A stretch of 64,000 nt of DNA, from contig CM039464.1 in NCBI GenBank assembly GCA_022414725.1, positions 52,932,557 to 52,996,556 of the forward strand, written 5' to 3'. Made by a program: the position numbers and the translations under genes. This DNA is from Microglena sp. YARC. Taxonomy: Eukaryota; Chlorophyta; Chlorophyceae; Chlamydomonadales; Chlamydomonadaceae. The notes beneath the pieces are model-generated. The model was not told the DNA's origin and made no database searches. It saw only the letters and a list, made by a program, of their open reading frames with translations. This document shows positions 1-64,000 of this stretch, one piece after another (positions within the stretch are counted from its first letter, which is position 1; each line of letters starts with the position of its first letter).

Positions 1-287
1 TGTTGTGTGGTGTGTGTGGTGTGGTGTGGTGTGTGTGTGGAGTGTGTGTGGTGTGTGTAGAGTGTGTGAGTGTTGTGTTGTGTGGTGTGTGTGTGGTGTG
101 TCCGTGGTGAGGTGTGTGTGTGGTGTTGTGTTGTGTGTTGTGTGGTGTGTGTGTGTAGTGTGGTGTAATGTGTGTTGTGGTGTAGTGTGGTGTAATGTGT
201 GGTGTATGTGGAGTGTGGTGTAAGGTGTGGTGTATGTGGAGTGTGGTGTAAGGTGTGGTGTAAGGTGTGGTGTATGTGGAGTGTCTC

Positions 288-378
288 TGCTTCAACACAA
301 TACACGACACCTTGTAGACACCTGCTCCAGGCTGCTGGCATCCCGATTGAAGTTGAGCATCAGCTCCATTCGCCGCAC
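288..378 (-). other. Exon start copy with acceptor, minus strand (copy 3)
   Basis: Third copy of the VRRMELM segment, again with CAACAG acceptor and intact frame over the first 19 codons (VRRMELMLNFNRDASSLEQ). The true downstream exon is probably this one or one lying left of the window. All three copies end in the same GAGACACTCCAC-like sequence and run into TG repeat. Confidence 0.45.
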
Positions 379-465
379 CTGTTGGGGGAGGGGTGGTGTG
401 GTGGGGAGGGGAGGGGTATGGTGTGTGGTGTTTGTGTGGAGTGTGCGTGGTGTGTGTGGAGTGCC

Positions 466-557
466 TCCGCTTTAACACAATGCACAACACTGTGTAGAGC
501 TGCTCCAGGCTGCTGGCGTCCCGATCGAAGTTAAGCATTTAGCTCCATTCGCCGCAC
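466..557 (-). other. Exon start copy with acceptor, minus strand (copy 2)
   Basis: Same segment as at 1417-1514: acceptor CAACAG then GTGCGGCGAATGGAGC, encoding VRRMELMLNFDRDASSLEQ-like sequence, with the end diverging. Flanked on both sides by GGGGA/TGTG repeat. It could be the functional copy or one of a series of acceptor-side copies. Confidence 0.45.
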
Positions 558-1416
558 CTGTTGGGGGAGGGGGAGGGGAAGGGAGGAGGGGAGGGGAGGG
601 GAGGGGAGGGGTGGGGATGGGTGGGGTGGGGTAGGGAGGGTGTGTGGTGTGGTGTGGTGTGGTGTGGTGGGGATGGGAGGGGTGGGGAGGGGTAGGGTGG
701 GGTAGGGAGGGTGTGTGGTGTGGTGTGGTGTGGTGTGGTGTGGTGTGGTGTGGTGTGGTGGGGAGGGGTGGGGTAGGGTAGCGAGGGTGTGTGGTGTGGT
801 GTGGTGTTGTGTGGTGTGGTGTGGTTTGGTGGGGAGGGGTGTGGTGTGGTGTGGTGTGGTGTGGTGTGGTGTGGTGTGGTGTGGTGGGGAGGAGTGTGTG
901 GGGTGGGGTGGGGTGGGGTGGGAGGGGAGGGAAGGGTGGTGGGGAGGGGAGGGGAGGGGGGGAGGGGAGGGGAGGGGAGGGGAGGGGAGGGGGGAGGGGA
1001 GGGGAGGGGAGGGGAGGGGAGGGGAGGGGAGGGGAGGGGAGGGGAGGGGAGGGAGGGGGAAGGGGAAGGGGAGGGGCAGTGGAGGGAGGGGAGGGAGGGA
1101 GGGGAGGGGAGGGGAGGGGAGGGGAGGGAGGAGGGGCAGGGGAGGGAGGGGAGGGAGGGGAGGGGAGGGGAGGCGGAGGGAGGGGTGGGGGCCAGGTGGA
1201 AGGGTGGTGGGAGGGGAAGGGTGGTGGAGAGGGGAGGCGCAGAGGGGGGAGGGAGAAAGGTGGTGGGAGGGGAGGTTAGGGAGGGGAGGGGTGTGGGGTG
1301 TGGTGGTGGTGTGGGGTAAGGTGTGTTGTGGTGGTGTGGTGTGGTGTGTTGAGGTGTGTGGGTGTGGGGTAAGGTGTCGTGAGTGTTGTGTGGTGTTGTT
1401 GTTGTGTGGAGTGTGT

Positions 1417-1514
1417 GGAGTGTCTCCGCTTCAACACAATATACAACGCCTTGTAGAGGTGCTCCAGGCTGCTGGCATCCCGATTGAACTTGCGCATCAG
1501 CTCCATTGCCGCAC
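1417..1514 (-). other. Exon start copy with acceptor, minus strand (copy 1)
   Basis: Read on the minus strand, an acceptor ending in CAACAG is followed by sequence encoding MELMRKFNRDASSLEHLYK, continuing to ALYIVLKR. The exon at 3652-4045 ends in phase 0 with MLALL, so joining would give LALLVRRMELMRKF in the versions that carry CGA or CGG. This copy lacks one base in that triplet (GTGCGGCAATGG), which shifts the frame, so it may be a decoy. Two related copies lie further left. The protein family is not recognised. Confidence 0.5.
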
Positions 1515-1817
1515 CTGTTGGGGAAGGGATGGGGTGGGAGGGTGGTGTGGGGTGTGGTGGGGAGGGGTATGGTGTGGTGGGGAGGGGTGTGGTGTGTGTG
1601 TGTGGTGTTGGTGTGTGGTGTGTGTGGTGTGTGTGGTGTGTGTGGTGTTGGTGTGTGGTGTGTGTGGTGTGTATTGTGTGTGGTGTGTGTAATGTGTGTG
1701 TGTGGTGTACGTGTGGTGTACGTGTGGTGTGTGTGTGGTTTGTGTGGGTTGCGTGTGGGTGTGCGTGTGGTGAGTGTTGGAGGAGGGATGCTGTAAGGTG
1801 TGAATACCTCATATACA

Positions 1818-1915
1818 TAGGGAACAGCATTACGATATCATATCATATGAAACCAGCACTCTGACTAGGCCAAATTACCATTTATATACGATACGGGTAT
1901 CATATGATGCAATTT
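1818..1915 (+). mobile_element. hAT-like MITE family 1, 3'-truncated copy
   Basis: Begins TAGGGAACAGCATTACGATA and shares the internal GCACTCTGACTAGGCCAAAT block and ATCATATGATGCAATTT with the complete copy at 2273-2421. The right terminal inverted repeat is missing. Confidence 0.7.
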
Positions 1916-1929
1916 TAAACTTTAATTTT

Positions 1930-2265
1930 TATATTTTTATATTTTATTTATCGTACTCCTCTTTCTAGTGCTTACATAATTTATAACAACAAATAAGTGG
2001 CCTTTTAACGAAGGGAGGGAATAGAAACGAATTTACATAGGTGACATTTTTTGCCACAAAGGCATCATAAGACCAAGAGCATATTGAACCAAGTGAGTGT
2101 GTTGTGTGTAATGTGTGTGGTGTGTGTAATATGTGTGTGTTGTGTGTGTTGTGTGTATTGTGTGTGTTGTGTGTGAAATGTATGTGGTGTGTGTGTGGTG
2201 TGTGACCAATAGCATATCGATCCAGATCTCTCCCTTCAGTTTCTATGTACTGCAATTGAACAGCA
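1930..2265. other. AT-rich spacer with TG microsatellite
   Basis: Mostly AT-rich unique sequence. Positions 2095-2205 are TGTGTGTTG-type repeat. No gene signal is seen. Confidence 0.6.
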
Positions 2266-2272
2266 ATATAAT

Positions 2273-2421
2273 TAGGGAACGGCAATATGATATCATATGA
2301 TGCCGGCAGTCTGACTAGGTCAAAGTTACCTTTACGCACAATATCATATGATGCAATTTGTATGATATAATATGATATCACACTCGCCTTTGGTCAACAT
2401 CGCATGCTAAGCCGGTCCCTA
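2273..2421 (+). mobile_element. hAT-like MITE family 1, complete copy
   Basis: A 149-bp element starting TAGGGAACGGCAATATGATA and ending GCCGGTCCCTA, so the termini form an imperfect inverted repeat. Flanks are aatataat and aatataaa, a 7 of 8 match consistent with an 8-bp target duplication, the hallmark of hAT transposition. The interior is rich in the palindrome ATATGATATCATAT. No coding capacity, so it would need a transposase from elsewhere. Confidence 0.8.
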
Positions 2422-2429
2422 AATATAAA

Positions 2430-2860
2430 TAGGGAAAGGAAGAGTCACTTAATATTAGTGAATGAATAATATTAGTGAATATTAGCCAATATTAGACTGT
2501 CGAGCTGTCTCACCATTTTTATTTTTTGTATCAGCTTTTATTGTGACACCAGGTGACACTTTAATATTTATTTTTATTTTTATCAACTTTTATTGTGACA
2601 CTTTAATATTCAATTTTATTGTTTTATCCATTTTTATTGTGACACTTTAATACTATTTGTTTTTCTTTAATAGTATTAGTTTTTTAAAAAATAATGGCAG
2701 TAGCCGTTCCCTTAATAAAATCTGTTTTCTGGCCCTTCATCTTCACCTTTCTCTGATTGTAAAACATGGTTACATGACTTCCAAAACTCATCAAAAAAAC
2801 AAAAAACTTAGGGGATCCTTTCTATTAAACAGCAAAATAATAGGCCATATAATAGGTGCA
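2430..2860. other. AT-rich region, short TTTTATTGTGACAC repeats
   Basis: A short motif containing TTTTATTGTGACAC recurs three times at 2520-2650. Otherwise AT-rich with no gene seen. Confidence 0.6.
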
Positions 2861-2869
2861 AGTACAACT

Positions 2870-3130
2870 CCATCCGCCTCACCAGCAGCGCCAGCATCTC
2901 CACGTACACAGCACCAGCGTGGTACTTGACCACCCCACCCCACCCCAACTTCAGCCTCACCAGCAGCGCCAGCATCTCCACGTACACAGCACCAGCGTGG
3001 TACTTGACCACCCCACCCCACCCCAACTTCAGCCTCACCAGCAGCGCCAGCATCTCCACGTACACAGCACCAGCATGGTACTTGACCACCCCACCCCACC
3101 CCAACTTCAGCCTCACCAGCAGCACCAGCG
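2870..3130 (-). repeat. 78-bp array of exon end plus donor copies
   Basis: Four units with exact 78-bp spacing (CCAGCAG at 2882, 2960, 3038, 3116). On the minus strand each carries GAGATGCTGGCGCTGCTG followed by the donor GTGAGG, exactly the 3' edge of the exon at 3652-4045. The period is 26 codons, so the frame is preserved across units, but the array lies downstream of the true donor and is probably intronic. Confidence 0.85.
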
Positions 3131-3228
3131 TAGTTAGTGACAACCACATCCTACACATTCTTGCCGCACCCCACCCCTCCCCCAACACTCCACACCCCAC
3201 ACCACCACACTACAATCCTCCCCCGACA

Positions 3229-3275
3229 GGTGCGGCGGATGAAACTGATGCGCAACTTTGATCGGGGACGCGAGC
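3229..3275 (+). other. Inverted copy of acceptor and exon start
   Basis: Plus-strand CCCCCGACAG then GTGCGGCGGATGAAACTGAT, the same segment as the minus-strand copies at 288-378, 466-557 and 1417-1514, but in the opposite orientation. It lies between minus-oriented donor copies, so transcripts of this intron contain complementary segments. Confidence 0.75.
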
Positions 3276-3379
3276 CCACCCCAACCCACCCACCCAACCC
3301 ACACCACCTTACCCCACACCACCCACCACACACCACCTAATCCCACCCACCCCATCTCACCCAACCCCAAAACTCTAGC

Positions 3380-3480
3380 CTCACCAGCAGCGCCAGCATC
3401 TCCTCATCGACGGCGTAGTTCATAACAAGCTGTTCCAACTCGTTCTTACTCTCCGCCTGCACCACCTTCCCTCCACCCCC
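3380..3480 (-). other. Longer exon end plus donor copy
   Basis: About 80 bases of the 3' part of the exon at 3652-4045 repeated (GTGCAGGCGGAGAGTAAGAA through GATGCTGGCGCTGCTG and GTGAGG), with a few substitutions and a 6-bp shortening. It lies just downstream of the true exon on the minus strand and looks like an earlier duplicate than the 78-bp array. Confidence 0.75.
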
Positions 3481-3512
3481 CCACCCCCACCCCACACCAC
3501 CCCTCCCCCATC

Positions 3513-3560
3513 AGGTGCGGCGGATGAAACTGAAGCGCAACTTTGATCGGGATGCGAGCC
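3513..3560 (+). other. Second inverted copy of acceptor and exon start
   Basis: Plus-strand CCCCCATCAG then GTGCGGCGGATGAAACTGAA. Close duplicate of the 3229-3275 segment and likewise inverted relative to the gene. Confidence 0.75.
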
Positions 3561-3651
3561 CACCCCACCCCACCCCACCACCCCACCTCAACCCACACCA
3601 CTCCACCTCACCCCAACTCCACCCTCACCCCACCCCAAACTCCAGCCTCAC

Positions 3652-4045
3652 CAGCAGCGCCAGCATCTCCTCGTCAACAGCATCCGCGTAGTTCGTCACA
3701 AGCTGCTCCAACTCATTCTTGCTCTCCGCCTGCACCATCTCCAACAGGATCTCCGCCCTCTTCGCCATGCCCTCGTCCTCACTCAAGCCCTCATAAGTGC
3801 CCCTGCCACCCTTCACGGCACTAGCTGGCTCAATGACCTCAACCGTCGAGTCATCCAAGCCCTCACCCTGCTCCTCTTGCTCTGTTTTGGACGCCATCCA
3901 TTCGTCAATAAAGGCCTCATCAAAATCGTCCTCGTTTACTTCGTACTGCATGCTTAACAGATCCTCGGGTAAGGGTTCTGGTCCCACCTTGACTGCATCG
4001 ATCCCGGCTTTAGGTGGATCCTTTGAGGCACTGTTTTCCTGGTTT
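3652..4045 (-). CDS. Exon of unknown acidic protein (131 codons)
   Basis: On the minus strand, an acceptor CTCCTAG precedes a 394-base exon that ends at CTGCTG before donor GTGAGG. It encodes an acidic segment with the run NEDDFDEAFIDEWMASKTEQ near residues 40-60, then a likely alpha-helical part (AKRAEILLEMVQAESKNELE, then LVTNYADAVDEEMLALL). Codon content and reading frame are clearly protein-like against the repeat background. I do not recognise the family. The next exon appears to be the VRRMELM segment, copies of which lie at 288-1514. Upstream coding sequence probably lies at 4213-4296. The 3' edge of this exon is amplified downstream at 2870-3480. Confidence 0.75.
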
Positions 4046-4059
4046 CTAGGAGTAGCTGA

Positions 4060-4210
4060 GGGGCAGTAGCTGAGTCTGGTTGGCCTGGAAGGGCGACATG
4101 GGTGCGTAGCTAGGGGGCGCGGCTGAGGAGCAGTAGCTGAGGGGCAGAGGCTAAGGGGTGTGGCTGAGGGGCAGTAGCTGAGAGGTGTAGCTGAGTGGCT
4201 GGGTCTTCTT
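4060..4210 (-). repeat. Short GCTGAGGGGCAGTA repeats
   Basis: Irregular 18-20-bp repeats around GGGGCAGTAGCTGAG between the exon and a probable upstream exon. On the minus strand they are pyrimidine-rich and could act as the tract before the acceptor at 4046. Confidence 0.6.
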
Positions 4211-4212
4211 GG

Positions 4213-4296
4213 TCCCGATGGGCTGAGAGGGGGACAGATAACTGATGAGACTGGCAGCCGTGGCGCGAGGCTTCTGGAATGGAGCTTCTGCAGTTG
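4213..4296 (-). CDS. Possible upstream exon of the unknown acidic protein
   Basis: Minus-strand acceptor-like CACCAACTGCAG is followed by a frame encoding KPRATAASLISYLSPSQPIG then TKKTQ. This resembles coding or transit-peptide sequence more than the neighbouring repeats do. The 3' boundary and the phase to the next exon were not resolved, so this is tentative. Confidence 0.35.
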
Positions 4297-4314
4297 GTGA
4301 GTCAAGTGTTTGTG

Positions 4315-4337
4315 TGTCAGTGTGTGTGTGTGTGTGT

Positions 4338-4400
<63 letters not shown>
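4315..4400. repeat. (GT)n(GA)n microsatellite
   Basis: TGTGTGTG run followed by about 30 GA dinucleotides. Confidence 0.95.
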
Positions 4401-4402
<2 letters not shown>

Positions 4403-4489
4403 AACAGTATTTCTGCAGTCTTGAGCATTGTGCAGGGAGCCACAGTGCCCCATGCTTTTTTAGACAGAGGTCCACCTTACCCCTTTTAT

Positions 4490-4945
4490 GTTTGAGTTTG
4501 TGTCTGTGTGTGTCTGTGTTTGTGTGTGTGTGTGTGTGTGTGTTTGGGTGTTAATTTGTGTTTGTGGGGGTGGGGGTGGGAGGGTGCTTGTGTGGGTGTG
4601 CTTGTTTGTTGTGTGTTGTGTTGTTTGTTGTGTGTTGTGTTGTTTGTTGTGTGTTGTGTTGTTTGTTGTGTGTTGTGTTGCTTGTTGTGTGTTGTGTTGT
4701 TTGTTGTTTGTTGTGTTGTTTGTTGTGTGTTGTGTTGTTTGTTGTGCTTTTTGTCGTGTATTGTTTGTTGTGTGTTGTGATTTTTGTTTTGTTTTGTGTT
4801 GTGTTGTTTGTTGTGTTGTGTTGTGCTGCTTGATGTGTTGTGTTGTGTTGTGTTGTTTGTTGTTTGTGTGTTGTGTGTTGTTTGTGTGTTGTTTGTTGTG
4901 TTGTTTGTTGTGTTGTTTGTTGTGTTGTGTTTCCTTGTTTTTTGT
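4490..4945. repeat. TGTG and TTGTGTTGTT microsatellite
   Basis: (TG)n from 4500 to 4560, then TTGTGTGTTGTG/TTGTTTG units to 4940. Large open frames on both strands are composition artefacts. Confidence 0.9.
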
Positions 4946-5209
4946 GTGTAATGCTGCAGCTGTTTGGCTCTAAAGGACTAAAGGGACCCCCAAAAGACTC
5001 TAAGGTAGCACCTCCAGAACAATAAGGTACATAATGTAGCACTTCTGCCACGGTGACTACGGCTTACGCTGTGGTGCCCTTCACTTCACGACCTGAGAGT
5101 GACTTCATTACTCGGATGTAACAACTTCAATTTCAATTTCAATAGCACTTCTGTCCAATTAAGCGCCCGGAAGAAAACCCTGCACTGGAACACCAACACT
5201 GTTCTTTTT

Positions 5210-5395
5210 TGGGGCTACGCATGGTAGCTTCCAGCCAGCTCCATTTGCCAGCCACTGGGTCAAGCCTAAATCTACCAGCTGCATTGGAATGCCTGTTTTA
5301 TCAGCTTTCAGACAGTCTAGCTAGTTTGAGTTTTGCTGGAGGATGTGGGAAAGGAGCTGCCTAGAAGCTGCTCTGTGTAGCCCCCAAAATAAAAA
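5210..5395 (+). repeat. Dispersed family C copy
   Basis: About 185 bp. Starts near GGGCTACGCATGGTAGCTTC, contains CCAGCCACTGGGTCAAGCC, CAGCTGCATTGGAATGCC and CAGCTTTCAGACAGTCTAGC, and ends GCTGCCTAGAAGCTGCT then CAAAAT. Other copies lie at 5600, 7240, 7480, 7720, 11565, 26845 and 27000. No coding capacity seen. Confidence 0.8.
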
Positions 5396-5433
5396 GTAAA
5401 CACTTAGAAATAGGGCAAAATTTCCCTTTGCTT

Positions 5434-5576
5434 TGAATTTAAACAGAAGATTGTACCCACTGAAGAACAGATCCTGTTCAAGTACAGTTGAAGCAATATT
5501 TGCAATATTTCAATAATATCGACTGTACTTGAACAGGATCTGTTCTTCAGTTTGTACACTCTTCTGTCTAAATTCA
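5434..5576. ncRNA. Long foldback hairpin, possible small-RNA precursor
   Basis: Arms 5434-5488 and 5522-5576 are 55 bp each and inverted-complementary with four mismatches, around a 33-base AT-rich loop. The apical 30 bp of the stem (ACTGAAGAACAGATCCTGTT onward) is perfectly paired. It sits between two family C copies. This is compatible with a miRNA/siRNA hairpin or with a foldback transposable element. No target or expression evidence is available. Confidence 0.5.
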
Positions 5577-5599
5577 TAACAGCAATATTTCCCTTTTTT

Positions 5600-5785
5600 T
5601 GCTACTAGAAGCAGCTTCTAAGCAGATCCCTGAGCCAGCCACTGGGCCAAGCCTCAAAAATCCAGCAGCGCTAGAAAGCTGATTAAGTCAGCTTCAAGGT
5701 GCACTAGGTTGCTTTAGGTTTAGCTGATTAGCCAGCCGGGGAAGCTGCCTAGAAGCTGCTGGTTATAGCTGGAAAAAAAACTGCT
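5600..5785 (+). repeat. Dispersed family C copy
   Basis: Second copy, flanking the hairpin on the right. Begins with AGCAGCTTCTAAGCAGATCC and ends GCTGCCTAGAAGCTGCTGG. More diverged than the copies at 7.2-7.9 kb. Confidence 0.7.
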
Positions 5786-5819
5786 TGGGAGTGTGGTGTA
5801 CCCTACAGCAGCCTGCACC

Positions 5820-6115
5820 CTGTTCAGGTGTGATGTTGAGTGTGATGTAGAGTGTGATGTTGAGTGTGATGTAGAGTGTGATGTGGAGTGTGATGTACTA
5901 TACGATAGCCTGCACCGTGTTCAGGTAGTTAGACAGGTGTTCGGGTAGTTAAACAGGTGGTTCAGGTACTTCAGGTAGTTAAACAGGTGTTCAGGTAGTT
6001 AAACACATTGGTTAACCATGTCGTACAGAAGCAGGTGTTTTACACCCTGAACACCTGTTTATATGATGTGCATAAACAGGTGTTTTACACCCTGGACACC
6101 TGTTTATCAACCTTA
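5820..6115. repeat. GTGATGTAGA repeats and AACAGGTGTT palindromes
   Basis: 5829-5895 is a 12-bp TGTGATGTTGAG-type repeat. 5925-6010 is CAGGTAGTTAAA repeat. 6028-6110 contains two imperfect palindromes built on AAACAGGTGT/ACACCTGTTT around TTTACACCCTG. Confidence 0.8.
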
Positions 6116-6179
6116 ACAGGGTGCAGGCTGGTGTAGGGGTAGTCACCATGTTTACTCTGCCTGCAGAGGGTGAGCACCC

Positions 6180-6829
6180 TGAAGGCTGGTAGACAAGGTA
6201 ATCCAACCAAACCAAATAAACCACTCTCACCATTAGCCAAGCAGGGCTTGATGGGTTTCCTGCTAAGGCGATGACTAGCTATGTCGGGGCGGAGATAGTC
6301 GGCTGAAATGGCAGAAAAAATAGCTGTGCAATTGATTCGTTCGTGCAATCAGTCGGCGGAAATCGAACAGCAGTCTGACGGCAGTTGCGAGCAGTTGCAA
6401 TTAATCTACCTCCAGCGAAGGGTCATGCCCTATGTACCTCGCCCGAGTCTGGTTCAGACTGCCAAGTGCCTGCATCTTCAACCGAACTAACTAACGCTAA
6501 ACGGGAGCTCCCGTGCTCCCACTCCAGCCCTGACTCCAGCCACAATCGGTCACGCTCCGAGCCAGCCTCCCAGCCCGTCCCAGCCCGTCCCAGCCCGTCC
6601 CAGCAACTAGCCTGGCTCCCAGCCGTGCTCGCGTGTGGACGACCTCGTATTTGAGCTCGAACCACCGAAGTCTGGACCGGAGCCGTACCATGCTGTCGTG
6701 TCTCGTCCCCCCCCCCCCAACCCCCCCAACCTCCTTGCCACTTCAGCGTTACCTCCTTTTGAGTTCACTCCTCCTATTCGATTTAAGCACAGAGGGTGAG
6801 CAGGGAAGACGTACTGCTAGATCATCAAA
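6180..6829 (+). promoter_or_regulatory. Upstream region of CMC2
   Basis: GC-richer unique sequence with CCCAGCCCGT repeated four times at 6570-6602 and a C run at 6709-6718. It is the only non-repetitive sequence upstream of the CMC2 start, so the promoter and 5' UTR should lie here. No TATA box could be assigned confidently. Confidence 0.4.
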
Positions 6830-7129
6830 ATGCATCCCGCACTCATTCCGGAGAGGCATCCCATGTGCGGCAAGTACATGGAGGCCATGATAAAATGTCG
6901 TGAGCGCAACCCTATTCGTCGCTACTTCGGAGACTGCAACGATGAAACTTGGGATTTGACTAAATGCTTAACAATAGAGAAAAGGGAAACGCGTGCTCCT
7001 CGCCAGGCCAAATTCAAGGAGCAGTTCAGGGAGAAGCGAAAGGAGGACGCGGAACGGGCCGAGCAGTTACAGGCTGAATCAGAAGCAAGAAAGGCAGCCG
7101 CTTCTGAGATGAATGAACGTGAGGATTAA
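6830..7129 (+). CDS. CMC2: CMC2-type twin CX9C mitochondrial protein
   Basis: A 99-residue single-exon protein starting MHP, as CMC2 proteins do. It has two CX9C motifs, Cys13-Cys23 and Cys36-Cys46, the helix-loop-helix signature of the small intermembrane-space proteins imported and oxidised by the Mia40 pathway. The linker contains NPIRRYFGDCND, matching the family's typical F-G-x-C-N-D. Known CMC2 proteins support cytochrome c oxidase biogenesis. The C-terminal tail (residues 52-99) is a charged helix rich in Lys, Arg and Glu and is longer than in many homologues. The start at 6830 is chosen because the MHP beginning is conserved and the context atcatcaaaATG is reasonable. The gene is compact and intronless, in contrast to every other gene here. 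Confidence 0.9.
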   Translation: MHPALIPERHPMCGKYMEAMIKCRERNPIRRYFGDCNDETWDLTKCLTIEKRETRAPRQAKFKEQFREKRKEDAERAEQLQAESEARKAAASEMNERED

Positions 7130-7239
7130 GTGAGCAGGCAGGCAGGATGATGATGATACTTGTTCATCTGGTTATTCACTTTAGTGGTGAACATGCGCTA
7201 AAAGGAGGCACCCCTAAAGCATGTGATAGACAATCACTG

Positions 7240-7905
7240 TTTCTCTTTTGGGCTATGCATGGTTACTTCCAGCCAGGTACATGTTCCAGCCACTGAGTCA
7301 AGCCCCAAGGTTTCAGCTGCATTGGAATGCCCGTCATGCCAGCTTTCAGACACTCTAGCCAGTTTTTGGTTTGTCTGAAAGACCGGAGAAAGAAGCTGCC
7401 TAGGAGCTGCTTCGCGCAGCCCCAAAAATGAGCAGTTGCCCCTTGGTAATCTAAGCGATCACTTCTATGGTGGACACTTTCTTTTGGAGACTACACATGG
7501 CAGTTTCCAGCCAGCTCCATTAACCATCCACTGGGCAAAGCTCAGACTTTTTAGCTGCATTGGAATGCTTGTCATGCCAGCTTTCAGACACTCTAGCCAG
7601 TTTTTGGTTTGTCAGAAAGACAGGAGAAAGGAGCTGCCTAGGAGCTGCTTCGCGCAGCCCCAAAAATGAGCAGTTGCCCCTTGGTAATCTAAGCATTCAC
7701 TTCTATGGTGGACACTTTCTTTTGGAGACTACACATGGCAGTTTCCAGCTAGCTCCATAAACCATCCACTGGGCAAAGCTCAGACTTTTTAGCTGCATTG
7801 GAATGCTTGTCATGCCAGCTTTCAAACGCACTAGCTGGCTTCAAGTTTGGCCCAACGAGGGGGGAAAGAAGCTGACTAGAAGCTGCTACATGTCGCCCAT
7901 AAATG
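7240..7905 (+). repeat. Three tandem copies of family C
   Basis: Copies at about 7240-7430, 7480-7670 and 7720-7905. Spacing is 238 bp between the two closest copies (GAGCAGTTGCCCCTTGGTAA at 7429 and 7667). Each contains CAGCTGCATTGGAATGC and GCCAGCTTTCA. The shared spacer shows that the whole 238-bp unit was duplicated, not just the element. Confidence 0.85.
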
Positions 7906-7954
7906 AAACAGCAAGGGGGCACCCACAAAGCTTGTGATAGACAATGTGCTACTG

Positions 7955-9130
7955 CAAATAATTTTTGAATTGTTACATGGTTATTCAGCCGACTCTGGGC
8001 AGATGGCCATCTTCTAATTCCAAGTCCCCCCGTGCGATACCCACGGAAACCAGGGAGCACACTAAGCAAATTAGACAGTTTAACGATTCGTCCAGGACAC
8101 TGCAAACTAAGTCACCCATGCACTATGGATTGGATTGGATTGTTACATGGTTATTCGGCCCACTATGGTTGCTCCCACTCTGGCTGTAAACTGTATTCCA
8201 AGTCCAAGTCCCTCTGTGCGATACCCACGGAGATAAAAGGGGGCATAAAAGCAGGTTAGACAGTTTAAAGACTTGTCCAGGTCACTGCAAACAATGTTAC
8301 CCAATCACTATGGATTGGATTGTTACATGGTTATTCAGCCCACTATGGCTACTCACTATATTCCAATTCCAAGTCCCCCAGTGCGATACTCCCAGAAACC
8401 AGGGAGCACACTAAGCGGATTAGACAGTTTAATGATTTGTCCAGGTCAGTGCAAACTAAGTCACCTAAACACTTTGGATTGGATTGTTACATGGTAATTC
8501 AGCCCTCTCTGGTTGCTCCCACTCTAGCTGTAAACTGTATTCCAAGACCAAGTCCCTCAGTGCGATACCCACAGAGGTATAAGGGGGCAAAAAAGCAGAT
8601 TATACAGTTTAAAGCCTTGTCCAGGTCAGTGCAAACAAATTCACCCATGCACTATGGATTGGATTGTTACATGGTTATTCAGCCCACTATGGCTACTCAC
8701 AATATTCCAAGTCCAAGTCCCTCTGTGCAATTTCCACGGAAACCAGGGAGCACACTAAGCGGATTAGACAGTTTAATGATTTGTCCAGGTCACTGGAAAC
8801 TAAGTCACCCATGCACTATGGATTGGATTGGATTGTAACATGGTTATTCAGCACACTATGGCTGCTCACTGTCTTCCCATTCCAAGTCCCCCTGTGCGAT
8901 TCCCACAGAAACCAGGGAGCACACTAAGCAGACAATTTAATGACTTGTCCAAGTCACTGCAAACAAAGTCACCCATGCACTATGGATTGGATTGTTACAT
9001 GGTTATTCAGCCCACTATGGCTACTCGCCGTCTTCAAATTCCAAGTCCCTCTGTGCGATACCCACGGAGACCAGGGAGCATAATAAGCAAATGAGACAGT
9101 TGAAAGACGTGGCCAGGTCTCATGCACTAT
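7955..9130. repeat. Seven-unit 159-180-bp tandem array
   Basis: Units contain GGATTGTTACATGGTTATTC, CCAAGTCCCTCTGTGCGATA and AGACAGTTTAATGA. TTACATGG recurs at 7973, 8143, 8323, 8487, 8667, 8836 (as TAACATGG) and 8995. Unit length varies through small indels. No exon-like content recognised. Confidence 0.9.
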
Positions 9131-9149
9131 GGAAGAGGTGCACTACCTT

Positions 9150-10050
9150 TGGCATTGCTAACCCCTGCACCAGCATCCTCTGCACCAGCACCCCCTGCAA
9201 TCCACCAGCAACCCTAGCAACACCTGCAGCACCTGCAAGCCCACCAGCACCACCTGCACCAGCATCCTCTGCACCGGCAACCCCTGCAACAACCCTAGCA
9301 ACCCCACCAACACCTGCAAACCCAGCATCCTCTATTCTAGCAACACCTGCACCACCTGCAAACCCACCAGTGCCACCTGCACCATCATCTGCTGCACCAG
9401 CAACCCCTGCAACAACCCCAGCAACCCTACCAACACCTGCAAACCCAGCATCCTCTATTCTAGCAACACCTGCACCACCTGCAAACCCACCAGTGCCACC
9501 TGCACCATCATCTGCTGCACCAGCAACCCCTGCAACAACCCCAGCAACCCTACCAACACCTGCAAACCCAGCATCCTCTATTCTAGCAACACCTGCACCA
9601 CCTGCACCATCATCTGCTGCACCAGCAACCCCTGCAACAACCCCAGCAACCCTACCAACACCTGCAAACCCAGCATCCTCTATTCTAGCAACACCTGCAC
9701 CACCTGCAAACCCACCAGAACCACCTGCACCAGCAACCCCTGCAATCCACCAGCAACACCTGCAACACCTGCAAACCCAGCATCCTCTATCCTAGCAACA
9801 CCTGCAGCACCTGCTAACCCACCAGAACCACCTGCACCGGCATCCTCTGCACCGGCAACCCCTGCAACCCACCAGCAACCTTAGCAACACCTGCAAACCC
9901 AGCATCCTCTATCCTAGCAACACCTGCACTACCTGCAAACCCACCAGCACCACCTGCACCAGCAACCCTGCACCAGCACCACCTGCACCAGCACCCCTGC
10001 ACCAACACCACCTGCACCAGCACCACCTGCACCAGAACCCCTGCACCAGC
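9150..10050. repeat. CACCTGCA/CCAGCAACC minisatellite
   Basis: Nested repeats of ACCTGCAAACCCAGCATCCT, CTATTCTAGCAACACCTGCA and CCAGCACCACCTGC. An Ala/Pro/Thr open frame of 267 codons runs through it on the plus strand. It probably reflects absence of stops in the repeat. The array abuts the minus-strand exon at 10063-10167 and so likely lies in that gene's intron. Confidence 0.85.
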
Positions 10051-10062
10051 ATATGTGCCTAC

Positions 10063-10167
10063 TTTGTCAAGGTCAGAGCCCTCGTCGAGGCTGGTCTTTG
10101 GGTAGATGGCGTTGTTCGGCCCGAGGAGGATCTCCTGGAACTTCTTGCAGAGGCCGTTCAACTTATC
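10063..10167 (-). CDS. Small exon of an unrecognised gene (35 codons)
   Basis: On the minus strand, acceptor ATATAGGTAG precedes a 105-base in-frame segment encoding DKLNGLCKKFQEILLGPNNA, then IYPKTSLDEGSDLDK, ending before a donor-like GTAGGC. Codon content is protein-like and differs from the adjacent minisatellite. The family is not recognised. No adjoining exons were identified. Confidence 0.45.
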
Positions 10168-10239
10168 CTACCTATATGGTGCTCTTATAATATTTATTGA
10201 GCTATAATAGTATTTGATTTGATAGTGCCAGTGCATGTT

Positions 10240-10370
10240 TAGGGAACGCCAATATGATATCATATCATGTGATGCCAGCAGTCTGACTAGGTTCAAGTTA
10301 CCATTTATATACCAAATTATATGGTGCGATTTGTATGATATCATACTCGCCTTTGCTCTACACCACATGA
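10240..10370 (+). mobile_element. hAT-like MITE family 1, 3'-truncated copy
   Basis: Starts TTTAGGGAACGCCAATATGA, contains CAGCAGTCTGACTAGGTTCA and the TGATATCATACTCGCCTTTG block. The right terminal repeat is not found. Confidence 0.75.
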
Positions 10371-10580
10371 TTTTTTTCTTCATTCGGCTTGATTTATTTA
10401 GTTGGTCAGCCCTGAATGTGATTGAGTTTATAATCAAACAGCACTGACAGTGCTATGTTTAATTGGCCAGCATTGAGTGCGCATTGTTTTATATGTCGGC
10501 ACTTGATGGGCAGAGAGTAACTGATCAGCACTGATTGTAATTCGATTGCCCCACATGTGATTAGATCTTATTTGGTTTGG

Positions 10581-10650
10581 TTTCGAAGTTGAACATAGTT
10601 GCATAGCTTCAGCCAGCAAGTTGGCTGCTCGCCGTCTACGGCAGTAAAAA
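10581..10650 (-). repeat. Dispersed family B (double hairpin) copy
   Basis: Minus-strand TACTGCCGTAGACGGCGAGC then CAGCCAACTTGCTGGCTGAAG. Two small stem-loops in tandem, as in the other family B copies at 10952, 19056, 34540 and 35853. Confidence 0.75.
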
Positions 10651-10708
10651 CATGATTACCATTGGTTTGGTTTGGGGTACAAGGTCCATCAGCCTTGGGG
10701 CTGCTCAC

Positions 10709-10893
10709 CAGGGTACTACATGACGCACGCTATTGCAAGCTTGCGAGCAAGGTTTTGGAGCCCGAATGCGTGATTGGCGCAATGTTTAACCCCCCTCTGG
10801 GCACATTTCCGTTTTCAGTTGAGTCCAAAGCGCAACCCAAAAGGAGGCAGTTAGGACAGACGCGCGACTTTAATGACTCCATGTAGTACCCTG
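10709..10893. mobile_element. hAT-like MITE family 2, complete, with perfect TSD
   Basis: A 185-bp element with terminal inverted repeats CAGGGTACTACATG and CATGTAGTACCCTG. It is flanked by a perfect 8-bp direct repeat, ctgctcac, at 10701-10708 and 10894-10901. TIR plus 8-bp duplication is diagnostic of hAT-type transposition. No transposase is encoded, so it is non-autonomous. A second copy is at 34707-34901. Confidence 0.92.
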
Positions 10894-10951
10894 CTGCTCA
10901 CTGTAGGTGGCCAGAGTAAACATGGATAGGATAAAGAGACTAGAAATTGAA

Positions 10952-11015
10952 TTTGAACTTCGTTGCATAGCTTCAGCCAGCAATTTGGCTGCTCGCTGTC
11001 TTTGGCAGTAAAAAA
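10952..11015 (-). repeat. Dispersed family B (double hairpin) copy
   Basis: Minus-strand TACTGCCAAAGACAGCGAGC then CAGCCAAATTGCTGGCTGAAG and GCTATGCAACGAAGTTCAAA. Lies about 370 bp from the previous copy in the same orientation. Confidence 0.75.
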
Positions 11016-11019
11016 CATT

Positions 11020-11560
11020 ATTTTTTTCATTCGGGTACTTGTAGAAGAGCAAGACAGGAAGCCCTGGACTGCTTAGTGGCACAGTAATTTATTATCCCTT
11101 TTTTTCTTCTTGTGACTTCATTTGTTAGCTTCTTACCTCCGCCACTGTAAGTGGTTGAGATCTGGGTCCTGCTCTAGGGGGTTTAATACCTACACCACCA
11201 AAACGGTGGTTGGGAGTTTGGTTTGTTTGTCCACGACACCCCCCTGATGTAATGGGTTTTTTTGCTTTGTGGGTTTTTTTTCTTTTTGTTTGAAGCACAG
11301 AGTCTCATACACCCTCGCGGTGTCAAGTAGACTTTAACATGTAATGTAATGTAATTACCGCACACGCAGGATTAATTGGCAATTATACATACCGGTACAC
11401 ACACAACCCCCAAAGGTCAAAATGTTAGCACCCAGCCCAGGTGTTAAGTAGCCTCTCCGTTATATCTATAGATGTTTTATATTGTTCGAGGATGGGCAAG
11501 TCCCTTTAGCCTGGCAGGCTACCGCTGGATTGCAACATACATCCATTTATGAACAAAAAC
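11020..11560. other. Intergenic or intronic sequence, no gene seen
   Basis: Moderately AT-rich. It contains a short segment related to the TAGGCTAAAGGGACTTGCCC repeat at about 11485-11520 (minus orientation) and a T-rich stretch at 11255-11290. No coding signal. Confidence 0.5.
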
Positions 11561-11564
11561 AGTG

Positions 11565-11805
11565 CTTTCCTTTTCGGCTACAACCACAAGCTTCTAGGCC
11601 GCTCCCTAAGCCTGAGACTTGACTAAATAAATAAATAGTACACCTTATTACAAGACGTTAGGTGCAACTTGACTAATCCCTAACATTCCACGAGTTCTAT
11701 AAAGCTGACAATGCCAGCTTCTAGGTGCACTAGCTTACTCTAGGTTTGGCTGAATAGTCAATCGGGGGAGCTGCCCAGAAGCTGCTGCTTGTAGCGAAAA
11801 ATAAA
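11565..11805 (+). repeat. Diverged family C copy
   Basis: Starts TTTTCGGCTACAACCACAAG and ends GGAGCTGCCCAGAAGCTGCT. It carries an internal insertion-like AT-rich section around 11620-11690. Confidence 0.6.
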
Positions 11806-11960
11806 AAGGTATGTAAACTACTATGAAGAGATTGAGTCAAGAAAGGGCAGTGGGGACAAAGCTTGTTCAACCCGTCCGGGTAAGCGGGTCAGAAACCAAA
11901 ATCCCGCACAGTTCAAAGGGCTGACAGCAGATCCAGCACAGCCTATACAAGCACTGCATG

Positions 11961-12200
11961 TTTTTGGCGCAGCCCCCCTCCTGGGAGGCTGGAGCCTCCA
12001 GATTCACCCCATTGTCCGTTTGTCCGTTTGTACGACCGACTGACCGACCAACCGACCGAAAAATTGAAGCCCGACACGTCAGCCAACTGTCGTAACTAAC
12101 TGGCTTCAGTCAGCTCCAGTAAGTTGCCACCTGTCGTTCTGCTGGGACCTACACTCTCCGCCAATTTTCCGCGTCGCTTGCAACGCTGCATAGGACCTTT
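11961..12200 (+). repeat. Dispersed family A copy
   Basis: Begins TTTTTGGCGCAGCCCCCCTC and CTGGGAGGCTGGAGCC (a GC-rich hairpin), then CCGTTTGTCCGTTTGTACGA, CGACACGTCAGCCAACTGTC, CTCTCCGCCAATTTTCCGCG and CGCTTGCAACGCTGCATAGG. Six copies occur in the window in both orientations. It carries no open frame of note. Class unknown. Confidence 0.85.
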
Positions 12201-12350
12201 CCAGAACATTCCGGGACACTACTAAAGGACTGGGTATAAAGGCTGAAGAAGGGTAGTTTTGAAAGACTGTTGCTGGGAACATGCCACACATTTTTGAAAC
12301 AGATGACAGGATATCCAGCATATTTCCAGAAGGTCTTGGCTGGTAGGACT

Positions 12351-13226
12351 CTACTCCTTAGTGGCTACGCTTGGGCCAACTAAAACTGAAGCAACATTAA
12401 TACCAAGTTTATCTGCTGCCCATCTGATCTCGGAAAAGTCCAGAGAATTGAACTTGGAAAGCTTAGCCTGGGCAGCAGACATCCAACTGGATATGAAAGG
12501 CTCATCCCTAATGCCCAATGTGGCTGCTGCCCGCAGACTGTTGGCCAACGCTTGAGCAGTGAAGTCAGGAAGCATAACCTGGGCAGCAACCAACCAACTG
12601 GATATAAAAAGCTCATCCCTGACACCCAACGTGGCTGCTGCCCACAGGCTGTTGGACAAGTTCTGAGCAGTGAACTGTGGGAGCTTCACCTGAGCAGCCA
12701 GCATCCAACTGGATATAAAGGGCTCGTCCCTGATGCCTAAAGTGGCTGCTGCCCACAGGCTGTTGGCCAACGCCTGAGCAGTGAAGTAAGGAAGCTTCAC
12801 TTGGGCAGCCAACATCCACCTGGATGTGAAAGGCTCATTGTTGATGCCCAATGTGGCTGCTGCCCATAGGCTGTTGGCTAAGTTCTGAGCATTGAAATCA
12901 GAAAGCTCTACATGGGCAGCCAACAACCAAGTCGATATGAAAGCATCGTCCCTGATGCCCAGTGTGGCTGTTGCCCATAGGCTGTTGGCCAAGTTCTGCG
13001 CATTGTAATCAGGAAGCTTTGCCTGGGCTATCGCAATGAGTTGAAGCATGAGATGTTGTGCCTCATCAGCATTACTTCCTCTGTACGCCCTGGCCACTTT
13101 GACCATCATGGCAGATACATGGATATGATTGAAGATATGGCTGTGGCTGAGAGCGAGCTTTTGCAAGCTTGTCAAGTCCCCACAAGAGTTGATCATGGTT
13201 GTGAGTACTCTGGGGTTCCTTTCTGC
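12351..13226 (-). CDS. Helical-repeat protein (OPR/RAP-like), terminal exon
   Basis: The exon encodes about 290 residues. After an N-terminal part containing FNHIHVSAMMVKVARAY, six tandem repeats of 37-38 residues follow, each with a core like QNLANSLWAAATLGIRDEPF followed by ISSWMLAAQVKLP. This architecture is typical of green-algal and diatom proteins related to OPR and RAP-domain organelle RNA factors, which bind and process or translate organelle transcripts. I see no RAP domain; the frame ends shortly after the last repeat with SVATKE. On the minus strand a good acceptor (TGTGTTTTGCGCAG) precedes 13226, so an upstream exon is expected to the right, but repeat family A lies there. A methionine at 13241 is an alternative start. 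The repeats are also conserved at DNA level, implying recent internal duplication. Confidence 0.7.
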   Translation of the reverse strand, partial: AERNPRVLTTMINSCGDLTSLQKLALSHSHIFNHIHVSAMMVKVARAYRGSNADEAQHLMLQLIAIAQAKLPDYNAQNLANSLWATATLGIRDDAFISTWLLAAHVELSDFNAQNLANSLWAAATLGINNEPFTSRWMLAAQVKLPYFTAQALANSLWAAATLGIRDEPFISSWMLAAQVKLPQFTAQNLSNSLWAAATLGVRDELFISSWLVAAQVMLPDFTAQALANSLRAAATLGIRDEPFISSWMSAAQAKLSKFNSLDFSEIRWAADKLGINVASVLVGPSVATKE

Positions 13227-13290
13227 CTGCGCAAAACACATTCATGGGACATCTTGTTGAAATTTGCAGGGGACCAGGTTATGAATATAT

Positions 13291-13540
13291 TTTTGGCGGA
13301 GCCCCCCCTTCTGGGGGGCGGGAGCCCCCAGGGTCATCCCGTTGTTTGTTTGTTTGTTTGTTTGTTTGTTTGTTTGTTTGTGTGTTTGTTTGTTTGTACG
13401 TTTGTTTGTGCGGCCAACGTGGGACTGAGACGAAACCTGACACGTCAGCCAACGGTCTCGTAACTAATGGTCCGCTCGATTTCGTTTCCGACACTCTCCG
13501 CCGATTTTCCGCGACGATTGCGACGCTGCCTAGGACTTGT
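13291..13540 (+). repeat. Dispersed family A copy with GTTT expansion
   Basis: TTTTGGCGGAGCCCCCCCTT, CTGGGGGGCGGGAGCCCCCA, then (GTTT)n from 13341 to 13408, CTGACACGTCAGCCAACGGT and GACGCTGCCTAGGACTTGTC. The microsatellite part expands independently in each copy. Confidence 0.85.
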
Positions 13541-13670
13541 CTATCAAGCCCCTCCTGATAGTCTAGAATACGCTTGATTGTTCCTGGCCGGGAAAGTGCC
13601 GCTCGACAAGCAGTTATGTTCCAGTCCACGCCATAACCAAGTGCTTCTCATCACATTTATCAGTTATGAT

Positions 13671-13878
13671 TAAAGAACGGCAATATATGATATCATATGA
13701 TATCACATGATATCACATGATGTCGGCAGTCTAACTAGGCTAAAGTTACCACACATGATGCCGGCAGTCTAACTAGGCTAAAGTTACCACACATACAGTT
13801 TCATATGATGCAATTTGTATGATATCATATGATATCATACTGGCCTTTGGGCAGTATCATATGATTTGCCGATCCCTA
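13671..13878 (+). mobile_element. hAT-like MITE family 1 with perfect TSD
   Basis: A 208-bp element from TAAAGAACGGCA to TTTGCCGATCCCTA, flanked by the perfect 8-bp repeat gttatgat at 13663-13670 and 13879-13886. It has an internal 45-bp duplication (GGCAGTCTAACTAGGCTAAA appears twice), which explains its extra length over the 2273 copy. Confidence 0.92.
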
Positions 13879-13939
13879 GTTATGATGACATCCCACGAAA
13901 AGACAAGGTCTCAGAACCAGGGCTTTTGGTAAATCACCA

Positions 13940-14010
13940 ACATGCACAAACATACACGGACATGCACCAAGACGCAGGCAAGCTCGCCAGGAACTACCTC
14001 TTATCCCACA
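13940..14010 (+). other. Upstream partial copy of the 14.1-kb exon
   Basis: ACGGACATGCACCAAGACGC through CAGGAACTACCTCTTATCC matches the start of the 14122-14229 segment with one codon changed. It lies on the upstream side, as acceptor-side copies do elsewhere in the window. Confidence 0.6.
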
Positions 14011-14121
14011 GCGATATTGGAGTTCCCTACTTCAGTCTGCACATCACACGTACCTCCAACATGCCGCCGTTAGACAGGGCTCCCTTATCACGTTTATCAG
14101 TGAAGATATCATCGACCGTAC

Positions 14122-14229
14122 CTCCGAACATGCACGGACATGCACCAAGACGCAGGCAAGCCGGCCAGGAACTACCTCTTATCCACCGCCATGCACAGCA
14201 TGTTGTTTATCAAGGGCATGCACACAGGC
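14122..14229 (+). CDS. Exon candidate with strong donor, unknown protein
   Basis: One frame encodes MHQDAGKPARNYLLSTAMHS then MLFIKGMHTG and stops at a consensus donor, GTGAGTGTG, followed by TG and poly-G repeat. The acceptor was not resolved. Duplication of its first part at 13940-14010 matches the local exon-edge amplification pattern. I do not recognise the product. Confidence 0.35.
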
Positions 14230-14328
14230 GGTGAGTGTGTGTGTGTGTGTGGGTGGTGGTGTGTGGGTGGGGTGGGCTGGGGGGGAGGTGTGGGCGGTGT
14301 GGTGGGGGGGGGGGTGTGTGTGTGTGGT

Positions 14329-14360
<32 letters not shown>

Positions 14361-14406
14361 CGGGGTGGGGGGGGGGGGGGGTGTGTGGGGGGGGGGGGGG
14401 GGGGGG
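14229..14406. repeat. TG and poly-G tract
   Basis: (TG)n, then nearly continuous G with few interruptions, runs of 25 or more. Likely intronic. Such runs are prone to G-quadruplex formation and to assembly error. Confidence 0.9.
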
Positions 14407-14646
14407 AGTTGTGTGGCCTGCTAGCAGGCATGCGCTAGATAGATCCCCTGCGCCTGTTGCGCTTAGCCCACCAATAATGAACATTAAGATGGTATACATT
14501 GTTCTGGAATGTGGTTGAACGATCAACTATAATTTTCTTATACAGCATTTTTTAGAAGCAGCTTCTAGGCGCCTCCTGAACCAGCCACAGTGCTACACCC
14601 TTACATTTCAGCAGATCAGGACGATGAAGTACAATATACCCCCTCG

Positions 14647-14930
14647 TCAACATCTAAGTTCAGTCAATAGGCTTACCAGATCATCCTGTGACTCAATCTG
14701 CTTCCTTCCTCTTCCTTGGGATGGCCGTCGCCCTCCTTTGCTGGATCTTCCCCTGCCTTGACCTTGACTGGGCTTTGCCGATGCCCCATACATTCCTTGA
14801 TTACCTGGGCTCTCACCATCCTTTGGCAATGCCTCACTTTTGTTTTGGTCGCGTGCACCGTCCGCACTTTTAGGTGTCCTAGGCGCACCCCTTCCTCCAC
14901 CTCCCCTCCCAGGCCAGGTGGGGCGGGGAT
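14647..14930 (-). CDS. Terminal exon, basic disordered C-terminus
   Basis: On the minus strand a very good acceptor (GGTTCTTGATTGCAG) precedes 94 codons ending in a stop at 14647. The product is Gly, Arg, Ser and Lys-rich: PRPTWPGRGGGGRGAPRTPK, further on AKPSQGQGRGRSSKGGRRPS, ending DDLVSLLTELRC. It is probably a disordered tail, perhaps of a nucleic-acid-binding protein, which is inference from composition only. Upstream exons should lie to the right on the minus strand but none was recognised. Confidence 0.55.
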
Positions 14931-14989
14931 CTGCAATCAAGAACCCAAGGGCAGCTGGTTAAGGAAATGGCATGTATGTTTTTTGTTTT

Positions 14990-15085
14990 TGTTTTTTTAG
15001 TTGTGAAAGGATTTTAACCCCAGGAGGTGGGTCTCCCGACACAAACCAGCGACACCGAGGATTATATTCGAATGTATGTTGCAGT
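14990..15085 (-). repeat. Dispersed family E copy
   Basis: GTGAAAGGATTTTAACCCCA, GGAGGTGGGTCTCCCGACAC and GCGACACCGAGGATTATATT match, in reverse orientation, the segment at 31905-31995. Confidence 0.7.
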
Positions 15086-15169
15086 CCGGGCTTCATCATG
15101 CCTCTCCCAGCCTGCTCCACATGCCCCCTTTTCTCCCAACGCCACAGCAAGATTAAACATCTTAAACAA

Positions 15170-15380
15170 GTTCTATGCAGCGTCGCCTGCGACGCTAAAA
15201 AATGGCAGAGAGTGATCGCGACGGAGCTTTAGGTGGCAACAGAAGCGAGTTAGTTAAGGGACCGTTGGCTGACGTGTCAGCCTTCGTCTCGGTCAGACGG
15301 ATGGATGGTTGGTCAAACGGACAAATGGGTAACCCTGGGGGCTCCTGCCCCACAGAAGGGGGGGCTCTGCCGAAAACTCC
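15170..15380 (-). repeat. Dispersed family A copy
   Basis: Inverted copy: ATGCAGCGTCGCCTGCGACG, GTTGGCTGACGTGTCAGCCT, GGGGGCTCCTGCCCCACAGA and GGGGGGCTCTGCCGAAAA. Confidence 0.85.
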
Positions 15381-15499
15381 TAGCATATGTAGGGCTAAGC
15401 ATAATCCAACATCGATACAAACTCCTTCTGTACAAGCCTGCTCCAGAGGACTCCTCTTCACCCAATCGCACAGCACTAATTTAACATCTAAACAAATCC

Positions 15500-15680
15500 T
15501 AACAATGTATGTATGTATGTATGTATGTTAGTATGTGTGTGTGTGTATGTATGTATGTATGTATGTATGTATGTATGTATGGTATGTATGATAATATATG
15601 TATGCATGCATGCATGCATGTATGTTGTATGTATGTATATATGTAGGTATGTGTGTATGTAGGTATGTGGATGTATGTTA
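15500..15680. repeat. GTAT/TGCA tetranucleotide microsatellite
   Basis: (GTAT)n with a short (TGCA)n section, about 170 bp. Confidence 0.95.
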
Positions 15681-15755
15681 CAGTCCAGGGGTAGGCCAAA
15701 TAGGCTTAAGGGACTTACCCAACCGAGACAGAAAGGGCTAAAAAGAAAAGGCATT
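15672..15755 (+). repeat. Dispersed family F copy
   Basis: GTTACAGTCCAGGGGTAGGC, AATAGGCTTAAGGGACTTAC and CCAACCGAGACAGAAAGGGC. Related copies are at 25650, 26517, 31765, 33795 and 35145. Confidence 0.75.
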
Positions 15756-16044
15756 ACCATTTGTGGCGCAAAGCAAAATCTAACAGATGAAAAATTCTTC
15801 TATTCCAGGGCATCGCACAATCTAGCTATTCCGCTACCATCTAATGTTTCCTGTTATTAAATTTGGGGCAGTAGGCAGGCTGTGCTGCTGTCCTGTCTCG
15901 GCACTGTTTTGCTGAGCTTATCCAACGATTTCTCTCTCTTCTCTCTCTCCTCTCGTCTCTCTCTCTCTCTCTCCTCTCTTGCTACACAAATAATGTATAA
16001 CTAATGCTCGTCCATGGGTGAGAGTATGGGGAATCGCAAAAAAA

Positions 16045-16345
16045 TCATCTCTAATAAGATAGTTTTTGGGCTGCCTAATGGAGCTAGAAGACGTAAGCTG
16101 CCATGCATACCCCCCCCCCCCCCACCCCCCTACTCCAACAACGAGACAACAAGAATCAATCTCTAATAAGAATAGTTGGGGCTGCCTAATTGAGCTAGAC
16201 ATAAGCTGCCATGCATACCCCACCCCCCCCCCCCCCCCCCCCCTCCCAACAACAACAATCAATCTCTAATAAGAATAGTTGGGCTGCCTAATTGAGCTAG
16301 ACGTAAGCTGCCATGCATACTCCCCCCCCCCCCCCCCCCCCCAAC
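16045..16345 (+). repeat. Three tandem units with poly-C tracts
   Basis: Units of about 110 bp carrying TCTCTAATAAGAATAGTTGG, CTGCCTAATTGAGCTAGA and TAAGCTGCCATGCATAC followed by 10-20 C. The unit is triplicated with differing C-run length. Confidence 0.9.
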
Positions 16346-16494
16346 AACAACAACAATAACAAACAAAATAGTGAAGGGGTGCCTGCATATATCAAATTCG
16401 TTAGCTATTCTATCTCCCAAAGCAAGCCATGGCACAATAAAATTCAATGTAATGACTCCTACCATGGAAAGCTCATGCCACATGTGCTGTTAGA

Positions 16495-17060
16495 GGTCTC
16501 TAATGTGATGGATCTCGTCCTTCCAGGTGCAGCTTACAAACTTACGTACTGACAACACCAACTTCTGCACTGATAACACAGACTGTGTTACACAGTTAGT
16601 TGCAGCAGCCTCAAGTGCAGCATGCTTCAGAGGGATTATTTTTCCACTATATATAGTGATCACAAGTTTTGACCCCATTTTAGCGAAATGATCGCTATAA
16701 AAAAATAAAAAGGCCCCCCCCCCTGGATGGCCATTAAAAGCTACAACAGGCACCCAAAGCGCTGTTCCCGGGGGAGGCCTCAAAACCACGAAGCTAAAAA
16801 AAAATTGAAAACAATATCACTGATGCTTCATGCTGTCAATATAATATCACTATCTCAGGCAGATCTACAGTCAAAGCAAAATCAATGCAAAATCCAAGAT
16901 GAAAAAAACTCCTACCATAAGTGGCGCAGGCCACATATGATGGTGGAGGTCCCAAGGTGATGGATCTCCTCTTTCCAGGCGCAGCAACAAACTTGCGCAC
17001 TGACGACATAGTTGGAGCAGGTGGCCTCAAGCACAGCATGCTTCTTTCTGCCAACATCAT
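16495..17060 (-). other. Duplicated exon-like segments, unknown product
   Basis: Minus-strand segments at about 16500-16625 and 16955-17045 are similar to each other: both encode a HA-x-LEA-like stretch, later TWKDEIHHIRDL in one and AWKEEIHHLGT in the other. Both contain GAGATCCATCAC. They may be diverged exon copies or a duplicated non-coding unit. No family is recognised and no complete frame spans both. Confidence 0.3.
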
Positions 17061-17094
17061 AGCTTATGTCTTGGAGTCTGAGTCCCAACTAACC

Positions 17095-17285
17095 TGCAGA
17101 CAGGAAGATGTACAGATCATGCCAAGGTCATGGTTGGATGTCATGGTTCAGGTGATATTGTCAAGGATATGTTGGATGTCGCGTCGAGGGTAAGATTGAC
17201 AAAGGCCGATGTGCAGATCATGTCAAGGTCGTGATTGGATGTCATGGTAAAGGTTTTCGTGTCAAGGCTGCTGTTGGGTGTCATG
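17095..17285 (+). repeat. Two-copy 115-bp tandem repeat
   Basis: GATGTACAGATCATGCCAAG... and GATGTGCAGATCATGTCAAG begin two similar units, each with TTGGATGTCATGGT. Confidence 0.7.
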
Positions 17286-17289
17286 TCCA

Positions 17290-17990
17290 GGCCTGGATCC
17301 TATGATCAGTTTCACGCAGTTTTTCGTAATTTGCGCACTTACGCACACGCCCAACGGTAGTCGAGTCGTGGGGAGAGCGAGCTGCAGCCTGGTGCAGCCT
17401 GCAGAATGATTGAGGCGTACAACAATCTTGAGCACGGGCGTATTGCAAGGAGAGTTTCACAGGGTGGGTTTTTAGATTTCCCATCGAACCCTAAGCACAC
17501 CCCACGCCAGTCCCGGGCGCCAGTCCCTAGTAACCCTCACCTGGCGTATACCCGGGGCGTAGACCCCCCCGCCCTCCCATACCCCTGGTCCGCCCTGCTC
17601 CCTGCTCCCTGCCCTAGTCGCCCCTAGTCGCCCCCCGAGTCGCCCCAGTCCGCCCAGACTGGTTGCGCCTGCACTTTGCGCGACTCTTCTCCTACTGCAC
17701 CGTCGTGCCCCCATTCCATGCTTCTGTCTTACCAAGGCACTCCACAGCTAACGTAAAAACAGAGTCTAGCCACGCCACCTGCTCATTCTTGCTTCCAATA
17801 TCACATCGGCCCGAGCCCGCACATTCTGAGCCAGTCTCAATTCATCCCGCACCCAATTAGCAAAGCGCGCGCAAGAACGCGCAAAATGAATAAGTGACTG
17901 CATCGCCTGGAGTAAGCCATCCATGCTCGCTCACGCCCATCGCCTTGGGCTCCCAGCAAGCCCAGCATGCCTCTACCCTAGAGGATCTGC
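17290..17990. other. GC-rich spacer, no gene resolved
   Basis: CpG-rich with short repeats such as CCCTAGTCGCCC and CCTGCTCCCTGC around 17590-17650. Open frames of 60-90 codons exist on both strands without recognisable content. It could be a promoter-type region. Confidence 0.4.
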
Positions 17991-17999
17991 ATGCCTTGA

Positions 18000-18660
18000 G
18001 CTAGGCCACCATGTGAAGGTACATCCAGTTTTGGGCTGATGGGGCTCCTGTGCATGTCTGTAAACTAACCCAACCCATGTGGTAGTTAGTACCCCACCCG
18101 CCCACCCACCCACCCACCCACCCATGCACACGCCCACCACCTTCGGCTCCCATTCAAGACCAGCATGCCCCACCCTAGAGGACCTGCATGCATTGAGATA
18201 GGCCAACATGTGAAGGTACATCCAGTTTTTGGGCTGATGGGGCACCTGGAAATGTCTTTAAACTAAGCCAACCCATGTGTAAACACCCACCCACCCACCC
18301 ACCCACCCACCCGTGCACACGCCCATCACATTGAGCTAGGCACCATGTGAAGGTACATCAAGGTTTGGGCTGATGGGGCACCTGGAAATGTCTATAAACT
18401 AACCCAACCCATGTGGTAATACCCACCCACCCACCCACTCATGCACACGCCCATCACATTGAGCTAGGCCACCATGTGAAGGTACATCCAATTTTTGGCT
18501 GATGAGGCACCTGCAAATGTCTGTAAACTAACCCAACCCATGTGGTAGTACCCACCAACCCACCCACTCATGCACACACCCATCACATTGAGCTAGGCCA
18601 CCATCTGAAGGGATAGCCAGGTTTGGGCTGATGGGGCACCTGGTCATGTATAGAAACTGT
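18000..18660. repeat. Tandem array with CCCA tracts
   Basis: Five to six units of about 110-180 bp. Each has CACCATGTGAAGGTACATCC, GGGCTGATGGGGCACCTG, AACTAACCCAACCCATGTGG and a (CCCA)n run of variable length. Confidence 0.9.
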
Positions 18661-18801
18661 ACTGACCCATGTGGTTGCAGCGTGGTGTACTGATATTTGT
18701 TACATTTACTTTACATTATCATAGGCAGGCCATAGTTGACACAAAAAATAGATTTTGATCATGGTGATTAGATTTTGGATTGATTTTTATTGTTTTTGTT
18801 T

Positions 18802-18981
18802 GAGCCCCCAGGGTTACCCATTTGTCCGTTTGTGCGTCCGACTGAAAAATTGAAGCCTGACACGTCAGCCAACTGTCTCATAACTAACTGTTCGGTCAGC
18901 TCCAGTCCGTTGCCACCTGTCATTCCGTTGCCAAGTTACTCCGCCAATTTTTCGCTTCGCTTGCCACGCTGCAAAGGACTT
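18802..18981 (+). repeat. Dispersed family A copy, 5'-truncated
   Basis: GAGCCCCCAGGGTTACCCAT, CTGACACGTCAGCCAACTGT and CTGCAAAGGACTTCTC. The GC-rich first arm is absent. Confidence 0.8.
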
Positions 18982-19055
18982 CTCATTATAATGCTTATAT
19001 TTTTGATTGATTTTGATTGTTTTTGTTAGTGTTTACAATTTATCTGGCAATTTAT

Positions 19056-19122
19056 TTATTGCCGAAGACGGCGAGCAGCCAAATTGCTGGCTGGAGCCAT
19101 GTAACCAAGTTCAAGTCCAAGT
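19056..19122 (+). repeat. Dispersed family B (double hairpin) copy
   Basis: TTATTGCCGAAGACGGCGAG, CAGCCAAATTGCTGGCTGGA and CATGTAACCAAGTTCAAGTC. Its right half seeded the tandem array that follows. Confidence 0.8.
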
Positions 19123-19835
19123 ATGTGTAGCATACCTATGCGAATGTGTGTGTGTGTATGTGGTGGTGGTGGTGGTGTGTGTGTGTGAGGGGAGGGGGGG
19201 GGGGGGGGGGGGGTCAGGGGTCAGGGAGTATATGTGTGTGTTTGTGTGTGAATAAATTGATGGCTGGAGCCATGTAACCAAGTTCAAGTCCAAGTACGTG
19301 TAGCATACCTTTGTGAATGTGTGTGGGTGTGGGTGGGTGGGTGTGGGGGGAGGTCAGGAAGCATATGTGCGTGTGTGTTAGTGTGTTATAAAATTGATGG
19401 CTGGAGCCATGTAACCAAGTTCAAGTCCAAGTTTGTTTAGCATGCCTATGTAAATGTGTGTGTATGTGTTAGTGTTAGTGTGTGTGTTTGTTAGTATGTG
19501 TGTGTGTTAGTATGTGTGTGTGTGTCTGTATATAAATTGATGGCTGGAGCCATGTCACCAAGTTCAAGTCCAAGTATGTGGGCATACCTGTGTGAGTGAG
19601 TGTGTGTGTGTGTGTGGTCAGGGAGTATATGCGCAGCTACGTGTATGTGTGTATGAATTATGTGTCTGGAGCCATGTAACCAAGTTTCAAGTCCAAGCAT
19701 GTGTAGCATACCTGTGTGAATGTATGTGGGTGGGTGGGGGGGAGTCAGGGAGTATATGTGTGTGCTTGCTTGTGTGTATGTGTGTGTGTGTGTGTAACTT
19801 GATGGCTGGAGCCATGTAACCAAGTTCAAATTGAC
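19120..19835 (+). repeat. Tandem array from family B tail plus TG repeats
   Basis: Six units of GATGGCTGGAGCCATGTAAC, CAAGTTCAAGTCCAAG, TGTAGCATACCT and variable TG/GGGG sequence. It shows a dispersed repeat being turned into a local array. Confidence 0.85.
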
Positions 19836-19839
19836 CCAA

Positions 19840-20090
19840 AACAAAGCTCCAAAGTGCCCGTGGGGCTCTTTAAAGCTCCCCACATGCTATCACCTCACGC
19901 CTTGTTGTAAGGCATATTATGTTTGTATTTATTTAAAGACAAACTGTGGGATGGTACGGCCACTCTGCCACCCTGTCACCCTGCCACCTCATCCCTCAAC
20001 ACTCTTCAAATAACATAAAACACTCCGCCATTCTGTCACCCTGCCACCTCATCCCTCAACCCCTTCCCATCCTCCACCCTCCTACTTCCA
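19840..20090. other. Spacer with CTGCCACC repeats
   Basis: Pyrimidine-rich sequence, CACTCTGCCACCCTGTCACC and CTGCCACCTCATCCCTCAAC recurring. It leads into the next array. Confidence 0.5.
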
Positions 20091-20094
20091 TCTC

Positions 20095-20930
20095 CATCGC
20101 ATCCAGCCTCATTGACAGAGCGTGCTGTTCGTCAACCCCATCAACATATCCCCGGTGTGTGGACTTCTCATGCATTGACATGCAACACACTTAAAATATC
20201 ATCTCTAACTCTGTCACCCTGTCACCCTGCCACCTCATACCTCGACTCCTTCCCACCCTCCACCCTTGCACTCCTATCCCCATTACAGCCAGTCTCATTG
20301 ACAGAGCGAGCTGTGCTCCAACCCCATCAACTCATACCTGGTGTGTGGAGCCCTCATGCATAGACATGCAAAACACTCCAAGTAGCATCTCTAACTCTGT
20401 CCCCCTGTCACCCTGCCACCTCATACCTCGACACCTTCCGACACTCCACCCTCCTACTTCCATCCCTGTTTCAGCCAATCGCATTGATAAAGCAAGCTGT
20501 GCGCCAACCCCATCAACACATCCCCAGTGTGTGGAGCCCTCATGCATAGACATGCAACACACTCCAAGTAGCATCTCTAACTCTGTCCCCCTGTCACCCT
20601 GCCACCTCATACCTCGACTACTTCCCACCCTCCACCCTCCTACTTCCATCCCCGTTGCATCCAGCCTCATTGACAGAGCGTGCTGTGCGCCAACCCCATC
20701 AACACATCCCCGGTGTGTGGAGCCCTCGTGCATTGGCATGCAACACACTCCAAATAATATGTGTCACTCTGCCCCCCTGCCACCTCAACCCTCAACTCCT
20801 TCCCACCCACCACCCTCCTACTTCCATCCCCATTGCAGCCAACCTCATTGACAGAGCGAGCTGTGCGCCAACCCCATCAACACATTCCCAGTGTGTGGAG
20901 CCCTCATGCATTGACATGCCACGCTCTTTC
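20095..20930 (+). repeat. Acceptor-side copies before DUF2232 first recognised exon
   Basis: Five units of about 185 bp. Each has a pyrimidine-rich part (CTGTCACCCTGCCACCTCAT), then CTCATTGACAGAGCGAGCTG, CGCCAACCCCATCAACACAT and GTGTGTGGAGCCCTCATGCA. The last unit is continuous with the exon ending at 21210, so the others look like copies of the intron end plus exon start. Confidence 0.75.
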
Positions 20931-21210
20931 CTCGAAAGCACCGTCCTGCAGTACTACAGCACTGCACGCAAGGGGACCTCTTAGCGTTACAAGGGCTCTA
21001 CAGGCACTACATATTAGGGTGTCTGGCAGGAGTGCCAAGGCACTAGACATTAGAGGCTCTCTTGTGTGCCCGGCCGTTGCAGGGGAGGGAGCTATGGAAG
21101 GGAGTGACCTGCCTGAGAGTTACACTTTGGATCAAGTCAAGATTCTCGTAGAGACGTCTATGTTAGCGGCTGTCTCTGGGCTCACATACCTCGTCTCCAC
21201 CATCCTCAAG
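20930..21210 (+). CDS. DUF2232 membrane protein, first recognised exon
   Basis: Encodes LPESYTLDQVKILVETSML then AAVSGLTYLVSTILK and ends at donor GTGCGT at 21211. The segment DQVKILVETSMLAAVSGLTY matches the first helix region of plant and algal plastid proteins of the DUF2232 family, known also in cyanobacteria and Firmicutes as a polytopic membrane protein of uncertain function. The preceding frame (LSVTRALQALHIRVSGRSAK, hydroxylated and basic) could be a plastid transit peptide, which is inference. The start codon was not resolved; the frame is open back to about 20761. Three further exons lie at 25207, 30585 and 32051. The phase between this exon and the next does not close (one nucleotide is unaccounted for), so a tiny exon or a different boundary is likely. 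Confidence 0.8.
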
Positions 21211-21334
21211 GTGCGTCGATTCACGTTTCCTGAATCTGCTGTATTTTATGTGTGTAGGTGTTTGTGTGTGTGTGTGTGGGGTGGGTGTGGGGGGGGATTG
21301 TGAGGACAGCTTACATCTTATTACTCATGAATTT

Positions 21335-21429
21335 ATTATGTCAATGTTGGCGGCTGTCTCTGGGCTCACATACCTTGTCTCCACCATCCTCAAGGTACGA
21401 CCATTCATGTTACCTGACCCTGCTATATT

Positions 21430-21460
<31 letters not shown>

Positions 21461-21719
21461 GTGGTGTGTGGGGGGGGGTATTGGCTTATTGTGAGGGCAG
21501 CCTATATCTTATGATATGTAGGTTGGCGGCTGTCTCCGGGCTCACATACCTCGTCTCCACCATCCTGAAGGTACGTCCATTCGTGTTTCCTGAGCCTGCT
21601 ATATTGTGTGTTGTGTGTGTGTGTGTGTGTGGGGGGGGGGGAGATTGTGGGGACACTTATATCTACGTTGGCGTCTATGTTGGCTGCTTTTTTTGTGTAT
21701 GGGTGTTTGTATGTGTATG

Positions 21720-21750
<31 letters not shown>

Positions 21751-22206
21751 GTGGTGGGGGGGGGGTATTGTTTATTGTGAAGATTGTGAGGACAGCCTAT
21801 ACCCTTATGACGTCTATGTTGGGCAGCTGTCTCCGGGCTCACATACCTTGTCTCCACCGTCCTCAAGGTGCGATCATTGTGTGTATTCATTTTATTTTAC
21901 GGAAGTAGTCAATATGTCCTGGTTCCAAGATTTAGTGCAGGTTATAATATGTATAATATATTGGCTGTGTCTCTGGGCTCACATACCGTGTCTCCATTAT
22001 TCTCAAGAACGTCCAATCATGTTTCCTCAGCCTGCCTGTATTTTGTATATGTGTGTGTGTGGTGGTGGTGGTGGTGGTGGTGGTGGTGGGGGGTGGGGGG
22101 GGGGTGGGGGGGGGAAGATTGTGAGGACAGCCTATATCTTATGACGCCTATGTTGGCGTCTGTCTCTGGGCTCACACACCTTGTCTCCACCATTCTCAAG
22201 GTACCT
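21335..22206 (+). repeat. Five copies of exon end plus donor after DUF2232 exon
   Basis: Copies at about 21339-21400, 21520-21575, 21818-21872, 21960-22012 and 22150-22206. Each repeats GGCGGCTGTCTCTGGGCTCA, CATACCTTGTCTCCACCATC and CTCAAG, usually followed by a GTACG or GTGCG donor. Each copy is followed by a poly-G/TG tract, so the duplicated unit was exon end plus donor plus intron start. Confidence 0.9.
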
Positions 22207-22209
22207 GGG

Positions 22210-22510
22210 CGATCGTCATTTCTGATGTTATCGCCTCTTATCACCTCTTATCCCCCCCCCCACCACACACACACACACACACCACCACGCCACTTCCACC
22301 CCACACCACCCCACCCCACACACACATAGCCCCTCCTGATGTAATCGCCTTTTACCAGCCTCTTACCTCCATTTTTATCTTCCTGCACCACTATGTTGTA
22401 TGGCTTTTTTTTACGCATACTCCCTCTTTTTTGACTTCCATTTGTGTTTTGTATTTTAATGTACAATCGTTCGTGTTTTCCTGGTCCTGTTTTTGTGTTT
22501 CTTTTTGTTT
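22210..22510. other. Intron sequence, CA/CCCC tract
   Basis: C-rich and CA-rich at 22250-22325, otherwise unremarkable. No exon seen. Confidence 0.6.
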
Positions 22511-22514
22511 TGTA

Positions 22515-23375
22515 AAGCTGTGTGAAGATTGTGATATCGGTGATATGGGTTTTTGTATGTGTGTGGAGGTGGGGTGGGTGGTGGGGTCTGTGTGTTGTGT
22601 AGGGGGGGGGGGGGGAGTATTGTTTGTTGTTGTGAAGGCTGTGAGATTGGTGATGTGGGTTTTTGTATGTGTGTGGAGGTGGGGTGGGTGGGTGGGGTCT
22701 GTGTGTGTGTAGGGGGGGGGGGGGGGGGGGGGGAGTATTGTTTATTGTGAAGACTGTGAGATTGAGATTGTGATATGGTTTTTTGTATGTGTGGGAGGTG
22801 GGGTGTGCAGGTGGGTCTGGTTGTGTAGTCTGGGGGGGGGGGGGGAGGGGGAGTATTGTTTATTGTGAAGACTGTGAGATTTTGGTGATATGGTTTTTGT
22901 ATGTGTGTGGATGCGGGTGTGGTGGGTCTGCGTGTTGTGTAGGGGGGGGGGGGGGGGAGTGTTGTTTATTGTGAAGACTGTGAGATTGGTGATATGGGTT
23001 TTTTATGTGTGTGGAGTGGCGTGGGTGGGTGGGGTCTGGTGTGTGTGTATAGGGGGGGGGGGGGGGGGGGAGTGTTGTTTATTGTGAAGACTGTGAGATT
23101 GGTGATATGGGTTTTGTATGTGTGTGGAGGTAAATCCTACGCGGTGGTGGTGATGGGGGTCCATGTGTGTGTGTGTAGGGGGGGGGGGGGGGCCGGGTAT
23201 TGTTTATTGGGACTGTGAGATTTGTGATAGGGTTTTTGTAATGTGTGTGGGAGGGGGGGCGATGGGTCTGCTGGTGGTGTATGGGGGGGGGGGGGGAGGG
23301 CGGGGGGGGGAGTATTGTTTATTGTGAAGACTGTGAGATTGTGATATGGGTTTTTGTATGGGTTGGTGTGGGTGG
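22515..23375 (+). repeat. Eight-unit array with long poly-G runs
   Basis: Units of about 105-120 bp: TATTGTTTATTGTGAAGACT, GTGAGATTGGTGATATGGGT, TTTTGTATGTGTGTGGAGGT and a run of 10-25 G. It lies within the first DUF2232 intron, and the first part resembles the intron start of the previous array. Confidence 0.9.
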
Positions 23376-23474
23376 TGTTCCATTCGTGTTCTCTAGGTAC
23401 GATCATTAGTCATTGCATGTATTCGTATTTTCTAGATCTCCGTCCTTCTGTTGTGTCCTTTTGCATTGTTAAAT

Positions 23475-23725
23475 TGCCATTTTTTTATTTTATTATTATA
23501 TTATTATTATTATGTTGTGTTGTTGTTGTTGTTAATTATAATAATATAATAATTATTATTATTATTATTATTATGTTATTATATATTATTATATATTATT
23601 ATTATTATTATTATTATTGATACTGTTGTTGTTGTTGTTGTTGTTTGTTGTTGTTGTTGTTGTTCTTGTTGTTGTTGTTATAATATTATTATTGTTATTA
23701 TTATTATTTATGTTTTTACCTACAA
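23475..23725. repeat. TTA/TTG trinucleotide microsatellites
   Basis: Compound (TTA)n, (TAT)n and (TTG)n over about 240 bp. Confidence 0.95.
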
Positions 23726-23869
23726 TGGCGCGGTGTACCGGTATTTGTATTTCTGCTCCTTTTTGTGTCTGTATTTGAATTGCAAATTACCATTTTTGCC
23801 TATAATAGAGTGCCGATATTCGTATTTTCTGATCCTTTTTGTATGCCTATACTTTTTACGAGCAACTTA

Positions 23870-25190
23870 CATTATATCTTGTCTCCACCCTTCACCGTCT
23901 ATCACACACACCACGTACTTGCAGTACTACGGATGGCGCACATTGCAAAATACTGTATCCATTCAATTCCTATCATTCACTCCCCACCCTTTACCATCTA
24001 TCACACTAACCACGTGCTTGCAGTACAAAGGATGGCTCACCTTGTTACGCACTGCACTCATTCAATTCTTATCATTGAAACCACGTACTTGCAGTACAAA
24101 GGATGGCGCACCTTGTCTCTCACTGTACTCATTCAATTCTTATCATTGAAACCACTCCATTCACCTCCTATCACACACACCACGTACTTGCAGTACGAAG
24201 GATGGCGCACCTTGTTACACACTGTACTCATTCAATTATTATCGTTCAGACCACTCCAATCACCTCCTATTACACACTTACCACGTCCTTGCAGTACAAA
24301 GGATAGCGCACCTTGCAACACACTGTATTCATTCAATTCCTATCATTCACTCCCCACCCTTTATCATCTATCACACTAATCACGTCCTTGCAGTACAAAG
24401 GATAGCACACCTTGCAACACACTGTATTCATTCAATTCCTATCATTCACTCCCCACCCTTTATCATCTATCACACTAATCACGTCCTTGCAGTACAAAGG
24501 ATAGCACACCTTGCAACACACTGTATTCATTCAATTCCTATCATTCACTCCCCACCCTTTATCATCTATCACACTAATCACGTCCTTGCAGTACAAAGGA
24601 TAGCACACCTTGTAACGCACTGTACTCATTAAATTCTTATCACTCAAACCAGTCCATCCACCTCCTATCACACACACCACGTACTTTTAGTACGAAGGAT
24701 GGCGCACCTTGTAACGCACTGTACTCATTCAATTCTTATCACTCAAACCACTCCATTCACCTCCTATTACACACTAACCACGTGCTCGCAGTACAAAGGA
24801 GTTGCGCGCTCGACTCAATCATCTCTGCTGTAACGCATTGTCCTCATTTAATTCTTATCATTGAAACCACTCCATTCACCTCCTATTACACACTGACCAC
24901 GTGCTCGCAGTACAAAGGATGGTGCACCTTGTAACGCATTGTCCTCATTTAATTCTTATCATTGAAACCACTCCATTCACCTCCTATTACACACTGACCA
25001 CGTGCTCGCATTACAAAGGATGGTGCACCTTGTAACGCATTGTACGCATTCAATTATTATCATTGAAACCACTCCATTCACCTCCTATCATACACACCAC
25101 GTACTTGCAGTACAAAGGATGGCGCACCTTGTAACTCACTGAACTCATTTAATTATTATCACTCACTCCCCACCCTTACGTCTATCACTC
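23870..25190 (+). repeat. About 13 acceptor-side copies before DUF2232 exon 25207
   Basis: Units near 100 bp: CTCCTATCACACACACCACG, TACTTGCAG, then TACAAAGGATGGCGCACCTT. The true exon is preceded by CTATCACTCGCACCACCATT and TGCAG and starts GGGAAGGATCC, so each unit imitates the polypyrimidine tract, acceptor and exon start. Later units are more diverged from the true site than from each other, indicating array homogenisation. Confidence 0.8.
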
Positions 25191-25206
25191 GCACCACCAT
25201 TTGCAG

Positions 25207-25317
25207 GGGAAGGATCCCTGGGCTACTTCCTCCCCCTTCCCATCATTTTGTCCGCCATGCGGTCTGGGCCTTTTGCAGGCTGGCGCACCATGTATACCAC
25301 CGGCTTCCTCCTCGTGG
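25207..25317 (+). CDS. DUF2232 membrane protein, second recognised exon
   Basis: Acceptor ACCATTTGCAG precedes, donor GTGAGTGG follows. It encodes EGSLGYFLPLPIILSAMRSG then PFAGWRTMYTTGFLLV. The LGYFLPLPI and MRSGP elements are conserved in plant and algal members and fall between the first two membrane helices. It ends one base into a Val codon that is completed by the exon at 30585 (G plus TT). Confidence 0.9.
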
Positions 25318-25394
25318 GTGAGTGGATGACTGGCCCAGCCTTTAAAACATCAATAAGTCAATTAATAAATACATAAAAATAAGTCATTGAATCA

Positions 25395-26035
25395 TTGCCG
25401 GCTGGCGCACCATGTATACCACCGGCTTCCTCCTCGTGGGTGAGTGGATGACTTGCCCAGCCTTTAAAACATCAAGAAGTCAATTAATAAATACATAAAA
25501 ATAAGTCAATGAATCATTGCCGGCTGGCGCACCATGTACACCACCGGCTTCCTCCTCGTGGGTGAGTGTGTGAGCTCATAAATGTATGTAGTTGTATGTT
25601 TTGTGAAGTAGTTGTCTGTATTTGTCTGTATTGTAAATTATTTTTGCATTCCAGGGGTGGTCAAGAAGGCCAAAGGGACTTCCCCAACCTTCAAAGCATG
25701 AATAATTAAATTAATCATTGCCGGCTGGTGCACCATGTATACCACAGCCTGCCTCCTTGTGGGTGAGTGAGTGAGGTTATAATAAAGGGACTTGCCCAGC
25801 CTTAAACATCAATCATACAATTATTAAATAAAATTTAAAAGCAAATTATTAAATAAAATTTAAAACATCAATCATTAAATTATTAAATTTAAACACACCA
25901 ATCATTAAATTATTAAATTTAAACACATCAATCATTAAATTATTAAATTTAAACACATTAATGAAGTCAACTAATCATTGCCGGCTGGCGCACCATACTC
26001 ACCATAGCCTTCCTCCTCGTGGATGAGTGGATGAG
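25395..26035 (+). repeat. Copies of exon end plus donor after DUF2232 exon 25207
   Basis: Copies at about 25397-25450, 25518-25568, 25721-25770 and 25978-26030: GCCGGCTGGCGCACCATGTA, TACCACCGGCTTCCTCCTCG and TGGGTGAGTG. A degenerate fifth copy is at 26600-26650. The first two are nearly identical to the true exon edge, later ones less so. Confidence 0.9.
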
Positions 26036-26044
26036 GTTATAAAT

Positions 26045-26470
26045 GTATGTACTGTTTATGTGTTGTTAAGTATTTGTATGTACTGTTTATGTGTTGTTAA
26101 GTATTTGTATGTACTGTTTATGTGTTGTTAAGTATTTGTATGTACTGTTTGTGTGTTGTTAAGTATTTGTATGTACTGTTTATGTGTTGTTAAGTATTTG
26201 TATGTACTGTTTATGTGTTGTTAAGTATTTGTATGTACTGTTTATGTGTTGTTAAGTATTTGTATGTACTGTTTATGTGTTGTTAAGTATTTGTATGTAC
26301 TGTTTATGTGTTGTTAAGTATTTGTATTTACTGTTTATGTATTATTAAGTATTTGTATGTACTGTTTATGTGTTGTTAAGTATTTGTATGTACTGTTTAT
26401 GTGTTGTTAAGTATTTGTATGTACTGTTTTATGTGTTGTTAAGTATTTTGTATGTATTGTTTATGTATTG
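26045..26470. repeat. 31-bp minisatellite
   Basis: About 13 units of GTATGTACTGTTTATGTGTT + GTTAAGTATTT, in the second DUF2232 intron. Confidence 0.95.
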
Positions 26471-26654
26471 TTGATTGTTTATATGTATTTGTTATGTATT
26501 TTTAATTATTTTTGTATACCAGGGGAGCTAAAGGAACTTGCCCAACCTTGAAACCATATCCCCGGTTTGTGTTTTTCAATAAATCAATCGATAATTGCTC
26601 TCGCACCATGTGTACCACTGGTTGAATACTTGTGGTTGCGTGGATGAGGTGATT

Positions 26655-26785
26655 GCATTACATTGCATTACATTAAATTACATTGCATTACATTGCATTA
26701 CATTGCATTACATTGCATTACATTACATTGCATTACATTACATTATGTTACATTAAATTACATTACGTACAATTATGTTACATTA
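26655..26785. repeat. CATTACATTG microsatellite
   Basis: Compound (CATTA)n/(CATTG)n over about 120 bp. Confidence 0.95.
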
Positions 26786-26844
26786 ATCCTTGTGGGTGAG
26801 TGGATGGACTCTCCAAGTAAACACAGTCACAATTATTTGTGGAC

Positions 26845-27110
26845 CTTCGCATGGCAGCTTCCAACCAGCTCTATTAGCCAGCCACTGGGTCTCTCTCATT
26901 ATGTCATCTTTCAGACGCACTAGCCAGCTTTAGGTTTGGCCTAAGGACAGGGGGAAGTAGCTGCATGAAGCTGCTACATGTAGTAAAAATATAATCAGTG
27001 CTCCTGCCAGCTCCATTAGCCAGCCACTGGGTCAAGCCCCAAGCTTTCAGCTGCATTGGAATGCCCATCATGTCAGCTTTCTGATACACTAGCCAATTTT
27101 GCTCGCACTG
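26845..27110 (+). repeat. Two family C copies in tandem
   Basis: 26845-26990 contains GCATGGCAGCTTCCAACCAG and GCTGCATGAAGCTGCTACAT. 27000-27110 contains GCCAGCCACTGGGTCAAGCC and CAGCTGCATTGGAATGCCC. Confidence 0.8.
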
Positions 27111-27163
27111 CGGCCAACCACCAAATAAAATAGATCTTAGCAGCGCTTTTTGTCCAGACGGAT

Positions 27164-27372
27164 TTTTGGCGGAGCCTCTCCTTCTGGGGGGCAGGAGCCC
27201 TCAGTGTTACCCATTTGTCCGTTTGACCGACCAACAATCCATCTGACCACGATGAAGGTTGACACGTCAGCCAACGGTCTTGTAACTAACTCACTTCCGT
27301 TACCACCTGTCACTCCCTCGCGAACACTCTCCGCCAATTGTTTGCGTCGCTAGCAACGCTGCGTAGAACTTG
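27164..27372 (+). repeat. Dispersed family A copy
   Basis: TTTTTGGCGGAGCCTCTCCT, GGGGGGCAGGAGCCCTCAGT, TTGACACGTCAGCCAACGGT and CTAGCAACGCTGCGTAGAAC. Full length. Confidence 0.85.
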
Positions 27373-27394
27373 TTGCCTCACGGGCGGGTCTGTC

Positions 27395-27875
27395 ATGTCA
27401 GCTTTCAGACACACTAGCCAGTTTTAGGATAAGCCCCTTGCACTGTTTCGTTTTGGGCCTTACCATGAAATTTCACAATTTCATTTTGGGGCTTCTCTTC
27501 TTTCAGACACACTAGCCAGTTTTAGGATAAGCCCCTTGCACTGTTTCGTTTTTGGCCTTACCATGAAATTTCACAATTTCATTTTGGGGCTTCTCTTCTT
27601 TCAGACACACTAGCCAGTTTTAGGATAAGCCCCTTGCACTGTTTCGTTTTTGGCCTTACCATGAAATTTCACAATTTCATTTTGGGGCTTCTCTTCTTTC
27701 AGACACACTAGCCAGTTTTAGGATAAGCCCCTTGCACTGTTTCGTTTTTGGCCTTACCATGAAATTTCACAATTTCATTTTGGGGCTTCTCTTCTTTCAG
27801 ACACACTAGCCAGTTTTAGGATAAGCCCCTTGCACTGTTTCGTTTTTGGCCTTACCATGAAATTTGACAATTTCA
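27395..27875 (+). repeat. 98-bp satellite array, left part
   Basis: Five units with exact 98-bp spacing (TTTCAGACAC at 27501, 27599, 27697, 27795). Each holds TTCTCTTCTTTCAG, an excellent acceptor-like sequence, then ACACACTAGCCAGTTTTAGG, CCCCTTGCACTGTTTCGTTT and ATGAAATTTCACAATTTCAT. The TTTCAGACACACTAGCCAG part is shared with family C. Confidence 0.95.
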
Positions 27876-28629
27876 GACGATTGACTCAGATTCCTTACAG
27901 TTGCCTTTTCATATTTCCAATACATATAATTTACCCTTAAGGGTTGAGGAAATTAAGCACATGCAGGCTTCATCATTGTCAGTACTTATATTTGCAAAAG
28001 TATGGGGGCCTGCTTGCTGTGTATTGAGACACTGCACGAGAGGTCCAGCGATTTTTTCAGATGGGCCCCCATTGTACAAGTGCTAGTAGACATATTTTAA
28101 GGTGTATGCTGGCTTGTAAGTTTTAGCTTTGTGTGTGATATTTCACCTTAATTAGGGGGTATATCACACCACTAGCTGGCTTTACTGGTCTTATCAGCTT
28201 TTATCATTAAATAAAGTCAACTGCACTATCTAGCTTGTAAGTCCAGACTGTTCAGGTCTGTCTTTGTGGCTACTACCAATAGAGTCGCTACTGTCAAATA
28301 ATAACAGAAGTCACTTCCCCTGGGAGGCTCAGGTAGCTTCTGGAAGATATAACTCCTGTGGGACAGAGGGAATGGTGGTGGGAAACTCGAAATTTGGTAA
28401 GATCAAGGCTCAGCAGCTTGGGGCACCAAGATTTTAGTGCCCCCAGTGACTGTGCACTTGATTTTTATACCGGGCAGGACAGTACTGCTTGGGAAAACAC
28501 TGGCGGTGGTTACTCCTGGTTTTGCCTCGGGGGTTTACGGGTATTTGAAAATATGAATGCGCTCCTGCGGAATCTTACGTCGCGCGGCTGAATACTCCAT
28601 TTCACCCACTACTGTGTGGGAAATGTGGC
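27876..28629. mobile_element. 754-bp insertion splitting the 98-bp satellite
   Basis: Unique sequence begins GACGATTGACTCAGATTCC and ends GTGTGGGAAATGTGGC. The satellite breaks at TTTCA on the left (27871-27875) and resumes at TTTCA (28630-28634), consistent with a 5-bp target duplication. No terminal inverted repeat and no poly-A is evident. A 77-codon frame at 28358 is not recognised. It could also be the ancestral spacer with the array duplicated around it. Confidence 0.45.
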
Positions 28630-29110
28630 TTTCATTTTGGGGCTTCTCTTCTTTCAGACACACTAGCCAGTTTTAGGATAAGCCCCTTGCACTGTTTCGT
28701 TTTTGGCCTTACCATGAAATTTCACAATTTCATTTTGGGGCTTCTCTTCTTTCAGACACACTAGCCAGTTTTAGGATAAGCCCCTTGCACTGTTTCGTTT
28801 TTGGCCTTACCATGAAATTTCACAATTTCATTTTGGGGCTTCTCTTCTTTCAAACACACTAGCCAGTTTTAGGATTAGCCCCTTGCCTGTTTCATTTTTG
28901 TGCTTCTTGTGGCAGCTTCCAGCCAGCTCCATGTCAGCTGCATTGGCATGCCCATGCTGGGTCGTGTCAGCTTTCAGACACACTAGCCAGTTTTAGGATT
29001 AACCCCTTGCCCTGTTTCATTTTTGGGCTTCTCATGCCAGCTTCCCGCCAGCTCCATGTCAGCTTTCAGACACACTAGCCAGTTTTAGCATTAGCCCCTT
29101 GCCTCTTTCA
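28630..29110 (+). repeat. 98-bp satellite array, right part
   Basis: Three regular units to about 28900, then diverged units mixing in family C pieces (CAGCTTCCAGCCAGCTCCAT, CAGCTGCATTGGCATGCCCA). Confidence 0.9.
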
Positions 29111-29350
29111 TTTGTGTGCTTATTGTGGCAGCTTCCAGCCAGCTTCATGTCAGCTGCCATGGAATGCCGGTCATGTAAGCTGGCAGTGTCACACGCTTAT
29201 GTATGTTTAGCTGAGAACTTCACTTTAGCTGAACTTCACCTTTTAGCTGAACTTTCACCTTTAAGCTGGAACAATGCCGGTCATGTCAGCTGGCAGTGTC
29301 ACACGCTTATGTATGGTTTAGCTGAACTTCACCTTTAGCTGAACTTCACC
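29110..29350. repeat. Short repeats of TTAGCTGAACTTCACC
   Basis: A 115-bp unit (CCGGTCATGTAAGCTGGCAG, TGTCACACGCTTATGTATG) occurs twice, and TTTAGCTGAACTTCACCTT recurs five times. Confidence 0.8.
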
Positions 29351-29421
29351 TTTCTCCCCTCACCCTATCCCCTTATTCTCACCCCATCCCCCCCCCCCCC
29401 CCCCCACCCGCCCGCCCCCCC

Positions 29422-29456
<35 letters not shown>

Positions 29457-30584
29457 TGTTCCTGTCCCCCCCTGAGCCCCCACCCCCTGCCCCACCCCCA
29501 CACCACACCACACCACTTGCACCCCACCCTCACCCCTATTCGCTCGCCCCTCACCCTCACCCTCATCCCCTCATCCCCTCACTCTCACCTGATCCCCCCC
29601 ACATGTCCCCACCCACATCCCCACCTGTCCCCACCAGTTTGTCTGGCCCACTGCGCGCCCTTTCCTACGTGCTTATACGCGGCCTCTTGTCAGCCACCGT
29701 AAGGACCCCCACCCCACACACCACACCACTCCCACCCCACCCTCACCCCTATTCGCTCGCCCTCACCCTCATGCCCGAACTCTCACCTTATCTCCCCCCC
29801 CTGTCCCCACCCCACCCCCACCCCACCCCCCACCCCCCATCTCCCCCCTCTTCCCCCGCCCCATTCCCCCCACCCCTGTCCCCACCAGTTTTGCTAGGCC
29901 CACTGCTCACCCTCTCCTACGTGCTTATACACGGCCTCTTGTCAGCCACCCTAGGTACCCTCACCAAGCATCCCTATCCCATCCCCCCCCCCCTTCCTGC
30001 CCCCCCCCCCCCTCCCACCCCTCCCACCCACCCCACCCCACCCCACCCCACCAGTTCTGCTTGGCCCACTGCGGCCCTCTCCTACGTGCTTATCCACGGC
30101 GTCTTGTCAGCCACCCTAGGGACCTCCACCCCCCCCAACACCTTATTCCCCCCCCACACACCCCCACCCCTGTCCCCACCCACCTCATCCCACTCCACCC
30201 CCCATCCCCCACCCCTGTCCCCACCAGTTCTGCTTGGCCACTGCGGGCCCTCTCCTACGTGCTTATCCACGGCGTCTTGTCAGCCACCCTAGGGACCTCC
30301 ACCCCCCCCAACACCTTATTACCCACCCCCCACCCCCCCCCCCTGTCCCCACCCCTGTCCCCACCCCACCTCATCCCCCCCCACCCATCCCCCCCCCCCT
30401 GTCCCCACCAGTTCTGCTAGGCCCACTGCGCGCCCTCTCCTACGTGCTTATCCACGGCGTCTTGTCAGCCACCCTAGGGACCTCCACCCCCCCCAACACC
30501 TTATCCCCCCCCCCCCCCCCCCCCCCCTGTCCCCACCCCACCTCATCCCCCCCCACCCCATCCCCCCCCCCCTGTCCCCACCAG
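29350..30584 (+). repeat. Acceptor-side copies with poly-C before DUF2232 exon 30585
   Basis: Five copies of the exon start at about 29640, 29890, 30055, 30229 and 30413. Each is preceded by CTGTCCCCACCAG and reads CTGCTAGGCCCACTGCGCGC, CCTCTCCTACGTGCTTATCC and GTCTTGTCAGCCACCCTAGG before running into poly-C. Units are about 175-185 bp. All lie upstream of the one copy that continues into further coding sequence. Confidence 0.92.
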
Positions 30585-30805
30585 TTCTGCTAGGCCCACT
30601 GCGCGCCCTCTCCTACGTGCTTATCCACGGCCTCTTGTCAGCCACCCTAGGGACCTGTTGGAAGCTTAAGGCTAGCTGGTGGCTGAGTGTGGTGGTGGGG
30701 GCCCTGGTGCGAATGACAGGCCAGTGTGCTTATCTGATGCTCACCTCCCTCACCATGAATGAGAACCTCTTTCTCCTCATGTTATCTAACGTGTACTCCA
30801 TGCTG
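30585..30805 (+). CDS. DUF2232 membrane protein, third recognised exon
   Basis: Preceded by CTGTCCCCACCAG, followed by donor GTGAGTGG. Encodes LLGPLRALSYVLIHGLLSAT, then LGTCWKLKASWWLSVVVGAL, then VRMTGQCAYLMLTSLTMNEN and LFLLMLSNVYSML. The G-P-x-R-A-L-x-Y-x-L-x-H-G segment and the W-K-L step are family hallmarks. About three membrane helices are encoded. The first base pair completes Val from the previous exon, and the exon ends in phase 0. Confidence 0.92.
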
Positions 30806-30960
30806 GTGAGTGGGTGGGTGTTGGTAGAGTGGGTGGGGTGGGGTGGGGTGGGGGTACTCCATGCTAGTGAGTGGTTGGGTGGGTGGGGTGAAGGGGTGGG
30901 GTGGGGCACTCCATGCTGGTGAGTGAGTGGGTGGGTGGGAGTGTGAGTGTATGTGTGTGA
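30806..30960 (+). repeat. Copies of exon end plus donor after DUF2232 exon 30585
   Basis: TACTCCATGCTAGTGAGTGG and CACTCCATGCTGGTGAGTGA repeat the last bases of the exon and the donor, at about 30855 and 30908, separated by GGTGGG-type sequence. Confidence 0.8.
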
Positions 30961-30974
30961 ATGATTGCCTTAAC

Positions 30975-31510
30975 CAATTTTTCCTACTGGTATGTCTCAG
31001 TGAAGTCTGGTTATCTTGAATAATATCAGAGAAATGTTCTTTAACACCTAATCTCTGAATACATCTTAGTAATCCACGAGACCAGCATTGTTTGTTGCTA
31101 TCTCTGGTTGCGATTAGAACATTCTCTAGCAAGGCTCTTTTCACAAAATTGTCGTCATTGCGGTCAACGATTTATTCCAAAAGCCAAAACATGGTCTCAA
31201 CCATTCAGCCCATGTTGGTGGTCTATCAAGTTCATTGAGGACCATGTTGGTAGAGGTGATATCTCTAACACCGAGAGCCCTTTTTATAAACTTAATCTGA
31301 ATAATTTCAAATTTTTCTTCGAGACTGTAAGAAGTATTAATATTACCCAGACGGCCTGGAGCCCACACTTCACACTCGTAGTTAAGGATAGGTTGTATAA
31401 GTATGCAGTAAAGGATATTGGCCTTTGCGAGATCCATCTCGTTGCACCGTTTCCAGAGTACATGAGTAGCCCTGTTGTCTCTCACCGGCATCGTGTTTGC
31501 CGCCATTCCT
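30975..31510 (-). pseudogene. Fragment of LINE reverse transcriptase
   Basis: On the minus strand, 31506-31141 encodes ILYCILIQPILNYECEVWAP, then KFEIIQIKFIKRALGVRDIT and LNELDRPPTWAEWLRPCFGF. This is the conserved C-terminal part of non-LTR retrotransposon reverse transcriptases (x-P-I-L-x-Y-x-x-E-V-W, then the K-R-x-L-G-V motif). A stop and frameshift separate it from a continuation (LLRCIQRLGVKEHFSDIIQD) near 31030-31130. The catalytic domain is absent. It is a 5'-truncated decayed insertion inside the last DUF2232 intron, opposite to the host gene. Confidence 0.8.
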
Positions 31511-31589
31511 GCCGTGTTTCCCCTTGAATAAATGTCTTAAATACACTAACTCCTCTCCTTAATGGGAAGGTCTTGGCCATGATATCAGG

Positions 31590-31850
31590 AGGGGATAAAA
31601 CAGAAACTACTGATGAGCTGAACCCCAAACAATCGTTTTACCCTTTGAAGTTGGTGCTACAGTGATCATTCACCCCTGCAAAATCTACGTGTGGACCCTC
31701 CCAAATATGTATCTGGGACGTGATGTAGGTATGTTACCCTCCCAAATATGTATCTGGGACGTGATGTATGTTACAGACCATGGGTAGGCCGAATAGGCTA
31801 AAGGGACTTGACCAACCGTGACACAAAGGGCCGAAAAGAAAAAACTTTGA
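31590..31850 (+). repeat. Family F-related segment
   Basis: GAACCCCAAACAATCGTTTT at 31620 and GTTACAGACCATGGGTAGGC, CGAATAGGCTAAAGGGACTT, GACCAACCGTGACACAAAGG at 31765-31840. A 55-bp direct duplication of CTCCCAAATATGTATCTGGG lies at 31697 and 31739. Confidence 0.7.
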
Positions 31851-31904
31851 GACGTGAAACGTAACGTTTCAAACAACCCTGGGTCTGACCAAGTGCGCTC
31901 ACTC

Positions 31905-31995
31905 TTTTGTAGGAGTGGCAACGCCATTCGAACGGAATCCTCCGTGTCGCTTGTTTGTGGAGGGAAACCCACCTCCTGGGGTGAAAACCCTTTCA
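31905..31995 (+). repeat. Dispersed family E copy
   Basis: AGGAGTGGCAACGCCATTCG, AACGGAATCCTCCGTGTCGC and CCACCTCCTGGGGTGAAAAC. Inverted relative to the copy at 14990. Confidence 0.7.
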
Positions 31996-32050
31996 CCACT
32001 TTAAAACAAATGGCTCTGACCCCCTCACTTTCCTTCCCGTGCCCTTTCAG

Positions 32051-32284
32051 GACCAGATCGCTGCCTCCATAGGTGCGTCCGGAGCCCCCTCCACCCTGGC
32101 AGTGGTGTGCATGATCTTCTCATTGCTTCTTGTGAACGGGCTGTGCTACTCCTTCCTCCTTCATGTCGTGTACCGCATCCTCCTCAATTACATGGGCTAT
32201 GAGCTGGGTCCCCTACCCAGTATAGTGAAGAAGTACTTGTTCGCTGGCGCTCCAGATGCGGCAGACATGCAAGGAGGGAAGTAG
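32051..32284 (+). CDS. DUF2232 membrane protein, terminal exon
   Basis: Acceptor CCTTCCCGTGCCCTTTCAG precedes GACCAG; the exon starts in phase 0 and ends with TAG. It encodes DQIAASIGASGAPSTLAVVC, MIFSLLLVNGLCYSFLLHVV, then YRILLNYMGYELGPLPSIVK and KYLFAGAPDAADMQGGK. One long hydrophobic helix followed by an L-L-H-x-x-Y element and a basic tail, as in plant members. Together the four exons encode about 230 residues of the mature membrane part. Confidence 0.92.
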   Translation, partial: DQIAASIGASGAPSTLAVVCMIFSLLLVNGLCYSFLLHVVYRILLNYMGYELGPLPSIVKKYLFAGAPDAADMQGGK

Positions 32285-32339
32285 ATAGATGGGCTATCAT
32301 TTATATTAAACTGTTATACTACATTAAACTATTATAATC

Positions 32340-33165
32340 GAGTGCTGGTATAGTATGCATACCTCACCCTTCTTAATTACATGGGCTATGAGCTGGGTAC
32401 CCTACCCAATATAATGAAGAAGTACTTGTTTGCTGGTGCTCCTGATGCGGCAGACATGCAAGGAGGGAAGTAGATAGATGGGCTATCATTTATATTAAAC
32501 TATTATAATGGAGTGTTGGTACCGTGTGCTTACCTCACCCTTCTTAATTGCATGGGCTATGATCTGGGGCGCCTACCCAATATAGTGAAGAAGTACTTGT
32601 ATGTTGGCGCTCCAGATGCGGCAGACATGCAAGGAAGGAAGTAAAAAATATATAACGCCTGGAGGGGCGTGGTGTTTAGGGGACCCTCCCGTACGCCGCA
32701 GCTGGGGAACGTCACCATGGCAGGCATAGTAAGTGTCACCCTCCAGGCGGTAGGGACTCCTTCATGCAACAAGGAGGTAAGTAGATAGATGGGCTATCAT
32801 TGGTATTATACTATTATACTATGCTATACTATTAAAATCTAGTGTTAGTACCGTATGCGTACCTCACCCATCTTAATTACAAGGCCTATAATCTGACTGC
32901 CGCCTACCCAAAATATTGAATATGTCTTTGCGCTCCGGATGCGGCAGACATGCGAGCAGGGAAATAGATAGGTGGGTGAATAATTTATATCCAACCTAGT
33001 GTAATCGAGTGTTCGTATCCAACTGTAATCGAATGTCTTTATGTATACCGAGTCCTTCTTAACGTCATGGGCTAAGATCTGGGACCCTAACAAAAAATAG
33101 TGAAGAATGACTTGTTTGCTGGCGCTGCGAAAGTGGCAGATATGCGAGCAGGGGAGTATGGAGGG
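32340..33165 (+). repeat. Copies of the DUF2232 terminal exon tail and 3' UTR
   Basis: Four progressively diverged copies at about 32370-32500, 32540-32645, 32860-32970 and 33050-33160: TTACATGGGCTATGAGCTGG, GTGAAGAAGTACTTGTTTGC and GCGGCAGACATGCAAGGAGG, then TAGATAGATGGGCTATCATT. They include the stop codon and early 3' UTR, so the duplicated unit extended past the stop. The copy nearest the gene is closest in sequence. Confidence 0.92.
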
Positions 33166-33169
33166 GAAA

Positions 33170-34005
33170 TGAACGACATCCTATTGCATTTGATTGTGTG
33201 TATCCATACGCGCCTTAAGTATTGGCAATTGTCATTTCCCCCCTAAAACTGGGTCTCAGACAAGCATGGCAAAACTAACTTGGCAAAGGGGTCCATGGTG
33301 TGGTGTGATTCAAGTTCAGGCTTGAAATTCAGTTGGCAAATCGTCTTTTTGCTCACATATTTTTGTTACATTTCCTTGTTACATGTTCACAAAGTAGTGT
33401 ACACGGATGTACCAATTTCAATTTCAATAGACTGCCCAAGCTTGCTGTAAAACCATGCAACAATTCAAATCAGGAGTATCAAACTTGCTAGGGCTTATTA
33501 TCCAGACCGGTACATGGCTCCAGCCGACAAAATTGCCGGCTGTAGCCATATATCCAAGTTCAAGGTCATGTTACCTTTTTCAATTCAAACCATATTCGAG
33601 TGTGACTCTAATGAGTTCTTCTGTGCATAAGCATCAAGAATATCATTGGCTTTGCCATTTAACCATGTCTGCGGCAGTAAAACAATGTTGGTCAGAAACG
33701 CAGATAGTGCAAGGCAATGTTCACTTCAAATTGTATCATAATACTACCTAGTGTGTCCATGCACCCCTCATCATCAGGATATTTGAACTATCCAATGGTA
33801 GCCAAATAGGCTAAAGAGACCTGCCCAACCGTGGCAGGAGGAAACTCAGTCAGACAGAGCCACTGCCAAACCGGTGTGCTGCTAAGTACCATGTTAACCG
33901 TAACTTGGCAAAGGCCAACCACCTGGAGTGGTCTCAAGCTGGACCCCTAATCCTTGTTGGCAAAGGGTTGTCGTTTGCCAAACCGTTTGCCTATACTTCA
34001 GGCGC
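33170..34005. other. Intergenic sequence with family B and F fragments
   Basis: ACATGGCTCCAGCCGACAAA and GCCGGCTGTAGCCATATATC at 33510-33565 resemble family B. AGCCAAATAGGCTAAAGAGA at 33800 resembles family F. No gene seen. Confidence 0.5.
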
Positions 34006-34011
34006 GTACGG

Positions 34012-34150
34012 GGTATGATTTCATACAAATTGCATCATATGATATTGTTTTTATATGGTAACTTTATCCAAGCCTGACTGCCGGCATCATATGATGTCAC
34101 ATGATGACATGATATCATATGAATATGTGATGTCATATTGCCGTTCCCTA
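34012..34150 (-). mobile_element. hAT-like MITE family 1, truncated, inverted
   Basis: Right end reads CATATTGCCGTTCCCTA, the inverted form of the TAGGGAACGGCA terminus, and the interior carries TACAAATTGCATCATATGAT and GACTGCCGGCATCATATGAT. The other terminus is missing. Confidence 0.75.
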
Positions 34151-34539
34151 GTAATAAGGCGTACTATTTATTTATTTACGGTTTTTCAACTATGTCTGAG
34201 ATTCTAGGCTGCCCACTGGTCCCACTGTGTCACAGTCAAAAGCAAACATGACTGCCGCAATACAGTCAAACTCAAACTGCTTGACACCCTGACGCATGCA
34301 TTCATTCATTTGCTTCCGCCTGGTTCCGCTATATTCTCTAATTATCTTGCTGCTTCTGACAGCCATTCCGATGCAGCTGCAAGCTTTGGGTTGGGGGAGG
34401 GAGGGAGGGTCATGACCATTTTCCAGGTGAGTGGTGTTTCCAGACTGACTAGAGGTCAAGGCTCGAGGTTATTGAATTTAAAAAAATGAATAAGTGATTT
34501 GTTCGAGTTTACATTTTCCTGGTAATCAGTTTTTTACTG

Positions 34540-34605
34540 CCGAAGACGGCGAGCGCCCAAATTGCTGGCTGAAGCTGTGTAAATAAGTTCAAGTTCAAGT
34601 TCAGG
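34540..34605 (+). repeat. Dispersed family B (double hairpin) copy
   Basis: TTACTGCCGAAGACGGCGAG, CGCCCAAATTGCTGGCTGAA and GTGTAAATAAGTTCAAGTTC. Confidence 0.8.
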
Positions 34606-34706
34606 TTATTATTCCCACTGTGCGAGGCCGTCGGGATTAAGGGAGATACAAAAATATGCGGGATTGCGGATCAGCAATCGGGTTGCACTATGGGACTGGT
34701 AGTATG

Positions 34707-34901
34707 CAGGGTACTACATTTTGTCAAATTGGTCAGCTCTTTAAGCGCACAAACGTCAAATTGGTCAGCGCTTTGCAGTGCAAAAAGCGCAAAAACTGCA
34801 CGCTGCGCCCACAGGGGGTTGACAAAACTGTGCAAAACGCGCAGTGGAGCTCAAAAAGCGTGCCCAAAATCGCGCTGCCGCGCGCGCTTTGTAGTACCCT
34901 G
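34707..34901. mobile_element. hAT-like MITE family 2, complete
   Basis: 195 bp between CAGGGTACTACA and TGTAGTACCCTG, flanked by gtagtatg and gtagtgtg (7 of 8). The interior is GC-rich (CGCGCTGCCGCGCGCG) and differs from the 10709 copy apart from the ends, as is usual for MITEs sharing a transposase. Confidence 0.88.
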
Positions 34902-35144
34902 GTAGTGTGGGCAAAGGCCCTACTCTTTTGTGGAGTATATATGTTGTTACAGTCAGGGGGGAGTGTTTCGGTTCTCACGGTGCCCGTCAACCGTATGAAA
35001 CGTGACTGGTTCTAGCCTCGTTGCCAACCTCGAGCAAGGTGAGCTTACGAACCGGTGTCAATAAAACCACGTCCTTAGTAGGGTCAACTGTCCCCGGCAG
35101 TGTGACTTACTTGGATGTTCTAATTTTCAATTTTCAATTTTTGC

Positions 35145-35285
35145 TGTTACAGTCAGGGGAAGGCGAAATAGGCAGAAGGGACTTTTCCAACCGTGACAGG
35201 AAGGGGTAAATCGAGAAGGCACCGATGAATTGAACCCCAAACAATTGTTTTACCGACGGGGGCCCTGCGTTCGACCTACAGTGAT
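35145..35285 (+). repeat. Family F copy, longest version
   Basis: GTTACAGTCAGGGGAAGGCG, AATAGGCAGAAGGGACTTTT, CCAACCGTGACAGGAAGGGG, GAATTGAACCCCAAACAATT and GCGTTCGACCTACAGTGAT. The last part resembles a pol III B box (GTTCGANNC), a weak hint of a short interspersed element. Confidence 0.6.
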
Positions 35286-36070
35286 AATTTAATTCAACAC
35301 AATAATTTGATTCTCATCGCTTCTGGGATGATGATTTAATTGTGGGATTCCTATCGCGTTTTTTAAATACATTATTTCCACCCTTTGGAATTTATTAAAC
35401 AAAGTATTTCCACCCTTCGGATTTAAAATATATTCTGCAAGGTCGGAGTCCGTGGAGGAGTCCAACTTCTCGGTCATGACCTCACCATAGTCTGCATCTA
35501 GATCTGGCCGATCTAGCTAGATGTAACATATATTCTGCAAGGTCAGTGTCCTTAGAGGAGTCCAACTCCTAGGTCATGACCTTCCCATAGTCTGCATCTT
35601 GACCTGATAAACCTCTCGTCATGGGCATACTTTCTAATCGCATTTTGGTACAAATTGTATTAAGTATTTCCATCCTTCAAAGGAATCAAGATTCATGACC
35701 AGCTTCATGCTGGAATCTGTATCCACCAATTCAGGTTTAGTTTAGCCGATCTAGATGTAAAATATATTCTGCAGGGTCAGAGTCCGTGGAGGAGTCCAAC
35801 TCCTCGGTCATGACCTTGCCATAGTCTGCATCAAGATCTGATAATATTATTTTTTCTGCCGAAGACGGCGAGCAGCCAAATTGCTGGCTGAAGCTATGTA
35901 ACCAAGTTCAAGCTAGAACTGATAAACCTCTTGTCATGGGCATACTTTCTAATCGCATTTGTATACAAATTGTATTAAGTATTTCCATCCTTCAAAGGAA
36001 TCAGGATTCATGCCAAGCTTCATAATGGAATCTTTATCCACCAATTCAGGTTCAGTTTAGCCGATCTAGA
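35285..36070 (-). repeat. Copies of the terminal exon tail of the 36.1-kb gene
   Basis: Three or more copies (about 35415-35515, 35525-35640, 35755-35950) repeat on the minus strand CCCATGACGAGAGGTTTATC, GTCATGACC, GAGGAGTTGGACTCCTC and GACCCTGCAGAATATATTTT. All are downstream of the true exon stop. A family B copy has inserted in one at 35853-35915. Confidence 0.85.
35853..35915 (+). repeat. Family B copy inserted in an exon-tail array
   Basis: TTCTGCCGAAGACGGCGAGC, AGCCAAATTGCTGGCTGAAG and CTATGTAACCAAGTTCAAG interrupt the tail-copy array. Confidence 0.85.
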
Positions 36071-36078
36071 TACACAAT

Positions 36079-36321
36079 CTATTCTGAAGGGTCAGAGTCT
36101 GTGGGGGAGTCCAGCTCCTCGGTCATGACCTTGCCATAGTCTGCATCAAGATCTGATAAACCTCTCGTCATGGGCATACTTTCTGCCACCACCTCCACCT
36201 CACGCCTCCTCTCCTCCTCCATCTCAACCCTCATTTTCTCTTCCTCCTCCCGCACACTCTCTTCTTTAGCTTTGTAATTGAGCTGCTGGAGTTTTTGGCG
36301 ACGTTCCTTAAAGCGTGCATA
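36079..36321 (-). CDS. Terminal exon of a charged coiled-coil protein
   Basis: On the minus strand acceptor CCATTGCTATAG precedes a frame encoding YARFKERRQKLQQLNYKAKE, ESVREEEEKMRVEMEEERRR and LSDLDADYGKVMTEELDSPT, then DSDPSE and a stop. The centre is a highly charged, probably coiled-coil helix; the tail is acidic. In the downstream copies the stop position reads GAATAT rather than GAATAG, so the stop may be recent or copies may have diverged. Family not recognised. Confidence 0.65.
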   Translation of the reverse strand, partial: YARFKERRQKLQQLNYKAKEESVREEEEKMRVEMEEERRREVEVVAESMPMTRGLSDLDADYGKVMTEELDSPTDSDPSE

Positions 36322-36419
36322 CCTATAGCAATGGAATGTTGGGATCGTGGTAAACCCCTTTGAGGCGAAACTGCTTCTTGTAAAAAAGATAGCAAGTGAA
36401 GTGGATTCGTACTGGATTT

Positions 36420-36640
36420 TTAATTTAATACATATATACACTTATCTCCCCCCCCCCCCCCCCCCCCCATCCAGACCCACAGCATCCCCTACTTCCCCCG
36501 ACCTCTCCCTACCCCACCCCATCCACACACACTCTATTTCTCTCACCTTTCTCCCACCACCATCACTTCCCCCAACCACCAACACGCACACACAATCTCT
36601 TCCTCCCTACCTCGTACCCTTCACTTCACCCTGAGGGATT
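36420..36640. other. C-rich intron sequence
   Basis: Poly-C at 36448-36468 followed by CCCCACCCCATCC-type and CACACA sequence. Probably intron of the minus-strand coiled-coil gene. Confidence 0.6.
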
Positions 36641-36696
36641 CAATCGTGCAGAAAGAGGGGCAGGCTGTGCTTTGATCCTACCTAACTTGCGAACGC

Positions 36697-37275
36697 TCAG
36701 ATTCTGATAACGCCGAGAACGCCGAACCGTTGCAATTGCATGGCAATACACCTGCAGCTTCTTCTTCTCGTGCAGTGCCCCAGTCGATGCTCGGTCAAGA
36801 CCCGGAACAGCAAAAATCGCAGCAACGTTTTCAAGATACAACGAAAAGAGCTTGCAAAAATGGGATGAGAGTGGCAAGCGCGAGAGTGTGCAGGAGGACG
36901 AAATGGCCATGGCGATCTGAACAAAGTCAAATAATCGCAACAACTGGGTGCCAACCACGACGAATGCGATGCGATGGATAGCAAAAGAGCGCATGCGTGA
37001 GATGAATGGTGGCAACGCGCGCAGATGGAGAAAAAAGCATGACGATCTGAAGGCCTGGCTTGATCATGAGTCTGGCGTAACTCCCAAGGTTGGGCAGCAT
37101 ACTCTTCTCGCCTGGCTTGGTTAGCAGCTTCGCGTTCTTCCTGAGGCATGGCATCGCGTTGGGCATCACGCCGACGCTTGTTGGCTATGTCCCCTACTTC
37201 CTTGCTCTGGCAAGCTCGCTTTGACCGCTGGCTGGCGGTGTTGCGGGCCCTCCTGTCCATCAGGACCGTTGGCAT
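36697..37275 (-). pseudogene. Possible transposon-derived open frame
   Basis: A 192-codon minus-strand frame begins with Arg/Ala/Glu-rich sequence (RRARNTASQRSKRACQSKEV, later QEEREAANQARREEYAAQ). Such R-R-x-A-R repeats occur at the N-terminus of some Helitron and other transposon proteins, but nothing diagnostic follows. Listed as a possibility only; the plus strand is equally open in places. Confidence 0.2.
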
Positions 37276-37619
37276 GCATCATGGTCGCATGCTCCGTGAA
37301 GAAGCAGTGAACTTAAAACTACTCATTCGAGCGCCATGCAAAGCGATATGAGGGTCAGCTGATGACCGTCGAGGAGAGGATCTTCTGATTAAAATTTCTT
37401 GCATTCATAGCGTGGGAGGCAGATGTGGACATGAAATGAGCGCGCGCTTAGCTTCGCGCATCTGCAGTTTCGGTATTTGAAAATTTGGCTGGGCGGGGAG
37501 TTGCAAGTTGAGGGTACAGAAAGTCGGTTGGCAGTCGGTTACACTTCGCACGCCCATGGCACGTGGGTACGCAATGATGACACCACCACGACCACGACCG
37601 CGACCGCAACCATGATTTC

Positions 37620-37713
37620 TTTATATATATATATGTATATATGTATATATATATGTATATATATATATATATCTTTATATATATATCTTTATATATATAT
37701 ATATATATATCTT

Positions 37714-37744
<31 letters not shown>

Positions 37745-37770
37745 ATATATGTATATATATATGTATATAT
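37620..37770. repeat. TA-rich microsatellite
   Basis: Compound (TA)n with TGTATA and CTTTATA interruptions. Confidence 0.95.
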
Positions 37771-37784
37771 TAAATTAGCTCGTT

Positions 37785-38080
37785 TTCAAATTTAATTACC
37801 TTGGAGCAACCCACTCAGCTAGTTCCAGGTTGTTGGGGTCATGACACAATTTAAGATATGAATTCAAATTGGATTCAAATTCGAATTTAATTACCTTGGA
37901 GCAACCCACTCAGCTAGCTCTAGGTTGTTGGGGTCATGACACAATTTGAGATATGAATTCAAATTGGATTCAAATTCGAATTTAATTACCTTGGAGCAAC
38001 CCACTCAGCTAGCTCTAGGTTGTTGGGGTCATGACACAATTTGAGATATGAATTCAAATTGGATTCAAATTCGAATTTAA
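37785..38080 (-). repeat. Copies of the phosphoesterase terminal exon tail
   Basis: Three units of about 103-110 bp. On the minus strand each reads GACCCCAACAACCTAGAGCT, AGCTGAGTGGGTTGCTCCAA, then GGTAATTAAATTCGAATTTG. They repeat the last 14 codons, the stop TAA and the following AT-rich sequence of the exon at 38081-38154. Confidence 0.92.
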
Positions 38081-38154
38081 TTACCTTGGAGCCACCCACT
38101 CAGCTAGCTCCAAGTTGTTGGGGTCTCGATCGTGTTGCTTGTAGTAGGCAGACC
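38081..38154 (-). CDS. Metallophosphoesterase, terminal exon
   Basis: Minus-strand acceptor CCCTCCCGTCAG precedes GGTCTGCC. With one base (T) carried from the exon ending at 40729 it encodes WSAYYKQHDRDPNNLELAEW then VAPR and TAA. The W-S-x-Y-Y ... D-P-x-N-L-E-L-A-x-W-V ending is typical of this plant and algal calcineurin-like phosphoesterase group. Exact phase agreement with the upstream exon supports the call. Upstream exons are at 40729, 43159, 43785, 54657 and 56408. Confidence 0.92.
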
Positions 38155-38160
38155 CTGACG

Positions 38161-38280
38161 GGAGGGGGGTGGGGTGGGGGGGGGGGAGGTGTGTGTGTGT
38201 GAGACTCAGTGTGTGTGGGGTGTGTGTGTGTGTGTGTGTGTGTTGGGTGGGTGGGTTTTTGGGGGGGGGGGGGGGGGGTT
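38161..38280. repeat. G-rich and TG tract before the terminal exon
   Basis: Poly-G and (TG)n; on the minus strand this is the long pyrimidine tract upstream of the acceptor at 38155. Confidence 0.85.
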
Positions 38281-38284
38281 GGGG

Positions 38285-38720
38285 GGGGCATACTTAGAAA
38301 ATTAAGATTTGGAGAATTGGTAATAAAATAAGGGGGGGGTATTTCAAGAGGAATCCGAGTCGTTTGGGAAAAAAAACCAATATGTTCCCCAAATCTCATT
38401 TTTATTGCATACTCGGATTCCTTTTGAAATTCTACGACATGTATGTAGCACTAAGGAAATCATGTTTGGCCAACATATAAGCATCGTAAATTGCGGTACA
38501 AAGTACAAAAAGACCTGGGAAAAGTCGTTTGGGGAAAAAAACCTAAATATTCTCCAAATCTTGTTTTATAGCATATTCGGATTCCTCTTGAAATTCTATG
38601 ACATGCAGCACTAAGGAAATCATGTTTCGCCAACATATAAGCATAGTAAATCGAGGTACAAAGTACAAAAATACCTGGGAAAAGACAGTTCAGACAAAAA
38701 ACAACAATGATCCACATCTT
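38285..38720. repeat. Tandem repeat of about 175 bp
   Basis: Two and a half units: CATACTCGGATTCCTTTTGA, AATTCTACGACATG, AGCACTAAGGAAATCATGTT, CAACATATAAGCATCGTAAA and CGGTACAAAGTACAAAAA. Intronic, no exon-like content seen. Confidence 0.85.
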
Positions 38721-39060
38721 AATTTTATTAAACGATAAGGGTAAGATTAGCGAGGGGCTCCTTGGCTCAAACAATTTACAGTGAACTTGATACATTACAT
38801 GTACTCTCTCCTTTTTGTTCGTCACTTTTAAAGCCCACTGTCCACCCCCCACTGTCCACCACCATCACCACCACCACTGTCACCACCACCATCACCACCA
38901 CTGCCACCACCACCACTGTCAACCACCCCCACCCCCACCACCATCATCATCATCATCATCATTACATCATCATCATCATCAATTTACAGTCAACTTAATA
39001 CAATACATGTACTCTCTCCTTTTTGTTCGGCACTTGTAAATCCCCAAAATGGAAAAACAA
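38720..39060. repeat. CCA/CAT trinucleotide tract in a duplicated segment
   Basis: CACCATCACCACCACCACTG and (ATC)n at 38855-38975, bracketed by two copies of CATGTACTCTCTCCTTTTTG (38797 and 39004). Confidence 0.85.
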
Positions 39061-39106
39061 ATGTCAAAATACAAACTGGAAAAGTGCTTCACATAATAAA
39101 AAAAAC

Positions 39107-39690
39107 TAATATAATACTGCCACACAATACTGCCACCTAATACTGCCACAGCAAGTCTTCACCCACTGGACCAGCTAGGGCCTCCATGTCCTCATGCGAT
39201 ACACACAAGCTGTACTGCAACCTAAAATAAACTAACATAATACTGCCACATAATACTGCCACAGCAAGTCTTCACCCACTGGACCAGCTAGGGCCTCCAT
39301 GTCCTCATGCGATACACACAAGCTGTACTGCAACCTAAAATAAACTAACATAATACTGCCACATAATACTGCCACAGCAAGTCTTCACCCACTGGACCAG
39401 CTAGGGCCTCCATGTCCTCATGCGATACACACAAGCTGTACTGCAACCTAAAATAAACTAACATAATACTGCCACATAATACTGCTACAGCAAGTCTTCA
39501 CCCACTGGACCAGCTAGGGCCTCCATGTCCTCATGCGACACACACAAGCTGTACTGCAACCTAAAATAAACTAACATAATACTGCCACATAATACTGCCA
39601 CAGCAAGTCTTCACCCACTGGACCAGCTAGGGCCTCCATGTCCTCATGCGACACGCACAAGCTGGACTGCGCCTAAAATGAAGTAACATA
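39107..39690 (-). repeat. 113-bp array of internal exon copies
   Basis: Five units with exact 113-bp spacing (GCAAGTC at 39151, 39264, 39377, 39490, 39603). On the minus strand each begins with an acceptor-like TAGTTTATTTTAG and encodes LQYSLCVSHEDMEALAGPVG then EDLLWQYY, closely matching AQYSMCVSHEDEEALAGPVG in the exon at 40729-41670. They could be cassette-like pseudo-exons. They lie in the last intron of the phosphoesterase gene. Confidence 0.88.
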
Positions 39691-39694
39691 ATAC

Positions 39695-40490
39695 TTCACC
39701 TAATACGAAATGCAAATCGAGAGAGTTAAAACTCATGCAATACTCAGCGTGTTAAAAAAAGAAAATCGTGAGAGTTCAAACTCATGTAATATTCCACCTC
39801 ATAATACGAAATGCAAATCGAGAGAGTTAAAACTCATGCAATACTCAGCGTATTACAAATCGCAAATCGCGAGAGTACAGCCATGTAGTAGACTCCTGTA
39901 GTACTCCACCTAATGGCAAGTGTTTTTGCAGGTGCCTTGGCTGGTCGTAGCCTGGGTCATTGAGGTAGTGTCACGATCCCCAAAGCAGGTAATACTTGGA
40001 TATTGTTTTCGGAATATATTCCGATCGGAATACGAGATCCCGTTTTGGCCCAAATTGCCGGAATAAGAAACCTACAAAATACAAGCTTTTTTTTTTTTTA
40101 CTGAAATTGACTAATAATGACAAAAATCGACAAAAATCGGAATAAGGATCCTGTTTTTGGAGGAATAAATAAAAAGGAATAAGAATTCCTCTTTTTGATT
40201 TGAAAAACATATCCCTGAGGTAATAGCAGGATATAGACCTCTGGGTGTCCAAAGAATCAAAACAAATGTTGATATAAGATCAAGTCTCCAGATACAAAAT
40301 ATAATTGTTTCAAGTATTTATACATATACATCGCGAGAGTTCAAACTCATATAATAGTCCACCTCATACAAAATACAATTGTTTCAAAATTATTTTGTCT
40401 GCAACCTGTCTGCAAGAACAAACATAAAGGAATTGTACGCCTTATTATGAGGCGTGAGGTTGAGGGGGGAACTTGGGCCAGTCATCGATC
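39695..40490. other. Intron sequence, AT-rich
   Basis: GAAATGCAAATCGAGAGAGT with AAACTCATGCAATACTCAGC is repeated at 39708 and 39808, and a related CGCGAGAGTTCAAACTCATA is at 40332. The rest is AT-rich with no exon seen. Confidence 0.6.
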
Positions 40491-40500
40491 TACAAGTACA

Positions 40501-40711
40501 AAGCCCCTTTCAGTGATGTACAATGGTCTAGTGTTAGACCAGATCGCTTGAGGATGAAGAGTCGGGGGTTCCACTCCCCCTTTGGTTGCTCTTAGTGTTA
40601 CAAGTCGTCAACCGCGATGGTAGCTTGTCCAGTTGAGATAGGAGACCGCTCCCCACCAGCGTACGACGGGCTCCCTTAACACCACGCCCCACAAGGCGTT
40701 ATCATTATCAT
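40501..40711 (+). mobile_element. tRNA-derived SINE with 10-bp target duplication
   Basis: Flanked by the perfect direct repeat tacaagtaca (40491-40500 and 40712-40721). The head contains a D-arm-like A box (TGGTCTAGTGTTAGACCA) and a T-arm-like B box (GGGGGTTCCACTCCCCC with stem GGGGG/CCCCC and 7-base loop). The body follows, and the 3' end is the short repeat TATCATTATCATT. This is the classical layout of a SINE moved by a LINE machinery. It sits in the last intron of the phosphoesterase gene, opposite in orientation, and the right end is 7 nucleotides beyond the donor. Confidence 0.85.
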
Positions 40712-40728
40712 TACAAGTACATACTCAC

Positions 40729-41670
40729 ATAATGCTCCACCCAGCTCAGGACACGTGGCTCCCTTCCATGCATCATATGCCGAGCTCTGCCCCACTTCAC
40801 TGTATGTTGAAGGGGTTGTATCACTGGTTGTAGCAGCACTGTTTGTTGAAGGGGTTGTAGCACTGGTTGTAGCAGCACTGGTTGTTGGCGAGGTTGTAGC
40901 AGCACTGTTTGTTGAAGGGGTTGTAGCACCACTGGTTGTAGCAGCACTGGTTGTTGAAGGGGTTGTAGCACTGGTTGTAGCAGCACTGGTTGTTGGCGAG
41001 GTTGTAGCATCACTGTTTGTTGAAGGGGTTGTAGCACTTCTGGTTGTGGCAGCACTGGTTGTTGAAGGGGTTGTAGCACTGGTTGTAGCAGCACTGGTTG
41101 TTGGCGAGGTTGTAGCAGCACTGTTTGTTGAAGGGGTTGTAGCATCACTGGTTGTAGCAGCACTGGTTGTTGAAGAGGTTGTAGCACTGTTTGTAGCAGC
41201 ACTGGTTGTTGAAGAGGTTGTAGCACTGGTTGTAGCAGCACTGGTTGTTGAAGGGGTTGTAGCACTGGTTGTAGCAGCACTGGTTGTTGAAGGGGTTGTA
41301 GCAGCACTGGTTGTTGAAGGGGTTGTAGCACTGGTTGTAGCAGCACTGGTTGTTGGAGGGGTTGCAGTTGAGTGCTGGATAGTGCCATTGCCAGCTTTAT
41401 CTTGATTAGACAGGGCCTGCCTCCAATACTGCCACAGCAAGTCTTCACCCACTGGACCAGCTAGGGCCTCCTCGTCCTCATGCGAAACACACATACTGTA
41501 CTGCGCCTTGTACAGCAGCAGGGGCAGCCAGCTCACCCCCTTAGGGTGGACCTCCTGTTCAGGGTTTTGCCAGCTAGACGACAGGAATACAGATCTCGTT
41601 CGAGCTACCCTCTCACTAGGATAGCATAGGGGTGCTTGTACACAGCGCACACCATCTACTTCAGCGTCCC
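40729..41670 (-). CDS. Metallophosphoesterase, exon with Thr/Ser/Ala repeats
   Basis: 942 bases on the minus strand between acceptor CCCCCATGTAG and donor GTGAGTATG. It starts DAEVDGVRCVQAPLCYPSER, the strand that follows the GHxH metal ligand motif in the family (D-G-V-R-x-V-Q-A-P-L-x-Y-P), then SWLPLLLYKAQYSMCVSHED. A 190-residue low-complexity stretch follows, built from TTSAATTSATTPS units, and the exon resumes with SSAYDAWKGATCPELGGAL. The T left at the donor joins GG of the terminal exon to give Trp. The low-complexity part is an in-frame tandem expansion inserted before the conserved C-terminus, absent from ordinary family members. Confidence 0.92.
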
Positions 41671-41679
41671 CTACATGGG

Positions 41680-41780
41680 GGGGTTGGGTTGGGTTGGGTT
41701 GGGTTGGGTTGGGCTGGGTTGGGTTGGGTCGGGTCGGGTCGGGTCGGGTCGGGTCGGGTCGGGTCGGGTCGGGTCGGGTC
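41680..41780. repeat. (GGGTT)n(GGGTC)n microsatellite
   Basis: About ten GGGTT then ten GGGTC units. On the minus strand these are AACCC/GACCC and lie directly before the acceptor of the 41670 exon, so they supply its pyrimidine-rich tract. Confidence 0.95.
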
Positions 41781-41842
41781 ATCTCTGTCCTTCCAAGCAA
41801 AGTTCATACCGATATATCAGCAAGGTCAACGGACAAGCAAAG

Positions 41843-42065
41843 TTCTATGCAGCGTCGCATGCAGAGCTACAAATTGGCAGAGTGTGTTGGCCACGGAACG
41901 AAAGGTGGCAACAGACTGGAGCTGACCGAAGCCAGTTAGTCATGTGGCGGTTGGCTGATGTTGCAGGCTTCAATTTTTCGGTCGGTCGGTCGGTCGGTCG
42001 GACAAACAGAACACGGGGTAAACCTGGGGGCTCCTGCCCCCCAGAAGGGGGGGCTCCGCCAAAAG
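41843..42065 (-). repeat. Dispersed family A copy with CGGT expansion
   Basis: Inverted copy: ATGCAGCGTCGCATGCAGAG, GTTGGCTGATGTTGCAGGCT, (CGGT)n, GGGGGCTCCTGCCCCCCAGA and GGGGGGCTCCGCCAAAAGG. Confidence 0.88.
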
Positions 42066-42109
42066 GTTCACACAGCATATCAGCAAGGTCAACCGGCAAG
42101 CAAAGTTCA

Positions 42110-43158
42110 AGCAAGCAAATCAGATCTGTGTCCTTACATGCAAAGTATCACAGATGACCCTAAACCCCAAACAAGAAAATCAGAACTATGTCCTTCCGTG
42201 CAAAGTATCTCAGATGACCCTAAACCCCAAACAAGAAAATCAGTACTGTGCCCTTACATGCAAAGTATCACAGATGACCCTAAACCCCAAACAAGCAAAT
42301 CAGTACTGTGCCCTTACATGCAAAGTATCACAGATGACCCTAAACCCCAAGCAAGCAAATCAGTACTGTGTCCTTACATGCAAAGTGTATCAGATTCAAA
42401 TCAGATGACCCTAAACCCCAAACAAACAAATCAGTACTGTGTCCTTACATGCAAAGTGTATCAGATTCAAATCAGATGACCCTAAACCCCAAACAAACAA
42501 ATCAGTACTGTGTCCTTACACGCAAAGTGTATCAGATTCGAATCAGACGACCCTAAACCTCAAACAAACAAATCAGTACTGTGTCCTTACATGCAAAGTG
42601 TATCAGATTCAAATCAGATGACCCTAAACCCCAAACAAACAAATCAGTACTGTGTCCTTACATGCAAAGTGTATCAGATTCGAATCAGACGACCCTAAAC
42701 CTCAAACAAACAAATCAGTACTGTGTCCTTACATGCAAAGTGTATCAGATTCAAATCAGATGACCCTAAACCCCAAACAAACAAATCAGTACTGTGTCCT
42801 TACATGCAAAGTGTATCAGATTCAAATCAGATGACCCTAAACCCCAAACAAACAAATCAGTACTGTGTCCTTACATGCAAAGTGTATCAGATTCGAATCA
42901 GACGACCCTAAACCTCAAACAAACAAATCAGTACTGTGTCCTTACATGCAAAGTGTATCAGATTCAAATCAGATGACCCTAAACCCCAAACAAACAAATC
43001 AGTACTGTGTCCTTACATGCAAAGTGTATCAGATTCAAATCAGATGACCCTAAACCCCAAACAAACAAATCAGTACTGTGTCCTTACATGCAAAGTGTAT
43101 CAGATTCGAATCAGACGACCCTAAACCTCAAACAAACAAATCAGTACTGTGTCCTTAC
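42110..43158 (-). repeat. 60/71-bp array of exon end plus donor copies
   Basis: Sixteen or so units directly downstream of the exon at 43159-43268. On the minus strand each has CACTTTGCATGTAAGGACAC (or ACTTTGCATGTAAGG), that is, the exon end CTTTGCAT and its donor GTAAGG, then AGTACTGATTTGTTTGTTTG and GGGTTTAGGGTCATCTGA. The proximal units are 71 bp; the distal four are 60 bp and lack an 11-bp segment. Two 71-bp subtypes (TTGAATCTGATAC and TCGAATCTGATAC) alternate, suggesting higher-order duplication. Confidence 0.95.
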
Positions 43159-43268
43159 ATGCAAAGTGAGAGTGTCCGAAGACATGAGCCATTGGGTTAA
43201 GCTGCTTGATACGCTTGAACAAGGGGTCAGAACCAACTGCCTTTGACAGGTTAGGGTACGACAAGAAC
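43159..43268 (-). CDS. Metallophosphoesterase, exon with GHxH motif
   Basis: Acceptor CCCCCAG, donor GTAAGG. With neighbouring phases it encodes FLSYPNLSKAVGSDPLFKRI then KQLNPMAHVFGHSHFA. The G-H-S-H is the last metal-binding motif of calcineurin-like phosphoesterases; Y-P-N-L-x-K-A-V-G-S is also characteristic of this group. The exon opens by completing Arg of LLPEKR and closes leaving T for Trp. Length 110. Confidence 0.95.
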
Positions 43269-43289
43269 CTGGGGGGGGAGAGAGCAAGG

Positions 43290-43560
43290 AGTGGGGTGGG
43301 GTTTGGTTTGGTTTGGTTTGATTCCCCCCCTCCCCCCCCCCACCCCACCCACCCTTATCCCACCCCCACCCACCCCACCCCACCCACCCACACCCACTGT
43401 GGTAAACAAATACTGCAAGCAACAGATTCCAGCCTGCCTTAACATCAAATTTTACACCCAGACAGTAATGGTCACACACCCACTCCCACCCACACCTACC
43501 CACCCACAGAACCACCCACCCACCACACCCACACAGCCACCCCACGACCATTGACTACTG
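43290..43560. repeat. C-rich intron (CCCACCC)
   Basis: CCCACCCACC-type tract on the plus strand, GGGTGG on the minus; contains a short unique segment at 43400-43470. Confidence 0.75.
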
Positions 43561-43627
43561 ACTATGACCATATTTCTGTTCGTGGTGTTTGTTTATGTGT
43601 GGGTGGGTGGGTTGTGTGTGTGGGGGG

Positions 43628-43650
43628 GAGCTTCACCTTTTTTCGGTGGT
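43628..43650 (-). other. Single donor-edge copy
   Basis: Minus-strand CCGAAAAAAGGTGAAGCTCC repeats the last 9 bases and donor of the exon at 43785-43981, about 150 bp downstream, followed as there by a G/C run. Confidence 0.8.
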
Positions 43651-43723
43651 GCTGGTGTTGGTAGTACTGTTGGTGGGTATGGTGTTGTTGAAGGTTCTGT
43701 TGGAGGTGTGTGTTTATGTGTTT

Positions 43724-43770
<47 letters not shown>

Positions 43771-43784
43771 GGGGGGAGCTTCAC

Positions 43785-43981
43785 CTTTTTTCGGGCAGCA
43801 AGTCCATTGAGGGTAGGAAGTGGGACATAGTCAAAACTTCCATTGATGCACCAGAGCAGGCATCCAGGACTGCCTGCCAGCTAGGGTCGTTGAGTGAGTC
43901 TGCCCATTCAGCCACGGATGTACCGCCGCACTGCCCATCCTCTCCGGCCATATCCGTGGGCCAGTTACACTTGGAGTAATC
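43785..43981 (-). CDS. Metallophosphoesterase, exon before GHxH
   Basis: Minus-strand acceptor GCCCTGAAG, donor GTGAAG. Encodes DYSKCNWPTDMAGEDGQCGG, TSVAEWADSLNDPSWQAVLD and ACSGASMEVLTMSHFLPSMD then LLPEK. M-S-H-F-L-P supplies the conserved His metal ligand, L-x-D-L-L-P-E-K-R and C-x-W-P are family-specific. 197 bases, ending two bases into Arg, which the next exon completes. An unusual Gly/Cys insertion (GEDGQCGG) lies between C-x-W-P and the S-x-A-E helix. Confidence 0.93.
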
Positions 43982-43984
43982 CTT

Positions 43985-44006
43985 CAGGGCGGGTGGTGGT
44001 GGTGGT

Positions 44007-44037
<31 letters not shown>

Positions 44038-44161
44038 AGGTGCGTGGTGAGGGGGGTGGGGGTAGGGGTAGGGGTGGGTGTGCGGGTGACGGGGTGGTGG
44101 TGGTGGAGGGAGGGGAGGGGGTAGGTGCGTGGTGGGGGTGGGGGTGGTGCGTGGTGGGTGT

Positions 44162-44192
<31 letters not shown>

Positions 44193-46510
44193 GGGGTAGG
44201 CGCGTGGTGGTGGTGGTGGTGAGGGGTAGGGGCAGGGGTAGGTGTGTGGTGGTGGTGGTGTGGTGCGTGGTGGTGGTGGTGGTGGTGGGGGGGGTAGGTG
44301 CGTGGTGGTGGTGGTGGTGAGGGGTAGGGGCAGGGGTAGGTGCGTGGTGGTGGTGGTGAGGGGGTGGGAGGAGGAGGATGGTGTTGTTGGTGTTGGTGTT
44401 GTTTGGTGGTGAGGGGGTGTTGGTGTTGGTGGTTGTGTGGTGGTGGTGGTGGTGGTGGTGGTGGGTGTGGGTGGGGGGTAGGTGCGTGGTGGTGGTGGTG
44501 AGGGGTAGGGGCAGGGGTGGTGGTGAGGGGGTGGGAGGAGGAGGAGGGTGTTTGTATTGGCCCTGGTAGGTGGAGGATGGTGTTTGTGTTAGCGTGTAAA
44601 TGTGGTGGTGGTGGTGGTGGTGAGGGGGGTGGGGAGAGATGTTGGCGTTTGTGTTAGCGTGTTAATGTGATGGTGGGGTAGGGGTAGGCGTAGGGGTGGG
44701 GAGGATGATGGTGTTTGTGTTAGCGTGTTAATGTGGTTGTGGTGGTGGTGGTGGTGGTGGTGGTGGTGGTGGTGGTGGTGGTGAGGGGGGTGGGGAGAGA
44801 TGTTGGCGTTTGTGTTAGCGTCTTAATGTGATGGTGGGGTAGGGGTAGGCCTAGGGGTGGGGAGAATGATGGTGTTTGTGTTAGCGTGTTAATGTGGTGG
44901 TGGTGGTGGTGAGGGGGGTGGGAAGAGATGTTGGTGTTTGTGTTTGCGTGTTAATGTGATGGTGGGGTAGGGGTAGGCGTAAGGGTGGGGAGGATGATGG
45001 TGTTTGTGTTAGCGTGTTAATGTGGTGGTGGTGGTGGTGGTGGTGGTGAGGGGGGTGGGGAGAGATGTTGGCGTTTGTGTTAGCGTGTTAATGTGATGGT
45101 GGGGGAGGGGTAGGTCTAGGGGTGGGGAGAATGATGGTGTTTGTGTTAGCGTGTTAATGTGGTGGTGGTGGTGGTGGTGAGGGGGGTGGGAAGAGATGTT
45201 GGTGTTTGTGTTTGCGTGTTAATGTGGTGGTGGGAGATGGGGAGGTGTAGGGGTGGTGGTGAGGGGGTGGGGGGAGGATGATGGTGTTTGTATTGTCCCT
45301 GGTAGAGGTGTTTTATTTGCTTGTTAATGTGGTAGTGGTGGTGAGGGGTAGGTGTAGGGGTGGTGGTGAGGGGTAGGCGAAGGAGTGGTGGTGAGGGGTA
45401 GGTGTAGGAGTGAGGGGGTGGTGAGGGGTAGGTAGGTGTAGGGGTGGTGGTGAGGGGTAGGTGTAGGAGTGGTGGTGAGGGTAGGTGTAGGAGGGGTGGT
45501 GAGGGGGTAGGTGTAGGAGTGGTGGTGAGGGTAGGTGTAGGGGTGGTGGAGTGGTGGCGAGGGGTAGGTGTAGGAGTGGGTGGTGAGGGGTAGGTGTAGG
45601 AGGGGTGGCGAGGGGTAGGTGTAGGAGGGGTGGCGAGGGGTAGGTGTAGGAGGGGTGGCGAGGGGTAGGTGTAGGAGGGGTGGTGAGGGGTAGGTGTAGG
45701 AGTGGTGGTGAGGGGTAGGTGTAGGAGTGGTGGTGAGGGGTAGGTGTAGGAGGGGTGGTGAGGGGTAGGTGTAGGAGTGGTGGTGAGGGGTAGGTGTAGG
45801 TGGTGAGGTAGTGTGGGTGGTGAGGGTAGGTTGTGGAGGGGTGGTGAGGGGGGTGTAGGAGTGGTGGTGAGGGGTAGGTGTAGGAGGGTGGTGAGGGGTA
45901 GGTGTAGGAGTGGTGGTGAGGGTAGGTGTAGGAGTGTGGTGAGGGGTAGGTGTAGGAGGGGGGGTGGCGAGGGGTAGGTGTAGGAGGTAGGTGGTGAGGG
46001 TAGGTGTAGGAGGGGTGGCGAGGGGTAGGTGTAGGAGTGGTGGTGAGGGGTAGGTGTAGGAGGGGTGGTGAGGGGTAGGTGTAGGAGGGGTGGTGAGGGG
46101 TAGGTGTAGGAGTGGTGGTGAGGGGTAGGTGTAGGAGTGGTGGTGAGGGGTAGGTGTAGGAGTGGTGGTGAGGGGTAGGTGTAGGAGGGGTGGTGAGGGG
46201 TAGTGTAGGAGTGGTGGTGAGGGTAGGTGTAGGAGTGGTGGTGAGGGTAGGTGTAGGAGTGGTGGTGAGGGGTAGGTGTAGGAGTGGTGTGAGGGGTAAG
46301 GTGTAGGAGTGGTGGTGAGAGTAGGTGTAGGAGGTGGTGTAGGTGTAGGAGGTGAGGGGTAGGTGTAGGAGTGGTGGTGAGGGTAGGTGTAGGAGTGGTG
46401 GTGAGGGGTGTAGGAGTGGTGGTGAGGGGTAGAGTGGTGGTGAGGTGGTGTAGGAGGTGGTGGTGAGGGGTAGGTGTAGGAGTGGTGGTGAGTAGGTGTA
46501 GGAGGGTGTG
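43985..46510. repeat. GTGGTG/GGGGTAGGTGTAGG arrays
   Basis: 43985-44580 is GTGGTGGT with GGGGTAGG. 44580-45300 is a 210-bp higher-order unit (TTGTGTTAGCGTGTTAATGT, GGTGGTGGTGG, GAGAGATGTTGG). 45340-46510 is a 20-25-bp repeat of GGGGTAGGTGTAGGAGTGGT. All three minus-strand frames are open over about 1.4 kb because stops are missing from the repeat. Presumed intron between phosphoesterase exons. Confidence 0.85.
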
Positions 46511-46559
46511 AGGGTAGGAGTGGTCGGCGTTCGAGGGGTCGAAGGTGAATAGTGCGACG

Positions 46560-49500
46560 GCGGCCGTCCACCCCCCCAAGACGCGCTCTGCGGGTTCGGC
46601 GGGGGGGGCATCCACGCATGCAGCAGTCTGCTCAAACTTACGAAGCGTAAATAGTCATTAAAGGGCAATCTGTCCCTGTGGGTGGCGATGGCAGCGTAAA
46701 GTCAGGATGTTAGCCCTCCACCCCAGACGCCGTGCTCTGCGAACCGAATAACACCGTAATAGTCATAGCAAGCCCTCTTCTCACATTATACGCAAGCTGG
46801 CACCGAGTCTCTCAACTTTACGAAGTGTCGCAATAAAACAACCGGTAATAGTCATAGCAAATCTGTCCCTGGGTGGCGATGCACGGTCTGGCTAAAGCAG
46901 GTCAGAAATTCCTTCCACCCCCCCAACGCCGTGCTCTGCGGGGTTCGGGGGGCAGCGCATCGCAACGCGAGTTGCACGAGTCTCTCAACTTACGAAGTAT
47001 CGTCAATAAAACAACGTAATAGTCATAGCAATCTGTCCCTGGGTGGCGATGCACGGGTCTGGCTAAAGCAGTCAGAAATTGCCCTCCACCCCCCCAGACG
47101 CCGTGCTCTGCGGGGTTCGGGGGGCAGCGCATCGCACGCGAGTTGCACCGAGTCTCTCAACTTACGAAGTATCGCAATAAAACAACCGTAATAGTCATAG
47201 CAATCTTGTCCGCTGGGTGGCGATGCACGGGGTCTGGCTAAAGCAGTCAGAAATTGACCCCTCCACCCCCGGAGCCGTGCTCTGCGGGGTTCGGGGGGCA
47301 GCGCATCGCACGCGAGTTGCACCGAGTCTCTCAACTTACGAAGTGTCGCAATAAAACAACCGTAATAGTGGCGCATGGCAGGATCTGTCCGCTGTTCGCC
47401 AGCGATGGCACGTATAGGGTGGCGCTAGGAAAGCAAAGTCAGAAATTGGCCCCTCCACCCCTCAGACGCCGTGCTCTGCGGGGTTCGGGGGGCAGACGCA
47501 TCGCACGCGGAGTTGCACCGAGTCTCTCAATTACGAAGTGTCGCAAATAAAAACAACCGTAATAGTCATAGCAATCTGTCCCTGGGTGGCATGCGGGTCT
47601 GGCTAAGCCGAAATTGCCCCCTGGAAGCCGTGCTGTTGTAAAAACAACCGGTAAATAGTATAGGTCCTGCGCATAAACGCCCCTCCAACTCGAGTCCGGC
47701 ATCGGCTTTGCACCGAGTCTCTCAACTTACGAAGTGTCGCAATAAAACAACCGTAATAGTCATAGCAATCTGTCCCTGGGTGGCGATGCAAGAAGGTCAG
47801 AAATTGCCCCTCCACCCCCCTGGAAGCCGTGCTCTGCGGGGTTCGGGGGGCAGCGCATCGCACGCGAGTTGCACCGAGTCTCTCAACTTACGAAGTGTCG
47901 CAATAAAAACAACCGTAATAGTCATAGCAATCTGTCCTGGGTGGCGATGCACGGGTCTGGCTAAAGCAGTCAGAAATTGCCCCTCCACCCCCCCAGACGC
48001 CGTGCTCTGCGGGGTTCGGGGGGCAGCGCATCGCACGCGAGTTGCACCGAGTCTTCAACTTGTTACGAAGTGTCGCAATAAAAACAACCGTAATAGTCAT
48101 AGCAATCTGTCCCCTGGGGTGGCGATGCACGGGTCTGGCTAAAGCAGTCAGAAATTGCCCCTCCACCCCCCCAGACGCCGTGCTCTGCGGGGTTCGGGGG
48201 GCAGCGCATCGCACGCGAGTTGCACCGAGTCTCTCACTTACGAAGTGTCGCAATAAAACAACCGTAATAGGGCATAGCAATCTGTCCCCTGGGTGGCGAT
48301 GCACGGGTCTGGCTAAAAGCAGTCAGAAATGCCCCTCCACCCCTCCAGACGCCGTGGAAGCCGTGCTCTGCGGGGTTCGGGGGGCAGCGCATCGCAGACG
48401 CGAGTTGCACCGAGTCTCTCAATTACGAAGTGTCGCAATAAACAACTCGTAATTAGTCATAGCAATCTGTCCTGGGTGGCGATGCACGGGTCTGGCTAAA
48501 AGACTTGTCATAAAAGCACGCGCTGGAGAGCCCGTGCTCCGTGCGGAGTTGCCCCTCATAGCGCATCGCAAATCTGCGGGGAGTTGCAATACACGATGGG
48601 CGTGAAGAGAGTTGCAGGCCGCAAAGGATAATCAGAAGTCAATCCGAGTTCTCTCAACTTATTAACGAAGTGGTCGCAATAAAACAAACGTAAAATAGTA
48701 TCATAGCCAATCTGTCCTGGGTGGCGATGCAGCGGGTCTTGGCTAATAGCAGCAGAGAAATTGCCCCTGCCACCCCCCAACTCTGTTCGAAGACGGCCGT
48801 GCTCTGCGGGAGGGCAGCGGGGGGCACCGCAGCGCACGTTGGCGAGTCTCTCACGAGTCTCTCAACTTACGAAGTGTCGCAATAAAACAACGCGTAATAG
48901 TCATAGCAATCTGTTCCCTGGGTGGCGATGCTACGGGTCTGCTAAAGCAGTCCAGAAATTGCCCCTCCACCCTCCCAGACGCCGTGTTCTGTTTTCGGGG
49001 TTCGGGGGGCAGCGCATCGCACGCGAGTTGCAACCGAGTCTCTCACACTTTACGAAGTATGTCGGGCAATAAACACAACCGTAATAGTCATGGAAGCAAT
49101 CTGTCCCTGGTCATGGCCACGGTTTCTGGCAATCAGAAATTGCCCCTTCCAGCCCCTGGAAGCCGTGCTCTGCGGGGCGGGGGGCAAGCGCATCGCACGC
49201 GGATGCACCGAGTCTCTCACTTACGAAGTGGTCGGCAATAAAAAACCTCGACATAGTCATAATCGTCCCTGGGGTGGGCGAGCACGGGTCTGGCTAAAGC
49301 AGTCAGAAAATTGCCCCTCCACCCCTCGAGAAGCGTGCTCTGCGGGTATCGTAGGGGGCAGCGCATCGCACGTGCGAGTTTGCACCGAGTCTCTCAACTT
49401 ACGCCGAAGTGTCGCAATCAAAAAACCGTAATAGTCATAAGCAATCTGTCCCTGGGTGGCGATGCACGGGTCTGGCTAAAGCCAGTCAGAAATTGCCCCT

Positions 49501-52500
49501 CCACCCCTCGACGCCGTGCTCTGCGGGGTTGGGGGGCAGCGCATCGCGCGAGTTGCATCCGAGTCTCTCAAACTTTACTTACGAAGTGTCGCAATAAAAC
49601 AACCGTAATAGTCATAGCAATCTGTCCCTGGGTGGCGATGCACGGGTCTGGCTAAAGCAGTCAGAAATTGCCCCTCCACCCCCCTGGAACGCCGTGCTCT
49701 GCGGGGTTCGGGGGGCAGCGCATCGCACGCGAGTTGCACCGAGTCTCTCAACTTACGAAGTGTCGCAATAAAACATCCGTAATAGTCATAGCAATCTGTC
49801 CCTGGGTGGCGATGCACGGGTCTGGCTAAAGCAGTCAGAAATTGCCCCTCACCCCACCAGACCGCCGTTGCTCTGCGGGGTTCAGGGGGCAGCGCATCGC
49901 ACGCGAGTTGCACCGAGTCTCTCAACTTACGAAGTGTCCCGCGCAATAAAACAACGGCGTAATAGTCATAAGCAATCTGTCCCTGGTGGGATGCAGCGGG
50001 TCTGGTAAAGCGGCGATGCCTCCACCCTCCTGGAAGGGCTCTCGGGGTTCGGGGGGCAAAGGCATCGCACCGAGTTGCCAGTCCGAGTTCTCAACTTACA
50101 GTCGCAATAAAACAACCGTAAATAGCCATAGCAATGTGTCCTGGGTGGCGATGATCGGGTCCTGGCCTAAAGCAGTTCAGAAATTGCCCTCACCCCCTGG
50201 AAGCCGTGCTCTGCGGGGTTCGGGGGGCAGCGCATCGCACGCGAGTTGCAACGAGTCTCTCAACTTACGAAGTGTCGCAATAAAAAACAAACCGAATAAT
50301 AGTCATAGCAATCTGTCCCTGGGTGGCGATGCACGGGTCTGGCTAAAGCAGTCAGAAATTGCCCTCCACCCCCTCCAGACGCCGTGCTCTGCGTTTGGTT
50401 CAGCGGGGGGCAGCGCATCGCACGCGAGTTGCACCGAGTCTCTCAACTTACGAAGTGTCGCAATAAAACAACGTAATAGTCATAGCAATCTGTCCCTGGG
50501 TGGCGATGCACGGGTCTGGCTAAAGCAGTCAGAAATTGCCCCTCCACCCCCCCAGACGCCGTGCTCTGCGGGGTTCGGGGGGCAGCGCATCGCACGGGGG
50601 CCAACCAGTCTGCTCACTTAGCTGAAGTTGGTCGCAATATAACAATTCGGTAATAGTCATACGATTGTGTGTGTTGGCGATGCACGGTCTGGCTAAAGCG
50701 AGAATTGGCCCCCTCCACCCCCTCTGGAAAGCCGTGCCTCTGCGGGGTGTCGGGCAAGCCGCACATCGCAAGCGAGTTGAAGTCTCTGACTTCGAAGTGT
50801 CGCAATAAAACAACCGTAATAGTCATAGCAATCTGTCCCTGGGTGGCGATGCACGGGTCTGGCTAAAGCAGTCAGAAATTGCCCCTCCACCCTCCGTGCT
50901 CTGCGGGGTCGGGGGCAGCGCATGTCGCACGCGAGTTTGCACGAGTCTCTCAAGCTTTACGAAGTGTCGCCAATAATACAAGGTAATAGTCATACGCAAT
51001 CTGTCCTGGGGTGGCGATGCAGCGAGGGTCTGGGCTAAAGCCTAGTCAGAAATTGGGCCGCTCCCACCCCCACTGCGCCCGGTGCTCTGCGGGGGGGGGC
51101 AAGCGCATCGCAACGCGAGTTTTGCACCCTGAGTCTCTCTCACTTACGAGTGTCGCAATAAGAAACAACCGTAAATAGTTCCATATTACATCTGTCCATG
51201 GTGGCGATGCCACGCGGGTCTGGCTAAAAGCACGTCAGAAATTGCCCCTTTCCACCCCTCAGACACCGCAGTGCTCTGCGGGGTTCGGCGCGGCAAAGCG
51301 CATCGCGCTGAGTTGCACCGAGTCTCTCATAGCGAAGTGTCGAAATAAAACAACCGAATAGTCATAGGCATTCTGTCCCTGGTGGGTGGCGATGCATACG
51401 GGGTCTGGCTATAAGCCAGTCAGGAAATTGCCCCTTCCACCCCCCTGTGAGCCGTGCTGCAATGATCGGGGGTTCGGGGGGCATGCGCATCGCACAGCGG
51501 AGAGTTGGCAAACCGAGTCTCTCCAAAAAACGATTATAAGAAGTATCGCGGTCCATATATAACAAGTCACCGTAATAGTATAGTAGTCTGTCGCCTAGGG
51601 TGGCGATGCCTAGGGTCTGGCTAAAGCAGTCAGAAGATAATTGCCCCTATCCACCCCTCCAGAACGCGTCCCGGGCTTGCGGGGTTCGGGGGGCAACGCA
51701 ATCGCACGCAAGAATTCAACCGAGTCTCTCACTGGAATTCATGCAGTGTGCGATGCAATAAAACAACCGCTGAAACATGGTCATAGGCAAATCTAAGTCG
51801 CCGTGGGTCCCTGAGGGCGATCAGGGTCTGGCTAAAGCAGTCAGAATTATTGCCCCTCCACCCCCTGGACGCCGGTGCTCTGCGGGGTTTCGGGGCAGCG
51901 CATGCACGAACGCGATTGCACAGGTCTACAGATACGGTTCGGCGTTCCGTGGAATTTGTCATAAGCAATCTTTATTAGCAAAGGCGTGTACAAATTGCCC
52001 CTCCACCCCCTGGACGCCGTGCTCTGCGGGGTTCGGGGGCGCGGTCAGCGAGCTCTGCACCGAGTCTCTCACTACTTACGAAGTGTCGCAATAAAAACCG
52101 TAATTAGTCATAAGCAATCTGTCCCTGGTGGCGATGCCGGGTGTGGCTAAAGGTCAGAAATTGCCCCTACCACCCCTCCCAGACCGCCGTGCTTCTGCGG
52201 GGTTGGGGGGCAGGCGCATGCACGCGGAGTTTGCACCCGAGTCTCTCAACTTAGCGAAAGTGTCGCACATAAAACAACCGTAATAGTCTAAGCATTTGTC
52301 CCTAGGAGGCGACATACGGGTCTGGCTAAGCAACGTCAGAATTGCCTCCACCCCCCCAGACGCCGTGCTCTGCGGGGGTTCGGGGGGGGTTCGGGGGGCA
52401 CGCGGCATCCGAACGCGAGTTGCAACCGAGTTCTCTAACTTACGAAAGTGTCGCAATAAAACAACCGTAATAGTCATCAGCAATCTGTCCCTGGGTGGCG

Positions 52501-52950
52501 ATGCACGGGTCTGGCTAAAGAGTCGAAATTGCCCCTCCACCCCTGGACGCCGTGCTCTGCGGGGTTTGGGGGGCAGCGCATCGCACGCGAGTTGCACCGA
52601 GTCTCTCAATTTAGCGAAAAGTGTTGGCAAAAACAAAACCATAACAGTCATGCATCTGTCGCCTGGTTGGCGATGCAGCGGGCTCTAGCTACAGCAGCCA
52701 GAATCGCCCTCCCGAACGCCCGGGGCAGCACGTCCCCCCGTACCCCCGGGCACCGCGCGCTGCACTGGGGACTCTCCCGAGTCTCTCAATTTACGACGTG
52801 TCGCAAAAAAGGAAGTGCTACCCTACCTTAATGGTCATTAGCAATCTGACCCAGGGAGGCGGACGCACGGGTCTGGCTAAAAGCAGTCCAGAAATTGCCC
52901 CCCGAAGGCTCCCGGACGCCAGGACCCAGCACCTACCGTAATGGTCATAG
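46560..52950. repeat. About 36 copies of a 175-bp satellite
   Basis: Consensus pieces: GCAGTCAGAAATTGCCCCTC, CACCCCCCCAGACGCCGTGC, TCTGCGGGGTTCGGGGGGCA, GCGCATCGCACGCGAGTTGC, ACCGAGTCTCTCAACTTACG, AAGTGTCGCAATAAAACAAC and CGTAATAGTCATAGCAATCT. Spacings are 174-178 where units are clean. Many copies carry scattered single-base indels. On the minus strand each has CGACACTTCGTAAGTTGAG, a perfect donor-like GTAAGT. The array lies within the phosphoesterase gene, between its 54657 and 43981 exons. Confidence 0.92.
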
Positions 52951-53039
52951 CACCAGCTCCAGGGATCCAATCAATGTCTGGCTCACGATCAAAGCTCTGC
53001 GCACACATAGACATGATAGTAAGTTTTTCCGGCATTTCT

Positions 53040-53640
53040 TAGCAGCTTTCCAGGCAGATCCCTGACCAGCCACTAAGGGCCTCACATGGGGGGCAGCTTC
53101 AGGCAGCTCCTGAGGCCGGCCACCGGGCTCACAGGCAGCTTCCAGGCAGCTCCCTGAGCGCCCACCAGCGCCTCACAGGAGCTTCCAGCAGGCTCCCTGA
53201 GCCGCCCACCAGGCCTCACGGCATCAGCTTCCAGGCAGCTCCGGCTGAGCCGGCCACCGAGGCCTCACAGCAGCTTCGGCAGCTCCCTGAGCCGGCCACC
53301 AGGCCTCATCAGGCAGCTTCCAGCAGCTCCCTGACGCCGGCCACAGGCCTCACAGGCAGCTTCCAGCAGCTCCCTGAGCCGGCCACCAGAGCCTCACAGG
53401 CGCTTTCAGGCAGCTCCTGAGCCCGGCCACCAGGCCTCACAGACAGCTTCAGGCTAGCTCCCTGAGCCGGCCACACAAGGCCTCACAGGCAGCTTCTAGG
53501 CCAGCTCGAGCCATCCACCAGGCCTCATCAGGCAGCTTCCAGGCAGCAACCTTAGCCGCATCCCACGCAGGCCTCACAGGCAACTTCCAGGGCAGCAACC
53601 TTAGGCCGGGCCACCAGCCTCCAGCAGAAAAAATTAGCAC
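53040..53640. repeat. 50-55-bp repeat CAGCTTCCAGGCAGCTCCCT
   Basis: About twelve degenerate units of GGCAGCTTCCAGGCAGCTCC, CTGAGCCGGCCACCAGGCCT and CACA. Clearly derived from the family C motif (GCTTCCAGCCAGCTCC). Confidence 0.85.
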
Positions 53641-53689
53641 AATGCTTTAGAAGGATGTCCATTGACACTAGTGGCTTGCATTGTGGCTG

Positions 53690-53870
53690 AAGTACGCGTA
53701 AGGGGAGCTGCCTAGAAGCTGCCGCCGATAGCTGACAATATAGTTGAACTTGACAATTTGGCTGAATACCGGTAATGGGGAGCAGTCCAGAAGCTGCTGC
53801 CCGATAGCTGAACAGGTAGTCGGCTTGCCATTTGGCTGAATACCGCGGTAAAGGGGAGCTGGAGCTGCAG
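53690..53870 (+). repeat. Family C end repeats
   Basis: GGGGAGCTGCCTAGAAGCTG then AATTTGGCTGAATACCGGTA and a second, similar block at 53775-53860. Confidence 0.7.
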
Positions 53871-54655
53871 AGGGATGAGGAACAACCAGCAAGAAGTCCA
53901 CCCCCGTAGCTGCCTAGCTTGTCTGTACCCCAGAATCCTATGCACCACGCTCCCCCCCCCCACCCCACCCCCCACCCACCCACTCACAAACACCCACGCC
54001 AAACTCACACAAACCAACACCCACCACCACACGCCGCACACACCACACCGCAATGCACCCCCCCTCCACAACCAGATCCCCCCGCCCCCGCCCCCCACAC
54101 CCAACCCCCACAGCACCCACACCACACCACACCGCATGCCTATTTGTGGTGCCATGAGAGGATGAGAACAACCAGCAAGTGCCCTAGCTGCCTAGCTGTC
54201 ACATGAACCCCCAGATCCTTTGCACTCCTACCCCCCCCCCCCACACACACACACACACACACACATCCACACAAAACACACACACAACACCCCACCCCCA
54301 CCCACACCCAACACCCTCTCCGCCTTCACCCCACCCACACCCACACCGCACACGCACAAACACACGCACCCACCGCACCCAACCCAACGACCTCACACAC
54401 AAAGCACACACAAACACACTGCTGGCCTACGATTGTGGTGGCCATTGAGAGGATGAGGACAAGCCAGCACTTGCCCTAACTGCCTAGCTGTCACATGTAC
54501 CCTCAGATCTTATGTACCATCGTACCCCCCCCCCACACATCACCACACCCCCCACCCCACCCCCGCACAGCCGCACCCACACCCACAGCCCACCCAACAC
54601 CCACACAAACCCACAACACAAACACACACACCCCCACCCCCCACTGCGCTGGCTA
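53870..54655 (-). repeat. Copies of exon end plus donor, phosphoesterase SWHH exon
   Basis: Three units of about 250-260 bp (near 53880-54170, 54170-54440, 54440-54650). On the minus strand each carries GTACATGTGACAGCTAGGCA, GCTAGGGCACTTGCTGGTTG and CTCATCCTCTCATGGCACCA, then GTGTGGGTG/CA-rich sequence. They repeat the end of the exon at 54657-54768. Confidence 0.8.
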
Positions 54656-54656
54656 C

Positions 54657-54768
54657 CTTGTGGTGCCATGAGAGGATGGGGAACAGCAAGTGCCCTAGCT
54701 GTCTGCGGTCACATGTACGCCCAGATCTGACATAGCTCATGTATGCATTGAAGTTTCTCGACGCTATT
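54657..54768 (-). CDS. Metallophosphoesterase, central exon (indel-bearing)
   Basis: Minus-strand acceptor GGCGCAACAG, donor GTAGCC. Frame 1 gives NSVEKLQCIHELCQIWAYM then a stop; a shifted frame gives LGHLLFPILSWHHK. The family has D-S-V-E-K-L-x-x-I-x-x-L-C, then a V-V-P-L-x-S-W-(Y/H)-H segment, so both halves belong to one exon broken by small indels. Whether this is sequencing error or a decayed gene cannot be decided from the sequence, though intact downstream exons favour error. Confidence 0.7.
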
Positions 54769-54779
54769 CTGTTGCGCCA

Positions 54780-55130
54780 TTGTGCTTATAGGGATGAATC
54801 CCCATTGACCTGGGGGGGATGGGTGGGGGGTGGGGGATGTGCTGGTGGGTGGGGGTGGGGTGGGTGTTGGGTGGTTTGGGTGTTGGTGTGGGGGGGGGGG
54901 GGAATAAAGATGAATCCCCAATCAGACCTGATGGGGAAAAGAACGTCGAGGGGGTGGGAGGGATTTGGTGTGTGGGGTAGGTGTGGGTTGTGGGTGTTGG
55001 GAGGGGATGTGTGTGTGGGGGGGGTGAAGGTGGGGGGTGGGGGGATGTGTGTGTGTGGTGGTGGTGAAGGGTTGGGGGGGTGGGGGTGGGGGTGGGGGGG
55101 GTATGGTGGGGGGGGGGGCATAGGGGCTCA
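54780..55130. repeat. Poly-G/TGGGGG tract with exon-start copies
   Basis: GATGAATCCCCATTGACCTG and GATGAATCCCCAATCAGACC are two related islands in G-rich sequence. At 55120-55175 a partial copy of the exon start follows. Confidence 0.75.
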
Positions 55131-55175
55131 TCGATGCATTGAAGCTTCTTCAACGCTATCTGTTGCGGCCGTGTG
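55120..55175 (-). other. Acceptor-side copy of the 54657-54768 exon start
   Basis: Minus-strand GCCGCAACAGATAGCGTTGA then AGAAGCTTCAATGCATCGAT resembles CGCAACAGAATAGCGTCGAG and AAACTTCAATGCATACATGA at the true exon, with indels. Confidence 0.75.
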
Positions 55176-55179
55176 TGTT

Positions 55180-56375
55180 TGGTGTGTTGTGTGTGTGTTT
55201 TGATTGTGTGTGTGTTGTGTGTGTGTGTGTGTGTGTGTGTGTTGTGTATGTGTGTAATGTAATGGTGCATGTGGGTGGGTGTGTGTGTGGTATGTGTGTT
55301 ATGTTGTGTATGTATGTGTGCATGTGTGTCTGTATGTGTGCATGTGTGTGTATGTGAGTATGTATGTGTGTGTATGTGTGTATGGTATGGTGTGGCATGT
55401 GTGTGTGTGTATGTGTGTATGTATGTGTGTATGTGTGCATGTGTGTGTGTATGTGTGTGTGTATGTGTGTGTGTACGTGTGTATGTATGTGTGCATGTGT
55501 GTGTATGTGTGTGTATGTTGTGTATGTATGTGTGCATGTGTGTGTATGTATGTGTGTGTATGTGTGTATGTATGTGTGCATGTGTGTGTATGTTTGTATG
55601 TATGTGTGCATGTGTGTGTATGTGTGTGTATGTGTGTATGTATGTGTGCATGTGTGTATGTATGTGTGCATGTGTGTGTATGTGTGTGTATGTGTGTGTA
55701 TGTGTGTATCGTGGTATGTGGTATGTATGTGTGCATGTGTGTGTATGTGTGTGTATGTGTGTATGTATGTGTGCATGTATGTGTGTATGTGTGTGTGTAT
55801 GTGTGTGTGTTAATGTGTTGTATGTATGGTGTGGCATGTGTGGTGTATGTGTGTATGTATGTGGTGTATGTATGTTGTGCATGTGTGTGTATGGTATGTG
55901 TGTGTAATGTGGTGGTGAGTATTTGTGTATGTATGTTGTGCATGTGTGGTGTATGTGTGTATGTATGTGTGCATGTGGGTGTGTATGTGGTGATGTAAGT
56001 GTGCATGTGGTGGCATGTGGTGTGTGTATGTGTGTGGTATGTATGTGTGCTGTGTGTTGTATGTGTGTGTATGTGTTGTTAATTATGTGTGCATGTGTGT
56101 GTGTGTAGTGTGAGTTATGTGTGTGTGTATGTGTGTATGTATGTGTGCATGTGTGTTGTGTATGTGTGTGCGTATATGTGTATGCTGTGTGCCATGTGTG
56201 TGTATGTGTGTGTGTATGTGTGTACTGTATGTGTGCATGTGTGTGTGTTATGTTGTGGTGTATGGTGTGTATGTATGTGTGCATGTGTGTGTATGTGTGT
56301 TAATGTATGTGTGCATGGTGTGTGTGTATGTTGTGTATGTGTGCATGTGTGTTGTATGGTGTGTGTGTGTGCAAA
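55180..56375. repeat. TG/TATG microsatellite
   Basis: 1.2 kb of GTGTGTATGTGTGCATGTG-type repeat, intronic. Open frames of up to 500 codons on the minus strand are Thr/His/Tyr low complexity. Confidence 0.95.
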
Positions 56376-56407
56376 TGTCCAATGGTACCCCTGCAGGTTG
56401 CCTGCAC

Positions 56408-56621
56408 CAAGCTCATGATTGCCAGCCACGAAGAAAACTTGCCAGAATCGCTCTTTCAGAACAGTTAGCACAGAACTAAGGATGCGAATGTATCGGATTG
56501 TCACGCCACCAGCAGGACAGACAGCTCTGTGGCCCTTGCTGGGGGTTCTTCGTTGATCGGACTCCAGGTTTTTCTCTTTGGGAAGTCGGCCACCCTGACA
56601 TCGTCACTGATGCAGTACACC
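56408..56621 (-). CDS. Metallophosphoesterase, N-terminal catalytic exon
   Basis: Minus-strand acceptor GTACTGCAG, donor-like GTGCAGG. It reads VYCISD at the start (the D-x-H region; in the neighbouring copies this is VYCISDIHADF), ELSVLLVA just before where G-D is expected, and SSVLTVLKERFWQVFFVAGN then HEL. G-N-H-E is the second metal-binding motif of the superfamily. At least three frameshifts are needed to read through: after SD, at the G-D site and before SSVLTVL. These look like single-base insertions or deletions. Earlier N-terminal exons, including the initiator Met, were not identified. Confidence 0.75.
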
Positions 56622-56689
56622 CTGCAGTACAGTGTGTGCATGGGTGTGATTGTGTGTGTGTATGGTGTGTGTGTGTGCATGGGTGTGGT

Positions 56690-57030
56690 GTGACAGCTCA
56701 TGTGCTTGCTAGGTATCTCGTTGATCCACTCCACAGGTTCTCTTTGAAGTCGCATGGATGTCCTGTGCAGTACACCTGCAGTACAATTAGAGTGGCATGG
56801 GTGTGATTAGTGTGTAATGTGTGTGGGTGTGTGTGTGCAATGTGTGTGGTGCAATGTGTGTGTGGTGTGTGCATGTGTGTGTGCATGTGTGTGTATGGGT
56901 GTGTGTGTGTGTGTGCATGTGTGTGTGTGACAGCTCATGTGCCTTGCTAGGTATCTCGGACATCCATTCCAGGTTCTCTTTGAAGTCTGCATGGATGTCA
57001 CTGATGCAGTACACCTGCAGTACAGTGTAT
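56690..57030 (-). repeat. Two long acceptor-side copies of the 56408-56621 exon
   Basis: Copies at about 56700-56790 and 56930-57025. The second encodes VYCISDIHADFKENLEWMSE then IPSKAHELS, a cleaner version of the catalytic D-x-H region than the presumed true exon. Both are preceded by ACTGCAG and run into TG repeat at the same point. Confidence 0.85.
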
Positions 57031-57074
57031 GCATGTGCATGTGTGTGTTGGGTGGGGTGTATGGGTTGTGTGTG

Positions 57075-57475
57075 TGTGTGTGCATCTGCATGGATGGTGA
57101 CTGATGCAGTAATAACTGCAATGCAGTGTGTGCATGGGTGTGTGTGCATCTGCTGGATGTAACATGTGCAGTACAACTGCAATGGCGAGTGTGTGCATGG
57201 CGTGTGTGTGGCATCTGCATGGATGTCACTGATGCAGTAACAACTGCATGCAGTGTGTGCATGGGTTGTGTGTGCCATCTGCATGGATGTCACTGATGCA
57301 GTAACAACTGCAAGTGCAGTGTTGTGTATGGGTTTGTGTGCCCATGCTGCATGGATGTCACTGATGCAGTACAACTGCAATGCAGTGTGTGTATGGGTTT
57401 GTGTGCATCTGCATGGATGTCACTGATGGCAGACAACTGAATGCAGTGTGTGTATGGGTGTGTTGTGTGTGTGCA
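57075..57475 (-). repeat. Six short acceptor-side copies
   Basis: Units near 60-70 bp: minus-strand TGCAGTTGTTACTGCATCAG, TGACATCCATGCAGATGC, then ACACACCCATGCACACACTG. They imitate the acceptor and first 30 bases of the exon, upstream of the longer copies. Confidence 0.85.
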
Positions 57476-57479
57476 TCTG

Positions 57480-58180
57480 TGGTGTGTGGTGTAATGGGTT
57501 TCTTTGTGTGTTTGTGTGAGTGTGTTGTTGCATGGGCGCGTTAGTGTGTGTGTGTGTTTATGTGTGTTTGTGTGTTTGCGTGCTTGTGTGTGCATGTGTG
57601 TTTGTGCATGTGTGTTTTCGTGTGTCTAATTGTGTGTTTGTGTGTGTGTATGTGTGCGTGCATGTGTCTTTATGGGTTTGCCGTGTGTGTTGTGTGTTGT
57701 GTGTGTGTGTGTTCATGTGTGTGGTGCCTGTGTGTGTGTGCGCAAGTGTTGTCGTGTGTGCATGTGTGTGTGTGTGTAGTGCATGTGGTGTGTTGTTTGT
57801 GGTGCTGGCATAATGTGAGTGAGCTGTAAACTAGGGGTAGTGTTAGCTTTTAGGGTTTACAACTTTCAAACCTGGGGGAAAGACAAGATATGGTATGTTT
57901 ATATACGTGTTTGTGCATGTGTGTGTATGCATGTGTGTCTGTGTATGCATGTGTGCGTGCGTGTGTGTTTGTGCATGTGTGTGCATGTATCTGTGTGTTT
58001 TGTTGCGTGGTGTGTGTGTGTTTGTGTGCATGCGTTGTGAACATATGTTATTTGTGTGCCTCTGTGTGTGGTGCGCGCAAGTGTGCATGTGTGTGAAGGC
58101 ATGATTTGGTGTACTTTGTGTTTTGTGTGTTTGTGTGTGCAGTGTGGCATGTTGGTGTGTATGTGTTGTTGCATTGGTCC
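57480..58180. repeat. TG-rich microsatellite with unique island
   Basis: GTGTGTTTGTGTGC-type repeat interrupted at 57815-57895 by unique sequence (AAACTAGGGGTAGTGTTAGC). Confidence 0.85.
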
Positions 58181-58189
58181 CCCCCTCCC

Positions 58190-58880
58190 GTCCCACCTCA
58201 CCCCACCCCAGGTTTTGTACCTTCATCGTACTGCTGATTCTGGTAATGTGCACAAACCGCTGAATTGTCACACTGAGTCATCTCTTTCTTATCTCCAGGC
58301 TGCTGATGAGGTTCTGGGAATGCACTGGGGGGGCCTTGGAAGACTCATGCCACTTGTCGGTCCTGGGGGTCAGCTGTTGGCCATAGCTGGGTGGAGGTGG
58401 TGCCTGGTTTGAAGATATAATGGTGGCATAGATGTTGGGAATGGTCATTCTGATTTGATGTCAGCTGTTGGCCGTAGCTGTTGGATGAGGGAATATATTT
58501 GGGGCTGGGGCTCAAGGTGTTGGCCCATAGCTTGCTGGTCTTGAGTGGAGGCTGAAGTTACACTTCATGGCCCAAGGGTGGGTCACTCTCAGTTGCTTGC
58601 GTAGAAGCGAAGGTGTAGCAGCACCATAAGCCGTAGGGCTGCGGAAAGTGTGATTTGACCTTGAAGCTTCACGCAGAGAGACTAGGGTTTTGGGACAGGT
58701 TCCCATCATCAGTGGTTTAACCCACCTCGGATATTGAGCGGATGAGGGGGGGGTGGAGGTTGGGGGCTCTGCGTTTTCATCAAGCTGTTTCAACGATTTC
58801 TAACCAAATCTGACAGAAATGTGCCTCGGATTCCAAGACCGATATAACAAACTTAACCCGCACTTGGAGATTGAGCTTGC
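58190..58880. other. Unique sequence, possible exon remnants
   Basis: 58285-58400 has plus-strand CTTATCTCCAG followed by ADEVLGMHWGGLGRLMPLVG, which looks exon-like but is not recognised. GTCAGCTGTTGGCCATAGCT is repeated at 58371, 58459 and, diverged, 58508. No complete gene can be defined. Confidence 0.3.
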
Positions 58881-58884
58881 AAGG

Positions 58885-59320
58885 GTGTGTGTGGTGGGGG
58901 TTGTGCAGAAGGATGCTTAGGGCAGGTCCTAAGGGGTTTGTGGTGGGGGGGCTGTGCAGTAGGATGGCCTTTAAGGCAGGTCCTAAGGGGTTTGTGGAGG
59001 ATGGGCAAGGAGGGAATAAGGGCTCCTAGGGGTATGTCAGGGAGGACAGAAAGCAGTACACCAAGTTGGCGTGGCTTGATGAGGCCATAAAGGATTTTAG
59101 GGGACAAGGATGGGAAAAGGGAGGGCGTGGAGGAGGGGACAGTGATCGGAAAAAAAGGGGTGGCAAGGCGTTTGTGGAGGCCTGGGAAATGCAGGGAATA
59201 AGAGGTCCAGGTTTGTGAGGTTGAGGACAGAGAGCAAGTACACCAGTTGGCGTGGCTTTTTGAGGGAGGACAGCAAGAAGAGTTTGTGGGTTGTGAATAA
59301 CATATACAGGGTCATGCAAC
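58885..59320 (-). repeat. Two-copy segment with hydrophobic frame
   Basis: Minus-strand frames at about 59275-59170 (KLFLLSSLKKPRQLVYLLSV) and 59095-58985 (ILYGLIKPRQLGVLLSVLPD) are clearly related, showing a duplicated unit of about 170 bp. A shorter repeat GGTCCTAAGGGGTTTGTGG follows. It may be an exon copy set; the product is unknown. Confidence 0.45.
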
Positions 59321-60260
59321 TTTAGCGGAACAGTATATGCGCACGTGAGGATGGTCCAATGCAGCGTTTGATGCACGCTTGCATGCCGGTCCACATGCGC
59401 CTGACGCACTCGGTAGGTGCAAGGTGGCGTGGGCACCGTGGTGCTGGGCGTGGGTGTGGGCCACCCGGGTGTGGGCCACCGGGTGTGGGCGGGGGTGTGT
59501 GGCGTGGGCGTGGGTGGTGGGCGAATGGGACCACGCCAAAATAAGAGGATGAGCGATGCCGGTGGCTTGGCTGCGCTGATCCCGCGCAGCTGGGACCTGC
59601 CACCGGGGCCCCCTGCCACCGGGGCCTGCCACCCAGGTGGGGCCGGGTGGGGCCCCCTGCTGGGGCGGGGCAAATCCAGCTCTTCCTGTCCGACAGCGTT
59701 TCGACAGACGTAAGGACGCGGGGGTCGCGGGGCGCGGGCTTGAGTTTCCAATTCAACCGACACGTACACCAAAGCCCGCTCCTGCGCTCGCAGATAATGA
59801 AGGCGACCGACGCGCGTTCCCAAATCTGTTCGGATTCTGTTTCCACTCTGCACGCTTTGCAGCAGTTTTCAAACCCTCCGGGCGCGCACAAGCGACCCAA
59901 ATCAATCCCGCTTCTCAGACGCTACGCGCAGATGCTATAACAATTACCACCCTAACCCCCATCCGTCAATTTCCATCAAAATCAAAGCTTCGCGAAAATC
60001 CCAATAGCCTAAATGGCCGAATGCCAGTTACGTACACAGATGGCCCATCCAATTACTCGCAACTCGCATACGTAAGCAGGCAGCGTCCTCTAGCTATCCC
60101 TCCCCGCGTTCTGCTTTCTTCCATTCTTTTCTTCCCCTACCCCAGCCTACGGACAGCGCGTAAAGAACAGCTGCTTTGGTTTGGTCAGCTATATAATCCT
60201 GAACCAGGAGCAACAGCTGGGCACATTATCATTTTAATTGTATTGGGAGAATAGAGGGCA
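59320..60260. other. CpG-rich region, possible promoter or first exons
   Basis: GC-rich with many CpG, in contrast to the flanks. Both strands carry open frames of about 200 codons (59322-59900 minus, 59637-60254 plus) with no recognisable domain. It is a plausible 5' region for the minus-strand phosphoesterase gene, which is inference from position. Confidence 0.3.
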
Positions 60261-60500
60261 GTACAAATTAATAGCGCGTAACAGGGGAGCAAACAGGTGT
60301 CTGTGGAGTTGATCATCTTGACTCACTACTAGGTATCAATAGGGTATGTACACAACACACACAACACATAAACAAATAAAACACCCGCACTATCCACTCT
60401 GTAGGGCACTTTCTAGATGGCATTTGGGACCAAGCCAATGATGGATGCTGACATACGCACACCATACAGTGCACACACATGCAAAAGCATGCACACAACC

Positions 60501-61500
60501 NNNNNNNNNNNNNNNNNNNNNNNNNNNNNNNNNNNNNNNNNNNNNNNNNNNNNNNNNNNNNNNNNNNNNNNNNNNNNNNNNNNNNNNNNNNNNNNNNNNN
60601 NNNNNNNNNNNNNNNNNNNNNNNNNNNNNNNNNNNNNNNNNNNNNNNNNNNNNNNNNNNNNNNNNNNNNNNNNNNNNNNNNNNNNNNNNNNNNNNNNNNN
60701 NNNNNNNNNNNNNNNNNNNNNNNNNNNNNNNNNNNNNNNNNNNNNNNNNNNNNNNNNNNNNNNNNNNNNNNNNNNNNNNNNNNNNNNNNNNNNNNNNNNN
60801 NNNNNNNNNNNNNNNNNNNNNNNNNNNNNNNNNNNNNNNNNNNNNNNNNNNNNNNNNNNNNNNNNNNNNNNNNNNNNNNNNNNNNNNNNNNNNNNNNNNN
60901 NNNNNNNNNNNNNNNNNNNNNNNNNNNNNNNNNNNNNNNNNNNNNNNNNNNNNNNNNNNNNNNNNNNNNNNNNNNNNNNNNNNNNNNNNNNNNNNNNNNN
61001 NNNNNNNNNNNNNNNNNNNNNNNNNNNNNNNNNNNNNNNNNNNNNNNNNNNNNNNNNNNNNNNNNNNNNNNNNNNNNNNNNNNNNNNNNNNNNNNNNNNN
61101 NNNNNNNNNNNNNNNNNNNNNNNNNNNNNNNNNNNNNNNNNNNNNNNNNNNNNNNNNNNNNNNNNNNNNNNNNNNNNNNNNNNNNNNNNNNNNNNNNNNN
61201 NNNNNNNNNNNNNNNNNNNNNNNNNNNNNNNNNNNNNNNNNNNNNNNNNNNNNNNNNNNNNNNNNNNNNNNNNNNNNNNNNNNNNNNNNNNNNNNNNNNN
61301 NNNNNNNNNNNNNNNNNNNNNNNNNNNNNNNNNNNNNNNNNNNNNNNNNNNNNNNNNNNNNNNNNNNNNNNNNNNNNNNNNNNNNNNNNNNNNNNNNNNN
61401 NNNNNNNNNNNNNNNNNNNNNNNNNNNNNNNNNNNNNNNNNNNNNNNNNNNNNNNNNNNNNNNNNNNNNNNNNNNNNNNNNNNNNNNNNNNNNNNNNNNN
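60501..61500. other. Assembly gap of 1000 N
   Basis: Exactly 1000 N, probably a fixed-size placeholder. Flanked by CA-rich sequence on the left and TG-rich on the right. Confidence 1.
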
Positions 61501-62012
61501 TGAGATGTTGTGTGATTTGTTAGTGTGGCTGTGTGTGTGTTGGAATGCGATTGGGCGTGTGTGTATTGTGCGATTGTGGTGTGTGATTGTGTGTTATGTG
61601 GACTTATGTACGTGGCTGTATGTGATTGTGTTGTGCGTGTGTGTGTGCGATTGTGTGTGTGATTGTAAGTGTGTGTGTATGTGCGATTGTGTGTGTGTTT
61701 GTAAGTTTGATTGTGTATGTGTCGGTTTGTGTGATTATGTGTCTGCGATTGTATGCGTGTGTGCATTCACTCACATTCCCTAGTTTGTTTGACACTCTTC
61801 GGGATATATATGCATGTCGTAGTTGCTGTGTATGTGTGTGATTGTGGTGGGTGGTGTGTGTGATTGTTGGTGTGTTGTGTGATTGTGCGTGTGTGTGTGA
61901 TCGTGTGTGTGCATGGATGTTGTGTGTGGCCGTGTGTGATTGTGTTGTGTGTGTGTGTGTGATCGTGTGTGTGCATGATTGTGGTGGTGTGTGTGTGTGA
62001 TGTGTGTGATTG

Positions 62013-62043
<31 letters not shown>

Positions 62044-62369
62044 ATTGTGTGTGTGTGTGGTGTGTGTGTGTGGTGTGTGTGTGTGTGTGTGATTGTGTGT
62101 GTGCATGATTGTGTGTGTGTGAGATTTGTGTGTGATTTGTGTGTTTGTGGGTGTGTTGTGTGTGTTGGTGTGATCGTGTGTGATTGTGTGTGTGATGCGT
62201 TGCGTGATTGTGTGTGGTGTTGTGTGTGTGATGTGTGTAATTGTGTGTGTGTGTGGTGGTGTGATTGTGTGTGTGTGTGTGTGTGGTGTGTGTGATCGTG
62301 TGTGTGCGTGATTTGTGTGTGTGCGTGATTTGTGTGTGATGTGTGTGTGAATTGTGTTGTGTGTTGTGT

Positions 62370-62400
<31 letters not shown>

Positions 62401-62570
62401 ATCGTGTGCATGTCGGTGTGTATGAATTGTGTTTGTGTGTGATTGTTGTGTATTGTGTGTGTGTGTTTGAGTGTGTTGGGTTAGTGATTTGTGTTTGAGT
62501 GTGTTGTGTGAGTTGTGTGATCGTGTGTGTGTGGTGTGTATGTGCGCAGTGTGTGTGATTGTATGACGTG
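61501..62570. repeat. TGTGTGATTG microsatellite
   Basis: GTGTGTGATTGTGTGTG-type repeat. One island at 61765-61835 is a copy of the exon edge described next. Confidence 0.9.
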
Positions 62571-62800
62571 TGTGCGTTCACCAATTCTCAGTTTTTTTTG
62601 AACACGCTTCAGATATGAATATGCACGTCGTAGTTGTTTGGTGGTGTGTGTGATTTTTGTGTGTGAGTGATTGGCGTGTGTTCGATCGTGTGATTATGTG
62701 TGTGATATGTGTCGTGTGTGTATGATTGTGATGTGGTGTGGACTCAATTCTCTCTGTTTCATTGGACATGCCTTCAGATATGATATGCTTGGTTGTTGTT
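61765..62800 (-). other. Three donor-side copies of the 62.95-kb exon
   Basis: Islands at 61765-61835, 62577-62640 and 62735-62800. On the minus strand each has CAACTACGACGTGCATATTC-like sequence, then CTGAGAATTGGTGAAC or CTAGGGAATGTGAGTG donors, then CACACA repeat. They lie downstream of the true exon. Confidence 0.75.
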
Positions 62801-62944
62801 GTGTATGTGTGTGTTTGTGTGCGGGGGGGGGGGGGGGGGGGGGGGGTATGTGTGTGTGGGTCATGCCGGTGGGTTGGTGGCCAGTGCATAGTGTGTGTGG
62901 TGTGTGCGTGTTGTGTGTGCGTGTGTAATTGCGCATCACATTCT

Positions 62945-63051
62945 CTCCAGTTTCATTGGACCGCCTTCAGAAACAACTTGTAATGTCGTAGTTGTTGGCA
63001 GGCACTACCCTCAAACTCGCCGTGCCGGAAGGGCTCAACGCATTCACTGCA
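62945..63051 (-). CDS. Small exon of unknown gene, edges amplified both sides
   Basis: Minus-strand acceptor TTTCACTGTCTTGCAG is followed by a frame encoding ECVEPFRHGEFEGSACQQLR then HYKLFLKAVQ, ending in a stop or, in another frame, near the donor-like GAGAATGTGATG. Exon-start copies lie upstream (63150-63710) and exon-end copies downstream (61765-62800). That arrangement defines the exon better than its coding content does. Family unknown. Confidence 0.45.
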
Positions 63052-63144
63052 AGACAGTGAAAGGGAGGGTGTGTATGTGTGTGTGTGTATGTGAGTGTAG
63101 TGTGGGTGTGTTTGTGTATAGTTGTTATGTGTGTATGTGGTGTT

Positions 63145-63715
63145 GTGTGTTTGTTGAGGGCTCAACCATGCACTCAACACTGGTGGACATGTGTGTGTGT
63201 GTGTGTGGGGGGGGGGGAGGTGTGAGGGGGGGGGAGGTGTGAGGGGGAGGGCCCCCCCGAAGGGAGCCAAAGGAAGGTTTTTGGGGGGAAAAAAGTTGGG
63301 TTTGGGGGGGTGGTTTTTTTTGGGGGTTTTTGTTTTTTATTTGGCGTGCGTGATGGGTGGTGTGTGTGCGTGTTTGTGAAGGGCTCAAACACATGCACCG
63401 CAACAGGTGGACGTGTGTGTGTGTGTGTGTGTGGGGGGGGGGGGGAGGGGGGGGAGGGTGAGGAGAGCGAGAGTAAGAGGATGGAAGGTTGTGTGATTAG
63501 TGTTTGTGATTGTGTGTGGGTGTTGTGTGTGCGTGTTTGTGAAGGGTAAACAATGACCGACACGGTGGAGTGTGTGTGTGTGTGGTGTGGGGGGGGGGGG
63601 GGGGGAGGGTGAGGGGGAGCGAGAGAAGATGTGGAAGTTTGTGGTGGTGTTAGTGCGTGCATGTGTGTGTGTGTGTTTTGTGAAGGGTCAAACACATGCC
63701 CTGCAACCTGGTGGA
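63145..63715 (-). repeat. Four acceptor-side copies of the 62.95-kb exon
   Basis: Copies near 63155-63190, 63378-63412, 63538-63572 and 63680-63716. Minus-strand CACCAGGTTGCAGGGCATGT, GTTTGACCCTTCACAAAACA and similar, each ending in CACACA repeat and separated by poly-G/TG tracts. Confidence 0.75.
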
Positions 63716-63733
63716 AAGGGTGGGTGTGGGGCG

Positions 63734-63734
<1 letters not shown>

Positions 63735-63767
<33 letters not shown>

Positions 63768-63770
63768 CGA
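63735..63770. repeat. (GA)n microsatellite
   Basis: About 15 GA units. Confidence 0.95.
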
Positions 63771-63958
63771 TTTCGGCCTCCCCTCCATCATGCTCCGTCT
63801 ACCAGGTTCTGCGAATTCCGTGGGAGCACGATTGGATTCTAACGAGTACGCTGCATCAGCAGTACTGCGAATTCAGTGGAAGGAATCATCTCCCAATCTC
63901 TTGTCGTTTTTCGGCACTCTCCATTCATGCTCATCCCTCCCACCCACAACACACAAAC

Positions 63959-64000
63959 ATGACAAGCAAGAGGCCACTTAAAGCTGAACTTTCCACCACC
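63959..64000 (+). CDS. Possible gene start running out of the window
   Basis: Unique sequence from 63770 leads to ACAAACATGACAAGCAAGAG, an ATG in a reasonable context, and the frame stays open to the end: MTSKRPLKAELSTT. Only 14 codons are visible, so this is a weak call. Confidence 0.2.
   Translation, partial: MTSKRPLKAELSTT

Follow-up and report, generated by a model that had tools for sequence, protein, structure and literature searches.

The DUF2232 Gene and Its Exon Edges

The window, that is, the whole stretch of 64,000 nucleotides of Microglena sp. YARC that was analysed, carries a DUF2232 gene on its forward strand. Its exons were placed independently of the repeats, by tblastn with the EukProt protein P0001. 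E1 (21094..21210) is coding from an ATG and ends at the donor GTGCGT; E2 (25207/9..25317) gave a single full-length match in the genome search; E3 occupies 30585..30805, and E4, with the stop TAG, 32051..32284. P0001 agrees with the outermost splice sites except for one residue at E1/E2. At the start of E2, one base seems to be missing in the assembly.

Copies of the exon edges were searched with a 40-nt edge query formed by 30 exon and 10 intron nt, and same-strand copies were scored. The end of E1 has 5 copies in 21211..22205 (offsets 174, 350, 645, 782, and 976; also TRF), 3 of them with a clear donor part in the match. The end and donor of E2 have 5 copies in 25381..26820 (offsets 112, 233, 434, 700, and 1479), the last being a 19-nt match. 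The acceptor and exon start of E3 have 5 copies with a period of 173 in 29620..30582, and its end and donor have 2 short ones, 21-nt matches in 30822..30939 (edge query and TRF in both cases). After the stop, 4 copies of the coding tail were found by 40-mer in 32323..33160 (offsets 180, 345, 498, and 673), and by tblastn the similarity extends to 33156 at the protein level. The original prediction had named these copies at the three donors, about five at the E3 acceptor and four after the stop, in agreement with our counts.

Intron-side copies were present at 4 of the 6 splice edges tested, and the stop also had copies, on its downstream side; no exon-side match was found at any of the 7 edges tested with the 40-nt query. 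The claim that every recognised exon edge is amplified did not hold. The E4 acceptor at 32051 gave no copy with the 40-nt query, its alignment score being 18 against a shuffle maximum of 34, and the E2 acceptor shares almost only intron sequence with its array. Some 13 copies had been proposed for the latter; the array of ~99 bp (23885..25165) is real, with 1.9 + 10.7 copies by TRF, but the 40-mer query finds none. The alignment covers ~61 intron nt and 9 exon nt with a total score of 64; the intron part alone scores 63/64 (shuffle maxima 38 and 39) and the exon part alone 20, below the shuffle maximum of 27. An exon start had likewise been placed at 20930; the 186-bp array upstream of the coding sequence is there (4.8 copies by TRF, 20033..20919), but the coding sequence starts at the ATG at 21094 and no exon edge was seen.

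A search of the 568-Mb genome with the E2 edge, the one edge so queried, recovered 4 places (lower bounds), all in the same locus, among them 3 of its intron copies, and nothing outside. A dispersed introner-like element was discarded for this edge, since the matches are confined to their own locus.

Other Genes of the Window

Gene A and gene D, both on the reverse strand, also carry such copies at some edges. In gene A, exon b (3652..4089, donor at 3651; tblastn with P0165) has 5 copies of its end and donor in 2876..3470 (edge query and TRF). For the last exon, 3 of 4 decoy acceptor and exon-start copies were located by homology in 319..1513, the fourth copy and the true exon lying beyond the window. 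The protein model P0165 includes one gene A decoy copy as if it were an exon.

Gene D is metallophosphatase-like, and its exons were placed by tblastn. The first recognised exon (56935..57014) has 5 acceptor-edge copies upstream and 2 more downstream. Exon 5 (43785..43991) has a single 20-nt copy of its end and donor 148 nt downstream. Exon 6 (43159..43268; P0045-P0049 and P0080) shares 10 nt of its end, plus the donor, with a 71-bp satellite of 11.8 copies (42331..43158; TRF and edge query), and a Pfam CAND6-7_N match at 42572-43026 is spurious, corresponding to this satellite. An array of 113 bp with 5.2 copies (39122..39706; TRF) resembles the 3′ part of exon 7 when the translations are compared by eye. 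The acceptor of the last exon (38081..38152, stop TAA) has no copy by edge query, and 3 copies of the coding tail follow the stop in 37785..38080 (offsets 87, 182, and 276; TRF). Among the best 120 of 269 matches for gene D, with top identities below 50%, none was an own-species protein. Neither Rfam nor tRNA scanning of the window gave a match.

Copies were found for 12 of 23 window edge queries as run, or 12 of 22 without A.ec.a (1513), which was later shown to be a decoy and not an exon; this set includes the uncertain D.e1.d, none for exon 2 of gene D and no donor for its exon 7. Exon-side matches appeared in 3 of the 23 (D.e1.a, D.e3.d, and A.ec.a). TRF arrays with a period of at least 30 cover 36.7% of the window.

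Frequency and One-Sidedness in the Genome

We sampled 31 further loci of this 568-Mb genome from two Pfam families, TCP1 (11 loci, 52 of 64 matches used) and kinesin. For kinesin, 33 loci were picked by eye from 128 matches, long weak ones being omitted, and 20 loci with 63 matches were used. Removal of 42 of 187 edges for weak splice signals left 145 clear edges; one TCP1 match, first marked as a copy, was restored as an exon after the 187-edge set had been made.

An intron-side copy was present at 73 of the 145 clear edges (72 when the match must include 10 exon nt) and an exon-side copy at 1, with 27 of the 31 loci affected, while reversed-sequence queries, used as chance control, matched in 2 of 145. 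Decoy splice sites in introns are confirmed and general in the sample, and the search for exon-edge arrays at other genes that had been suggested with the prediction gave a positive answer in these loci. The predicted one-sided, orientation-preserving arrangement stands as to the side, but an intron of gene A also contains inverted copies (3227-3265 and 3512-3559). TRF arrays with a period of at least 30 make up 30.9% of the 31 loci.

Acceptors were copied more frequently (49/81) than donors (24/64; Fisher p = 0.0075), which counts against a plain neutral model, since such a model does not predict it. Without the splice-signal filter (189 edges) the values were 37/87 donors and 54/102 acceptors, and with purely exonic 40-mers 54/102 acceptors against 37/87 donors (p = 0.19). 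Stop codons had copies in 3 of 4 genes in or beside the window, Cmc1 being the one without, and in 2 of 7 TCP1 genes, one by an 18-nt match; 4 of the 11 TCP1 genes had no C-terminal match.

Breakpoints and Decay of the Copies

Considering the 145 sample edges together with 16 from the window, copies cross the edge in 82 of 161 cases. The exon overhang has quartiles of 40.5/61.5/81.5 nt (5-95%: 16-129), overhangs below 10 nt being undetectable. An alignment of copies had been proposed to see whether breakpoints coincide across genes; they lie at scattered depths within the exon, and initiation of the breakpoints at splice sites was rejected for this reason. The offset of the nearest copy has quartiles of 134/173/208, with 29/29/24 in the three classes modulo 3. 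Successive edge copies are spaced 140-200 bp apart, a nucleosome-like distance, in 119 of 242 cases, and the same peak is present in general 60-mers.

The copies have a median identity of 82%. In 199 edge-crossing alignments, which are not independent, the divergence was 0.116 in the exonic part (1468/12625) and 0.208 in the intronic part (10224/49124). The ratio of 0.56 comes close to the one half that is expected if the exon is frozen.

Origin of the Arrays

We consider that ordinary local tandem duplication in introns and flanks, together with selection on exons, explains the arrays, with a probability of roughly 0.7. Duplication would be active throughout introns and flanks, with edge copies mostly 80-200 bp apart that grow into arrays. 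If the duplicated unit runs across an exon edge, the copy adjoining the exon would remain in use and the rest would drop into the intron, and copies enlarging or disrupting the exon would be purged. One-sidedness would then be automatic, with no special rule, because selection removes the copies that alter the exon; selection is thus its putative cause. The duplicating process may be slippage or unequal exchange, a candidate already in the original prediction; it fits the data, but nothing indicates that splice sites are where it begins. Splicing would presumably select the correct, outermost donor and acceptor, for example, by exon definition, as the pair closest across the exon.

Random intron points matched for complexity (from a pool of 4000) served as background: a copy was found downstream of 0.422 of them, upstream of 0.410, and on either side of 0.523, against 0.503 of the edges. 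The edge rate was attained in 1419 of 2000 either-side resamples. Together with the scattered breakpoints and the copies at stops, this speaks against the need for a splice-site mechanism that had been put forward.

The main competitor, which we regard as improbable but worth weighing, is that duplications are seeded preferentially at exon edges (positioned nucleosomes, R-loops, or replication/repair pausing) atop this background. A stronger form appears marginally less probable still: exon edges would be true hotspots, where duplications of about nucleosome length are seeded at ~1.5-2.5 times the intronic rate and drive genome-wide intron growth, the many intact decoys of each gene being tolerated via exon definition. 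Several comparisons point to a preference. One-sided random points attained the edge rate in 46 of 2000 resamples only; points more than 1 kb from exons had an either-side rate of 0.389 (n = 525), below the edges, and nearer ones 0.47-0.615. When duplication intervals were re-placed randomly (115 internal edges, exon overhang at most 150 nt), 22.0 edges were covered (sd 4.0); the observed count, 55 of 115, is a 2.5-fold excess and was attained in 0 of 300 trials. Strictly one-sided pseudo-edges were rarer than amplified edges at all 7 identity cuts. The nucleosome-like spacing also agrees with seeding, but its peak is common to general 60-mers, the plain edge rate equals that of random points on either side, the overhangs are scattered, and stop codons behave likewise. 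Pairs of at least 80% identity cross 0.379 of edges and 0.347 of pseudo-edges on either side. Those of at least 90% cross 17 of 145 edges (0.117), against pseudo-edge rates of 0.113 for any downstream copy, 0.149 for either side and 0.042 for downstream only; this is 2.8 times the last value and ~1.0 times the first, so that young pairs have no excess over any-downstream pseudo-edges. Moreover, the slower exonic divergence favours detection at edges; judging from the ratio of 0.56, a frozen exon should extend it up to ~1.8-fold, which would explain part of the excess. Stricter nulls leave an excess of up to ~2.8-fold, and some edge preference is possible.

Selection for splice-site clusters, as regulatory or buffering decoys, had also been suggested, and we hold it to be very unlikely. 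GT and AG are indeed intact in many decoys, but their decay is neutral-like, about as in exonic dinucleotides of the copies: AG was retained in 107 of 123 (exonic controls 84/98 and 59/76) and GT in 45 of 54 (controls 29/39 and 22/26). Furthermore, arrays follow stop codons too and half of the edges have no copies. An assembly artefact is slightly less credible than this; copy numbers may be inexact in the near-identical arrays at 37785-38125 (97%) and 42331-43168 (96%) and a base seems to be missing at the E2 start, but copies diverged to 82% median identity, with different divergence in their exonic and intronic parts, occur in 27 of 31 loci. Least plausible of all is that edges were copied into introns during repair mediated by RNA or cDNA at splice junctions: the copies do include the exon edge, which is not specific to this reading, but crossing copies extend into the intron by a median of 70 nt (5 nt being the required minimum), so that spliced RNA was not the template, though unspliced RNA might have been, and local copies are as common at random intron points.

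Relation to Known Systems

The pattern had been thought undescribed, but it is already in print for amphioxus, where minisatellite-like tandem duplications of acceptor and donor exon boundaries are called mirages (PMC3087553; PMC3902484). As described there, they occur in the globins BflGb6 and BflGb9, Adh3, TnC, and PGBD5, with units of 150-160 bp in BflGb6; AG/GT is kept in many, not all, copies and regular splicing is reported as undisturbed (PMC3087553). Three of the features were found in the alga: units span the boundary, both boundary types are involved (24/64 donors and 49/81 acceptors), and AG/GT is intact in many copies, though not all. The alga differs in being a chlorophycean, in carrying copies at roughly one in two sampled edges of two Pfam families and also in three window genes, and in having tests of edge preference and decay; the analysis covered the DNA of one assembly. 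What is new is the distant lineage for a mirage-type structure, its frequency and the decay measurements.

In human segmental duplications, variable internal tandem repeats, minisatellites at exon-intron boundaries, are described as possibly forming novel introns; half of them fall within coding regions, where they alter the gene (PMC2812944), whereas the copies of the alga are outside the exon. Tandem duplication carrying splice signals is shared with the intron gain model of Rogers (named in PMC3087553) and with such a gain reported for a potato RdRp (PMC4974935), but no gained intron is shown in the alga. Satellite DNA with a nucleosome-length repeat unit (PMC8122249) is alike in unit length, but the arrays of the alga are local, intronic ones that stem from the neighbouring exon edge and are not centromeric satellites.

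If about half of the edges bear near-identical, neutrally decaying decoys, the outermost sites must be chosen by something else than local sequence, and such decoys make exon versus intron definition directly testable in this alga. Since the exon stays frozen, it would provide a reference clock for intron growth through tandem duplication. Gene models and domain searches can be led astray by the arrays as well, as in P0165 and the spurious CAND6-7_N match.

Edge Copies in the DUF2232 Gene

The protein joined from the four exons of the DUF2232 gene (plus strand; E1, 21094-21210; E2, 25207/9-25317; E3, 30585-30805; E4, 32051-32284) matched Pfam PF09991 (E = 8.7e-12) and EukProt protein P0001, from which it differed in one residue, a guessed one; the next-best proteins were those of Haematococcus, Volvox, and Chlamydomonas. 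By these matches the window, which is part of an assembly of 568 Mb in 2390 contigs, comes from the nuclear genome of a green alga of the chlorophycean group.

After the exons had been fixed by mapping P0001, queries across each edge (exon-intron boundary) were run. Same-strand copies were found on the intron side of the E1 donor (5), the E2 donor (5), the E3 acceptor (5), and the E3 donor (2, short), and four copies lay downstream of the stop. The E4 acceptor gave no copy, and the array 5′ of E2 was similar in alignment to the intron flank, the exon contributing almost nothing to it. The original prediction that every exon edge of this gene is amplified holds, then, for four of the six splice edges and for the stop, and fails at these two acceptors. 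Its one-sidedness was borne out by the edge queries, which gave no exon-side copy, and the exon start that it placed at 20930 is backed by no protein. At 25201-25215, P0001 reads K-L-E over the E1/E2 junction, but in the window the codon for Leu is absent and a base is missing past the acceptor; an error in one base, an allele, or a different assembly would account for the mismatch.

Other Genes of the Window

In gene A (minus strand, mapped with EukProt protein P0165), edge queries detected five donor-side copies at the large exon and none at the first donor. The last exon was preceded by four decoys (intronic copies of an edge with its splice site) consisting of acceptor and exon start, and past the stop there were seven tail-like protein matches at E ≤ 1e-3, plus two weaker ones. 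At 319-378 (minus) the P0165 model includes a decoy exon-start copy as coding (VRRMELMLNFNRDASSLEQ ahead of VRRMELMRNFDRDASSLEQ), which is either exonisation or a corrupted gene model. An intron of this gene also holds inverted copies of the last exon start at 3227-3265 and 3512-3559 (plus), about 1.7 and 2.0 kb off the nearest direct copy.

Gene D (minus strand, metallophosphatase-like), whose exons were placed by mapping homologues, had copies at 6 of 13 tested edges, including a 71-bp satellite with 10 nt of exon end plus donor in common. This satellite (42331-43168), derived from an exon edge, is also the source of a spurious match to CAND6-7_N of Pfam (E = 4.3e-9). The first recognised exon (56520-57463, minus) occurs as a 5′ copy that is intact, a second that is nearly whole, and a degenerate one running into the next exon, possibly an intermediate of intron gain under the mirage model or else a gene in decay. 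At 46800-52573, a gene D intron contains arrays with a unit of about 174 bp that carry GTAAGT on the minus strand. In the three genes together, intron- or downstream-side copies were present at 12 of 23 edges (one of the 23 being a decoy) and opposite-side matches at three, two of these in gene D. A COX1-like fragment at about 40250 (minus, position by eye; PF00115, E = 7.8e-6) is probably a nuclear insertion of mitochondrial origin.

The one-sided pattern can be argued to be an automatic consequence of duplication across an edge. Tandem duplication across a donor would give exon-donor-intron followed by exon end-donor-intron; provided that splicing uses the first donor, the exon would be unaltered and the copy would become intronic. 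Acceptors would be the mirror image, and at a stop codon the outcome would be the same without splicing. Copies at stop codons agree with what this argument predicts: they follow the stops of the DUF2232 gene, gene A, and gene D, and those of two of seven TCP1 genes, one by a short match. The Cmc1-like gene (6830-7129, plus, position by eye; PF08583, E = 8.9e-11), an uninterrupted ATG-to-stop frame, had no copy of its coding tail.

Frequency in the Genome

Exons of TCP1/Cpn60 and kinesin genes were found elsewhere in the genome by Pfam search (64 and 128 matches) and 31 loci were taken, in which 187 edges were set; the 145 whose splice signals were clear were searched for copies within 1500 nt. 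Exon-edge arrays were present at these genes too: 73 of the 145 edges had an intron-side copy (24/64 donors, 49/81 acceptors) and one had an exon-side copy, reversed queries, the control for chance, matching at two. Four of the 31 loci were devoid of edge copies. With the splice filter removed, the counts were 37/87 donors and 54/102 acceptors. Exon centres had a copy in 12 of 72 cases. Acceptors were copied more often than donors (49/81 against 24/64, p = 0.0075; p = 0.19 for purely exonic queries).

The original prediction regarded the pattern as one without a described mechanism. The pattern has a known counterpart in amphioxus, the tandem-duplicated exon boundaries named mirages (PMC3087553), with Adh, TnC, and PGBD5 as further cases (PMC3902484), and we therefore class the algal copies as mirages, here in a green alga and frequent over the sampled loci. 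Among the matches listed from 5.39 million open-access papers, titles and opening parts of abstracts gave no algal report of mirages; one may exist in the full text of the algal genome papers among them.

Edges against the Intron Background

Complexity-matched random intron points had a copy on one given side at a rate of 0.42 and on either side at 0.523, versus 0.503 for edges, and by this simplest measure the edge is not special. Self-similar DNA made up 0.56 of intron bases, and 0.51 at more than 1 kb from exons. Copying initiated at splice sites, one of the mechanisms proposed at the outset, is not supported, since breakpoints are not located at the splice site and random intron points, counted on either side, carry copies about as often.

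Nevertheless, by stricter measures the edge is partly special. Because arrays extend further than the unit that seeded them, the crossing of an edge should be a rarer event than the coverage of a random point; when intervals were re-placed at random, 22.0 (sd 4.0) crossed edges were predicted versus 55 of 115 observed. Counted on one side, random points came up to the edge rate in 46 resamples out of 2000. At more than 1 kb from exons, the either-side copy rate of random points was 0.389. Young pairs (at least 90% identity) crossed 0.117 of edges, the values for pseudo-edges being 0.113 (downstream copy), 0.042 (downstream only), and 0.149 (either); at 80% identity or more, edges gave 0.379 and pseudo-edges 0.255, 0.098, and 0.347. 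Part of the edge excess arises because the exon is frozen, and any true preference is bounded between none and about 2.5-fold.

Decay and Spacing of the Copies

In 199 edge-crossing alignments divergence was 0.116 in the exonic and 0.208 in the intronic part, a ratio of 0.56, close to the one half expected with one of two copies frozen. Decoy AG was retained in 107/123 cases, much as exonic dinucleotides at equal anchor distance were (84/98 and 59/76), and so was decoy GT, in 45/54 (29/39 and 22/26). The copies appear to decay as if neutral, and decoys seem neither purged nor kept. These retention patterns suggest that decoys do little harm for the most part, the outermost splice pair probably being recognised across the exon.

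Successive copies at the 73 edges were spaced 140-200 bp apart in 119 of 242 cases, a peak near nucleosome length, and 80-120 bp apart in a smaller group of 55. Units of this length are described as usual in satellites (PMC8122249), and a link between nucleosome length and the duplicating process is a speculation. General 60-mers gave a spacing peak at 160-180 bp with a shoulder at 80-120. The 140-200 bp peak was less clear in the 314 arrays found by TRF than in the edge-copy spacings, the biggest period class being 30-50 bp (83 arrays), with smaller peaks at 90-110 (36) and 170-190 bp (31).
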